A stretch of DNA of 64,000 bases from positions 1-64,000 of the forward strand of contig FWCC01000372.1 in the NCBI GenBank assembly GCA_900169235.1, given 5' to 3'. The stretch is from Zarea fungicola. Its lineage: Eukaryota > Ascomycota > Sordariomycetes > Hypocreales > Cordycipitaceae. Below are positions 1 through 64,000 of the stretch, piece by piece. Each line of letters starts with the position of its first letter. Position 1 is the stretch's first letter. A program made the translations under genes and the position numbers. Below the pieces are notes generated by a model, which was given only the letters and a program-made list of their open reading frames with translations, made no database searches and was not told where the DNA came from.

Positions 1-480
1 ACATGTCCTAATCGGGCCATGGGCGTACTAGCCTTTCGGCGGCCTAGCACTGCCCCGCGTCCCGTGTTGTAGCGTTTGTAACAATAACGCAGACTTTATT
101 TTAGTTCTAAGATGCATTATTTAAGAATAATAGTAATAAAGAAAATAAAAATTTAATATAAGAGGTTAATTATAGAGGATTTAGTTATAATAGGGCCTAA
201 AATCACTACTTAGATAATAATATAGCTGGCGTTTCTATTAAGCTCAGTGGTGTTAAGGTAGCGATTCTAAAGTCAAGGCGTTATCACTAGCTAGCACCAT
301 TATATACTAATAACATTTTCCCCCCTAAATAAAAATAAATAAAATAGATAGAATTAGCTATTTAGATATATAGCTTCTAGTTTTATTTTTACCTTAATTT
401 TCATCCTGTGATTAAGGATGTTAGCTTATAGTAAAGTTGAAATAGTTAGATACGCAAGCGACGCAGATACAGGTACTGTC
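1..480. repeat. AT-rich, RIP-like repeat remnant
   Basis: From about position 85 the sequence becomes strongly AT-rich, full of TAATA/TTAATA words and without any open frame, then returns to ordinary composition near 480. This resembles the RIP-mutated transposon DNA at the other end of the window. No transposase motif was recognised here, so the element type is unknown. Confidence 0.45.
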
Positions 481-481
481 G

Positions 482-504
482 CCCCCTCTCCAAGGGAGAG
501 GGGG
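482..504. repeat. Perfect 10-bp inverted repeat (hairpin)
   Basis: The arms at 482-491 (CCCCCTCTCC) and 495-504 are perfect reverse complements around a 3-base loop. The hairpin sits at the boundary between the AT-rich end and normal DNA and is followed by a second weak palindrome (GAGCCTAAGCTC, 505-516). It may mark a transposon edge; no function can be assigned. Confidence 0.5.
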
Positions 505-516
505 GAGCCTAAGCTC

Positions 517-1578
517 CCAGCGTAGCGTGTGCTTAGTCAACCCGCCGGGTAGTGTGCCGGGCCGGCGTGCCGCTATGTAGGGTAACCAGAACTACCGACG
601 CGTATAAATAGTTTGACAGCCCACCTGTTTGCTGTTAGGCGGCATCATCAATTCCTACATTTTATTTGTTCAGTTCTGAACATCAATTTCAAATTAAATA
701 TTCATGTGTGTAAGAGCGAAACGTGGAGCTTAATATTCTTGGTGCATAGTAACCTCAAGCGAGTAGGGCCGAGAGAGCGCATCTTCCGACTCTAAGTTCT
801 ACATGAAGGCGCCTGAAGCAGCAACCTGCCAGCTGTTACCACAGTCTCGTATAAAAAAAACGTAGAGTGTGTACAGGGGAAGAGTACAGTTGGAGTCCGC
901 AGAGTACGCCGGGAAATCATCACTTTGCCCAGTCATGATAAGCATGACGGGTGGTGAGTTCCTCGTAATTAATGCAGAAGCCCCGTAGTAATAAGGCCAG
1001 GGGAAACTGTCGCGTTTTCCCAAGTGTGGTCGATGTTGTGCTGACGAGGTAGCGTTGGCAGGTCCCGCAAGGCAGCGTAAATTCTAGTCTGGTTCTCTTC
1101 GCCCAGGGCGCCAAGGTGTGGACTCCATATTGGAAGCAGGATAGGATTTGCTGCTGCAAAACCCTCCAGCCCGGACAAGGCGGGCCAAGTGCTTTTCAGC
1201 GTCATTTCGTTTGGCTGAGTAAAGGTTGAAGTGATCTACTTTATGCGAATGAGATAGTCCACCTGTATTTAATACAGATAGAAAAGGCTTGTTGGGAAGG
1301 GGGATACTGCTTTGTTTACAATCTCCTCTTGCTATTTCTGTTAGAGAAGAATAAGAATAGAATTTCTATTTATTATATTCTAATAGTTCTCTATTACACT
1401 ATGCACTACTTGTGACATTACCAGGAACTAACATAGCCTGGCCTCTGGTTGGCTATTCCGCTCCAGCAGCAGCAGAAAGACCCACAAAGTTCAAACACGC
1501 AGCGCTAAGAGCAGTGGCCGTGAATACCTTCTTCAACCCTGCTGCCACAATCTCGTCATCCTGCTTCTCCTCAGCGAC
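517..1578. other. Intergenic, nothing recognised
   Basis: Short open frames occur on both strands but none has a recognisable motif, signal peptide or splice-consistent continuation. The last part presumably holds the promoter of the downstream kinase gene. Confidence 0.5.
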
Positions 1579-3090
1579 ATGAAATCACTCAGAGTCGCGT
1601 TTCATTCTCGGCCTGTGCAGAGAATTATCCATCCCTCATTCAATAAACGCCTTCATATCCACCTATCATTTACTAGACGTCTGTCTTGCTATGCCAGTTT
1701 GGCCATGGATAAAGAGGGGGCACCCCGGCGGCTTGAGCATCAGTACAACTGGATCGAAGACGTCGAGTCTCTCGAAAAATATGCTCCGGGTGGCTATCAC
1801 CCCAATCATGATCGGAGACGTCATCAAAAGCCGGTACGAGATCGTGGGTAAGCTGGGCTATGGGGGGTTTTCGACGGTCTGGCTCGCACGGGACCGAGAC
1901 GCTGAGCAACACACATATGTCGCTCTCAAAATCGGCGCCTCTGATTCCCGAATGCACGAGACAACGGTGATGACGGCGCTATCAGATTCCAGACCTAGCG
2001 TTTCGACAACCTCTGTGGCGGCATCGGCAGCTGGCGCGATACCTGCGCTCCTCGACGAGTTTACTGTGCAGGGCCCCAACGGTACGCATCCCTGCTACAC
2101 TACTGCTGTGGCAGAATGCAATGTCAGAGACTGCTCTTCCTTGAAAATGTTCAATTTGGACGTGGCGAGGGCTTTGGCACTCAGGCTCGTGTCAGCCGTG
2201 GCATACATGCACGGTCAGGGCTATGTTCATGGTGGTAAGTCTAGAACTTGTTTGCATGCTTTGGCGCAGATATTAAAACTCCTATTCCATGCTATTCAGA
2301 TATCCATCTTGGGAATGCAATGATTAAGCTCAACTCTGGCTTGGAGGCCTTATCTGTCAACCAACTATATGAAAAGTACGGACATCCAGCCACGGAAGAG
2401 ATATCCCGGGTTGATGGCGGCGCCCTGCCACCCAGTGTCCCCGCAAGAGCAGTCCGGCCTCTCGATCTCGGCAAGCCGGCTTCTGAGATATCTTTGAGCG
2501 AAACCAACTTGCTTCTCGTTGACTTTGGTGAGTCCTTTGCACCAGCGAAAACTTCACGCCGTTGCGAGGACTGCCGCTCTTATCTGGCCGCGCGGCCACC
2601 AGAGTGTCGATTCGAGCCGTCATCACCACTCTCCTTCTCTGTCGATATTTGGTGTCTCGGGATCGCGCTCTGGGATGTTATCGCGATGAAACCTCTGTTT
2701 AATGACCAGTTCGTGCCACCAGACTCTGTGGTTGCGCAGCAACAGGATATCCTTGGGCCAATGCCGCCGCAGTGGTGGAAGCAGTGGGAGAAGCGGCTTG
2801 AGTATTTTGACGGAGAGGGTCATTCCACGCGAGGTGACGACACCTCTCCTCCACTTGATGAAGCATTCGATGCTTGGGGACAGAAATACAGCGCAAAGCG
2901 CAAGGCCGGTGTGTTGCCACAAGATGAAAAGGCGGCGTTCATCTCCCTACTAAGTCGGATGCCCTGTTTGGATCCGAGAGGCCGACCCTCGGCGAACGAA
3001 GTGCTGGCGTCCGAATGGATGAAGAACTGGGCGATGCCAAGTTTTGAGCAGAGTCTCGCAGAAATCCCGAAACAGAATGCTGTGCCCTAG
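1579..3090 (+). CDS. SRPK-type serine/threonine protein kinase, one-base frameshift
   Basis: Kinase of the fungal SRPK group, which in known members phosphorylates SR-type RNA-binding proteins. Exon 1 is 1579-2234 and exon 2 is 2300-3090, separated by a 65-bp GTAAGT..CAG intron that splits the catalytic loop; joined, the loop reads HGDIHLGN. Other landmarks are the SRPK N-terminal signature (NWIEDVESLEKYAPGGYHP), glycine loop GYGGFSTVW, VALKI lysine, VDFGES and the AARPPE activation segment. The N-terminal signature and the glycine loop lie in different frames. One extra base near 1801-1805 (CCCCAATC) explains this, and removing it gives a 481-residue frame. An internal ATG at 1691 or 1809 could give a kinase without the N-terminal motif. 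The family call is firm; whether the gene is functional is open. Confidence 0.85.
2235..2299 (+). other. Intron in the kinase gene
   Basis: GTAAGT donor and TTCAG acceptor, 65 bp. Joining the flanks restores the HGDIHLGN catalytic loop, which supports this intron strongly. Confidence 0.85.
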
Positions 3091-4040
3091 TAGCCAGCGC
3101 ATGTTCTAATACGGCTTCTACATTCATCCTGTTAGATGTGCCTCGTTGCACGCACCGCCGTACTCATTCGGCTTGTCAAATCTAACTGATATGAGCAGAA
3201 GAAATCATTGCAGCTGCTAATTTCACCTCACAGATCCCCACTGCATCGCACGACTAGTAACCATCAGCCGAAACAGGATGGAGGGAATGGAACACACCCC
3301 GGCAGGAGCCTCCCCTGTTTGAAACATTTACTGGAGTTGATAAATAATAGTAGTAGTCACTGGAATAGATTAACACAATAACATTGTGGGCGGCCGGGCG
3401 CAAAATAGCAGCAAGGTAGGGTAGTGAGCGAGTAGTCGCAACCGCACTCGTGGCTCAGCAAAGTAAGACTCCAATCCGTTTGACTGTGGTGGATCAAAGT
3501 AGGTTCGGCAAGGATACTATCCAATCAGGACACTGCTTTAAATGCCTCCCATTGACTGATCCTCTGATTGTGCCAAGACCTTATACCCGCAGGATTAATT
3601 CTTTACAAAGACCATACTTTAATACGGTCCCAATGGCTGGAACGAACATGCTATTACACTTGAAATTAATCCTATATTTTACATAATGCGACGGTAATAT
3701 CACTACGGTGGTTGATGGTTGTTGGTTCATCTACTGAGTCGCCCACTCCAAGGTTGGCGTTGAACCCTACGTACATGAGGCTCTATCCAACCGATTGAAG
3801 CTATCGTTGATCTGAGTCGTCGTCTAACAACACCCTTGAGGGGATCACTACTACCTATCACCTCCCCCCAAACAATAAAAAGATACCTGTTCGAGGTATA
3901 CATGTAGAGGTTACATTGCTCCGCCATGAAGTGAAGATTTCCCATATTTCTGCTCTGCGATGTTTTTGCAGTGACTTCATAGTGCGGCCACAGTAACCAA
4001 ATCTCATTTTCTCTTCAAGCCGTCGTTTGTTGTCACTGGC
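3091..4040. other. Intergenic, nothing recognised
   Basis: This stretch separates the 3' ends of the kinase (+) and the KP4-like gene (-). Short frames at 3450-3686 and 3727-3945 show no motif. Confidence 0.5.
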
Positions 4041-4469
4041 TTACACCTTGAGGCTCAACAGGTGATGCCCGTACAGGTGTGATTGATAGTCGACGACATT
4101 GACTGTCAACTCGCCTAGGCTAACATCATTATTGTAATATGGAGCACTACCGCAGAGTCCACAACCATGGTCAAGAAGTTGCTGGATTGCTCGTTTAACC
4201 GAACTTCCGGGTGCCCCATGGGTATTCTGGAGGAAAACCCCGACGTTGTATTCCTGGGTATTGTCATCGCTGCAAGGAGTCGTGCAAATTCGCTGTTTGT
4301 TATCAAACCAGCGATTATCGGGAATGCTAGCAATGCAGTCTCTCTGTATCTCACGGAGGCTTGTCTGAGCGTGGCAAAATGGGCATTGCCCGCTTCCGCG
4401 GCAGTTGATGCCCAGTCCCCGGACCAAGCCGCCTAGAAAGAAAATAGGCAAAAGTGGCGTGACCTTCAT
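4041..4469 (-). CDS. KP4-like small secreted cysteine-rich protein
   Basis: An intronless 142-residue protein. A hydrophobic N-terminus (about residues 1-18) looks like a signal peptide and is followed directly by LGINCRGSGQC, the start typical of the mature KP4 family. Eight cysteines follow, including the late HGCGLCGSAPYY block and the ELTVNVVDY strand. KP4 proteins were first known as virus-encoded killer toxins of Ustilago that block calcium channels; many ascomycete genomes carry chromosomal homologues. Known KP4 proteins have five disulfides, so eight cysteines imply a variant pattern or a diverged member. Its role (competition or host interaction) is inference. Start chosen at the first Met, giving the signal peptide. 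Confidence 0.8.
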   Translation of the reverse strand: MKVTPLLPIFFLGGLVRGLGINCRGSGQCPFCHAQTSLREIQRDCIASIPDNRWFDNKQRICTTPCSDDNTQEYNVGVFLQNTHGAPGSSVKRAIQQLLDHGCGLCGSAPYYNNDVSLGELTVNVVDYQSHLYGHHLLSLKV

Positions 4470-5913
4470 GATGGAATAAAATCAAGAAAAAGCGATAAAT
4501 GATAATATATGAGTAACCAAAATAAATCACTTGGACTGGTGAATAAAGAGAACTGACAATAGTTGACTGATGTAAGAGTAATTATAGTAAATTAAGAGCC
4601 TGTGTGAAAACGTGAATGTTGAGGTGCCTAATAGTTTTCAGGCACACGCAGAGCCAATAACATACATATGGCTTATACTATTGACAGCCTCATGATGACA
4701 AAAATACCGAATCAAGTCTGACAGCCCCATTCATGTTAAAAGAATCGGGTCCAGTCGCCATTTCACTGATAAGCAGCCCGCCGGAACCACCTGGAAGTGG
4801 ATTGCCGAACCGCGGTAAGCATAGCAACCTAAAGATGAACTCTATGAGGTTAGATGATATGGGGATACTTACCGACAGTGCTGACGGCCGTAAGGAAGTG
4901 CAAGGTGAGTTACAGTAACTCTGTATTAGCTTAAGGCTTGGTTATCCGCCAAGTTACATGACCCACGCTCAGATGGGGGAGTTGCGAGACCTTGATTTTT
5001 GCAGGTGGCATCAAAGTTCGAGACCACTGCACAGGGGTATGCCCGGATGTCCCGCGTAGCAACGGATGTCCCGAGTAGCAAGATTTTCTCGGTTGAACCG
5101 AGCATTCCTGGCACTCCATGTCATCATCTATTCTCTTCGCTCTGCGCGCAAGCTAACGTCCCTTGGAGAAATGCTTTTGAGGACACCGCAGGCACCTACA
5201 TAGCCGTACCTGCTCCCATAGAATTGGACATGTTGCGAATCATGTGAACAAAACTCACATTTGAATTGAATTATGCAAAGAGACGCCCCTGTCAGTACTA
5301 TGCCTCATAACTACTTGTGCTTGGGCCAATACTCAATCACATCCCCTAAACGAATTCACCGACGGATAATATACTATAGTGATATGGAACGATGGCTTAA
5401 CAATGAATGAATGTGTTGAGCAGAGGAGCGCAAAAGTAACATTCTGCACGCAGCCTGTTCTTGATCGAGGATGTAATAGCCAGTTGCACTACGATAGTGT
5501 CATAAATATACTTATCCCGGGGATTGATAAACGTCCATACATGAACCACCCTTATGCAGCTAAAAGTGGACTAATCAATTGTGGAATGCAGCCCCCGAAA
5601 ATGCCTCTTTGCTGTTGCACCGGAGTAAAGGCTCTAGCTGCGCAGACAAGCGGCGACTGATGCGTCGTACGGCTTATTTTACGCAAATATTTTCTTTCAC
5701 TGTTCTCGCCTGGCAGTGCCTGGCGGTTTGGACTGCCAAGGACCGCACGGGGAACCAATCACATTTGTAGGTAGAGTAGTTCAGACATGCACAAATAACA
5801 CAACCCATCACATATGAAAGCGAGTGTCGGCGATACCCATACAAATGCCATCTGTGCATAACTTTCTTCTAGCTAAATCGAATACTGTTGATCGGGATAA
5901 CTGAAGAAATATA
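4470..5913. other. Intergenic, no convincing gene
   Basis: Open frames at 4733-4918 and 4999-5247 (+) could be joined by a GTGAGT..GCAG intron, but the product is short and carries no recognised motif. The frame at 5379-5660 is likewise unrecognised. Confidence 0.45.
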
Positions 5914-8900
5914 TTAACAGTAGCGTCCGGGGGGGGCTCCAGCGCTGACCATGGCCCTTCCAACGCAACCCCTCTTGAATGTGAGGGGAAGATTGAACTT
6001 CATCAAGTACTCAGACCGATATGACCCAATATTCGCATCTGATCCATCAACCTTGATATCGTTATTGTTACCAAACTGTCTCAATGTGACCGCACCGCAT
6101 CCCCCAACCTCTTTTTTGAGTCTTTCTCCATCGTCGTTGACCCAGCCCTTTATGAAAACTTCAAAATGAACGAATCCGAAACCAGGAGTTCTGTCGCACG
6201 AACCGGCGGGTCTAGGGTCTCGCCATGGATTTAGCTGTGGGCCGAGAGATGAATCTGGTGTATCACAGCACTGGCCATTAATGACATTACCCCCTGCATC
6301 GTATAGGCAATTGTCTGCGCCAAAGAATACATCTCCATAGTTGCGGGGCCAGCGTGCATTTAGCTGGCAGCCGGGGGGAAGCCGGGGAGCATACCACTGG
6401 CTCGTATCAAAGCCGGCAAGGATCGTGGCCGTGCTATAGTCACCCTGGTCTGCGTTGACATCTTTACATCATATGATTAGCATCTAGGCCGATATGTTGG
6501 AAATGCGAAACCTACGATAAGACGCCTCGTAGACGGCCGATATGTGACCGGCATTGGCATTGCAACGGGGCGAGCCATTTACCAAGACACAACCAGAGTT
6601 GATATGCTAAATAGAAGGGTCAATATTTCCTTCCTCTCAGGGCATCAAGCAATTAAAACATACCAAAGTTGTGCCAGCAGGGTTCTCTGGGGGATGCGGT
6701 ATAGTAGGCGGGGGAGCGGGAGCGGGAGGCTTCAAAAGTCGTCAGCATAAAAGGGATCATTGGCAGGGTTGGCTTGGATTAGGAACGTAAAAGTGGGAAG
6801 TACCTACCGGAGTGCCTCTGCATTCGCAACCCAGAAAATTGTTTGAGCAGTAAGACTTGCCAGTTGTCGGATTCAACTTGCCCTGGCAGCCGTTTTGATT
6901 GCAAGGTTGAGCCGGGCCACATGTTGAAGGCTGGGGGAGACAGTTGCACCCAACAAAGTTGCTGGTGCATTTTGCATATCTGACATTACCTAGGCCATTG
7001 AAGCTACCATTGCAGCCGTCCCTTTCGCAAGATTGAGGAGGGCCACAGGTTGATGGCGTTGGATTGCAGTCGCAGCCAACAAAGTTGCCAGTACATTTAC
7101 CATACTTTACCCTGCCTAGGCCGTTGAAGCTGCCCCGGCAGTCATTGTCATCGCATGACTTCCGCGCACCGCAGGTATCAGCCTGTGGGAGGCAGTCGCA
7201 GCCAATGAAGTTCCCAGTACATTTGGCATATCTTACATTACCTAGGCCATTGAAACTACCCTTGCAGTCATTGGTATCACAAGACCTAGGTAGACCGCAG
7301 GTGTCGCTCTCTGGTAAGCAGTCACAACCAACAAAGTTATTGGTGCATTTAGCGTACTTGACGTTGCCCAGACCATTAAAACTACCATCGCAGTCGTTCA
7401 TCTCGCAAGACACAGGCGGTCCACAGGTGTCAGGCTGCGGTGTACATTCACAGTTAATGAAGTTGCCAGTACACTTTGGATACTTGACATTGCCAAGGCC
7501 ATTGAAACTGCCCTCGCAGCCATTCATATCACATGGCCTACGTGGACCGCAGGTGTCAGGCTGCGGTAAACACTCACAGCCAGCAAAGTTGCCAGTACAT
7601 TTGGCATACTTGACATTGCCCAGGCCATTGAAACTGCCCTTGCAATCATTCAGATCACAAGAGAGGGGTGAACCACAGGTCTCGGTAGTAGGCTTGCACT
7701 CACAACCGTTTCTGCCTCCAGCTGTACAGACGGGGGTTTTCGTCAGCCCGACAAACTTCCCGGCACATCCATCTGCATCGCAGCTACCAGCTGGTCCGCA
7801 GACAATGCCAGTGGGGTCAGGCATCGGAGAAAACTGTATTGGTGCATTGAGGACGGTTAATATTTCGATGGGACCGATGCCGGGCTTTGATATAGTGGTA
7901 GTAGGCGCATGTTGGCAGATGTTGGCATTTACACAGTCTCTGTATGCTGTGTAGAGCATGACGGCAAAAGCCTGGCCCTCGGGTGATCCCGTGGTAAATT
8001 TGTTGCGATCGTGCCAGTCATAAGGGTTGACTGCTGGGGAGAATATTCCGTCTTTTCGTTGTGTAGCAGCCACAGCACGTCTTTGCGCATCTGCCCAGGT
8101 AAGGTAATTTTGCCCGAACATGTTGGGGTCGTTGACAGCCATGCGATAGACCATAGCTGCTATCAGGGCGGTTCCAGAGATTTCGCCAAACCAGCTGCCA
8201 TCGTTGATATAGTTGCGTAGTAGACTATTGTCTGTGCTTGACTGTATAGCTCCATCAAATATTTCCTTAATCCAGGACTTGAGTTCTCTAGCTTGGGACC
8301 CGAGTGCTTGAGACGAGGCAGGCCACCGCTGTAGGGTATGTAGGACACGGGTCATACCTAGGACGATCCATCCATTACCAGAAGACCAGAGTCCGGTATC
8401 CTGAGACTGTGGTCCAATAATGTGCCGCCAATTAAGACTGCCGCCGCCCTTGAGAACATCGCGGTGCAAAGAGATCTGCTTGACAACTGTGGCCATGAGA
8501 GACACATCGTTTCTCTGGACAGCGAGATACGCCACTACACAGCATGACTGACATATTAGCTATAGTTCACAGATGACGGCTGAGGAAATTAGTAGAGGGT
8601 AGGGGAGACTCGCAGAATGGAAAAGACATGGCCACATTATCAGCCCAGAGTTCTGCAACATCTGGGCGGTGTGAGATTGCACCATTTGCATACTTTGGTG
8701 CACCATTAAGAAGATAGTCGGCTTGGCGATTAGAGGCGTCAATGTAATTTGGAATAGATTGACCAAGAAGAATAGCGGAAACACCAAGGGAAGCCGGGTC
8801 GCCAACGGCAGAATCAGGAACCAACACCCGGGAGTTGGGGTTAGTATTAATAAATTGACGGGCATACTTGAGAGCAATTGTATTTAGGTCTGCCTTTGGA

Positions 8901-9118
8901 ATCTTGCCGCCTGGGAAAGGATTTATACTATAGACTGTCAATTCAGGATTGTACAGTTCTAGCAGAGCCTCAGCGGCAGTTCCCCATTCCCAAGATTTCC
9001 CAGACTTGCTGACCATGACCTGGCCAGCCTTGAAAGCATCGAATCCGGCAGGGACCTCGTCAGACAAGCTGGTGGCTGGGAAAAAGCCCAAGGCGAGGGA
9101 GAGTGAAGTGAAGCGCAT
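5914..9118 (-). CDS. Secreted GH105-like glycoside hydrolase with eight Cys-rich repeats and extra C-terminal domain
   Basis: Five exons: 9118-8614, 8534-6808, 6729-6664, 6606-6516, 6461-5914, giving 978 residues. Residues 1-18 form a signal peptide. Residues about 20-390 resemble the fungal YteR/GH105 (unsaturated rhamnogalacturonyl hydrolase-like) alpha/alpha-barrel family, with the blocks DVAELWADNVAMSFPF, TGLWSSGNGW and GSPEGQAF. Residues about 413-744 are eight tandem units of about 42 residues with six cysteines each (consensus GSFNGLGNVKYAKCTGNF). A Pro/Ala linker (745-767) precedes a Cys-containing C-terminal domain (768-978) that I do not recognise. The first intron (8535-8613) uses a GC donor; the others are GT..AG. 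The repeats may bind wall polysaccharide (inference). GH105 assignment is moderately sure, exon structure good because all phases agree. Confidence 0.8.
6808..7800 (-). repeat. Tandem 126-bp coding repeats (8 units)
   Basis: Eight head-to-tail units of about 126 bp encode the six-cysteine modules of the GH105-like protein. Units 2-7 are the most alike; the first and last are diverged, as expected for an array changing by unequal crossing over. The array also leaves a long repetitive shadow frame on the opposite strand (7064-7954). Confidence 0.9.
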
Positions 9119-10146
9119 CTTGCATGTGGCGCGTATGTGGGAGATGTGGTCGGAGAATGCAAGTTCTTGGGGCAGTACGGGTCTAATAAACCCAAAACTT
9201 GACCGTAAGCACCCTGTCTACCAATGTACACACACATAAGGCAATCAAGACATTGCTTGGCAGCAAAGATCATGGCAGGTCCAATGGTTGCCTCGAAATG
9301 GATAGAGACACATGTCATGCCGGCTTGCTGATACGACCTCTTCACTGGTGCAGACTATAGGCAGTGGTGGAACCTAGGTACCCTGCGCCACCCGGCCCAG
9401 AAGCATGCGACGCTACCTTGTGACATATCTTTTTTGCCGTGAGTATTAAGCTTCTAGTTAATGTTAGAGGCAAAAATGCGGCGTGTAAGACAGACCCATC
9501 CTCCCCCCACCCCCCTACAGCTGTGGGGAGTTAAACACAAATCCTTATTTACTAGTTAATGTTGTGGCTAAGACCCGCAAGCGCCAAGTAAGCCGGATAA
9601 GTGGTGCGTTATATTTTAAGCTGCTCGTTGGTTTGAACATCGGCCAACACGGGACAGCGTGGGGTAACAAACCAATGCGCACATGTCATGACATGTTACT
9701 TTTGGAAACTACATTGCTATAGTGTAGTTTTGTCAGGTGGGTCAATGATCTTCCCAAAAAGGCGATTGGAAATGAAATGCCTTTATGCATGACACATGTA
9801 CGTGCACAAGCCATCTGGGCATCTTGCTCCCTTTGGAATCACCCATCTTGCCAACTTGCTCTCTTTGGAATCACCATTTTTGTCATGTGTTGGTTGTTGG
9901 TCTTATGAGTCCAGACCTCACGAAAACCTTTTACCGCAAGTGGAACAACTCACGCCATTTCTCAGGTCTAGACCTTCTTGTTCAGATAATTAGACGAATC
10001 CACATCTCGTCATGTATTACCTCTGTTCATGATTTTCTTGATAACAGGCAACATTCTCCTGGCCCAGCCGCAACGTCTACTTTGCCATTTTCTTCAACCT
10101 TGACATTTTTTCCGTGGGATCAGCCAGGTCCCAGCTTCTTCACTTT
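9119..10146. other. Divergent intergenic region
   Basis: This lies between the 5' ends of the GH105-like (-) and WSC-subtilase (+) genes and must hold both promoters. Open frames on both strands carry no motif. A C-rich tract occurs at about 9500-9520. Confidence 0.5.
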
Positions 10147-13100
10147 ATGGTTTCCAAACTGTCCCTCCTTGGGGCGCTTTTGAGTGCCTCCCTTTGCACC
10201 GCGGCCACTCAAAATTTCCGCGTCATCAGAGTCGGAAGTACTATGGTTGCGAGGCAGTCGACTTCGGATCCCTCTTGTCCGGCCAATTATGTCTGCAAAA
10301 GCACCCAATGTCCCGGCGATGTGGTTTGCCCCGCGGGCGAGGATTGTGTTTATTTTGGCGGTATTCTAGGGTGTGTCGAGAGCGGATCCAACGTTTGCGC
10401 TTTGAAACCCGATACCTTGGAAGCCGTGATATGTCCCAAGGGCAAAGGTGTTTGCTGGTAAGTTATGATAATCGGGTGTACGGCTTAGCTGTCTTGGCTT
10501 AGTATACATACTTCACTGTCTCATTCTTCAACGCTCTTCGGCTAACGAAACTCTCAGCCATGGGAATTGCTATGCAGATGGTGCAGTCTGCTGTGACTTC
10601 CCCAATGTAAAGTGTCTTGTTGGGGAGCTATGTGCGAATGCTTGCCAGATAGGCCAGACATGCGGACGCAATAGCTGTGAAGGAGGCGGTGTCTCATCAT
10701 CTACATCTACTATTGCTCCCACGTCTTCAATTCGCATCCCGGTCACGAGCTCCACTACGGCTATTGCGCCTCCAACAACTTCTGCTTCATCATCTTCCAA
10801 GAGCTCCTCTACAACATCAGCATCTACCAGTTCTCCCCCGACCATTGGCCCAACACAGGTCCCATCTGTGGATGTCTTTAAACTGAAGGGCTGTTTTACT
10901 GACAGCTCAAATGATCGCACCTTGAAAAATGGTACAAACGAGGATTCCCGTATGACGGTTGAGAAATGCGCTGAGTCGGGACAGGACTGGCGCTATGTTG
11001 GTGTAGCGTCTGGCAGGTAAGGTTCCTCGTCATTACTCTCATGCCTGCTGGATTATTTGCTTTCCAGACTAGCTTGCAACCGATTACTGATCCCCGGTCT
11101 TTATATGCTCTAGTCAATGCTTCTGGGGCAACGTCCAATTTAATCCTCGCCCCTCTGATGCAAATGATTGCAACACGGCCTGCGGAGGAGATAAGTCTGA
11201 GGCTTGCGGCGGAGAGAACCGCATCTTGCTTTACGAAAACCCAGACTATATTGACCCAACAAATGCTATTTATGTTCTCAGCCTAAAAGCATGGCGCACA
11301 GAGCTAGACAAGATGCGAGGCTTGATTGCTGAGTTCTATAGACTTATCACCATATATAATGGGCAAAACCATGACAAGACTAGCAAGCGAACTGCGAAAC
11401 GGGCACCTCCAGGTAGTATTCTAACGCAGATTATAAATGCCCGCAACGCAGTCAGCTCTGCACGCCCGGTACTCTGTACGTACTCTTCATCCCCTGGTGT
11501 TATAATGTAACGAGCTAACGGACAACATAGCTTCTGCAAGTAACCTGGTGCTTAGGGCTGCTGGTCGAGCTAGGGCAGCTCGAGTGGTATGTATCTTGGA
11601 AAAGTCTTTTGAAAACCTCGAGCACAGAATTTTTAAAGCTCATTCTTCGAACACAGATTGATGGGAACGATTATATTGAATTGACCAGTATATGTAGGCC
11701 ATTGCTTGCTGCCACCAGCCAGGTACAATCAGATCTGCTAACTTCCCATAGCGAGTCGCACCGCCCAAGCAGCCGAAGCCGTGTCGGTAGCTGATGTAGC
11801 CAGCCCTGCTACAATCAGGACCGCTGCCAGAGTTGCCACGCAAGCAGTGAGTTGCGCAATGACCTGAGAGTAGAAAGCCTGTGAGCAATGGCTAATTTGA
11901 TTAAACTAGATCACCGTGTTCGGGGCCCCTGAAATCGTCATTGCAGGCGTGGTGGCTCTGCAGGCTATTGGAATTTGTATGTTTACGCTTGCATATCTCA
12001 CGTTAAGATGCTTTTTCTAACAACTTTATGCATTTGACGGATAGTCTTCACTCTATTTCAGTTCATCGCTAGCCATGAAAATGACGGCAAAGGTCCTGGC
12101 TCGACCAGCATTTCGACAACGTCTCTGAAGCCTACAAAAACAAGTACTACAAGTACTCCGAGCTCGTCACCAACCGGAGTGCCAAGATCGCGCATTGCCA
12201 CCTTCACCGAGGACATGACATCTGCTCAGTTTTATGCGACCATAGCCGCTTTGGTCGTGGCTGGAAATGAAATAACCGACTTGATTTCCATTGATAAACC
12301 GGTATTTTATGGGTTTTTAGGAAACATCTATGACTTGGACGCCCTGATTCTCTCTAAACACCCGTTGATTGCCGGTCTCGGGCTCAATGGCATGGGACAG
12401 CTCGATTCCCAAGGCCGAGACCTCGACTTGAGCACGACGGAGTCAACAGATAGACCTGCCAGAGCCAACAAATCTGCATCCACCTCAGAAAAGCAGGCCG
12501 GAGATCGGGCTGCAGATCAACCTGTCAAGATTGCAGCAAATGACCTTTTTGCTAATAGTTCCAGTCTTCTGGGCCGGGATCTCCAGCTGGGCGATGCTCT
12601 TGAGGAGACGTTCTATTACGGAAACCCAGTTACTCGGGCTTGGACACCTCTGCCTGATGAACCGTTCGCTCTGCAGTGGCTCGGCAGTCTATGGGCGCAA
12701 AATGGCCTGACTGGTAGCTGTGAGTATATGTTTTATACGAATATCTAGTGAGTACTGGTCGATGTGCGACTGACTATCTCTGCAGATGTTGGCTATAATA
12801 GCGCCCTGATAGATAGGGGATTAACAAAGCGCGTTCCCGTGTATCTTATGGATGGCGGCGTTGATCGGTCCCACCCGGTAAGTCCAGGGTCCCTCACTTA
12901 ACTAGTTGATATTGCGGCCAGAAAAGACATAAGATGCATAAATGCTGATATTAACACATGCTAGGATTTTAATGGTCCTGTTCCTCAGCTCTTCCCATTC
13001 CACATCGATGTCACAGAACCCAATGGTCTTGCAATGGACCTGCATGGCCATGGCACTTTAATGGCGGGCTGCATTGTCGGCAAGATTGGTGGAACCTATA

Positions 13101-13936
13101 AGTTCGCTGATCTCATCCCTGTCAAGGTGGTGCTTAACAACATGGATATCCCAGCATGGAATGTCGTAAACGCCATGGCGCAGATCATGGCAAAACAACA
13201 AGAGATCGGCAATCCAGGAAGCGTTCTTTCCATATCACTCAAATTCCCTAAATCAAAACTACAAGACGCGGTCAACCCACTTGGGAACGAACCTATCTTT
13301 ACCACAATGCATAGGCTACAGCGCCACAATATCAATGTTGTCATGTCAGCAGGAAATTTACCCAATGAGCCTTTGGGCGATTTCATTCCGCGAAAATATG
13401 GCGGTGCCACGACCCCCTTCACCGTAGTGGGCTCGGTGGATGCGAATGGTGTTCGGTCGGCGTTCTCAAGCTACATCGACAAAGACCGTCGTGGCATACT
13501 GTCTCTTCATGTCATGGGTGAGAGAATCCTCGTGCCAAGAGTTCGGGGGGGCGACTACCGCCGCGCGTCAGGCACCTCACAGGCCACTGCAATGGCGGCG
13601 GGCATGGCTGCCAGGCTGCTGGCCGAAAATGTTCTCCCACAAGACATCAAGTCTCGACTTCTTGCTGACGGGATTGAGCTGAAAGGAAGTGACTGGGATT
13701 TGGACGACGGATACCTTGTTGCCCGTGCAGGCATAAAAATCCAGGTCCCATGTCAAGATCCTGTGGTGCCCGTTCTTCCAATCCCCACGTACACTATTTA
13801 CCCAGGTGGAGAAACGACCGTGTTCGCCGGTACCGCAAATTTTGCCCCCCCTGCTACTACGATCTCGACTTGCTATAACGTTGCCTCCCACACTCCAGCG
13901 GTATTGTCCACAGTCACATACACCGCCGCCCCCTAG
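10147..13936 (+). CDS. WSC-domain subtilisin-like protease with predicted membrane helix
   Basis: Nine exons (10147-10457, 10558-11016, 11114-11475, 11531-11590, 11752-11846, 11910-11976, 12045-12719, 12786-12877, 12965-13936) give 1030 residues. Order: signal peptide (1-20), Cys-rich segment, Ser/Thr-rich linker, WSC domain (about 208-299, starting FKLKGCFTDSSND), helical Arg/Ala-rich stretch with a dibasic site (TAKRAPPG), hydrophobic helix (about 432-455), second Ser/Thr-rich linker, and an S8 subtilase. The triad is visible: Asp in YLMDGGVD, His in LHGHGT, Ser in SGTSQATA. WSC domains bind wall glycans in known proteins. Domain order suggests a surface-anchored protease. The intron at 11591-11751 has a weak GTATCT donor and is the least certain junction. 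Start chosen at 10147 for the signal peptide; an upstream in-frame ATG lies at 10114. Confidence 0.82.
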
Positions 13937-15088
13937 GTATCTATTCGCTGTATCGCTAAATCTGGCATCAGAGACGGGGGCCAACCTGTGCTGGAGTTAC
14001 ATCTGTGTTGGGATCTGGCACCGTTGATTGCCATGCCAAACTATCCCGCATTCTCATCTGCCCTGCTTCTCTTCACTTTCGTTGCTTCCTCCCCTTTAAG
14101 GTAGTCGCAGTCTCACCTAGTTAGCTTTCAATGCAGGTGTCCGAGCCAATTACACATTCGGCCCTCCAAATAAATTTGAGCCTTGCTATTTCTACTTCAG
14201 TGATGAACAACACCATAGGCATTCAACTTAAGAAAAGTAGGCTCGTCTTATCCTTTTGCCGAGACAATTGTTAGATTGCCGCGTAAGAATAGAAGCACTT
14301 TGGGACGAAATAAATTGGCTGCATCGCTCGTATATCTACGTGGCGGCCAAACGTCTGCAGCTTCTGATAAGAAACTTGGCAAACACCAAACTCCCTGCAT
14401 AACCTGGCTTTTCAGCTACCTGAAAATTGGATCGGTCGCTACTTAGAACCTTCTGATATGTGAGCGGAGTTGAGGCTTCTAGTAAGTCGGAGTAGGCACC
14501 CCCATATGCCGGGCATTCAGAATTACAAAAGAGCAGAGGAATATATCACCTCAAAAGTAAGCTGGCCGAATATAAAGGCTAAAATAACCAAAATAGCAAA
14601 TAGGACCCTACAGGCATATACTCCCAGCCTTCTACATATATACTTGGCTCCAGCCTGCAGCACCGCAGCCAAGGCACATACAGGGTTCGGGCTAAAGGAC
14701 AGAAACACGTTCCATACGCATCTGGCTTGTGAAAAAAAAAAGCTTCGGGGGTGCTTTATAAGTCTATATCGTTTCGTTTCCATCTATCTTTTAGACTCGA
14801 CCGGCTGCCCGTCTCTCCCAACCGCATTATCGCAAATTATGCCTAATCTTGTTGATCAGGGCGACCAAGCCCGCGAGCAGCAAGAGGCTCGCCAGGCGAT
14901 GCATTTTCAGGAGGCTGAGAAGCGCACTTTATGTAAAACAAAAAATTCAATGCGTTCCACTCGCATGTTGGATGGCTGCTCTCCTCGCATAATTTGTCCA
15001 ATACTTTGGGTATACAGCGTCATGAGATGACCACATCTGCATACCTAGTACGTACCTACAATCTCAGGGTCATCTCATAGCCAATTGA
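13937..15088. other. Intergenic, nothing recognised
   Basis: A 186-codon open frame at 14470-15030 (+) has low-complexity composition and no family signature. I do not call it a gene. Confidence 0.4.
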
Positions 15089-15268
15089 TCTTCGGATACC
15101 ACTGATAAGGAAGATTCGAAGATTCAGGACAAGGAAGGCATCCCCCTTGACCAGCATTGTCTCATCTTCGCTGGTAAGCAGCTTGAGGATGCCCGCACCC
15201 AATCCGACTACAACATTCACAAGGAAAGCACTCTTCACCTGGTTCTTCGTCTCCGTGACGGCAACTAA
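15089..15268 (+). pseudogene. Degenerate ubiquitin fragment
   Basis: The frame from 15089 reads [19 protein letters not shown] and ends [11 protein letters not shown] before a stop. This matches ubiquitin from about residue 19 to its C-terminus, without the first about 18 residues and without an ATG. The C-terminal Gly-Gly needed for conjugation is Asp-Gly. Other changes include Gln-to-His, Arg-to-Cys and Pro-to-Leu; several, such as Arg-to-Cys and Gly-to-Asp, fit C-to-T/G-to-A transitions. An in-frame TGA just upstream (15086-15088) cuts off any N-terminal extension. Likely a decayed polyubiquitin or ubiquitin-fusion copy rather than an active gene. Confidence 0.85.
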
Positions 15269-15516
15269 TAAGCGATCGTTTTGTGTTTTCTGATGATTTA
15301 TCGGAAACATCTTTATGAGGCGTTGGGATAATACGATAGCTGGGGGGCAGAGGCCACAATGTATCCTCCTAGCTATACCATTTGCGCAGAGAGCGAAAAT
15401 AGTGGCATTCTTTCACTTTCCAGAATAATCCTGGACGTACCGTCCCATATCCTTCCACTAGAAAAGCAGATGACGATAAAGTCAATTGTAGCTAGAAATA
15501 ATAGAAACTAATACAT

Positions 15517-16208
15517 TCATCGGCATACTTGCGCCTTTCCTGAAGCGCAACTTTCCAACGCGACCTCGGCCTTGTGAGCGGCTGCCGTTGCATCTTTGGC
15601 AGCCTTCGCAGCAGCCGCAGCAGCATCTTTGGCCGCCTTGGTTCCCAGCTTAATGGCAGTGCTGGCCAGACTCTTAGCCACCTTCGCTGCCTGATCAGCA
15701 ACATGGGTGGCAGTGTCAAAGGCAGTCTTAATGACAGCCTTGCTACCTTGGTCGATGGCCTTGGCGACAGCTGAAGCTGCGTTCGCCGCAGCCTTGGTGG
15801 CACCCGCGGCCGCGGATTCCACAGCCTTGACGGCCGCTCCCGTCGCAGATCCCACAGCCTTGAGGGCACCTTCACCCACGGCGTCCGCGGCCTTGGCGGC
15901 GTCCGCGACCGCACCGGCAGCAATATTGACAGCGCCGGTGGCTAGATTGGCAGCTCCCTCAACCGTTTCGCCAATGGCCACACCACCGTTGTGAATGAAG
16001 CCTCCAACATCGAACCCGCCCTCGTCGACCTGCACGTCTCGTCGCAGCTGGGGCTGGATGGCATTAGCGCTTCGGTATTATTGTATGGATTCCTAGCAGC
16101 GACGATGGCGGTGCTGTCCATTTGATAAAGGGTTACAAAATGACGTACCACAGCAGTGAGGCCGGTAGCGGCGAGTGCCACGACGACGTAGAGGTAAGAG
16201 GTTTTCAT
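15517..16208 (-). CDS. Secreted alanine-rich, LEA-like helical protein
   Basis: Two exons, 16208-16149 and 16047-15517, are joined across a 101-bp GTACGT..CCCAG intron and give 196 residues. Exon 1 encodes a signal peptide (MKTSYLYVVVALAATG), followed by LRRD, a possible dibasic processing site. The rest is dominated by Ala, Lys, Val, Thr and Asp in an amphipathic pattern with repeated AAKAAKDA-like blocks, resembling group-3 LEA or apolipoprotein-like helices. There are two cysteines close to the C-terminus. Function unknown; a surface or stress-protection role would be a guess. The strong composition bias can create false frames on either strand, but the signal-peptide exon with good splice sites supports this strand. 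Confidence 0.65.
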
Positions 16209-17318
16209 TTTGACGAGTATAGCGTATTTGTGTAAACTGCCCAGTGAGGGAGCGAATAGTGACAGAAATGGGTCAAGGATGGAACAGCGTAAATATTCTC
16301 TTTCACAGGCTAGGCTACTTATAAGACTTGAAAGTTCTCTGGAATGATTGCATCGGGAAAGTGCTAAAGTGGTTTGGAATTCAGAGAGCGGCTTGCTTAC
16401 ACCGAGCAAGTATTCTAGGAAGACACAATGGTACATTGCATTGTAGCTCATAGGGCCACGCATACGCGGTAAATCTTCAGTCTAGAACGTACCATACCAT
16501 GTATACTAGCTTGCACCTTAGTTTCCATTCCCCATTGAGCACACTAAACGAGATTGGAATGGCGGTTGAGGCATGGCTATCAAGCAATGCAGTTCAACCC
16601 GCCACTACTTCATTCGTGAGGCCTGTTGGCGGGTCGATATTTGTTTAGTGAGACATGCGCAAGGCTAACCTTAAAGGGTGGAAGCCATACGTAGAAAGAG
16701 ACCCTGAATGGTGAGACAGTTTAGTGGAAGAGGAGAGGGGAAAGATTTTTGAGAAGAAGAAGGCTGGGGAAAGGAAAGAATGCCGAGGAAAAGAAGGGGA
16801 TTCGTTTCAAGTTGTGAAGCTGGGGGAGAGAATGCTTGTTTTTACACATGTGGCAGTTGGGTGTCCTGTAACTAGAGATATTTTCGCTGGGCCACAAGCC
16901 TTGCATATTCGACTGCGGGGGCGGAGTCTGTCTCGGTAGCTTCTCTGTGGTTTGCAAAAAGGCTGAGCAAGAGACGGAATTTGTACTTTTATCTCTGAGC
17001 CTGTCGGCATAAGTTGCGCTATCCGAAGGGGCTAATTACTTCTAAACCGGACACTAGATGTGAACAATGCATCCAGTCTCCAATCCCAATACTCTTCAAT
17101 GACATTCTGACGGCTGATTAGATGGCCCATCCTCATTAAGAGAGCTCATCGTAGTCATTTACGCGGGCAGGGCCCAATCATTGTTGGTACTTGCTCGTTG
17201 TTGGCAGCCTGGATGTGCTTTCCACGTCGTCGCGACCTTTTACAAGTTTTGCACACTGATCAAAATACAAACAGCTTGAACTCCGTTTTTTTTGCCTTCA
17301 AATCCACCTGATCGTGTT
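16209..17318. other. Intergenic, nothing recognised
   Basis: The promoter side of the Ala-rich gene and the 3' side of the formamidase gene. It contains a purine-rich tract (about 16720-16820); no gene found. Confidence 0.5.
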
Positions 17319-18335
17319 CTACTTGTCCAACTCATCCAGGAAAATTCCCAATGGAATGCTCGCCGACGCCGAGTTGGCATTCAGTCCAAAATCATGCATA
17401 ATCTTCAAATTGCCACAAATGCTAAACAGCATGTACGCCTCCTCCTCTGTCAAGCCCTTTTCCTCGCGCATCCAGCGAATCATTTCCAAAGCGGCCAGCT
17501 TCACCGCCGTCCCTCTATCCTTGTGCCTCGACAGCGTCCCGTGCTCGCCCTTGCCGCCGACACTCACCATGCGCTTCACCCTCTCCGGGTCCGTCTCGTA
17601 GTGCGGCGTCTGCAGCGCTCCCTTGCCTTTAATCACCGTGAACCGCATACGCGACTTCATCGTCGTCTCGAGCGCAATACCCGTAATCTCGCCATCGCCC
17701 TGGCTCCAGTGCGCGTCGCCCACCATGAACAGCGCGCCCGGCACCTGCACGGGTAAATACAGGGTCGCGCCCTCGCCAATGTACCGGCAGTCAAAATTCC
17801 CACCGATATCGTTGCACGGGTGCAGCGGGTGCCTGTCCCCTTCCTCGGCCTGCGCGACCGCCATGGTGCCGTAAAAGGGCTGGCAGGGGATGTGCACTAC
17901 GCCTTCCTTGAAGACGGCGTAGTCCTGGCTCGCGGGCAGGTCAAAGGTCTTGAGGTGCACGCCGGGAATCTCCTCCTGGAGCATCCCCGCGCCGGGTAGG
18001 ATGGCGGTCCACCCCCAAGGTCCGGTCTGGAGCTTGAGGATCTCGACTTTGAGCATGTCACCCGGCTCGGCGCTGTTGACGTATACAGGCCCGTTGACAA
18101 AGATGGGGCCCATGATCTTTTCGAGATCTTTCGGGCCCTCGTAGCCGATGGCGATGAGGTCAGCGGTGGTGGTGTCGCGGGTGATGCGGTGGAAATCGGA
18201 GTTGGTGCTGTCAAAGGTCACCTCGCTGCCCGAATCGACGACGAGGCGCGGCGCGTGGTCGCGGTTAAAGGAGAGCAGCTTGTTGTCCGGGCCATGGCAG
18301 ATGTGATGGATTGTGCGAAACGGATCAGAAGACAT
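17319..18335 (-). CDS. Acetamidase/formamidase family protein
   Basis: An intronless 338-residue protein of the FmdA/AmdA family, whose members hydrolyse formamide or acetamide to ammonia and the acid in the cytosol. Recognisable blocks are TFDSTNSDFHR near residue 40, GPIFVNGPVYVNSAEPGD (metal-site region), the GNFDCRYIGEG segment, and MVGDAHWSQGDGE. Length matches fungal family members. It is divergent from the alpha/beta-hydrolase gene at 19112, with 776 bp between their starts, so the two may share regulation. GC-rich coding style with strong third-position bias. Confidence 0.9.
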   Translation of the reverse strand: MSSDPFRTIHHICHGPDNKLLSFNRDHAPRLVVDSGSEVTFDSTNSDFHRITRDTTTADLIAIGYEGPKDLEKIMGPIFVNGPVYVNSAEPGDMLKVEILKLQTGPWGWTAILPGAGMLQEEIPGVHLKTFDLPASQDYAVFKEGVVHIPCQPFYGTMAVAQAEEGDRHPLHPCNDIGGNFDCRYIGEGATLYLPVQVPGALFMVGDAHWSQGDGEITGIALETTMKSRMRFTVIKGKGALQTPHYETDPERVKRMVSVGGKGEHGTLSRHKDRGTAVKLAALEMIRWMREEKGLTEEEAYMLFSICGNLKIMHDFGLNANSASASIPLGIFLDELDK

Positions 18336-19111
18336 GTTGTGTGATTTCCAGACTTTTCAAGCTATTTTCAAGCTATTTTCAAGACGAAACACTTAAAGTT
18401 CCCAGTCGGTCAAATGACAAGCTGGCGGTGATGCTGTATTTATCGACAACAGCGCAGTAAGAGACGAATTGATTCTTTCTTATCTCCATCTTTTACATGA
18501 AAGATGAGTAAAAATATTTTATATAACTTCTCCAAGCCTCCACGTCTTAGCCAATTAGGCAAACGGTGTCGGCGGTCGGTCTGGAGAGGATGTCCGGATT
18601 GTCGCTGACACTAGCACTAGTCCGGCAGCGACGCTCCGAGATGGAGACATGAATAAGGACGGGTAAACTGTCCAGTAATAAATAGGACGGCTTTGCCAGC
18701 TCCTCAGCAATAGTTTTAAAAGGGAAGGTTCGGCGTTATTCAACTGGGGCCTGGGCCGGTGGCGTGGGTACTTTTGCATCCGGCAGCCCGGCAAGATGCT
18801 GAATCAGACATATTGGTTGGCGTATCTCCGGCAGCCTGGTACTATACTGACTAGTAGAGGTGATAAGAGCAAAGACATCCCCGCCAACTGCACATCTCTT
18901 CTGTCATGTTTTCTGTCCGCATAAACGATTCGTGGACAAACCAGGGATGGCTCTTTGGAGTCATTTGACTCACGCCACCCCAGGCCGACTTCCGACTTGA
19001 CTGCCCAAGCATATAAACAGATGCATATAGACGAATATACAATATGATACAATCCCCGTTCTCCTCCATTGTATTCAATCACATCCCCAATCCCTTGCAT
19101 CTCCAGCCATC
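18336..19111. promoter_or_regulatory. Shared divergent promoter region
   Basis: A 776-bp gap between two divergent starts (formamidase and hydrolase). It has a tandem AGCTATTTTCA-like repeat at 18359-18381 just upstream of the formamidase ATG. No specific regulator site was identified. Confidence 0.35.
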
Positions 19112-20085
19112 ATGACACAGCTGGCCGTAACTTACGCTCTGGAGCGTCCCATCCATGAGCATGGAGGTCTAGCACACATGCAGCAAGCCCTAAAAGGCAC
19201 CGACGTGACACCCGCCAACTACAAATTCGTCGGCGCCGACGGCACACAGCTCGTATACCACATCTGCGGTCGCGGGCCCATCCTCATCGTCGGCGCGGCG
19301 CCCGGCTGGGGCGTCGGCCTCAACTACATGCCCACGGCGCTCCAGCCCATGGTAGACAGCGGCCACGTCACTTTCATCGTGCTGCAACCGCACGGCACCC
19401 TCCCCTCACAGCACCCTTCGGACTCGACGCGGATGAGCTCGATGCACATGGCCGAGGACCTCGAGGCGCTCCGGCTTCACCTCCAGCAGGAGACGCTCAC
19501 GGTGCTGGGCCACTCCAACGGGGCCACGATTGCGCTCGCCTACGCCGTGGCCTTTCCAAAGGGCTGCGCGCGGGCGATTCTCGTCGACGCCATGCTGGTC
19601 CACTGCGAGGGCGAGGCGGAGCGGGTGCAGCGGTACCTGGACGCGCGCAGGGACAATCCCCTCTACGCGGACGCCGTACGCGCCTACACATCCCTCCAGA
19701 GCTTCCCGCAGACGACGAGGGGGCGTCCAAGTTTCTCAAGGACATCATCAACCTCTTTTGCTTCGACCCGGTGAGAACGGTGCCCGTGTTTGCGGCGCAG
19801 ACGGGACCACTCACGATTCAGGCATGGCCGTGGGCAAAGCAGGAGGCGCAGGATGAGAAGCCGTCGAGCTCGTTTCTGGGGGAGCTGCACAGGGTCACGG
19901 CGGACGTGCTCTTCTTTAGCGGCCGGGAAGAGTTCAACTGCCACCCGGAGGCGAGCATATTTGCGGCGGGCGCGATTGGGTCAAACGCGAGACATATGAT
20001 TTATGAGCGGTGCGGGCATATGCCGTGGATCGAGGCCAAGGAAGAATTTTTCCGGGATTTGATGAACTTTGTGTTGAGCAAGTAG
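19112..20085 (+). CDS. Alpha/beta-hydrolase, one-base frameshift
   Basis: The N-terminal part has a typical hydrolase core: strand and oxyanion region PILIVGAAPGWG and nucleophile elbow VLGHSNGATIALAY, with Ser as likely nucleophile. The frame ends early at 19774, but the next frame continues coherently from about 19710 (EGASKFLKDIINLFCFDP) through the catalytic His block YERCGHMPWIEAKEEF to the stop at 20085. A missing base near 19709-19713 explains the break and would give about 324 residues. No intron of plausible size fits. Substrate unknown. Divergent partner of the formamidase gene. Real inactivation and sequencing error are both possible. Confidence 0.8.
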
Positions 20086-21054
20086 TGGATAATAAAGTTT
20101 TGGTATAAAGTTAATTGCTGGTGCAGAACGACGCGTTGAGATGCACTGTGCTGCACTGTGCCGAGCTGTGGTACAGCGGTACGTAGAGCTGTACCAACAT
20201 TCTACAACAGTATTCACAGGCGGTACTTGGAAATTAGAGACGGTTACAAACTGCTTTATTTATCATTTTACCATTTGGTTTTTTTTTTTTTGCGTTCAAA
20301 GGATGAGAGGGGACCAGTTTCAAGGCCAGCTCTTCTGCAAGCCTTTCGTGTGATAGTGAAATAGTTATCTGGCTACCTGGAATAACGTAGATGCTCTGTC
20401 CATGACAATGTACCGCGTTAACCAGCATGCAAAATTTCTTGAAAAAATACCATCATTTGAAAATTTTGATTATTATTATTTTACTATTCTTGTTCTTTTT
20501 CTTACGTCTATTGGAGATGTACCTCTGGGTCACAGTCGCCCACCTCTGACCTACCCTACACCAAATATGACGTAGCATCTTCATACTGGCATGCTCAAAA
20601 TAGGGGGGCATGCCAGGATGAATTGTATTTTTAGCAGACAGTGGAGAGAGCAATATCGGCAGTTTTGGGGTATTCCCGCTGGGGTGTTTCTGGACTGCTC
20701 ATCGACGAGATCTGTTGGAACATCTACCAGTAGCTGATGCCGTGCGGCACAAATGATCATAATTTTTTCTTTTAGCCTGCTCTGCTACAGTAATCTTCTG
20801 GTGAGACTGTGATGCCTTGTAACATTGTTTCGCGTCAGGGGCAGATCATTCGCGTTGAGCCCTTTACCGTCAACATGAGACGAATCCACTACTGGAAATA
20901 CGAGGTACACTGACAGGGTTGGTGCGGGACGGAATTGGCATCATACAAGACAGATAAAATACGGCAAGAAATTCCTGAGCAAGATACGGGCCCAACTACA
21001 TGCTGGGTAATTTTTAATTTATTTTTGAGGCCCAGCTGGGTAAAATAATTGCAG

Positions 21055-21082
21055 ACGTCGCAAAGCTAACCTGTCGCGACGT
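21055..21082. repeat. 7-bp inverted repeat
   Basis: ACGTCGC at 21055-21061 and its exact complement GCGACGT at 21076-21082 are separated by 14 bp. This could be a regulator site or a small-element end; no function can be assigned. Confidence 0.35.
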
Positions 21083-21139
21083 ATCCGAGATTGAACCCGC
21101 CAGATCTAGGCCGGCCAGCCACAGCCACAGCGCAACTCT

Positions 21140-21232
21140 TCAGGTACTTTATTCAGGTACAGCGCAAACTCTTCAGGTACTTGAGCCACTGTAAAGGTAC
21201 TTCAGATACTTCAGTCAGGCACAGTTCGAGCG
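21140..21232 (+). repeat. Clustered TTCAGGTAC direct repeats
   Basis: TTCAGGTAC or close variants recur about five times in roughly 90 bp (for example TTCAGGTACTT, TTCAGATACTT, GTCAGGCAC). Such AGGTAC-rich clusters are common intergenic repeats in Sordariomycete genomes. Confidence 0.6.
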
Positions 21233-21589
21233 GATCCACTGCGGCGCCAAGGTGCCCTGACTTTGCCTGGCTAAAATGCCTTGAAAACTGGGCGATCAAG
21301 GAACGCTATTCCCTCCTGGGCTTAGCGTCAGAGGCAGTGCACCCTGTCTCACCCACCTAACTGGCGGCTCCTCTGCTCCTCTGGCTCCTTGGTCCTGTTA
21401 GTGGCCACCAGCAAAAACAGCGCCCTACAGTGGCAATACCCGCTACAGGCTGCCCCTGGAGCCCCTGGAACTTCCCAAGCCAGGTGAGCAAATCACGTGA
21501 AGGCCACCGCTTGCCTGCCAACCGCCTTAACAAAGCCTCCTCCTTGCATTCCAATGCCTGGCTTTGCTTCTATTCATACCCTCATTGTT

Positions 21590-21665
21590 CACCAAACCTC
21601 ATTGTCTTGTTCTTTTTTCCTTCATTATTTTTCTTTCGTCTCTACACTCACTACGCTGCCATCAC
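21590..21665 (+). promoter_or_regulatory. Pyrimidine-rich tract before the GH17 gene
   Basis: A long CT-rich stretch about 110-180 bp before the ATG, typical of core promoters of strongly expressed fungal genes. The start context is CACCATG. The transcription start is inferred, not seen. Confidence 0.4.
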
Positions 21666-21770
21666 ATTGTGCAGCTCGTCACTCGTTCCGACATTTACCA
21701 CACAACGCTTTTTTTCTTAACATTCTCTCCCTTGTAATACGATACGCGAGCCTCACAGCAAACAAACACC

Positions 21771-22985
21771 ATGCATCTGACTTCTACCGTCTTGGCTGGC
21801 GCCCTTGCCGTCACCTCGGCTTCTGCCGCTGGCCAGAACTACCTGGGCTTCAACTCTGGCTCGACAAAGGCCGACCGCTCTGCCAAGTTTGAGGCTGACT
21901 TCAAGCAAGAATTCACCACTGCTCAAGGCCTCGTCGGCGCCCCCGGCACCTTTAACGCCGTCCGCCTCTACACCAACATCCAGGCTTACTCCACCGATGA
22001 CTACATCCAGGCTTTCGACGCTGCCATTGCCACCAAGACCTACATGCTCCTCGGAATCTGGGCCTCGGGCACTGACAACATTGACAAGGATCTCAGTGCC
22101 CTCAAGAAGGCCGTCGACGCTCTCGGCTCCAAGTTCACGGACCTCGTCATTGGCATGTCCGTCGGCTCCGAGGATCTATACCGCAACTCCGTCACTGGCG
22201 TCAAGAATGAGGCCGGCGTAGGTGCCAACCCCGACACCGTCGTCAAGTTTATTGGCGACTTCAAGAAATTCGCCGCCGCCAACGGCATGGGCAAGGTCCC
22301 CGTCGGTCACGTCGATACCTGGGACGCCTGGACCAACGGCACCAACAAGGCCGTCATTGACGCCGTCGACTTTATCGGCGTCGACGAGTACCCCTACTAC
22401 GAGAGCGGAAAGGGCAACGACATCAAGAACTCGGGCACCCTCTTCGACAAGGCCTACAACGCCACCCTGGCCGTCGCCGCCGGCAAGCCCGTCTGGGTCA
22501 CCGAGACTGGCTGGCCTTCCAGCGGCCCCAACTGGGACGAGGGCGTCCCCAGCGTTGAGAATGCCAAGTACTACTGGGACGAGGTTGGCTGCCGCAGACT
22601 CTTTGGCCAGACCCCTACCTTTTGGTACAACCTGCGCGACTCCAACCCCGACAACAAGATGAAGTTTGCCATTACCAACAACCTCAGCACCACGCCTCTC
22701 TTCAACCTGACCTGCCCCACCCACTTTGACACCCCCGTCGGCGGTGGCAGCTCCTCCTCGACCACCTCGGGCTCCAGCAGTGCCACCAGCACCGGCAGCT
22801 CTGGATCCTCCACCGGTGCCTCCAAGCCCACCAGCACCAGCGGCTCTGGCAGCGCTGGCGCTACCGGATCTGCTGGCGCGGGCCAGCCCTCTAGCAAGCC
22901 CGCTGGCTCCAGCTCCTCCAAGATGATGGCCTCGAGCACTGTTGCTGGTGTCCTTGCCCTTGTCGGTGCTTTCTTCCTGCTGTAA
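21771..22985 (+). CDS. GPI-anchored GH17 beta-1,3-glucanase (EglC-like)
   Basis: An intronless 404-residue wall enzyme acting on beta-1,3-glucan. Signal peptide about 1-19; GH17 domain about 20-310. The acid/base Glu134 is in SVGSEDLYR and the nucleophile Glu245 in WVTETGWPSSGPN, both matching the family. A Ser/Thr/Gly-rich stalk (about 320-385) is followed by a hydrophobic C-terminal tail ending VLALVGAFFLL, as expected for GPI anchoring. Length and layout match EglC/Bgl2-type fungal proteins. Strong codon bias and the CT-rich promoter suggest high expression. Confidence 0.93.
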   Translation: MHLTSTVLAGALAVTSASAAGQNYLGFNSGSTKADRSAKFEADFKQEFTTAQGLVGAPGTFNAVRLYTNIQAYSTDDYIQAFDAAIATKTYMLLGIWASGTDNIDKDLSALKKAVDALGSKFTDLVIGMSVGSEDLYRNSVTGVKNEAGVGANPDTVVKFIGDFKKFAAANGMGKVPVGHVDTWDAWTNGTNKAVIDAVDFIGVDEYPYYESGKGNDIKNSGTLFDKAYNATLAVAAGKPVWVTETGWPSSGPNWDEGVPSVENAKYYWDEVGCRRLFGQTPTFWYNLRDSNPDNKMKFAITNNLSTTPLFNLTCPTHFDTPVGGGSSSSTTSGSSSATSTGSSGSSTGASKPTSTSGSGSAGATGSAGAGQPSSKPAGSSSSKMMASSTVAGVLALVGAFFLL

Positions 22986-23818
22986 GCAGTTCTCTTCTAG
23001 AGAGCTTTTGTACATCAGTTTTTGTGTCCTTGCTTGCATGCTGGGTCGGATTAATGGGCTTTGCCGGATAGATTATTGTACTTGCACATTTTTTTATAGA
23101 CGCATGGATTTATCAAGACTGCCCACATTGATGCCTACGTGACATAAATTATGCTATTAAAGTATGGACCTGCATTAGCGCGCTCAATCCACCCAAATAC
23201 GCCATAGATTCGATCCATATTATGAAATTGTATACTTGCATATTAATCAAGGTACTCGAAGATGCACGGGCGGCCACCTCAATGATTGAGGGCCATCTAA
23301 AGTTATGCTAGTAACAGGAGTGTTCAAACCACACCTATTCTCCTAATTGTCCTAAAAAACTAGAATAAAAATAGATTAAGCACTCTGCTCCGTCCACAAG
23401 CTCCCCATTGGGCTTACACCGTCGGCATCTAGACCCAACCGCAACTCTAAATGAAACGGAAGGGTAATAGGAATAGGACTATGATGCACGCGACAGCTAC
23501 AGCCGCTGGTTCTAGACGTTTTAGTTTGTCCATTAGTCAGGAGAAACGAGGTACAAGCATGTTGCTACGCGTCGCTTGCCCCGAACCTTGCCAGGCCCAG
23601 ATACGCCACCATCGTCTAGTGAATCTAAATTTGTTGAAAATTTACCATCATCGTTTGAGAGGACAAGAAGATGAAACGCATAAGTATTGGTATACTGGAC
23701 GCCGTCCATGCCGTTCATACGCGTTCTCTCGACGCCCAGAGAGCAGTATCCAACAAAGCCAGACTGACTTTCTCCTCGAAAAATCTTCGCATTGGAAAAT
23801 ATCGAGATTTCTGCCAAA
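22986..23818. other. Intergenic, nothing recognised
   Basis: 3' region of the glucanase and promoter of the thaumatin-like gene. A frame at 23451-23822 has no recognised motif. Confidence 0.5.
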
Positions 23819-24941
23819 ATGATCTTCAAAGTGAACCTCATTGGCGCAATGGGCCTCGTCCTCACTGCCGCATCACCCATGCCCAACCCTGTCCTCGCAA
23901 CACCCACCATGATCACCACCTCAACCACCACTACCACACCAACCACTTCCCCCTCCACCACTTCTTCTTTTCCCGACTTAAGCTCTTCCTACTTCACCTC
24001 TGCAATCCCAAGCGCAGAAGAAGAGACGCTCACAAAACCAGAAACCAGCCGTCCCATCCCCGCAGCCCTCAACCAGCCCGCCGTCACCGAAGCCCCCCAC
24101 GACATCGACGCCGCTGTCTGGCATGCCTTTACAAGCAGAGCCGTCATCACCGTCGTGAATCGGCACGGGGCGGACCTGACTACCATGCACGTCAACGGCG
24201 AGGGCTTGGCGGCGCATGGTCACGCCGGCGCGGGGACCCTAGCACACGGCGCGGAGGGTGTCTTTACCGTGCATGATGGATGGAGCGGTCGCGTTGCTCT
24301 GAATGAGGCTGGACGGTACGTCAGAATACTGGTAGAGTTTTTACTTGCATCAGAGAGCTAACTGATTTTCCCTTTTCAAAATAGGTCCGTGACGACTGGC
24401 GATGAGAGTCTCATAGAGGGCAGCTTTACTCAACAGCATGGTGAATGGCAAGGTGATATCAACGTTAGTTATGTGTACGTCCCCTAAAACCTGACAAGTA
24501 TCTATTTGATAGAAGCTGATATTTTTAAAGCGACGGCTTTACTGTACCTATTCTTTGCTGGTGCAATGAGAATAAAAAGACGGCTGGTTGCGCCAAGGAT
24601 TTGTTTAAGCTTGGGACTTGCCCTGTGAGTACACCCTCAAAATTCGCATAATTCTTTCTCTACGTTGTTTATTATATATAAAAAAACTGGTACTTGGACT
24701 AACTGTAAAGGAACACAACGGCCATGGGTCATGCAAGAACCCCCATCGCGGCATAGAAGGCATCACGGAACCCCATGGCTTCTTCAGACCCTGCTTCTTC
24801 GAGGGCGGCGCGTACACGTTTGACATGGACAGCAAGGCCAACAGCCTCAATGGTCGCTGTCCGGCGGAGAGGTATACGTGTTGCGTCGGTCGGGAGGAGT
24901 GCCATGTTCTCTTGGGACAGGCTGCATCCTCAAAATTATAA
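23819..24941 (+). CDS. Thaumatin-like secreted protein
   Basis: Four exons (23819-24315, 24385-24474, 24531-24624, 24711-24941) give 303 residues. The start at 23819 gives a signal peptide (MIFKVNLIGAMGLVLTAASP); an upstream in-frame ATG at 23792 would mask it. A Thr/Ser/Pro-rich stretch (about 25-70) precedes a thaumatin-like fold: VNRHGADLTTMHVNGEG, then INVSYVDGFTVPILCWC, GCAKDLFKLGTCP and RYTCCVGREEC. Fungal thaumatin-like proteins are secreted and some bind or cleave beta-glucan; here the role is inferred only. It lies downstream of the GH17 glucanase on the same strand, a plausible wall-related neighbourhood. Confidence 0.78.
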
Positions 24942-25762
24942 ACAAAAGGTTTCTGAATATTAATTGGAGCAAGATTATTGATGCTTCGTTGGTGGTTCGG
25001 TACATACGTACAGGATGAAATTGTTAAGAATTAATTTGATACCCAAAGATAGGCGATTGGAGAGCAAAAGTCTGAATTAAATAATAAATTGCGTATAACT
25101 TCCTTGTCAAATCGAATCATTATTGGCACTCAGGCGTTTGTTAGTCCTTTGTACAGGCGGAAAGCTACCAGATGGAGAGCTTGTATCTGGCAACCGATTC
25201 CACAGCAAGCTAGTAGTACCTGCATTTTTCAGAAACGGTCTGCCAACGCAAAGAGCCGACGAGCCGAGCGGTGATAAGATCTTATTATTATGAGGCGAAT
25301 AATGACACAAGCTCAGTGTTATCACCGAGTAGTAGTAGAGGACCATGGCGGCCGATAATACCACGTACAATAATTATAAACTATATCGCATATACCAACA
25401 GTATATCCACATACCACAGTCTATAATCCGGTTCACTTAACAACACTGCAAATGAATTCAACGCTAATGCTTAGTCCAATTGCAAGCACCCTCAGTCCGC
25501 CGACATCAAGATGACGCAGCGGCAGACACTTGAAGAAGCTTGCCGGGGAAGCAATAATTTATTTGATTCATATCAGATTGCGAGCTATAAATTCACAGTT
25601 GAACGCCCCCTAAACGTTGCTAGTACAAATTGTACTGATCGGCTTTATTCCCACTCGACCCATCAGAGGCGTTTCCTCCGCGTCGGCTCCGAAGCCACTA
25701 ACACCAACTCCATCATTGCATCACCACCTCCCACCACCACCATCAAAACCATCGCACTCGCA
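24942..25762. other. Intergenic, nothing recognised
   Basis: An in-frame extension of the next gene reaches back to 25511, but its composition is unlike SDR proteins and the ATG at 25763 fits the family start better. Confidence 0.5.
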
Positions 25763-26594
25763 ATGTCCATGCAAGACAAGGTAATCGCCATCACCGGCGG
25801 CGCCAGCGGCATCGGCCTCGCCACCGCCAAGATGCTCGCTGAGCGCGGCGCCACCGTGTGCATCGCCGACGTCAACCAGCCCGCCATGGACGCAGCGCAG
25901 GATTTCCTCGCCAGCACATACGGCGCGGCGCGCTTCTCCATGACGCGCGTGGACGTATCGCAGCGCGTCGAGGTCGACAGCTGGATCCACGGTATCGTGG
26001 AGCGGTTTGGACGCCTCGACGGCGCGGCCAACGTCGCGGGCGTGATTGGCAAGAACCACGCCGTGGGCACGCTGGCGGACATGGAGGACGACGAGTGGGA
26101 TCGGCTGATAAATATAAATCTCCGGGGCTGCATGAACTCGCTCCGTGCGGAGCTGCGTGCCATTCAAGACGGGGGGTCGATTGTGAATGTTGCGTCCATC
26201 CACGGCACAAATGGTACGTCCCTATTTTACTATAGTATATACATGTGTGTGTGTGTGTAAGGGGATGGACTAATGGGAAACAGCAATGGCATATCATGCC
26301 GCATACGGCGCCAGCAAGCACGGTGTCGTGGGATTGACCAAGGCGGCGGCCAAGGAAAACGGCGACAGGGAGATTCGCGTCAACGCCGTCGCGCCGGGCG
26401 CCATTTACACGCCCATGATGCAGCAGTCGCTTGTCCAGCTCGGGCTCGACCCGAAGGAGCCCGCGAGCGAGCTGAGCGCCATCAAGAGACAGGGTCGGCC
26501 GGAGGAGGTGGCGTCGGTGATTTGCTTCTTGTTGGGGCCGGAGAGCACGTACGTCACTGGGTCCGTCTATGCGGTTGATGGCGGTTGGCTTTAA
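25763..26594 (+). CDS. Short-chain dehydrogenase/reductase (SDR)
   Basis: Two exons (25763-26213, 26284-26594) encode 253 residues of a classical NAD(P)-dependent SDR. The cofactor motif TGGASGIG is at about residues 11-18, and the acidic residue of IADVN after strand 2 suggests NAD preference. Catalytic Ser is in NVASIHGT and the YxxxK pair in YGASKHG. The C-terminal PGAIYTPM block and the VDGGW end complete a normal family length. The 70-bp intron contains a (TG)n run. Substrate not predictable. Start chosen at the MSMQDKV Met because the cofactor motif then sits at the usual distance. Confidence 0.92.
26244..26258 (+). repeat. (TG)n microsatellite in the SDR intron
   Basis: About seven to eight TG units lie inside the 70-bp intron (26214-26283). 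Confidence 0.85.
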
Positions 26595-27147
26595 AATGAT
26601 GAATGATGAATATGAGAAAACGGAAAACCCATAGGGAATATAAATGAACAGATGAATTTATAGATGGATATGATCTTTATTCTCAAAAAGTTGACTGCCC
26701 GATTATGACTACATGCCAAACCATCATGATTTTGGGCAGCGGGGTAGCTGCAAAGTTTCAGCTGCACATCGAGTCACTCATCTATGCCACTCAATACATA
26801 ATGTAGGACTGATTGACTACGAATTTCAATATAAACATTGAAACTGCGGGGAATAGTTTGTCGCTATCCTGGCCTCCTTTTTCTAATTCGTCCCATCTTA
26901 TGATCTGGCAGTATATCCGTGGACTCGGCCCAGCACAGGTTGACTCCAATGCGGGAGTCTCCAGTACTGCACAGCGTCTACATCTTCTCGTTTGAGCCGT
27001 TCCAATGTATATTCAAGAGTTGATACTGTACCGCTATTCTTGCCGACTATGTATTCAAGCAGTGAACGCGATGTTGGTGGAAAGTGGCAGACCCGACTTG
27101 GCTGGCACAATACCCATGCGAGACCACGATAGATACTTCTGCAATTC
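26595..27147. other. Intergenic between convergent genes
   Basis: 3' regions of the SDR (+) and NLR (-). Nothing recognised. Confidence 0.55.
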
Positions 27148-30100
27148 CTAGTTTCTACTTGCCCACTCGTCCAAAGAAGATATCGATGACTGCGTACGTG
27201 GATGATTAGCCCCCAGCTTTAGTTCCATAAGACGAACACAGTCCACCATCAAGGCTGTAGCTGCAGAGTTCTTGCCCATTCTTTTCCAGGTATGAGCGAG
27301 ATGACTCATGCTGATCAGCGTGTTGGGATGATCTGTCCCATGTTTAGCTGTGAAAGCCTCCATCACCTGTACCCCAAGCCTCTCTGCCTCCTCCCAACGG
27401 CCCTGGGCATGACATATCGAAGCTAGGATGTTCATGCTGTTCAGCTTGATGGGATGATCCGCCCCAAGTCTGGCCTTGCTTCTCTCTATCACCAGTACCA
27501 AAAGCTTCTCTGCCTCCTCCCAACGACCCTGGGCCTGGTATATTGACGCTAGGTTATTCATGATGTTCAGCGTGTCAGGATGATTCAGCCCTAGTCTAGT
27601 GTTGCTTCTCTCAATCACTTGTACCCCAAGCTTCGCTGCCTGCTCCAACCGGCCCTGGTACTGGTATGTCGATGCTAGAGTATTCATACTGCTCAGCGTA
27701 TCGGGATGATCCGGCCCAAGGACCTCAATCCGCAGCTCCACAGCCTTTAGCTGGAGTTTCTCCGCATCGTTCCATTGACCTTGGTGGAGTAAGTATGAGG
27801 CCATATTGTGAGCAAGCGCCCCTTTCTGAATCTTCTCATCTTTCGACTCTGCCATGTTAAACTTCAACACTTGATATGCATGCGGAAGATACTTGCTGCA
27901 TGCCACCCAGTTCTCATACGTGCTGACAGGATATGCTTGTGAAACCACTGACAGTGCTTGGCGGGCAAAGCGCGCTGTTTTCTTCTCTTTTGCAAGCCAA
28001 TCTCGCAATACTAACTGGACTAGTTTGTGGATGTCAAGGCCGTGGTCCTGCTCCTCGGTCACGAAAGAAAACGCTTTGAGAATGCCGAGAGACTCCTGGA
28101 ATTGTTTTTTCCTGTACCCTTCTTGATTCTGCTGTTTGCTATAGTATTCCAAGAACTCAATGGGAATGGCTTGTTGGTCAAAAAAACCCATTAGTGATAA
28201 AAGCTCGCTTGCAAGGGCGTTTTGGTGTTGGATTTGTCGAAATGAGAGGGTCCAGGCCCCTGCCACTGTACAAGGGGCCACCGTGTTTTTTATGACTCTG
28301 CCGACGGCTGTGCCAAGCAGGTATACCAGCTCCTGATCGCCCCTATCCAGGAGCTGGAGATAACGACCCACTGTTACCTGATTTCTTTCAATATGTGCGG
28401 CAGCTTGTACAAGAGCATGCGGGAGACAATCCAGTCTGCGCGCGACTGTCAGCAACTCGTCATCACCGGCGCCCTTATCTCGTTCGCCAAGAGTAACGCG
28501 TAGGAGTTGGATGGCTTCTATTTCTCCCATTCTTTTCACCTCAATAGGCCAGATTCCCTTAGCAAGCATCTGGCTTGCTTGCTTGGTGCGGCTTATGACG
28601 AGAATTGACCCGTGAGCGCATTCAGGAATGTACTGTCCTAGGTATTTCTCTTGGGCACTGCTACTGGCGTTCTTCGGTTCCTGATGTGAGGCAAAGAAAA
28701 GATCTGCGTCGTTAGCATCATCGATAATCATGAGCCACGGCCCTCCATCCTTCCTCTCCAGCCAGTGCTTTACTAACGGAAGCACCTGGACCTTGGGATC
28801 ATCATAGCCGGGGATGCTGCATTCTAGAGCGATAGCGGTGTATGATTGTCGAAACTGTTCCGCATTGTGCCCTTGAACCCAGAATACCGACATGTCCGTA
28901 CATGTATCCTTCAGCCTGTATAAGTACTCCAAGGCTATCTGACGCTTGCTGCTGCCGGTTAGCGAGTAGCTGACGCCTGGGCCAACGAACTCACCCAGTA
29001 CCACCGAGGCCGACGAGTGCGGTTCTTGCATGGGAGGAAGGCTTCAAAAACTGTTGAAGCTCCTGTAAAATGGACCTTCGCCCGATAAAGTCGTTGTTTC
29101 TTGGGTATGGGACAAGAACTGTAGGTTTGTAAGAAGAGCTGGCGTGAAATGGAAAGTAGTAATGGTTTACTTACACCAAGACCCGGTCTGCTGTTCCTGT
29201 TTCGAGGTAGGTGAAGCTGACTGCCTTGCTGGGCTCGGGGACTGTTCTCCCGCTCCCCCAAGCACACTCAGAAATGCCACGCTTGCAGCAATGTCCTGTC
29301 CTAGCATGACAAGTTCCTTTACATCCATATCGGAGATGTCACCACCACGCATTCGAAGCACGCTCCTTACATGTACTAGATGAGTCTGGAGCTCTCCCTT
29401 GACGTCCGAACTGTACGTCTCATACTTCTCCGATATGCGCTGAAGTACCCAGCTGAGGCGCACGAGAGCATCGTTCAATTTGTTTAGCCACCCCTCTTTG
29501 CTCTTTGCTATCTGAGGGTCGATCCATGCTATCAAATTGAAGCACAATGTGCCTATAGAATCAATTTCTGAGAGGGAAAAGTGGCCGATGTCGCTTAAAT
29601 CGCGTTGCTCGACTTCACTGGTTGCTTCCTCACCGTCATCCAAAGATAGCACATGATGTACCGTGGAGCCGACGGATGCCTGTGTGTCTTGATTGGGGCC
29701 AATTATCTCCCAAGGCAACGCCTGAAGGGAAAATGAATGCAAATGTTCGGCGATATGCTTGTCTGTTTCTGGGTTTAAAAGAGGAGTGCAACCATGACAC
29801 AGGGGGCATTGAACCGGCGGGAGCGCTGTCCGCTGGCTTTCTTCGGCAAGATCGGGTAGATCATCGTTGTCAAACGCGCCCTCGTGCTGGGTTTTGATAT
29901 GGTCCAGCCATGCTTGTTCGGATTCATATTGAAACTGAGTTGGCTCGTCAGAATCAAACCAACAGGCATCGCAGATCCACCGACAAACGCTATGGCTTTC
30001 CTTCATGTGCTTTTCCCAGTCGTCTGTTGTCACGTACATGGCGTCGGGTGTATCACAATGTGGATATACGCAGACGTACGGGCTCAAATCCTCGGCCAAG

Positions 30101-31815
30101 TGACCGCTGCAGTTCCACATCCATCAGGAAAGTGCTGAAGAAAGGCTGGTTGGACATGACTTACCGCCACTTTTTATCCCTCTTGGGGTCTGAGTAGGAT
30201 GCATCTAAAGGCTGAGCACAGCAAGGGCACCAGAGACTACTTCCAATGGCGGTAGGACATTTTGGATAGTCTTGACTCATCACTCCTTGGGAGAACTTGG
30301 TACTGACCGATCTGGTGCCCTGTGTTCGAGGTCTCTCTGGCATGACAAGTGTGCCGATCTCAGTTGCGCTTTGAGATGACATCACAGAACGATCAATCGC
30401 AGATGCCGGCAGCGATTCTTCTTTTGGTAAATCTGATATTGCGACCACGTTTTTGGACGGTCCAGCTACTGGGTTTGGCTGACTGACTTGGGCTAGCTCT
30501 GCATATTCTGGTTCTTCCATTTTATCATTCTTGGACCGCTTGTCGTCCATGAGTCGACTGTACTTGCTGAAATATACTTCAAATCGATTACGTCGAACCA
30601 AGTTCGCATGGATGAGCCGTGCCTGGACTACGGTCAATCTCCCTGGGTCAGTGAACCGAGCCTTAAGAACTATCCAAAGGTTCTTCCATGCCAAGTTGCC
30701 AGTTTCGGTGTAGCGATAGAGCACCCAGCTCAATAAATGCGTATTTACCGATCCAAGCAGAATAATGCGTATCAGATAGGCTTTAAAGTCTTCGAGATTG
30801 GGAGCTCGCTGCTGTAGAAGCTTGTCGATTCGCTGGTGTCTGAACCTTGTGCCTGACTTTCGTATTGCCGCGGAAATTCTGGCAAGGTATTTCAGCGTTA
30901 TTTCGATGTAGTACATCTGCTCATCAAGCTCCCCATCTCCGTCCGACGGATAGTCTTGAGCCACGTTCGCTGTAGCTCTCTCTTCCAATACCACCTCTGC
31001 TTCATGCAGTTGTTGCGATTCCATATCTGGCGTATCTGCTGTACTGTGGTGTTAATGCGGTCGACTTGATACTTTGCTGCACGGGCCAACATACCAAGAT
31101 TCTTGCAGTTTCTAAGCGAAATAGTCAGACTGTCCAGAAGATTCACAATTACATTACGGACATCGTCTCGGTTTTGGACACGATAGTCAAGCGAGGAGTG
31201 GCTCCGCTTCGTCGCTCCCATACCAAGTGACCACCAGTTGAACTCGGCCGACATCTTGTCTATCCAGTCGCCATCTATAATTCCCGGCCGTTGTTGTAAC
31301 GCCACAAATAAATGCTGGCTGACCTCGGTCCGCTCCCGGATTCCTGCAGGGACCGTGTCTTCGCTCGCGAAGCCGCTCAGGCCAGGGAGGACGGCATTGC
31401 CGCTTGACCTTTGTTGCTTCTCCCCGCTAGAGGCTAGCGAAGTAGGCGATGGGTGCGACGAGCTGTCTCGCTTGCCTATCTGCTGGGCGATCTCTTGACG
31501 TAGGCTGTCACCGTCGCCTCGGGTCCTCTCATTAGAGCTACTCCTGGATCTCGCGCGCGTTGAGCAGGTGCTAGAGCGGCGTTGGATGGGCCTGTCAAGA
31601 TCCTGCCGGGAACCAGATGACCTGTTCGGTTCCTTGGGGCTCTTACTTGCGGGAATTTCCTCCGCAAAGCTGCCAGCGCGGCCACCGTCTGCACCGCAGG
31701 TGGTGGACGGCGACATCATTGAGTCATCGTCCTCAGACTTGCTCTCGAAGCGTGCATTGGCAGCCTCAGACGACTTCAGCGTAGAAGCCCCGTGACCTGG
31801 GGTTGATGTGCTCAT
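27148..31815 (-). CDS. NLR (STAND) protein: zinc-finger region, NB-ARC, TPR repeats
   Basis: Five exons (31815-31095, 31038-30165, 30106-29175, 29118-28995, 28948-27148) give 1483 residues; all phases agree. Residues 1-130 are Ser-rich and disordered. About 160-500 matches the N-terminal helical region seen in fungal proteins with C2H2-like fingers. About 505-680 carries several Cys/His finger-like motifs (LWCPCC, CVYPHCD, CRWICDACW, CPLCHGC). The NB-ARC begins near 845: P-loop GLGGTGKRQIALEY, formed only after removing a 46-bp intron, and Walker B WLMIIDDAND. The C-terminus (about 1270-1483) holds four to five 42-residue TPR units of the kinesin-light-chain type. NLRs of this kind act as intracellular sensors in fungal nonself recognition. 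An ATG 12 bp upstream (31827) is an alternative start. It is divergent from the protease gene. Confidence 0.88.
27180..27790 (-). repeat. Tandem 126-bp TPR-coding repeats
   Basis: Successive units share long near-identical DNA blocks (for example the CTCCTCCCAACG..CCCTGGGC block recurs at about 27387 and 27513). This implies recent duplication or homogenisation of the 42-residue TPR units. Confidence 0.8.
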
Positions 31816-31827
31816 TTTCGGCCTCAA

Positions 31828-32099
31828 GTATTGCGTTTTCTACCGACAGCCCATTCGATGCCTGGAAATCGTTGTGCTCTTGCCCTGGCCAATGTGTGTT
31901 TTGTATTGGTGACTGTCTACTGGCCTTACATGGATCATGCGCTAGCAAACGTTGCTTTTATCCCAACAAAACACACCACCCCTGCCTGCAACGTCGCTGT
32001 CAACACAGCCTGCATGATGAGCTGAACGTCGAGCCAATTAACTGGCGCGGCTCAGACCAGATACCCAGCACTTCTGTTTACCCCGCCCGCCTGCCGGCA
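31828..32099. promoter_or_regulatory. Divergent promoter of NLR and subtilase genes
   Basis: Only about 270-285 bp separate the two divergent starts, so regulation is likely shared. The protease-side frame stays open through this gap to 31803, but its N-terminal extension has no family resemblance and overlaps the NLR start, so I treat it as non-coding. Confidence 0.5.
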
Positions 32100-35000
32100 A
32101 TGAGGAGAGCGTCAGCGGTGCGACGAAGCTCGGTTCGGCGCAGTTGCGGCAAAACGCGACGGAGAGAACCCATGGAAAATATATCTTTGGTCAAGCTCGC
32201 GATTTTGGTCTCGGAGCGCGTGCAGAACGTCGCCGGCGCGCTGGTCGTGGATAGTTCCTGTGCGCAATTCTGTGTCAGCCTGCACACGCTGCTTATTGAT
32301 ATTTCCCGATGGCTTCGAACCCTGCCTGTTGACGACCAAGATGCGCAACAGGAAGCAGCCGCGCTCTTAGAACAATTAAGAGGCATCTTCCCCGCAACAG
32401 AGCATTCTCTGGTCTGCCATGACGGCCCCAAAACGCGCCTTGCGTCCTTTACGCAGCTTCTCACCAACCTCGACGCCGTTACGCTTGCCGTCCGCAGCCT
32501 CGCCAGCGGCAAACGGGACAGACAGCGGCGAACCATACTGGCCTCTCTCGAGTCCTTTCTGCCACAAATTCTGAGCGAGACAGACAAGGTTAACATATCT
32601 CCCTCTAACTCAGATTTACAGGCTGCTAGTACAGAGCCACCAGACTGCGGGAGGGAGATAATATCACTCCATAAGACCTTATACACATACTGCTCCTGCG
32701 CGGAGGCGGACGAGGTGATTGCGCGGGTACGACTGCGTAACAGCGTACCAGATGATGACACTGGGGTGATGTTCAACGTCTTTTTCATGGCACACCCGCA
32801 TCAAGACGGAATAAACCTCGAGTCGCAGCCGCCATGGCAAGACACCCATATTTCGGTGTTGCGCAATGTGTTGGTGAAGAAGCTTTCTAATGGCCAAGGA
32901 TTCAAACTGGCTAACCTGACACATAGGAATTTTGGTATATATACAGATAGTCACCGCGAGGAAATACGACTGGACTCTGACCCACCGTTTTGTTCATATA
33001 TTTCGGCACACGCAAAGACCGGGTTTGTGGTCCATAAATTCTCAGTGACGGGTCAGCGGCTGTACTACGAAGATATGCTCGAGGCCAAACGAGAATGGCT
33101 ATTAAACAGCCCAAGCATATCACTCAGTCGCATCTTGGACGAGCTCTCGACTTCAGCTTCTGATCTGATTATCGAAAAAAGGAAAGAAGTACTTTCATGG
33201 CTATTGGCCAAGGCGGTATGGCAGTACTATAGCACTCCGTGGATGCGCACTCCATGGAACAAAGATACCGTCCATTTCCTGCCTGAACGTCAACAGAACG
33301 AAAACAGTCACGCGGCGGCAGGTATCTTTGTCAACGAACCCTTTTTGTCGTTTTCCATCTGCCCAGAGTCAAAAATGGAGAGACATTGTGATGAAAAGGC
33401 TCCGAAACAACGACCCGCCCCTATCACCCGGTGGATGCTTCATAAGCTACCTAAGATACTGGCGCTGGGCATCATGCTGGTTGAAATCCAGCTCGGATGT
33501 GCAATTGAAACCTTGTACCGGCACCCCGATTGGGCGCAGCATTGCCCTAAGGGAATACCAAATACAAACACTAATTACAAAATATGCCAAGGCCTCATAT
33601 CCAAGGATGATTTCTTTAAAGACGTATCAGTTCCTCTTGAGGCTCTGACTAGGAGCTGCATTCAGCCAAAAGACGTATTTCTACCTCCTGTTGTGAGAGA
33701 CGAGGAAGGTATACGCAAAGCTTTGTATACCTTGGTTAACTGCCTAGAGAGGTATCTTTCGAACCGCAGACCACACAGCGTGAAACCGCTGATAGTGGCG
33801 GGTAATATTAACCAGAAGAAATCGGAGACGCTGCAAGTGGTATCAGTACAACAAGCACCTCCATCTACAAGTCGGCAAGCGAGGTCAAGGCCTGGCCGTA
33901 CGATGGCGGAAAGGTACTTACCCCCCGCCGCTTGTTGTCACCGTTGATGCTATGAACTCTCTTTGCATAAGTGGTTTTACAAATATTGTATGCTAATTTT
34001 ATGTATAAATAGCTCGGCATCAGTCTCTACAAAGGATTGGTTTGAACGTATGCGAAGCCTTAATGATATTCTGAAAGATGATAGCAATGGCACGTTCGCC
34101 AAGGTTAAAATCGCTGTTATCGACACTGGTGTAGATGCGAATGACGCAGCAGCTCTCTATGTCAGCGGCTATCATGACTTTGTGGATGAAGACCATAATT
34201 TTAAGCGGGACAATACAGGTCACGGTACTACCTCTGTCAATCTGATATTTGAAATGTGCGAGACGGCCGAGGTGTACGCGTTGAGAGTGTTTGAGACGGA
34301 TGAGGCAGACGATAGGACTCGAGGGCTTGCTATTAAGGTCAGTGAACTATCACAATTTACACTAGTTGCGCTGATTAGTGGATTGTTTCCTTGTTGCTAG
34401 TTATCATTGATGTTACCCATTTCGTATCTATTATCAGCTACTATCCCTATCTGAGGCTGTTGTACCTGTCGCTAACCGTTGTAATAGGCCATTGAATGGT
34501 GTATCGCGAAGGAAATGGACATAATATGTATGGCCTGTGGCTTCTACGATTTTGATCAAGAACTTTATATGAGGATTCACAAGGCATCCGGCAAGATGCT
34601 CATCTTTGCAGCACCAACAAACGAGAGCAACGCGGGCGAAATTGTCTATCCTGCGCAACACGAGGCCGAGGTATTCAGTATGTTTTCTACTAACGGTTCC
34701 GTCACTAGTTCGAAACATCTCAATCCAACGGCGTGTTCAGGGCAGCACCACTTTGCAATTCTAGGGGAAGACATTGTAACCCACAATGGAAATGTCGTAT
34801 CCGGGACGTCTTTGGCCACAGCCAATGCTGCGGGTTTCGCGGGACAAATGTTGGAGTTCTCAAGGCACAATGACTGCAGGGACAAGATCAGTAATGCGTA
34901 TCAAATGGCTTTAAAGCATGGCATGAAAAAAGTCCTTTTGGGCATGGCAGTCAGAGACGCCAATTTCTACTGCCTGAAGCCTTGGACGCTACTACCGAGC

Positions 35001-35114
35001 AATCTTCGCACCCTAATTCCGTTTAAGAGCAATCGCTACCCGAGCGACGCTGAAATACGAGAGGCGCGAAAATATATCCGCAATTTTATTACACTACAAT
35101 TAGAAGGTACTTGA
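32100..35114 (+). CDS. DUF7580-like/subtilisin-like serine protease (HET-Q2-type candidate)
   Basis: Three exons (32100-33913, 34013-34337, 34488-35114) give 921 residues. There is no signal peptide, so it is probably cytosolic. Residues about 10-590 resemble the fungal DUF7580 domain, with the blocks LAKAVWQYYSTPWMRTPW and PKILALGIMLVEIQLG. The C-terminal S8 domain has the triad Asp (KIAVIDTGVDAND, about 641), His (NTGHGTTS, about 673) and Ser (VSGTSLATANAAG, about 819), plus the oxyanion-region Asn in APTNESNAG. In Podospora anserina the subtilisin-like HET-Q2 cleaves and activates the gasdermin-like HET-Q1; a gasdermin-like gene lies 312 bp downstream here in convergent orientation. Role as its activator is inferred from this context. 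An alternative start is the Met at 32172. Confidence 0.87.
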
Positions 35115-35426
35115 ACTGGTGGTATGACTGGGATATGTGTGATGGGAGGAGAGTGTATTGGCCGCTATGTAGGAGGTATTGAGATGACTATGGGAAGGTG
35201 TGCGGCACGTGTCTGGCCTGTTTGGCGTCCACCACCCACCCGTGGTAGAAATTAGCCCGTGTCAGTCATGCTTGGTCCTTTGTTCCAAACACGGATGAGA
35301 AGCTTTGTACAAACTCTCCTTAACCGGCCACCGCAGCTGCTGTAGCTCTGTCGTCTCAGTTTTCTATCTTGCCAGTTGTGACTATCGCAGTTGTAACAAT
35401 CCTGACTATTGTAACTGATACGGCTG

Positions 35427-36355
35427 TCACAGCAAAGTAATAAATACTTCCTCCGTGCAGCCATTCAAAACCTTCACAACTCGTACATTGTCTTCTTCTA
35501 GCCCCTCATCTTTCAAAACAGCCGACACATTGACCGTGTCTGGATGCGACTGCAAAGTGGCTCCCTTGGTGAAGGTCTTCTGCGCAATGTCAGACGAAAA
35601 CAGCGGCATTGACACCTCGGTCAAGCGTACCGCCCAAACGAAGTCATTCGAGAACTGGCCCGAGATGCCGACCTCAGTTTCACTGGTACGCCCGATATTG
35701 GCCCTAACCTGTACCGCTCCCGTCACGTCCCTGTGTGTTTGTCAGCAAGAGGCTCGATCCAGTCACTGGTTCCGCTGGCGAATCCGCCGGTCAGACTTAC
35801 ACTTCGCCACCTATATTGGCACTGTTTATTGCACCATCTGTCCGGTTCCGCCTCGCCCCGCGTGCAACGATGAGTCCGCTGACCATGTACGCCTTCCAAA
35901 GCGGGAGCTTTCGCTTTTCCACCCACTCTGCCAGCGGTGACGGCGCCTTGAAACAATCCCTGAGGTAGTGCATGGTTGGCTGTACAATCTGCGTCTCCAG
36001 CCGGTTCGACCTCCCACACATCGCCCATCACACGCTTAAACACAGCCCCGGCCTCGGCGCCGACCATTACACCCGCAGCGGCCGCGACGGGTGCTGCAGC
36101 CTTGGCCCCCGCCTCCACGCCCTTGTCGCCTGTGTGGGAGAAGCGAAAGTCGACGGCGTTGGTCGTCCAGATCCTCATGCCTTTCGGAAACGGCGTGATG
36201 GCGTCGGGGTTAATGACATTGTCCAGCTCGCGGTGGCTGGGGATGAAGCTGCCGAGGAGGATAGGACCCTTGGCGGCGCCAAAGGCCTTGCCTGGGTGTG
36301 TGTATTCCGGGGCTGGGTAGTGCGTCTGGCGCAACACAAACCAGCATTTATTCAT
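35427..36355 (-). CDS. Gasdermin-like pore-forming protein (RCD-1/HET-Q1 family), one-base frameshift
   Basis: Exon 1 (36355-35801) and exon 2 (35730-35427) flank a 70-bp GTAAGT..ACACAG intron. The start MNKCWFVLRQTHYPAPEY and the block GPILLGSFIPSHRELDNVIN match the N-terminus of the fungal gasdermin-like family. These proteins permeabilise the plasma membrane and cause regulated cell death after proteolytic release. The reading frame is interrupted near 36001-36006: the conserved start and the conserved middle segment (LWKAYMVSGLIVARGA) lie in different frames because of one surplus base in a CCGG context. Without that base the frame would be about 285 codons, near the family size. As written, translation continues out of frame to a stop at about 210 codons. 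Real null allele or sequence error cannot be separated here. Confidence 0.82.
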
Positions 36356-37248
36356 GGTCGGTAACTTCTCTTAGCCCAAGGAAATATTCTTCTTGGGAGC
36401 ATGAAGGTGTAAATGGTGCATGTTGACGGGATGCGGGGTTATGCAAGGCTCAGCCGAAGATGCAGCGCTGTCCTCTATACACCGTTTCATAATACCGCCC
36501 TCTACATTTTTATCCTGAGTTCCTTTACTATTATGTCCTAATTTTAAAATGTTTCTATACATGTATATTTATATCGGCCATTAGACTAGTTGTACTTTAG
36601 TAGCCCTAGCTACACTACATAGTTTTAATATACACTTCTAAACGAACAATATAAATTCTTTACTAGTTCATTAGCTTACTCGTAGCAACTATGGAAAACT
36701 AAATGAATTTCATGCAGACGGACAATCTTTGCTCTCAACCATGACTGGTCGATACATCGGTAGTGATATCACGACTTTTCTTTATGGCAGCGGGGTAGCT
36801 GATAAATTTAAGCTGTTTATTATTATCATTCTCATTAGTATTAACGGCCGGACATTGGCCAGTGTACGCAAAAGCTGTAAAAACTGCTGTTGCATATTAG
36901 GCATTGTGCGCAAAAACTGCAAAAACTAGTGTTGTGTATTAGGCACAGTAGGCAACTGCTGCAGCAACCCCAGCCTCACATTAGGCACGGTAGGCAGAAG
37001 TGGCAAATGCGAAAAGAGAAAAAAACCACTTGGCATAGAATTCAATTTAAAAAATCGCCAAGTATATATAATATTTGAATCCAGGGTCAAGGTTGTAGAG
37101 AATGTATGCATAAGTGCTGTTGTCCATGAGTGAGTCATCCACCCTTGCGCGCAACGGATTCACTGCGTATTTAAATAATTGAAAATTTCCCGCATCTCGT
37201 TCGGAACTTTGACACCAACCAGACTACAACCGTGCCCAAGCATATACC
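36356..37248. other. Intergenic with imperfect tandem repeats
   Basis: Between the divergent gasdermin-like (-) and methyltransferase (+) starts. AT-rich around 36530-36670; the tandem repeat at 36863-36991 is listed separately. Confidence 0.5.
36863..36991. repeat. Three imperfect about 43-bp tandem units
   Basis: Units contain GCAAAAxCTG(T/C)AAAAACT and end in (T/C)ATTAGGCA(T/C)(T/A/G)GT. The first two are close copies and the third is diverged. Confidence 0.65.
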
Positions 37249-38010
37249 ATGGACCGTCTTCCAACCGAACATCGATACTCGGAAGTGATGTGGAATTGCC
37301 CACTATCAGAGGCCTGCGCCGAGGACCTTCTCAGCCGCCTTGAGCTCAGTCCAGACACCGACCTCGTCGACATCGGCTGCGGCTGGGGCGAGCTCCTTCT
37401 CCGCGCATCCGAAAAATACGGCACACGGGCCAGGGGCATCGATGTTGACGTGGGCCACATTGAGCGCGGCAGAACAAACGCCAGCGATCGGAACCTCGAC
37501 GTGGAATTCATCCAGAAGCCAGCCGACCAGTGGTGCCGCGTTGATCGAGAACACGAGTACCAGCTTCAACGGCGTGGCGTGGAAGAGCCGCGGGAGGAAC
37601 GCGCAATCTGCATCGGTGCCTCCCACATCTTTGGTGGCACGAGGGAAATGCTCTTTGAGCTGTCAGGCGTCGTCCCGAAAGGGATGGTGCTCGTGGGCGA
37701 CATGTGCTGGGAGAGGCCGCCGTCGCCGGCCTGCCGGGACCTGTTTGGCGATGACATCCTGTCACTCCGCGATTTTGCCGCTAGCTGCGGACAGATGGGA
37801 TGGGACATTATGCATCTGGTGACGGCGACGCAGCAGGACTGGGATACCTTTGAGTCGGGCCTTTGGGCGGGACCAAGACGGTGGCTACGGGAGAGTCCAG
37901 ACAATAGTATTGTAGAGGCCGTGGAACATGATCTAAAAATCAAGGAGGAAAATTACTTTAATGTTTATCGGGGCCAGTTGAGCTTTGTTTATGCTATTCT
38001 TGAAAAATAA
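37249..38010 (+). CDS. SAM-dependent methyltransferase
   Basis: An intronless 253-residue class I methyltransferase. Motif I is LVDIGCGWGELLLRA (about residues 39-53), followed by an acidic strand-2 end (ARGIDVDVGHIERG) and an ICIGASHIFGGT segment corresponding to motif IV and beyond. The segment between about 88 and 115 (after FIQKPADQW) is charged and unlike the rest; a local pair of compensating frame changes there is possible but not shown. Substrate unknown. TATAAAT-free promoter; the start context is ACCATGG. Confidence 0.78.
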   Translation: MDRLPTEHRYSEVMWNCPLSEACAEDLLSRLELSPDTDLVDIGCGWGELLLRASEKYGTRARGIDVDVGHIERGRTNASDRNLDVEFIQKPADQWCRVDREHEYQLQRRGVEEPREERAICIGASHIFGGTREMLFELSGVVPKGMVLVGDMCWERPPSPACRDLFGDDILSLRDFAASCGQMGWDIMHLVTATQQDWDTFESGLWAGPRRWLRESPDNSIVEAVEHDLKIKEENYFNVYRGQLSFVYAILEK

Positions 38011-38179
38011 GTACCAATATTTTCGTGATCGCTGGAAAGTCGTCACTCAGGAATAGAAACTCCATAGTCCAGTTCATCAAGACACATTCAATTGTCACAG
38101 CCATTATTATAGAAACTATTTGCACGCTAAACGACCAACAGAACAACAAAGGCAACCTAAAACAAGACGGGCTATATGC

Positions 38180-39298
38180 TTAAAACTTCTTACTCAAATT
38201 GGCATATATATTGCGGAGCGGATTCTGCAGCCACAAAGGCCACGCACGAAGGCTCGAGATGGCCGACAGTCTCTCAGGCAACATGAGCTGCGCGCCCTTG
38301 CACGCAAAAATCTGATCCGTGACCGCCCTCGCCACGTCGTCGCTGTCGAGCAGATGGATACCGCTGTCACCCAGCATCTCGGTGTATTTGCCAATCAGCG
38401 GCGTGGTCACAAAGTTGGGGTGGACAATGGACGTGAGCACGCCGTGCGCGCCGTGTATGCCGCGCAGGTCCGCGCCGAGCGCCTCGTGGAACGCCAGGGC
38501 CGACACCTTGGTGCACGAGTAGTCGGCCGCCTTGGCGAGGCTGATAAAGGCCGCCATGCTCGACATGGTCACGACGTGGCCCTTGTCGCGCGCAATCATG
38601 TGCGGCACAAACGCCTGCGCCGTGTACCAGTGCGCCATGGTGTTGATCTGAAACACCTTGTTCAGCGTCGCGGGCGGCATCGCCAGGATGCTCGTGGGCA
38701 CAAAGATGCCCGCGTTGTTGACGAGGATGGACGGGCAGCCGAGCTCCGCGCGCACGGCGTCGGCGGCCTTGTTCACCGACTCGGGTGAGGCGACGTCGCA
38801 GTGGAAGTAGCTGATGCGCTTGTCATGGTCACCACTGCCAAGATTCTCGGGGAGAGGCTGGATGTCGAGGACGGCGACGCGGACGCCCCGGGCGGCGAGC
38901 TGCTCGACAATGTGCAGGCCGATGCCGCTGCTTCCACCAGTGACGACGGCGATTTCACGCGGCCAATCCCAGCCTACGGCTTTAGTGAGCCGCCACGAAT
39001 TAGACGCGGCCGAGTTGGCGATTGCGCTGACGACTTTGACGGCGCCGTAGCCAAAGACGAGCTTGAGCGCGAGGCCAACGGTGCGAGGGTCAAGATGGCC
39101 GAGGAAGGAGAGCCGCTGGAGGAGAATTGCCTGCGCGCTCGGACTGGCAGCTTGGAACGCAACGAGAGCAGCACCAGAGACGGCTGGGTGAAAGAGTAGG
39201 CCCGTAATGTATTCCACAGCCAGCAGAGGAGCCGAGTCCGCGATGCGTAGAATGTTTGACATGCTGCACGATGCTCTGGTTGGGACGGACAGGGACAA
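38180..39298 (-). CDS. SDR oxidoreductase with N-terminal membrane segment (RDH/DHRS-like)
   Basis: A 372-residue intronless SDR; the second Met at 39262 would give 360 residues. A hydrophobic N-terminal region (about 13-100) probably anchors it to the endoplasmic reticulum or lipid droplets, as in retinol-dehydrogenase-like SDRs. The cofactor motif TGGSSGIG follows WPREIAVV; then NNAG, the Ser of TMSSMAAF and the YSCTK active site. C-terminal part IVHPNFVTTPLIGKYTEM fits the family. Substrate is probably a lipid or retinoid-like alcohol/ketone (inference). Confidence 0.9.
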   Translation of the reverse strand: MSLSVPTRASCSMSNILRIADSAPLLAVEYITGLLFHPAVSGAALVAFQAASPSAQAILLQRLSFLGHLDPRTVGLALKLVFGYGAVKVVSAIANSAASNSWRLTKAVGWDWPREIAVVTGGSSGIGLHIVEQLAARGVRVAVLDIQPLPENLGSGDHDKRISYFHCDVASPESVNKAADAVRAELGCPSILVNNAGIFVPTSILAMPPATLNKVFQINTMAHWYTAQAFVPHMIARDKGHVVTMSSMAAFISLAKAADYSCTKVSALAFHEALGADLRGIHGAHGVLTSIVHPNFVTTPLIGKYTEMLGDSGIHLLDSDDVARAVTDQIFACKGAQLMLPERLSAISSLRAWPLWLQNPLRNIYANLSKKF

Positions 39299-40365
39299 CA
39301 GGAGCGAGGTATGAAAATTAAAAGAAGAGCGGTAGCGAGGAATGAGAACGTAGGTGGAACGATTTCTGTATATTTATAGACTCCCATACATGCTCAGCTG
39401 GCGTCGTTCGATATCAGCTCTTCCTGCCTGTGCGGCGTCGCATCAGGCTAGCTGAGTCGGCCATGGGCCGAGCGCTGTAGCGCCAGTCCAGATGTAACTG
39501 ACAAATTACAAGGCAGCATGTCTAGAAATCACCTTGAGACCCCTTTTCCTGTCTGGAGGTGGGTTGGACGACCCAAATCATCCACATAGAGACGGAATAC
39601 ACCCGGCTTCATTTTCGTCCAGATCGGCATACTTAGTAAGTCGGGGGCGACTGTGCGGAGCAGTCAAATGAACCCTTGCCATTTGCTCAACAAGTGTTGC
39701 CAGTTGAGATGGGACTATCCACCTTTGTGGAATAGTGACTGGATTCTCCTCTTTCTGTGGTACGCTATGTGGAAACTGTTTTTCTTTGTTGCTCCGCCTG
39801 CGAGAATGCCTGCCGGCGGGCTGACGAGTTGAACGATGCCGAACGTCCAAGTTGATGGTTCCGTGTCTCACTACTAGAGCCCGCAACGGAAGCTATAGAC
39901 CAGCCGCCCGCCCCAAAACGTTAGCCAACTAGTTTGCTAGCGGAAGTTTCCGTGCGCAGTTGCGATTCATTTGCGAATAATTAGCTGAGCAATGGTCGGT
40001 GTAGAATAGACTTATGCATAATTTGAAGGCATCTACACCCCTTGCACCATGTGTAATCCAAAGCGCCCCCAAACTGTCCTCATTGCGTTTATTTTCCTCA
40101 ATCATGTAGTCGAATTATTGAATGCAACCGAGCCATATCGCTCGTTCTATTAATGTTCCTCTTTTGGCTTTAACTCTCGAAGGTCTAGCGGGATGTGGAG
40201 TCTTTCATATGCTACGCCGCGCGCGCACCAGTTTGCCTCTCAGCCTTGTTGCCGCGGGCTGACTGGACGAGATCCAAAACTCACTGCAATCAAGATCTCT
40301 CCTTTCTCTGTGCCCCATAACCTTTTTTGCACCCACCTTCTCTGATCGCTTTCTGGCTGCCTCCA
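39299..40365. other. Divergent intergenic region
   Basis: Promoters of the SDR (-) and the Zn2Cys6 regulator (+). The frame at 39578-39886 (-) is unrecognised. Confidence 0.5.
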
Positions 40366-42336
40366 ATGACGCACGTCAAGGCCGGTCAGCGACGCCGGGT
40401 CAAGGCTCCCAAGGTCCGCACGGGGTGCCGAACCTGCAAGTGAGTTGCGAACTGTGCCGCCGGCCACGAGTGAGCCGATCTCTCACGGTTTGGCGGCCCC
40501 CCTCTGACCGCCGGGTCTGGCCAAGTGTTTGGCCCCCAGAGTCTTGACGCTAACGAGATTGCTTCCCAGAAGTAAGAAGCGTTGCCTAGATGTTTATTTC
40601 AGTTCCCATACCAAATTTTCCATCTATAAAAGTGGTGTAAGGATACGCTGACAGGGGCCCTAGTAAGACGAGTCAAGTGCGACGAAGGCCGTCCAGCCTG
40701 CAACCGATGTGCGTCAACGCCAGCTGGATTAGATCCACACCCTTACGAGAAAAGGGGAAGAATGATGGCCATGATTAAACTGACACGAATCTAGGTACAT
40801 CGACGGGCCGCAAATGCGACGGGTACGCCCCCATCGTAACTGTAGCGCCCTCACCGCCCGCCGGTCTCTCCCACGTCAAGCACTCCGGTCCAGAGTGGCG
40901 CTCTTTTCAATACTTTCACGAAAAGACTATTAAACAACTATCCACATTCTTCCCTGATGACTTTTGGAGTTCCTATGTGCTCAAGATTGCCAACACCGAG
41001 ACGAGCATCTGGCACTCCCTCATCGCGCTGTCGTCCTACCATGAGCTCTTCTCGCAACAGAGCATGCCGCGACAACGAGTAGAAAACTACTTTGCGCTCA
41101 ACCAATACAACGCCTCCATTCAGCAAGTACTAAACATTGATAAGTCATCACATAGTGCACACATACAGCTGGCTTCGTGCATTCTCTTCATCTGCGTCGA
41201 GGTGGGTCGCTCTCTGTCCATCATCGACTTCAGTAACTGATATGCCATCATAGACACTACGTGGCCAGATACTTCCGGTCGTGAGATTGGTTACGCTAGG
41301 GTATGGTATATTACAAGCCGAAGATGCATTGGACAAAAGCCTGCGTCCACCATCCGACGCATCCGACCGGCGAAAGCTGTTTGCCCTTGCGCGCGGATTC
41401 CTGAGCCAGGTCGTCTGCCAAATATACGTGGTAAGGCAACTGTCCCAACCCTTGGCCGCGATTCTCTATCAAACTGACTTGACGGGCCAGCTTATAAATA
41501 CCATTGACCCCGGCATCAATGCCATTGTCGCCAACATTATCGAAAGCGGCCATGGCCCCGGGCCTCGTGGCTACCGCTTCAACACTGCCACTGACGCTCA
41601 CCATGTCCTAAACAGCATCCGCCTACAGTTTGACCGCTATGAGGAGGGCGCCATAGAAACTGCCAGGTCCAACCTCGCCGCGTGGACCCTCGCATTCGGC
41701 GCCCTAAAACGCGCTACGCCGAAGCACCTCCTCTCGGCCACCGAGCGCCGCGCCTTTGCGCTGCTGGAGCTCCGCCGGCTTTATTTCGATGCGGAAATCA
41801 GCGTCAACATTGTCCGCGGGCCTGTGGACCCGATGCTTTGGGATGCGCACCGCGACTACTTTCTCAAGATGCTGGCGCTCGCGGAGATTGCCATGGACGT
41901 TGACGACCGGGAGGGCGACAGCGCCAGCCCCAGCAGCGGCAGCGGCAGCGGAAGCGAGGCTGATAGGGCGAGTGCGGCGGTCGAGCGAGACAGGAAAAAG
42001 AGTCCCTGGTTCTGCATGAGCTCCGGTGCCGTAGTCGTCGTGTACGGCATCGTCCAGAAATGCCGTGATGCGGATATCCGGCAACGGGCGCTGCAGCTGC
42101 TCGCGTCGCAGAACCGCCAGGAGGGTATTTGGAGCAGTCGCATGGTGCTCGGCGCCGTTTTGCGCTTGGTTGCCATTGAGGAGTACGGTCTTGATAATCC
42201 TAGGACCTGTGCTGATATCCCGCCCGAGAACAGGGTCCGGACGATCCGGGTCGTCAAGAAGACGCCCGACGACTACACGGTCGGATATGCCCTCCAGACG
42301 GGGTGGATCTGGGAAGATGCTAATGCCTTTTTATAA
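40366..42336 (+). CDS. Zn2Cys6 fungal transcription factor
   Basis: Four exons (40366-40439, 40668-40708, 40795-41201, 41254-42336) give 534 residues. The DNA-binding domain is cut by two introns; joined it reads GCRTCKRVKCDEGRPAC then NRCTSTGRKCDGYAP, a correct six-cysteine binuclear zinc cluster at about residues 21-50. The large middle and C-terminal part (SLIALSSYHELF, HIQLASCILFICVE) matches the fungal-specific transcription-factor region. A Ser/Gly-rich linker lies near 42000. Introns of 228, 86 and 52 bp; the first has a TAAG acceptor with a CTGAC branch and is least certain. It is convergent with an amino-acid permease gene 200 bp away, a possible target. Confidence 0.87.
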
Positions 42337-42537
42337 TGAGTGGCACGCTTACAAAAACGAAGCCCGTGAACATATATATGTACATAGCCGATGGACCTTG
42401 GAGAGATTATTCGAGCGACCAACTGGCAGCCATGGTAAAGCAAGAATAAAAATTGCATATTTATCGCAAAAACGCGCATATCAAACATGGGTATAAACTA
42501 ATATAAAAATCGTATCCTACATTCCATCATTGCCTAT

Positions 42538-44541
42538 TCAGCATATTGCCTTGTAAAAGTATTTCCAACGCGGCCAATTCTCTCGCTCCTCCTTCTCCTG
42601 CGCCTTGAGTATCGGCAGGTTGAACTCGCGCCGGCCCGTATCCACGTCCATGTCGTGAATCTTGACATAGCGCGTCTTGAAATAAAGCTTATGGCCCAGG
42701 TAAAAGACTAGCACCACCGGCGCGCCCATCCACTTGAGGAAGAAGTTTTGCGCCACCTCCCGCGACGTCATATGCGCCGAATTGATGGGGAAGGCCCCGA
42801 CCCAGAACTGCGTCGCGATGACGAGGCAGTTGAGCAGCAGGCCGACGTACGAGCCCGCGACGCCGACGCTCGACTGGAAGGGCAGCTCGCTGAGCGTGTG
42901 GCCGCTCGCCGCCCACGCGCGGCGGAAGCGGATGTGGCAGAGGCAGATGGACCCCCACGTGAAGATGGACGAGAGGCCCGACGCCGTCGACAGCCACTCA
43001 AAGACAATCTTTTGCTGCCGGAGGTCCGCCAGGTACGCCAGGAGGCCCACGACCGCGGCCATGGAGATGGCCACGAGCGGGCGGCCCTTGCGGTCCACGT
43101 AGCCGAATATGCGCGGGGCCTGGCGCAGGTTGGCGAGCGCGGCCAGCGTGCGCGTCGACCCGAAGACGGCCGAGTTGCCCACGGAGAGGATGGCGACGAG
43201 GATGACGCCGTTCATGACGGAAGGCAGGATCTGGATTCCCGCGTCCTCAATGGCAATGACAAAGGGCGACGCGTTGGCGTCGACCTGGTTCGAGCCCCCG
43301 TAGAGGCGCGGGTTGTTATAGGGGACCAGCAGGCCGACGAGCGTCAGCGCGACGACGTAGAAGAGCGTGATGCGCCAAAATACCTGCTTGATGGCCGTGG
43401 GGATGGATTTTCGGGGCGACTCCGTCTCGGCCGCGGCAAGGCCCAGCAGCTCAGTGCCGGCAAAGGCAAAGGCGGCCGTGGTAAAGACGCTGCAGATGCC
43501 CTTGAAGCCGTTGTGGAAGGCGCCCGGGTCTTGCCAGTATTTTCCGCCAATGTATCCCCCGTCTGGCGTGCCTCCGCAGTTGAGCACGATCGCCAGTAAT
43601 CTGGGAGGAATTAGCAACCTCCATTGTAGATGGGAGTGTTGAGACGTACATGAAGCCAATAACGGCAATAACTTTGAGCATGGAAAAGACGTATTCTGCT
43701 TCTCCGTACCCCTTGACTCCAAACATGTTGATGGCCAAGATGAAGATGAGGAAAAGGGTGACAAAGATGCTTCTCGCTATGGAGTCGTTCCAGTACTGAA
43801 TCGTGAGCGACGCAGCAATCACTTCTAGTGGCAGAACAGATAGCCACTGTATGGCGTAGCTGAAGAGGAGACTCTTGTTAGTAAAAAAACAGAAAACAAC
43901 AGGTCTGTAGTTATAAGAGGGCACGCGACATACTTCCAGCCCATGGCGAAGCCCCACGACGGATCTAAGAATCGCGTAGACCAAGTAGAAAAAGAACCTG
44001 CAATTGGAAACACGACGGCAAGCTCGCCGAGCGCTTGGCATGTACAGTAGAGCATAATTCCCACTGTCGAAAATGCCAAGAGAAGCGATGCAGGTCCTCC
44101 GTCGGCTAGCGCCTTGCCACTAGACACGAATAATCCAGCGCCTGGGACAACTGCGTTAGCTAGGCTTGTCCGTTGACACCAAAAGACCAAAACACGTATA
44201 AAGATACACATACCAACTGATCCTCCAATTGCAATCATTTGAAGATGCCTGCCCTTCAAGCGGCGCATCAAGCCACCAGTCTGGGCGGTGTCGGCGGTGG
44301 CCCGTCGCAGGTCATAGTAGGGTCCGACATTCGAGCGCACCTCTGGGTCGATATGATCTCTGGAGTAAAACTCGGACCTGGGATCTCGCCTGAACCCCTC
44401 AAAAAAGCGCTGTATGCGCGCGGGCGACTCGTCGTCGTCGAGATATCCGGGGTGCATTGTGTAGCCGTCGCTGCGGCCACTGGACGAGAGCACTTTAGTG
44501 GCATGACCGCCTAGGGGGTCTTTGCCCCAGTCTCCATCCAT
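42538..44541 (-). CDS. Amino-acid permease (APC superfamily, YAT/GAP-like)
   Basis: Four exons (44541-44214, 44141-43934, 43859-43650, 43600-42538) give 602 residues. After a charged cytosolic N-terminus, RRLKGRHLQMIAIGGSVGAGLF begins helix 1, the hallmark of fungal amino-acid permeases. Further helices include ALGELAVVFPIAGSFSTW, MGWNYAIQW, GLAAAETESPRKSIP and the C-terminal FLKWMGAPVVLVFYLGH. About twelve membrane segments are visible. It moves amino acids into the cell by proton symport in known relatives; specificity is not predictable. Introns are 72, 74 and 49 bp. Confidence 0.92.
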
Positions 44542-45908
44542 GGCTGGCTAGCTGTTTTTATTTTGTTTGACTCGGGTGGTACGGGAGAAAAGCGGCGACG
44601 GGGAAAAAGCAAAGCGATGCTCGCTCAAAGCGGCGGGTGCGGTTTTCGCATCTATCACAGTCGGCAGGGCCCAGTTCCGATCATTGTCCAGGCTCAAAAG
44701 CAATTTGAGAGAGAGGGAAAAGCTGACAACCAGGGCTGATCTCGAAGGGGGGGTTATTTTGCCCATGGTCAGCAAAAACGTGACTCCATGATGAGACGGT
44801 TCAGCTTAGTGGCGTGGGTACGTTGGGGGCCAAGCATGCCCGTTTTTGGTAGACCATTATCAGTTTGACGATCGTCTTACATTGGCATGTGGAATAATAT
44901 TCCGTGTCACATTGTCAGTTCCAAGTGAGTAGTCGTCCGCGAGTGGCCAACATCGTAATCCGGGAGACATGCCCGAGATGACTTTTCCAATGCCACAGCA
45001 GGACGAGCAGCAGAAGAGTGTATACTGACAATTCGAGCTGAGAGGGCCATGGTCAGGGCGCTGTCAGCACGGCAATCTCTGTATCCACCCCCACTGGACC
45101 GAATCATGCCATGGGTAGCGATTGAATGAAACTCCGTGAGGGTGGATAAGCCATAAGATAATAGGCTGGGGCCGGACGATGATAGCTAATGGCGCCATTA
45201 ACCAATTTTCATTCGCTTACGCTGAAGCCAATCTGTCAATACGAAATTAGTCGCGTCAGTTTGGCCTGTGCAGTGACCACCAAGCGCCACCATGCTCGGC
45301 GTTGAATCTGGGTCAATTGCCAAGGCATTTTCATTGTCCAATGTCACCCAAAACCTCGACAGAATCGGCCTTGGCTGTCAAGACTTGGTTGCCCAAGCGC
45401 GCACGGCAAGAAACAGAGAAAAATAAAAGAGGACGTCGAAAGTAGCAAAATACTGCATGCGCTCAGGGTTGTTGGTCAACCCCAGCAAGCGACCGAGGTT
45501 CACCAAGTAAAATTTACGGACGTTTAATTAACTAGCAGCTGAGCTTGTATTTAAATTAATTAGCCCTGCATAATGCAAGGCAGAGTGACTTTTTTTTCTC
45601 CGACTCATTCCATACCCACGGCAGCGTCTCAAACTGCAGGGTAAGCTCTTTTCGGACTGTACGCGAGAAAGTGCACAGCCTCGCATGCTTACATTACATT
45701 CCGCCAAGGATACAATTTGGCTGCCCTGCCAAATTTCATGTATTCTTGGCACGACAGATTGACATGAAACGCTAGAAACGATTTGGCAGTTTGTTATACA
45801 ATGTCGATTGGTTCCCTACATATTGCGCCCCTAACCCCGCGCCAAAGCAAGATTAAATAAGTTATAACTAATGAAAACCACAGTATCCAGACGCCGCCGC
45901 AGCAACAT
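44542..45908. other. Intergenic, nothing recognised
   Basis: Permease promoter and the 3' side of the LRR-like gene. Open frames here lack motifs. Confidence 0.5.
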
Positions 45909-47199
45909 CTAAATAGTCTTGAACATGACGAAACGAGAAATTGGTGCATCGGTATCACCCTTGTGATGTTCCACTCCGTTCGTGTTCCGGCCGCTCGCAT
46001 CCCTCTGCTCCGGGAAAAACGTCTCGGCATCCTCACAATTGCCGAGATCCAACTTTATTAGCCGCAAGTTGTCGCCCCAGGTGCCAATATGCTGTGCCAC
46101 ATGTCCATACTTGTCCTCACTCGAAAGATTTTCAGCACCATGACAGTCGCAGTTCTGGCAAAACCACTCGACAATGTCTTCCGGGATCGTAATCGCCAGG
46201 CGTCGAAGTTCCGGGAAGCTCGGAACCTTGATCGCGCTAAAGATGTCCTGTGTTTCCACTGTGTTAGCATTTTTTAATCATGTGCAAAGAATTTTTGGGG
46301 AAGGGGGGGGTTGATACATACATCGAATCTGTAGTCATACATTTCGACGAATCTCTGCGGATACTCGTAGTAGTCGACTCGATCCTGCGGTCTAAAAACC
46401 AACGGGCTCTCTTCCACATGCGTCATTGACAGCGTGTGAAGGTTCGGGAAAATGCTACAAATCACCTCTTGCGACTGGACATCGAGCCCGGGGAGATAAT
46501 GATCCACCCAGGTCTGGTAGGTGCCGGACGCCGTGTAAAAAACTTCGAGATGATTGAGCATTGTTCCGCTTGCGGGCTTCTGCAACTCACCTAAACGTCG
46601 CCCATAGCATGTAATGCGCAGGCACTCGAGAATGGCGAGGTCGCAATGCTTCAGCAAAGTCAGAGAAAGCTCGTCGCCACAGCACGCCGTAAGCTCGCGG
46701 AGGTGCCAGCGAGGTCGCGCCCGCAGCTCTTGGGCTAGGTCGCCGCCAAGGACGTCCCCATCGCCGGTGATGTGGATTTCGGACAGGCTCGGTATCAATT
46801 CAATGATATCCAGAACCATGCGCCAGTGCAAATCCGGTCGGGGCGTCGTTGAGAGTCTGTCATCATCTGTCAGCTCTTCAATGGTCTTCGCGGCCGCTGG
46901 AGGCAAGAATACACGGAGAGAACTATGACCTTGTTAGCAAACTGCAAAATGTTATTAGGAGGGGGCGAATCTTACCGTTTCCCTTCGCACACGAAAGAAA
47001 TAGTTGACTTGATACCTTTGCTCGAAAGCTCCCGCAGCTCGGTCAAAGCATCAATCGTGACCTCGTCAGCGGCTGCGATTGCTGCGCCCACGGTGTTGGG
47101 TACGGCATCAAGGCCATTGACCAACTTCAAAAGGCTGCATTGGGTCATGGCCGTGTTTTGCACGCCCTGGGCAGGTCGAAGGGTAGTGCTTGATACCAT
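45909..47199 (-). CDS. LRR-like protein of unknown function
   Basis: Three exons (47199-46976, 46922-46322, 46247-45909) give 387 residues. Leucine-spaced blocks such as LIPSLSEIHITGDG, LAILECLRITCYGR, FPNLHTLSMTHVEE and FPELRRLAITIPEDI suggest irregular leucine-rich repeats like those of fungal F-box/LRR proteins, but no F-box is visible at the N-terminus. The second junction uses the CACAG before GACATC; the nearer CACAG breaks the frame. An in-frame upstream ATG exists at 47226. I cannot assign a function. Confidence 0.65.
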
Positions 47200-47942
47200 G
47201 ATGGCTGTAAAGAGCAAGTCTTGCAAAGGTAAGCAGGTTTTTTTTAATGTAGAGTTGAATAGAAGAAATTTAAGTTTCAGTTTTTTAAGACGGGTCGCAT
47301 CTGTATATTTATTCTATTCGGAATGGGTTGGTTGCGACAGCAGGTGTCTTTCACCAGTGTTGTTGCCTTGACCCAGGAGGGTTGTCGGTGGTTGACGCAC
47401 AGAATTGCTGCCATGGACAAGGAAGTGATGGACGAATATAAAAGAAGCAGCATTATAATCGGTAATCAAGTGCAATAATGTGTGTGAATATAACAAAGGT
47501 AAATGAAAAAATGCATCGCTGAGCGCCGTCAACGTTTCTTGATTGGATTACCCGCTACAAAAGGGTCTCACGAACAAAGAACTTGCCAACACTGGACACG
47601 CAGAATACCGAGAGAGGTTTAGTGGTAGGTTAGACAAATGAGAACTGAAAGAAATGAAAAAAATAAATAGAAAAAAATTATGTTCTTTCACGCTTGACAA
47701 TTGAACAGGACTGGTGCAGCACATCAAAACGTAGGGCAGCCCGTCGGCATGCGCTCTATTATGGACAGAAAAAATTCGGCAGTATTTGTCAAGTATGAAA
47801 TTGAATCCAGTAGCTTGTTGAGTTTGGGTATTAGGGATATCTCGCGCTACACTCTTGTGCAAGCTCGGCACTACACACAATCTGAACGCAACTAAAAGCG
47901 CTTCTTCAGATCTCTTGTCGCAGTTTTGCCGTAGCCAATAAT
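47200..47942. other. Intergenic, nothing recognised
   Basis: Promoter side of the LRR-like gene and 3' side of the SDR. A-rich and T-rich runs are present; no motif-bearing frame. Confidence 0.5.
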
Positions 47943-48920
47943 TCATCCCGATTCTTCTGCCTTGACGAACGGCTCCGTACTCTTTTCGCAAAAGTCCCAG
48001 AACTTTGCCGCTAGCCCTGAGCCACCCTCTTCCTTACTCTTCAACCCCAGCGCGACATCTGATCGAAGTTTGCCAAACTGACCCCATGGTACAATATAAC
48101 ATCCGTTCTTATCCTGCCCAATATCGCTGGACCAGCCCGCGAAAAGCTCTGTATACGCACCATAAATGGCGTCGTGCTGCAGATAATGCTGCACCTTGGC
48201 CCGAAAGTCCTTGACGTGTCTGAGGAGGCCCGTTCGCAAACTCCCCGGGTTAAAGGAGACACTGAGAATGCCGTGCCGGCGGCCAAATTCCGACGCAAGA
48301 TACACGTTGCCGACTTTGCTCTGGCAATAATCGGGGAGCGGGTCGCCGTGGACCTTGACCGAGCCATCCGCTTCATAGACAATGCCCCCAGGGGAAGGCG
48401 ACAGCTCGGTCACGACGGAGCTGGCCCAGGTGACGCGCGATCCCTCGGTCGCCTTGAGGACGGGGACCAAAAGCTGCGAGAAGAGGAAATGGCCCAGGCA
48501 GTTTGTCGCAACCTGCAGCTCGAACCCTTGCGCACTCGTGCTACCCGCCGGGGGCATCATGACGCCCGCATTATTCGTGAGGACATCGAGCCGCGACTCG
48601 GCGGCCAGGAACTTTTCTGCGGCGCGCTTCACAGTGGGCAAGTCGGAAAAGTCGGCCTCGAGAAAATGCAGCGTGCCCTTGGAGTTGCCATATGTCTTTC
48701 GAATCTGCGCAATGGATGCAGTGGCCTTTTCCTCGCTCCGGCCAGCCACGTAGACCGTCGCGTTCTTGGCGTACAGAATCTTGGTGAGCTCTTCGCCCAA
48801 ACCAGCGTAGCCGCCCGTGACGACATGGACCTTGCCCGTCTGGTCGGGGAGGTTCTTTTCGGTGAGCTTCGGCGCCGCAATGAAATGCGCCTGCTGGAAT
48901 ATGCGGATTATGTGGGACAT
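47943..48920 (-). CDS. SDR oxidoreductase (retinol dehydrogenase/WW-oxidoreductase-like)
   Basis: An intronless 325-residue SDR. Cofactor motif TGGYAGLGEEL (about residues 35-45) and YVAGRSEEKA, whose Arg suggests NADP preference; NNAG after LDVLT; the catalytic Ser region VTWASSVV; YCQSKVGN as the YxxxK pair; and NPGSLRTGL after strand 6. Length and motif spacing are typical of fungal RDH-like SDRs, often found near secondary-metabolite genes. It lies 1.1 kb from the PKS 3' end, so a tailoring role is possible but unproven. Confidence 0.9.
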   Translation of the reverse strand: MSHIIRIFQQAHFIAAPKLTEKNLPDQTGKVHVVTGGYAGLGEELTKILYAKNATVYVAGRSEEKATASIAQIRKTYGNSKGTLHFLEADFSDLPTVKRAAEKFLAAESRLDVLTNNAGVMMPPAGSTSAQGFELQVATNCLGHFLFSQLLVPVLKATEGSRVTWASSVVTELSPSPGGIVYEADGSVKVHGDPLPDYCQSKVGNVYLASEFGRRHGILSVSFNPGSLRTGLLRHVKDFRAKVQHYLQHDAIYGAYTELFAGWSSDIGQDKNGCYIVPWGQFGKLRSDVALGLKSKEEGGSGLAAKFWDFCEKSTEPFVKAEESG

Positions 48921-50006
48921 GGCGGCGATGGAAATATGGAAAATCAGATGAAGAGTCCAGTGTTGGATTATTCCGCCAACGTGGCGGGAACACGCACTTA
49001 TATAAAAGCCATAAGCAGTAGAAAGAATGGTGTCTCAAGGTGGCTGACCGTATTCCGAAAATGGCAGATAATATAACTAGCCAAGTGGAACATCCCCCGC
49101 CGGCAACTTGATGGCTCCGTATCCGCTGATTCCTGTTGGCTGCGGCTTTGGTAGCCACGCCAATTCTTTATTCAATGGGGACAAATTGTAGAGAACGGGA
49201 CAAATTATATAGAATATATATATATATAGATATATAGATATTATCTCCAAGAAACGGGCCAGAGGGTCCCACCTCAAATTAAATCTTCTAAAGAGTGGCT
49301 TCAAAGCGCTTTAAGGTTGGCTGTCCAGCGCTTTATGGTAGGCTGCTAGCTAAAAGCTACATGAACGTAATGGGGAGAGTTGAGTAACTGTTCTGGAAAT
49401 ATTAAAGCCGGCCTTATAGATACCGACTGCCAAGCTACGCCCCCAACACATTTCCGAACCGGCACTCGGGGAAGTCGGAGCAGAACCGCGGATTTGTACT
49501 CTGCTTGGTACGGCCCGGCACCCGATAGGCTTTTATTCTGCCCCCGGTTCGGAATTGCATATCTCCTGTTTGTTCCATTAGCCCCGAAAGTTGACTCCGA
49601 AGATAGAAAAACCCACATGCTGACAGAGCCCGCCCTTGCATGCTCGAGGCAATTCCATTAACTTTAAATTGTAACTAGTTGCCTAAATTAATTTCCGACT
49701 CGTACCCGCACCAACATCAAACCCAAAGTTGCCAGAAAGACAGGGCCGGCCGCGTCGCGACATGCGCGGGGGAGTCGATTCCTGGGATTAAGAAGGCAAA
49801 CCAGAAACCCCAGTCGTGCCATGGCGAGATTTGTATTGAGCTTTTTTCTGACCATGACTCGCCGAGGATACATATAGCCAATCCCGCAATGCAGACTAAA
49901 TAGGAGAGAATATTTTCTGAGAACTATTAAACTAAAAACGTAAAACGTGCATGCTTGATATCATGCAAGAGCAAAATGTCTTGTCAACTGCAATTTTGTG
50001 TTTTCT
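48921..50006. other. Intergenic, nothing recognised
   Basis: Contains a TA-rich microsatellite near 49213-49240. No gene-like frame was identified. Confidence 0.5.
49213..49243. repeat. (TA)n-rich microsatellite
   Basis: An imperfect TA repeat (ATATATATATATAGATATATAGATAT). Confidence 0.7.
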
Positions 50007-53000
50007 TTAGATCCCCCGCAGCCTTTCCAGTAGCTTTCTTGCCAACTCTATCAACGTACCACTTTGCATAATATCGAAAATAGTTGCAATCGGTGTCACA
50101 TGCTGCTGCAGAAGAGCGCGGAGCTCAACAGCCACCAAGGAATCAACTCCAAAGCCCAATAAAAGGCCGTCTGGCTCAATTTGCGCTGCTGGCATGCCCG
50201 TGAGAGTCGATATCTGCTCAATGATGCGCTTAACCAGAGCAGCCGTCGCAGCATTGGAGTCGAGGCCTGAAATCTGCTCCTCTGTGGACAAGGTCTTGGG
50301 GCCCTGGCTCAACGGAGCGGTAGTGCCTAATCGCAACCGTTGAGAGCACGCAAACTTGGGCTCTTCACGCCATCCTATGTTCTCTGAACTCATCCATGGC
50401 TCGATACCAGTCACCATCTGTGGATGCATAGGATTCGTGATGGCCAGTTCCACAAAATGCAGCAGATCGGACCGCTTCTGGTAGCGGCAGCCCAGCTTGT
50501 GCAGGCGCGCACCAACACCGCTTCGCCAGGCCAGGCCGAGCTCTGGAACACTGCCAATGTTAATCGAGACAGCAGGCAGTCCTTTGCTTACACGCCGCTG
50601 TGCCAGCGCATCCTGGTATGCTCCAGCCGCAGTATAGTTGGCTTGGCCAACGTTGCCCACCACCGCCGTCAGCGAAGATAGGAAGATGAAAAAGTCCAGC
50701 TCTCCGACTTGTTGAAACAAGTCATCCAGATTTCTGGAGCCTCGCGCTTTTACTCGTAGAACCGTCTGCCACTGCTCTGCCGTCATGTTGGAGAAGAGGG
50801 AGTCCTGCAGGACCGCTGCGGCTTGGACGATGCCGCGAATGTTGCCACACTGCTTCACTAGCAGTTCGAGTTCTTGTTTTTTTGAGACGTCGCAATTCTT
50901 AACCACAAGCTCCGTACCTAGATCTGTAAACTGGGCCTGAATATCACTTGTCGACTGCGTCTCCGCCGATCGTGAGATCATGACAATCCTGCCAGCGCCG
51001 CAGCGAGCAAGGTACAAGGCCGTTTCCAGACCCAACCCGCCGAGACCACCAACAACCAGATACGTGCCAGACGCCTTTAACCGCGGCTTGAGGACAGATG
51101 GGAGTACCTGGAAGAAGATTAGCTATTGTGCTGTTGAGAATGTTGATTGCAAATGTACCTTTATAGTGTCGTTCCCGCTTACTTCAACCATCCGCCTTTC
51201 ACTGTGGTCCCCTCGCCGAATAGGGTCGAATGCATTTGTCAATTTTGGTAAAACAAAACTACGAACTGCAGTTGACATGTATGGCAGCACAAGCCCTGAG
51301 TGTAAATGCCGCAGAACTTCTCCAGTCCGCCGCAATATGGACTCTTGTTTTGCAAGCTTGAGTCTGCCAATGTCGACAGCAATGTGCGAAAAGCATAAGG
51401 AGGGGCCGCTAGAAGGTGCCACATCACTGCCCTCCAATGAAGTCACTTGCACGAAACTCCCAAATGGAGATAGGAGAAACGCTGTTGGCACAATTCCTGC
51501 AACCGTTGAGTAGATGGAGCAGTCAACAATGACGTCCGGGACGGGGCCGTCTGGTAGCTGCGTGTGAAGATTAGAGCTGTTGCTGCCTTCAAAGATGATG
51601 ATTCGATCCGTCAACTCTGGATACATGGCCCGCAACTCCTCTTTTTGCGCAGCTGATGCAACCAGCGCAAGGACTCTCTTCGCGGTGGCAATATGCAAGC
51701 TCATACCCAGCATGGCATGCCCCAAGGCACTATTAGCGCCATTGATCAAAATTGACTTATTATTACTGCCACTCACGCCACACACTTCCTCCAAGAGACA
51801 CCATGCAGTGGCCAGGTCGGTGGCCAGCAAGGACCTTTGCTTGGCATCCGCATGTGATAAAAAGTCTGCCGGCAGAACAGAAGCAGAATTCCAGCTCACC
51901 TGGATTCTGTTGGTCCACGCTTCTCCTGGCGCAAGGACCACAACTGTATCCCCCACGTTGCAGGAATCTGGAACGTTGCTTCCAACGCGCGAAACAACAC
52001 CAACAAGTGACAAGGAGCGATCATTTTGCTTGGCCAGCGTGCTGCCTGGTAGGTCCCAAGCATTTGCAGGAAAGACGCTGGGCGTGACTTCGATGAATGA
52101 GGGTTGCAACTCGTCAGCTAGGGTCTCCTCCCAAAATGAGAAAGGCTCACCGCCCTGCCATTTCATCTTCAACTGGCACGCGGAGCTGAGCTTCATGTCC
52201 CGAGGTATAGGCAGCCCGCGCAGCCCGGACAGTTCTTTGTTTAGCTCCGTGCTTGCTGCCATGCGAGGAATCCAGCACTGTCTGCCTCTTCGCCAGAACT
52301 CATATTCCTTGTGCGGTGAGGCCGGGGCAGAGGCCATTGAAGAAGAGAACACGTTACAGATGCTGTCTATTGAGGCGTTATCCCAACTCTGTAGGTCAAT
52401 GTCTAGAGACACGAGGGTTTTCATCCGCTCCTCCAGCCGGAGTGTTCTCAGCAGTCCTTGCACCAGCGGTGATGGAGCTGGTATATCCATCGCGTCTTCT
52501 TCAACAAAATTACGCTTCGTAATCCACAGGAGATGGTTGGATGCTTGGATTGTCTGTTGAAGAGCTGACAGAGTATCTTGGGTCAAGTTCCATAGGAACT
52601 CTTCACCGTCCGTGGCAAGTATAATAACTGCCTTTCCACATAACTGGTCTGAGCCCAGAATACCATGCGACACTATTGTTCCAGTTGCTTCTGCAAGAGA
52701 GTTGGCGAGGTGTTCAACATATGTCGCAGACAATGGTGTATGCCCTGGCAGCTGGACCAATGCGGTCTCAGCCGGGAAGTCATGTGGCCCACGGGAAACT
52801 GCCAGCTTTGCGACTGTGACCGAATAAGGGGCAACTCGGCCATTTGCCTCCTGGATCTGCATGTAAAATCCAGCTTCTTGGAGAAGTGCAAAATGCGCCT
52901 CCTTTCTCGTAAGCGTTGCGCATTCTGATGTGTCCTTGGGCGCTGGCCACTCTGGTCCTTGGGATGTAGTTTCCATCAGTTGCAGCATACCACTTGGCTT

Positions 53001-56000
53001 CATGACCTTTCGAATATGTTTTAGCGCTGTCAAGGGGTCTGGAAGTGACGATAATACATTTCCAACTACCACCAAGTCAAACTCTTCCTCATTAAAGCCT
53101 TGATTGAGCGGGTCGTCATTGATATCGAGTGTCTGGAACACCATCGTTGGGCTGTGTTGATGAAACCGTTCCTTTGCGAATGGAAAGAAATCACACAATG
53201 CGTCGGTAAAGACGTACTGGATAGTGGCTGTGCAAGAAGGGCTTCCTCGTTGCAAGCCGTGCAGGATGGCGGCTGTCGTTGCGCCAAAGCCGGCGCCAAT
53301 TTCCAGAACTCTGCAGTGGGGCAGTTTATGAGAAAATAATTCTGCCAGACCTTGAAGAGTCTCTCTTAGATTGTAGTGATTCAAAATATCTTCATACTGC
53401 TCCCGCATCAGAATGTGCTGCTGCATGCTGTACTGACCCGCAACCGTTTCATCTGGACAAGGTTGGTTCGAGGACAGAGGGTATCCCTGAAGTGGCCTCA
53501 AATTAAGGACCGCTGCGCAGTCTTCCTGTCGTAGAGATTCAATATCAGGTCGCCATACTGGCTGCAAAAGCAGGCTGTTGTCAAATTCGTCTTCCGCTTC
53601 GGAAGAAATAGGCGATAGCGACTGAATCCTGACTGTCTCGGCTCTCAACACAACCCGCCCCGTCAAAGAGTCGCAGACGGTGAGCGAGAACTCAAAACTT
53701 GTTCTTTCTACCTTCGCAATTGTACAGTCCACATCCAATATGGACAAGGATGGCAGCTCTGCTGTGCAGTCAATGAAAACATTGTTCATGTGCCGCAAAA
53801 CGCAGACACCCATTTGCTCCAGCGCCGCGTCAGGAACGGCAGCCCATGCCACCTGAAAGCACGAGTCAAGCACGGATGGGTGAAACCAGGCGTCACCAGC
53901 TCCATGATACGCTGCCAAAGGCACGTTGTCGGGAACGGTGATGCTCGCTACAGCGCGACCATGTCCAGTGGACTTGAGTTTGGATATATTTTGGAATGAT
54001 TTGCCAAGGGTTGGTCCATACTCGGCAAAGCAAGCATAAAAGTGTTTGGGATCGACATCGATAAGATCCATATTTCGTCGATGACAAGTTTCAGGTTTGA
54101 TTGGTATACCGGTCGCAATGAGAGCCTGTCCAGTGCAATGCTTGGTCCACGTTCCTTCTCTGCTACGGGAGAAGATGCTAAACTTTCTCTCGTTTTCCGC
54201 ATGCTCTCTCTGGCCTGTCAGCATCAGCTGCGTTTCAATGCCATGCTCGTGACTAGGCACTACGATGGCAGTGGACATGTCCACGTCTTCCAAGGTGTAC
54301 ATGCCCTGGTTCTGCTTGGCAGTTTTGTCACTAGCGAGATCAAGCTGTCTGCACGCCTCGATGACGGCAATTCCAAACGCAACACCGGGCAATAGAACCT
54401 GTGACTGCACAGCATGATCCTGCAACCATGCGATATCAGTCAGACGCATCAGGTTGCGCCAGATGGTCTGGCTTGGGTTGATGGCCGGCATCACGACTCC
54501 AAGAAGGTCATGCGGGCCGTGTTTTCTATGAAGTGTTTCGGTCATGATGGAGGACTCGGCCCAGTACTCGACTGAATGATTCCACTCGTAATGGGGAAGG
54601 TTGCCCACAACATGAGGCCGATGATCATCTCTTACCTTTGTCCGATGCTGGGGAGCTGATTTGGGAAAGTTTATGGCGGTGAAATTGATAGGGTAACCTT
54701 GGCAGAACAGCCTTCCTGCCATTTCCATCATAGTCTGAACTGAACCAGTGTCTCGTGCCAAGCATGAATCGATCATTACTTCCTGCTCCACCCGTTCCGC
54801 CGTCATGGCGTCTTGTCGTAGAATTTGGCGGATAATACCCTGCAGCGCGCCATGCGGCCCAATTTCCAGGAAAGAATGAAGCCGTCGGGTTGTCTCAGGA
54901 TGTGATTGCAAGCTCGCCATCGCCGAGGAGAATAATACTGGCTGTGTCATGTTCGCAACCCAGTGACACGGATCTCTCAGCTCGGCAGTGTCCTGCACTA
55001 ACTTGCCTGTAACCGGAGACGCAAAGGGAACTTTTAGCCGGCCCGAGGCTTGCTCAACCAAACATTGTCTCAGCTCCGCCTCGTAACCAGAAGCCAGAGG
55101 CTTCATAAACTGTGAGTGGTAGGCAGCGGGGACACGAAGCCTCCTGAAGAAGACGTTTTTCTCGGCCGCGACTACTGCCAGCTGTTCGATGGATGACGTA
55201 CTTCCTGACACTGTGACGTTGGATGGACTATTGATGCAGGCAACGGTGATGGCATCGACGGTTTCAGTCTGCTTGAGAAGCTCCATTGCTGCCTCATACC
55301 CAATACCCAGCGCGGCCATTGCACCGGAGAGAACGCCAGACTCAATGGCATCAGAGGTGATTCGCCCTCGGAAGTACGCAACAGCGACGGCCTCGTGCAG
55401 GGTCAACGCCCCAGCCGTGTACGCAGCTGCAATTTCTCCACTGGAGTGCCCAGTCGTTGCTGCTGGGTAAATTCCCCAGGAAGCAAGCAAATTGACCAGA
55501 GATATCTGAAGAATTACAGTGACTGGGAAGCTCAAGTAGGGTTGATCAAGTTGGCTAGCCATCTTGGATTTGGATAATTCATCTGGGGCAATGTTAGCCG
55601 CAAATCATGCCCACCACAGCCGACTAGGGACTTACCACGAACACGCCAAGATGCACCGAGCGCAGCCAGATGGAGGTCCGCCTCGTCAACACACTTGGCA
55701 AACGCAGGGTAGGCGTCAATAAGCTCATATCCCATCCTCGCCCACTGCGCTCCTTGTCCAGTGAAGACAAACCCGATCTCGGGTTTCTTCATGGTAGCAG
55801 GCGTTCGCTTGATAGCTGAACGGGCATTCTGCAGCTCTTGTAGTATCTGATCTACAGAGTCGGCAACAAAGCTGACCCTGGAGCTGAAGTGGGTTCGTCT
55901 CTCAGTCAAGGTATATGCCAAGTTTTGTACGTCCGTATCAGGCTCGGCCTTTTGCAAGTACTGAGGTAGAGCCTTGTCCAGGTATGCTTCCAACCCTTGT

Positions 56001-57716
56001 CTGCCTTTATTAGTGATGGCGAATAGGTATTTCGATTTGACCGTTTCTGCTCCCATGGTGTGGCCACCGGTATCGAGGATTTTGTCTTGTGATTCTTCAC
56101 AAATTCCGATAAGGCTCCCATTATTCCTCTGATGAATGCCATTTCGCTTCGTGCGACCTATTATAGCCCCATGAATGGAACCATTTTCATCTTCTCTGGA
56201 GCCGAAAAAGCTTCGCGGACACTCCAAAATGGCGTGTGTATTGCTCCCACCTACACCAAAGTTTGCTATTGATGCTCTGCGAGGCATCCCCTTGGGCCAC
56301 TCTGTGATTTTTTTGGGGAGCTTGCCGAAATTAGTAATTCTCTTTTACATCAACAAGGCCTTTTACGTACCGTAATATTCAGTGCCTCAAAGTCGATTTG
56401 TGGGTTGGGCTTGTCAAATATTGCAAGCGGGGGAATAGCCTCCTCCTCAAACATCTTGACCACCTTGGCAATGGCTGCAATACCACTGGCTGCTTCCGCG
56501 TGGCCAATATTTGATTTGATTGAGCCGACGATAACTGGCTGATCAGCCGGGCGAGCTGCTCCAAAGACGTTGCCAATAGCAGAAGCTTCTGTCTTGTCTC
56601 CCGTAAGGGTACCTGTGCCGTGCGCTTCCACGTACGGTGTATCCTTGACATCTATTCCAGCACTCTCATAACACTGCCGAATAAGCTCCTCCTGCGCTGT
56701 TTGTGATGGTGACGATATTGTCGGCGTCTTGCCATCTTGATTCATCGCAGTTCCATGGATAACAGCCCTAATTGGATCGCCACTGCGAATCGCAGCATCC
56801 AAAGGCTTTACAATCAGGCACCCAACTCCTTCACCACGCCCATAGCCACCCGCGCGCGAGTCAAAGCTATACGATTTGCCAGAGGCTGCAAGAAACCCCA
56901 ATGTGGACAAGCCGATGGCTGCACCGGGATGTAGTAAAAGATTGGTGCCTCCAACCACGGCCATGTCCGCGTCACCAGATTGGAGCGTCTGGCAAGCAAC
57001 ATGCAAGGCGGCCATTGCTGTTGAGCAGGCGGTGTCGACAGTAATGCTTGGCCCTCGAAGGTCAAAAAAGTGCGAAATTCGATTGGCTATCATGGTTGGC
57101 CCGTTGCCCGTGGCAGCATAGCGTGGGAGGTTGTCAACATCCATCATGAGGATGTCGTTGTAATCATGGAAAAGTGCGCCGGCAAAGACTGCCGTGCGTG
57201 ATCCTGCAACGGATTCCATAGGTAGACCAGCTGCATTCCATTAGCACCCTTACTTGCATCCTTGTTTGAACAACACACCTGATTCAAATGCTTCAAAAGC
57301 TGTTTCCAGCAGCATTCGAACTTGAGGATCCATGGACTAACGTATTATTTGTAAATAGCCTTGTTCAAATGTTTTGTCAATTACTTACACGCGCCATTTC
57401 GGCAGACATGTTGAAAAACGATGCATCAAAGTGTGCGACATTTTCATTCAGAAACTGTGCACCACTGCTGTGAAACTATTCATTGCTCACGCATTAGTTC
57501 GGGTAGTCGCCTCTAGTGTGTATGTCTTCTAACCGTGCCAAGGCGCTCAACTTTACCATCATGGAAAGCGGCTTCATTTAGACGGGACTTTGGCCATGGC
57601 GACCAAGTGTTTCTGGCATTCACTGCTAGGTTCCACAGACCGTCGGGTGAGTCTGCATCACCTGGGAAGCGGCAGCCAAGCCCGATAATGGCAAATGGGA
57701 TCGATTTCGCGCTCAT
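50007..57716 (-). CDS. Highly reducing polyketide synthase (KS-AT-DH-cMeT-ER*-KR-ACP)
   Basis: Seven exons (57716-57534, 57475-57389, 57336-57279, 57230-56371, 56320-55636, 55582-51159, 51107-50007) give 2465 residues with all phases agreeing. KS: Cys in VDTACSTAMAAL, His in EAHGTGTLTGD and KSNIGHAEAASG. AT: FTGQGAQW and GHSSGE. DH: His in LQDHAVQSQVLLPG, Asp in VLDSCFQVAW. cMeT: VLEIGAGFGATTAAIL, near residue 1388. The ER region (about 1750-2070) has GANSALGHAML where active domains carry a glycine-rich NADPH loop, so it may be inactive. KR: VVGGLGGLGLETALYLAR with SSLTAVVG and NYTAAGAY. ACP: GFGVDSLVAVELR, with Ser for the phosphopantetheine arm. No release domain. Product unknown. Confidence 0.93.
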
Positions 57717-60329
57717 ACTCAGGTCACAGCTCAAGATAACAGCAAGGCTGAATCGTGCAAGCAGAGTACGGCACGCTAGCCTTGTATAAATAATCAATCA
57801 CACCGCATTATTACACCTATGTTGCTGGGATTGAATAAGTATGTGTCCAAGTATCACATAATAGTCAGGCCATCCGTATTGGAGAAGTGGATTACGAGAA
57901 TTGTGATTATCGTGGCTAGTAAGGATGTGAGTGAGACATTCCACTTCAGCTACACAGGTAGCAGGTATAGTAGTCCTGGACTCTCAAATATGTACCCAGT
58001 AATCCCAGAATCACACATGGGCTGTGGGTACAAAAACCTCGACAGTGGGAGTCTCAATACTACCTTGGTTCCCTCACGCACAAATGGTCTCGGTCATATG
58101 ACTTTCTGTACTGGGACTTGTTTGCTTTTGTTGTTAGTTTATAATTTAAAGTGTACCGCACGGACAGGGGCCTCGGACGTTGTATTATTGCTACTAATTA
58201 CTGTTCGAGCCATAAATTCAACATTCAGCGGCTTATTGCTGGTCCCGACCTGAGTATATCGGCTTGAATCTCGATACCCGAGATCTCCACATTTTGCACA
58301 ACTTTTTTCCTTGCATTCTTTCGTGCAGCGGTCCAACTTACTCCCATCGTTAAAAAACCAATAGAATGATGGAAGGGTAGCAACCAGGGGTCGTGTAAAA
58401 TATCAGCCACGCCACCGACACATTTCGCAGCCTTGATTGCCGTCAACTGCCAAAGGAGAGGAGCCTGAGCAGGGATCCGAGAGCGAAAATGTTTGAGCCA
58501 AGAAGCGAGAGCAATCCGACCGCTCGGGTTGGTGGCTGGGCTATGAGACACGGCTGGAGAGTCTGAGCCACGCCGTCTCCTGCATTCCCGATCTTTATCT
58601 TTCACCAGCCTAATCCTAGAACCCTCACTGGGCTTTTTTAATACGATACATGCTTCTCCATATCATGAGCAGATATCTGAAGCAGAAAGCTGCCCATTCT
58701 GCGACCGCGGCCGTCTATATACAAGGTAGTGTCTCGAACACCATGGATTGTTAGTCAAATTGCCGATCGATTCGAGGCCGGCATATCCACGCAGTCCTAT
58801 TCTTCAACATTTTCTTTCCCAGTGCAGAGTGCTCTTAGCTCATTGGAGGCCATTTTGTCTTGAAATGCCACAGTCGTGGCTGACTTGCTCGACAATCACC
58901 GCATTGATCTTCCAGCTCCTGAATGAGACCACCTGACCAATTTAGGTGCTTGTAATACTACAATTTCAGAGTTAAATATGTCTCTGAAATCCACTGCAAC
59001 TACATTGCACATTCATACCTGTACAACAGTTTCCAAACTGGTAACACGTTGTCTAGATCAAAAGATGTCACCGCCCTTCCGTTCCTTGTTACGATGGCTT
59101 ATCTTGTAAGTCACAGTTGGATGCTTGCGCTAGGTAAGCTAGGTTATTCGACCAGTAATCACTCAATTATCGTTGAGAACAGAACTGTCATTAGAAGACT
59201 ATTGCTTAGACTGACCAATAGAGATCTGAATTAACTAGGGCTTGAGAACGCTCTCTCAAGTATCTGTTCATCTCTCTATTGAGTTCCTTTTTCATCTTAA
59301 ACCAATCACCAACAAGATAAACTGTTACTAATTTAAAATTACAAATCATTCATTCAGTATAAGCAGAATTGTCTTTCTTCAACGAGGAAGAGACTGTCGG
59401 GGCCTAGAAAGTGTATTGGATTGTAGGGATGCCCGGCCACGGCTCGTTATTGCTTGATCTTTTATGTTGTCTAGTCGGGTGGTTACCTAGCGCCCTCGGT
59501 TCTTGCACATTGACTGTCTACACAGTTACTAGTTCGACTTTTGGATATGTAGCTAGCGGCTACCGCAAGGAAAGATGATAATCATCCACTTATGTCCCGA
59601 AAGATGGCTGACAGCCGTAAACTGTGTCTTCTAATCAGCCACGTATCGTAAAGCACTTCCCTTTAGCCGAGACGGTAAATTCGCTCATAACCTCCTTTCT
59701 AAAGTACTCAGACAAGGCCGGTTGTTATTAGCATTATTAGGTCGAGGCGGATGACTTAATATTACAAACGATCTTCTCGCTTTAATGGCCTCGTCACAGA
59801 AAATCAAATCATGTATACCCCTCAAACGATATCATCATTAACAACGAGTGATGCTGTTGGACATGAGTAACTACCAGCTATTATTTCTCCGTTTTTTGCA
59901 GTGGTACTAGTAGTGAGAGATGGGCCGTCCACGTGTAGAAGGATTCACCTCATTTCAGTCGAATTAGTGCCTTGCTGCTGTGAATCGCGTGTGAATCAAG
60001 ACAGCGACCATGTGTGCTGAACTAATGTCTTATCAATCCTTTTTGTCCTCGCTTTCTTTTCCGTTTTTGTCGTTTCTGTCTTCGACAAAACCCTCGCTAG
60101 CTAGTGCTTGAACCACGCTTGATCCGGTACATGTGAAACCCACCACGTTTTGTACTCTACAGAGGTGGGTATCACAGATCCTCCAAAGTATACTTCTTAG
60201 CTATGATGGGTTAGTAACTGGTAACTAGTCGAGATCCAAGGCAGCAAAACGTGACGCCATATGTTTTGTATAGCAAATGTGGGTGCTGTATTGACCTCTA
60301 ATGCCTGGGGGGCGTGTGGGCAGCCGACT
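57717..60329. other. Long gene-poor stretch upstream of the PKS
   Basis: PKS promoter region followed by about 2 kb without recognisable genes. Frames at 57819-58253 (+) and 58225-58605 (-) have no motif. Composition becomes more AT-rich to the right. Confidence 0.5.
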
Positions 60330-61191
60330 CTAGAGCTTAGAAGTAGCCCATCGTGGAGCACGCTTTTCTAGAAAAGCGCGAATTCCTTCCTGCATATCTG
60401 CCCCTTCATATATTCGATTCATACTTCTATGGCGAAAGATATGAGTCGATTCTCTCATGCCCATCCCAGAATAACCCAGCTCCAGCCCATCTCTAGTGAC
60501 AGATACAGCTTCTGGGCTGTTATCAGCAACCATACGGGCATATTCCAACGCCTTTTGAACGACATCTGACGGTCTCTTGACAAGTGCATTGCAAAGACCG
60601 TAGTCTTAAAGTTCCTTTGCTGATATTTTGCGACCGGTCAACGCCCATTCGCTGGCCCGTTGCCGACCCATTGTCATTACCAGACGCGGCAAACCGCCGC
60701 CATGCGCAGCAATGCCTAGCTTGACTTCGGGAAGACCAAAGGTAGCAGACTCTGCTGCAATGACCAAGTCGCAGTTGAGAACAATCTCGCAGCCTCCGCC
60801 GTATGCTGGGCCATTTACAGCAGCTATGACTGGCTTTCCTCCCTGCCTATCCGAAAGCCCACCGAAGCCAGCTTACGGAAATTGCATCGGCACACCGCGT
60901 TGGCTATTAAGAATCCATGCTGTAAACGAATTAGTATCACTTTCAGCAGAAAATTATTCACTTCAAGGTGGAGAGAATGCACATGGTAAATCAACTCACC
61001 GTCCAAGTCCCCACCAACTTCTCGGGTCTGTTAATCATAACTACCAGTACGTCATGGTATGCAAGCTCAATCGTGCAGTGTTTTAAACCGCTAGGTGCAT
61101 TCGGAGGTAAACTGAGCGGCATGATTGACTCTTGCTCGTTCCCACCCTGACGTAGATGCTTCTGGACGAGTTCCTTTCCGGTAGGAAACAT
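60330..61191 (-). pseudogene. Enoyl-CoA hydratase/isomerase pseudogene
   Basis: The minus strand reads in order HDVLVVMINRPEK (crotonase start), GKPVIAAVNGPAYGGGCEIV, ATFGLPEVKLGIAAHGG, ALTGRKISAKEL and a normal C-terminus ending RAFLEKRAPRW. Two in-frame TAA stops interrupt it (near 60868 and 60604); both are explained by CAA-to-TAA, a C-to-T change. The part between RPEK and AWILNSQRG, which should hold the first half of the substrate pocket, is missing or unrecognisable. Family members hydrate enoyl-CoA in fatty-acid breakdown or polyketide tailoring. It is clearly dead here. Confidence 0.85.
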
Positions 61192-61610
61192 ATCGATGCT
61201 TTCAGGAGCTTATTGCGTAGCTTGTCAGACCCCAAGAGCTTTGGCCGAGGCGACCTGCATAATAACTACACATTCATAAAAAAGCGGTCAAGCCAGAGTC
61301 AAATTACAAATAGTCACATGCCGTAAGCAAATACCAGGGCGTATGGAGCCTAGGCTGAATCTGTAATTTCGTTCTTCGCAATGTTGTCTCAGTTGACGCA
61401 CAGGCTCAAGATGCTCCCTTTCCTGATTCACTTATGTCTCATGCGTAGACATGGTGTGTATACTTTGTATATATCTGGAATCTGCAGTCGAGGATAAGAT
61501 GAGGCTTTGGTGGAGACCCTTATCCTACGTCTGTTATACCTATCAGACTACCTCATGATTGAAAAATTTCAGTTGTAGCCAGCTGCCAACTTAACCCGCC
61601 ACGACACCCG
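61192..61610. other. Intergenic between two decayed genes
   Basis: No recognisable frame. The two pseudogenes diverge from it. Confidence 0.5.
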
Positions 61611-61691
61611 ATGTTCAAGGTTTTAGTTATCGGTGCTGGTCCAGTCGGGCTATAATTGGCCCATGCCTTGTCTGCTGTCAATATAAACTAA
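61611..61691 (+). pseudogene. FAD-dependent monooxygenase N-terminal fragment
   Basis: ATG at 61611 starts MFKVLVIGAGPVGL, the GxGxxG dinucleotide-binding start of FAD-dependent monooxygenases. An in-frame TAA follows, then LAHALSAVNI in the same frame. About 27 codons in, the similarity ends where transposon sequence begins (about 61692). A gene cut by the insertion and also mutated to a stop is the simplest reading. Confidence 0.75.
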
Positions 61692-64000
61692 CGTCGACCA
61701 CCCCCTTACGGGTCACCCCCACTTACGGGTCACCATTTTACACCAAAACAGGTGTTTTTCCCCTCTCAATAGCAGCAATATGAATAGCTATTAAATTATT
61801 ATAAAAATATAATTATTATATTTCTTAGCATTTATATACATAAAAAATTCAGAAGCTAGTAATATTTTTCTATATTTTAGTAGATTTTATTGAAATTTAA
61901 GAATTTAAAATACATATATAAGATATATAAAGTTAAAATAAATTATATTAGGCTTAATAGAATAATTATAATACTATAATAAATACTATTAAATTTATTA
62001 AAATTTAGACTTTTTTATATATAAGTTTTGTAAGCTATAAAAATTCTTTTAAAAAGTAGTAAGGAAAAACTTAAAAAGATACCCTACTTTTTCTATTTTT
62101 TCTTATAATCTTTTTTAAAAATTTATTTAAAGTATAAAACTTATATATAAGATACTTTAAATTCTTTTATATTTATTTATATTTATTAACGTAGTTCATA
62201 TACGAGCGGGCCACACAGGCGAGTGGGCCACCTCTCATGACTTTAAGGTATATAGCCAACCATAACAAAATAAAATAAAATAGAATTAATAAAATCTAAT
62301 CGGAATCCTTTAAAGAAGTGATTTCTACTTCGTTATCACATATTCTAGAATTATGGCCAATTTCACCACAATTACCACATCGCCGGCGGCGTGATTCATC
62401 GCGTTTTGGCTGACCAGAACCCTTAGCTTTAGCGCGTTTTTTCCTAACCTTAACCTGCAATTGAGTAGCTAAATATTTTCCATCTTCTAGAGTAAGAGAT
62501 CCTCTAGTCTACAAACGCTTTTTTTTAACGCATTGATGCCAAGAAAGTCGTTTATTTGCCGCCTCTAGGTGCTTGACTCAGTCTTATAAAAGGACTATTT
62601 ATTATAGAGCTTTTATTATGCACTTTAATATTTATATTAAACTATTAATAATTTCTGCTGGCGAGCTGCTCTAATGGCTTCTTATCCTCTTCTTAATATA
62701 TTCTATATAAGATAAAGCCTCTATTAGGTTATTAGGCGTTCACAGAAGCCAGGGAAGGGCCAATCCATTAGAGGTCCTTAGAGGCGAAGGCGTCTATAAT
62801 ATTACATCTAATTATAAAATAACATAACTTAGATTAAAAGGCCAAAGTCTAGTACCATGGAAACCTATAAGGGTATTTTTTTTTATTATAGTAGTATTAT
62901 ATGCACTATAAAATGCAGGTAGAAATTCCTCCTTAATAATGTGTATTACACGGGCTTACATTAGATCACCAATGGCTTGACTATATGCCTGTTTTAATGG
63001 CCAAAAACAAGCGACATCTAATGGCTAAAGTATATATAATAAATAAGCAGGCATATATAATATAATAATAGAGTTTGCTTTATAATATGACTTAAATTCT
63101 ACTAACTAGTGGCTTTTATGTCTATTAAGGATTAGGAGGCAATAGTGGCTAGAATTTGGCGGTTTTATATTATTATTAAAGTGTTTTAGCTAATCTAGGC
63201 CCTTTTTATTTGTCGTCTAGCCATTTTCTAATATAGAAATAGCCTAGGTGTAAGGTAATAAGCTATTTTTATACTAAGATAAGAGGTGGGTTTTGGCAGC
63301 AATAATAATATATAGCGGGATAATACCACTAGTCGCACTAATGCACTAGATAACTGTCGTCTATATCCAATTTCCTAGTTATATTTTTCAACCTTTTTAA
63401 CGCTTTTCTGATCCTATAACCACTATTTCTAAGCTTATTACGCCTATTATAAAGCCAGTCTCATTAAAGTTATAGATATTCACATCTTATATATTATATT
63501 TTATAATTATATTCTCTATAAACTAAAACCAGCCTTTAAATATCTTTAGATCTTTATATTAGGCTCTTTAATAGTCAATCTAACGTAATAAATGCGTAAT
63601 AACTTCTAGGTGTCGTCTAATAAAGCTTATAACCTAGTTCCTTCTAACTAGAATACCATGTCGTAGCTCTAATAAGCAATTCGCTATAACTTCCACGTCA
63701 TATAGGCGAGGCGGCTAGGAACGAGAATCTAGATTAAGGATATATTAAATAACTAGATCCTCCTCTTCTTTTTTTAATTTTCGACCATTTAGGCTTATAT
63801 TAGCTCAGCTTAGTATATTTCGTCGACGACGCTTAAGTGTTGTTCGGGGCATGTTATAGATTTAAGCAGCGCCTCAAATGCTTAATTTTAGGTCTTTTTT
63901 TAAAGCTTTAATAGCTAAGAGAACATTTGCTTTATTTAATGTAGAACCTATTTTCTATTGTTAAGTTATTAAGGTTAGAAGGTGTTCAATTAAAAAAAAA
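61692..64000 (-). mobile_element. RIP-mutated pogo/Fot1-type DNA transposon (partial)
   Basis: The minus strand still shows a pogo/Fot1 transposase in order from the right edge: HTH region near 63780-63930 (LLAIKALKKDLKLSI, then RTTLKRRR), the first catalytic-block relic IYNFNETGF at about 63450-63480 (Asp replaced by Asn), NNNIKP preceded by two TGG-to-TAG stops near 63190-63220, and a C-terminal zinc knuckle CGNCGEIGHNSRIC at 62345-62385. The DNA is extremely AT-rich with many stops, as expected from RIP. The left end has a repeated CTTACGGGTCACC motif (61703-61733), possibly terminal binding sites. The right terminus lies outside the window, so full length is unknown. Confidence 0.85.

Follow-up and report, generated by a model that had tools for sequence, protein, structure and literature searches.

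Does the stretch of fungal DNA in which a receptor-like gene, a subtilase gene and a gasdermin-like gene lie side by side encode a cell-death module, and which part of the receptor-like gene belongs to it? The locus lies in a window of 64,000 nucleotides of the Zarea fungicola genome (contig FWCC01000372.1, positions 1 to 64,000), with the following features:

27148..31815, minus strand: NLR-like gene, 1483 aa, with an N-terminal region, C2H2-like fingers, NB/DUF7779 and TPR (gene model, Pfam, finger family)
31815-31095, 31038-30165, 30106-29175, 29118-28995 and 28948-27148, minus strand: the five exons of the NLR-like gene (gene model)
29175..30106, minus strand: exon 3 of the NLR-like gene, the C2H2-like finger region, of a family common to all seven loci (leave-one-out E=4.8e-22)
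28948..29118, minus strand: P-loop region, divided by a 46-nt intron (28994-28949), spliced GLGGTGKRQIALEY, with the Walker A Thr replaced by Arg (gene model, paralogues)
27148..28948, minus strand: last exon of the NLR-like gene, with the rest of the NB part, DUF7779 and the TPR repeats (Pfam, genome search)
31816..32171, no strand: intergenic region, 356 bp, flanked by the NLR-like and subtilase genes, which lie head-to-head (coordinates)
32172..35114, plus strand: DUF7580-Peptidase_S8 gene, a Q2L-type subtilase of 897 aa with three exons, 32172-33913, 34013-34337 and 34488-35114 (gene model, Pfam)
35115..35426, no strand: gap, 312 bp, separating the subtilase gene from the gasdermin-like gene that converges on it (coordinates)
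35427..36355, minus strand: RCD-1-type gasdermin-like gene, with exon 1 36355-35801, a 70-nt intron 35800-35731 and exon 2 35730-35427 (gene model, RCD-1 match)
35427..35573, minus strand: C-terminal tail of about 48 aa past the part aligned to RCD-1-1, bounds approximate (alignment)

The three genes are sited where the first-pass annotation had put them: its coordinate 27148 is correct and that gene reaches to 31815, the NLR-like and subtilase genes are divergent as it described, and the gasdermin-like gene converges on the subtilase stop at the 312 bp it gave. Its description of a DUF7580-like subtilase with an intact Asp/His/Ser triad is borne out by two Pfam domains (DUF7580, 1.8e-16; Peptidase_S8, 1.6e-14) and by the motifs AVIDTGVD, NTGHGTTS and VSGTSLAT, which hold the three residues. 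A structure was predicted for the part of the subtilase encoded by exon 1 (580 of 897 aa), with a mean pLDDT of 46.6; it has five N-terminal helices and gave no Foldseek match at E ≤ 0.001, and the N-terminus may or may not be HeLo-like.

The gasdermin-like identity proposed for the 35427-36355 protein is upheld by its profile placement in the RCD-1/gasdermin family. Read through with an X at a frame change, the protein matches rcd-1-1 at E=2.8e-33 (query 1-239 of 287 to chain 5-246 of 261), RCD-1 being the nearest of the solved gasdermins matched, and its family also gives a profile match to HET-Q1. The family has the gasdermin fold, and the structure model of the C216 gasdermin aligns to gasdermins, including, at lower Z, bacterial ones. 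Pfam reported nothing above threshold for the gasdermin proteins. On the RCD-1 match, the HET-Q1 profile and the structure-model alignment, a chance resemblance is rejected. Exon 1 of the window copy consists of two frames that meet at about 36005-36010, inside a block conserved in RCD-1, and frame 0 of the unspliced gene ends after 210 aa. The window gasdermin has no intact open reading frame, unlike its six paralogues, which look intact in sequence.

It is unlikely that the window gasdermin is whole and only seems broken through a fault in the assembly or an unusual intron that was overlooked. The break is known from the assembled sequence, and 370 GT/GC-AG cuts of at least 20 nt give an open frame; against RCD-1-1 the highest score is 290 for cuts of 22-31 nt and 268, from a 43-nt cut, for those of at least 40 nt. 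However, every cut stays below the 303 of plain read-through, the longer ones drop RCD-1-conserved residues and have poor donors (GTGATG, GTGTTT), and no homopolymer longer than 3 lies at the frame change. Fungal introns are not known to be as short as 22-31 nt. Among all GT/GC-AG cuts of at least 20 nt scored against RCD-1-1, no convincing intron explains the frame change.

The third gene had been described as a zinc-finger/NB-ARC/TPR NLR. Its C2H2-like fingers and TPR repeats (TPR_10, 2.7e-49, in the C-terminal part) stand, while NB-ARC itself is absent from the Pfam output. DUF7779 falls slightly below its cut-off (1.2e-5; 25.9 bits against 27), the NB matches are all sub-threshold (AAA_16, E=0.029; nSTAND5, 0.058), and the N-terminal and finger pieces scanned gave only sub-threshold Pfam matches. 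The four introns (56, 58, 56 and 46 nt) are all GT-AG; the first acceptor is one among several frame-keeping options. Walker A reads GKR in the window protein and GKT in two close paralogues of the same genome (C280 and C187), whose canonical P-loops make 'NB/TPR NLR' a fair label. Together, the broken gasdermin frame and the degenerate P-loop suggest that the window copy may not work, and it is probably damaged, inactive or reduced to its protease.

We compared this locus with its relatives, which are seven loci, the window's included, within one genome of one species (43.1 Mb). S8 loci number 31, seven of them with DUF7580, and gasdermin matches occur at exactly those seven, no more than 3.1 kb away and so inside the 10 kb that marks a Q2L S8 protease gene. 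The chance of this overlap is 1 in 2,629,575, a figure that ignores shared ancestry among the loci, and an accidental neighbourhood in the window is rejected on the match of the two sets. A finger-family gene adjoins the pair at 7/7 loci, so the co-localisation anticipated in relatives is found at every locus. The order of the three genes is not constant, the gasdermin copies are mostly 16-29% alike and the subtilase catalytic triads are kept. These counts come from six-frame genome searches with a single query each that scored first-look candidates only, and the families may have more members: the gasdermin search gave weak matches for the window (E=0.19) and C196 (E=1.69); of three finger searches, one missed C196, the second C451 and C144, and the third C54, C258 and C196; one further genome search missed the window locus. 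Alignment A3 covers five of the seven loci (the gasdermins of the window and C119 left out), A1 six (without C119) and A2 six (without C144).

Identity matrices of the three families correlate in a mirror-tree comparison (r 0.87, 0.82 and 0.80). The values are 0.59, 0.51 and 0.38 without C54 (reached by 28, 28 and 92 of 720 permutations) and 0.64, 0.53 and 0.46 without C216 (24, 35 and 74 of 720). Since the correlation comes mostly from the C216/C54 pair, co-inheritance of the three gene families is only suggested.

What stays constant in the third gene across loci is the N-terminal half with the C2H2-like fingers; the downstream part varies, being NB-TPR in the window, NACHT-ankyrin in C258 and ankyrin in C144. 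Among the ORFs scanned, an NB part is present in two of the seven third genes (window and C258) and no C-terminal part was recognised in four. These comparisons place the constant third component in the finger-bearing N-terminal region (C2H2-like fingers) rather than in the NLR as a whole. Outside the module the family has one relative, C363 (E=6.3e-4 with a single query; between 2.2e-7 and 3.8e-12 in a further search). One single-query finger search scored 61 of 87 candidates, so further members may exist. A domain shared by the protease and finger-protein N-termini was also considered and is rejected: hhalign found no similarity between four of the seven subtilase N-termini and those of all seven finger proteins (probability 0.2%).

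An ordinary gasdermin and Q2L-protease pair, with the zinc-finger/NLR gene as a passenger brought there by immune-gene clustering or by one ancestral locus and without a role in the pathway, seems to us quite improbable. The published unit is a two-gene cluster in passages of PMC10197012, NB/TPR genes are common in the genome (the last exon is generic, with 46 matches on 21 contigs, its own included), and the seven loci may share descent, in which case 7/7 does not stand for seven independent events. Nevertheless, the finger region occurs at all seven loci and, in the single-query searches made, elsewhere only at C363; it is kept despite differing gene orders and strongly diverged gasdermins, and such retention is hardly expected of a passive neighbour.

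The C2H2-like fingers could also mark a DNA-binding regulator of a shared promoter instead of a post-translational receptor, and at five loci (C451, C216, C258, C119 and C54) the finger gene is head-to-head with the subtilase across a short gap. We regard this as quite improbable, because the two genes are not head-to-head at C144 and C196, the ankyrin, TPR and NACHT C-termini are of a type seen in fungal receptors, and some copies, judged by eye, lack part of their finger ligands.

It is very unlikely that the window locus resembles het-Q2 in its state, an allorecognition polymorphism in which a working protease sits beside a non-working gasdermin and fusion with an intact-gasdermin strain would be lethal to the fusion cell. 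In its favour, the triad is kept while the gasdermin frame at the same locus is broken, het-Q1 and het-Q2 are idiomorphs in Podospora (passages of PMC12881547) and an origin by pseudogenisation has been proposed (passages of PMC10197012). Against it, the case comes from one assembly, and HET-Q2 has 388 aa against 897 here, where the N-terminal part may still restrain the protease.

We consider it reasonably probable that the window holds a cell-death module of three genes, running from receptor or adaptor through protease to gasdermin, and that this genome has seven copies of it in all. The three family identities, the linkage at all seven loci, the kept triads and the exchangeable C-termini form its basis. 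The suggestion of a joint unit of sensor, activator and executioner survives in the family placement and the linkage; it is amended in that the finger region rather than the NLR is constant, and in that the window has a broken gasdermin and a degenerate P-loop. We infer an order of activation in which (i) the C-terminal tail, known by sequence only, would hold the gasdermin inactive; (ii) a cue sensed through the exchangeable C-terminal part of the third protein, a putative receptor or adaptor, would cause oligomerisation or a change of shape; (iii) its constant finger N-terminus would then contact and release the DUF7580-S8 subtilase, a presumed dedicated protease; and (iv) the released protease would remove the tail, and the freed pore domain would form pores and kill the cell in the service of allorecognition or defence. 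More tentatively, the finger N-terminus may be an undescribed dedicated adaptor that couples exchangeable receptors (NB-TPR, NACHT-ankyrin, ankyrin or unknown) to the DUF7580-S8 protease, itself encoded separately and setting off the gasdermin, an uncontracted chain resembling the mammalian inflammasome in seven diverged copies; we put this at somewhat under an even chance.

In passages of PMC12881547 and PMC10197012 the gasdermin-protease clusters of fungi consist, for the most part, of two genes, and protease control is flagged as needing work. A third family linked to the pair at every locus is a concrete candidate for the protease regulator; its constant part is a target in the protease complex, and its exchangeable parts are where the cue may lie. 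One review mentions 'two- or three-gene clusters' and leaves the third gene of a gasdermin cluster unnamed; passages of PMC12881547, PMC10197012, PMC10989679, PMC9815663 and PMC11138114 do not describe a comparable third gene.

Among known systems, het-Q1/het-Q2 of Podospora anserina resembles the window in that one locus encodes both a short-tailed gasdermin-like protein and a subtilisin-like protease, and in the profile match to HET-Q1. It differs in its shorter, idiomorphic HET-Q2, against a subtilase with DUF7580 here, and in being a pair: given the linkage of a third, often receptor-like gene at all seven loci, that pair appears here enlarged to a triad by a receptor-like partner encoded separately. 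RCD-1 of Neurospora crassa is the nearest solved relative of the window gasdermin. Passages of PMC12881547 describe RCD-1 as free of protease control and acting when two allelic variants meet. In contrast, its window relative extends about 48 aa past the aligned part, where the rcd-1-1 chain has 15, and adjoins a protease; this position beside a protease bears on the origin of the cleavage-free RCD-1 system. Bacterial clusters likewise combine gasdermin with protease genes (passages of PMC12881547), whereas introns, the S8-DUF7580 architecture and a finger-bearing third protein are found here. Q2L two-gene clusters share the gasdermin beside a multidomain S8 protease and sensors with repeats and NB, and include NLRs that themselves carry an S8 or CHAT protease; 'kinase-like' fusions to the protease are mentioned in passages of PMC12881547 and PMC10197012, and the latter describe a 'contracted' pathway in which the receptor contains the protease. 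Where that pathway has one receptor-protease, the present loci have three separate genes, a layout closer to the mammalian NLR-caspase-gasdermin chain.

Three gene models in the window (contig C451, positions 1-64000, of the 43.1-Mb, 456-contig assembly G000) were rebuilt by hand from splice sites and contain short GT-AG introns:

31815-27148, minus strand: NLR-like gene, five exons, 1483 aa
32172-35114, plus strand: subtilase gene, three exons, 897 aa
36355-35427, minus strand: gasdermin-like gene, one 70-nt intron

The arrangement proposed in the first-pass annotation, an NLR gene divergent from a subtilase gene that converges on a gasdermin-like gene, is borne out by these models: the first two genes lie head to head across 356 bp, and the last two tail to tail across 312 bp. 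In Pfam searches, the subtilase matches DUF7580 (1.8e-16) and Peptidase_S8 (1.6e-14), and the NLR-like protein contains TPR repeats and a marginal DUF7779, with sub-threshold nucleotide-binding (NB) matches; the pieces of the gasdermin-like protein yielded no Pfam match above threshold. The short GT-AG introns, together with the presence of this gasdermin family, indicate a filamentous fungus.

We then searched the same genome for further copies. Profile searches place DUF7580 (PF24476) at ten sites and S8 (PF00082) at 31 loci (merged from 36 matches), and the two domains occur together at seven: the window and loci on contigs C216, C258, C144, C196, C119 and C54. The C216 locus was first indicated by a weak match to window exon 2 (E=0.04). 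A gasdermin-like ORF was read in the surroundings of five of these loci (C216, C258, C144, C196 and C54); that of C119 lies just outside the stretch 108000-117900 and was read after a search with the C216 protein had located it. With E values up to 10 over the whole genome, the C216 gasdermin returned seven matches, which are the seven DUF7580-S8 loci, including C54 (E=3.7e-73), C258 (E=8.2e-15), C144 (E=1.7e-12) and C119 (E=4.0e-11), together with the window (E=0.19) and C196 (E=1.69), both weak when taken alone. The C196 gasdermin is matched at 0.02 by the C144 query and at 2e-11 by a profile built without it. The C144 query found six matches in the genome and missed the window, whose three gasdermin pieces reach only 6.2e-5, 0.0021 and 0.044 with a profile built without them. 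Its identity is nevertheless secure because, read through with X at the frame break, it matches Neurospora rcd-1-1 (2.8e-33) in a phmmer search of solved structures; rcd-1-2 follows at 1.5e-32 and the HET-Q1 pores at 0.041. A profile from six of the seven gasdermins matches RCD-1 (1.4e-30) and HET-Q1 (8.7e-13). A five-paralogue profile that leaves out the window and C119 still matches both (5.5e-16 and 6.2e-10), and beyond them it retrieves just unrelated chains at 0.067 or worse. For the C258 gasdermin (L047:6912-7739, in the stretch fetched around that locus), Pfam gives a weak hit, below threshold (E=0.077), to Trypco2, a domain that co-occurs with trypsin.

Neither the C216 nor the C144 query gave a gasdermin match in the genome at any of the remaining 24 S8 loci or at the three DUF7580-only loci. 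The chance that seven random loci of the 31 would be exactly the DUF7580 ones is 3.8e-7, a description rather than a proper probability because the module loci may share descent. The DUF7580 genes with no S8 or gasdermin match are at C112:114148, C315:227022 and C422:125131. The window also contains a second S8 subtilase (12833-13933, plus strand, 5.7e-18), with no DUF7580 match and no gasdermin match nearby.

Gene order varies among the seven loci, with gene ends approximate everywhere except in the window. At five loci (C451, C216, C258, C119 and C54) the subtilase has the third gene, which encodes a finger region, as its head-to-head neighbour; at C144 that gene instead faces the gasdermin, and at C196 it is separated from the subtilase by the gasdermin. 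Relative to the subtilase, the gasdermin runs convergently at four loci (C451, C258, C144 and C119), in tandem at two (C216 and C54) and divergently at one (C196). Gasdermin identity is 51% for the C216/C54 pair and 16-29% for the remaining copies, and the three identity matrices are strongly congruent only with this pair included. Linkage retained despite rearrangement is the main argument for a joint function of the three genes.

A common finger region is present in a neighbour gene at all seven loci. It has invariant Cys, His and Trp columns across six members, which C144 joined in a later alignment, and leave-one-out profiles recovered every held-out member among 1425 ORFs from the fetched loci and the window (E values from 1.7e-16 to 6.2e-33). 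In single-protein genome searches, C54 found the finger region at C216, C258, C144, C451 and C119, and outside the module at C363 (6.3e-4); C258 found it at C196, C119, C54 and C216, and, with 61 of its 87 candidates scored, nowhere else; and C144 found it at C119, C216 and C451 only. Contig C363 also matches the finger profiles (E between 2.2e-7 and 3.8e-12), so at least one relative of the finger family stands apart from the module. This relative (C363:60500-67000, stretch L068) is a long C2H2 protein, distant kin of the module finger region and possibly the source of the domain; its contig has no S8, DUF7580 or gasdermin match. Ahead of the fingers, the seven aligned N-termini have a loose common pattern near RF-xx-WA and SLDxRL and appear helical by eye. 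This part is significant in single-query searches between some loci only (C144 with C119, C216 and C451; C54 with C216 and C144).

The C-termini of the third gene are as follows:

Window: NB-DUF7779-TPR (Pfam)
C258: NACHT-type domain (NPHP3_N, 1.1e-15), then ankyrin repeats, read from ORFs
C144: ankyrin repeats in the same ORF

No recognised sensor domain was found at C216, C54, C119 or C196 in the ORFs scanned, which cover part of the exons. The NB-TPR portion of the window protein is of a generic kind: it gave 46 matches spread over 21 contigs, counting its own, and on 11 other contigs the match begins at the start of its NB part. Because the finger region is common to all seven loci while the C-termini differ, the third gene combines a constant N-terminal half with an exchangeable receptor part.

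The gasdermin gene of the window copy is probably damaged. Gasdermin exon 1 is split between two frames (MNKCWF...GDVWEV, then NRLETQIVQPT...) that meet near 36005-36010, where the matching residues of RCD-1-1 are adjacent (WEF-DRLE); there is thus no sign of an intron inserted between conserved residues. The unspliced product is 210 aa. An unusual intron or an assembly error is an improbable cause of the break. We enumerated all GT/GC-AG cuts of at least 20 nt that leave an open frame (n=370); the highest-scoring against RCD-1-1 removes 22 nt (score 290), the top cut of at least 40 nt removes 43 nt (score 268), and plain read-through with X exceeds every cut (score 303). The C119 gasdermin (L066:1029-1348, in the stretch around that locus) has a 50-nt intron a few residues upstream of the conserved block where the window frame breaks; no good intron signals were found at the corresponding spot of the window gene. 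The spliced P-loop of the NLR-like protein reads GLGGTGKRQ, and those of its top two own-genome paralogues, spliced by eye, read GLGGIGKTQ (C280) and GLGGVGKTQ (C187). In contrast to this P-loop and the gasdermin frame, the Asp, His and Ser of the protease triad are kept.

Other neighbours include a CMAS-like methyltransferase (37213-38007, plus strand, 2.3e-8) that adjoins the gasdermin gene, short-chain dehydrogenases at 38183-39373 and 47946-49034, and pieces of a highly reducing polyketide synthase (51126-57240, minus strand: ketoacyl synthase, acyltransferase, dehydratase and methyltransferase). The synthase pieces and dehydrogenases likely represent a secondary-metabolite cluster ∼15 kb from the death module.

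According to reviews of published work, HET-Q2 triggers death by removing ∼40 residues from the C-terminus of HET-Q1 (PMC10989679). In fungi, ∼80% of gasdermin genes adjoin protease genes, and some receptors have the protease built into their own chain, which is termed a 'contracted' pathway (both PMC10197012). HET-Q2 has 388 aa (PMC10989679), whereas the window protease has ∼600 residues ahead of its S8 domain, DUF7580 included. This N-terminal part may restrain the protease until the third protein intervenes. That protein, which keeps its N-terminal half constant and ends in receptor-type domains at three loci, is the natural candidate switch. Gasdermin cleavage, contact between the proteins and their order of action are inferred. 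The pairing of a triad-bearing protease with a broken gasdermin recalls het-Q, and likewise the 'pseudogenisation' route to allorecognition that has been proposed (PMC10197012). The window locus, seen in one assembly, could possibly represent such a state; simple decay of this copy is the likelier reading. The gasdermin-S8 pair is already known. A full-text literature search, in the excerpts it returned, gave no description of the finger-bearing third gene, which the primary survey (Clave 2022) may contain. The three-gene arrangement is therefore best described as a variant of known gasdermin-S8 clusters.
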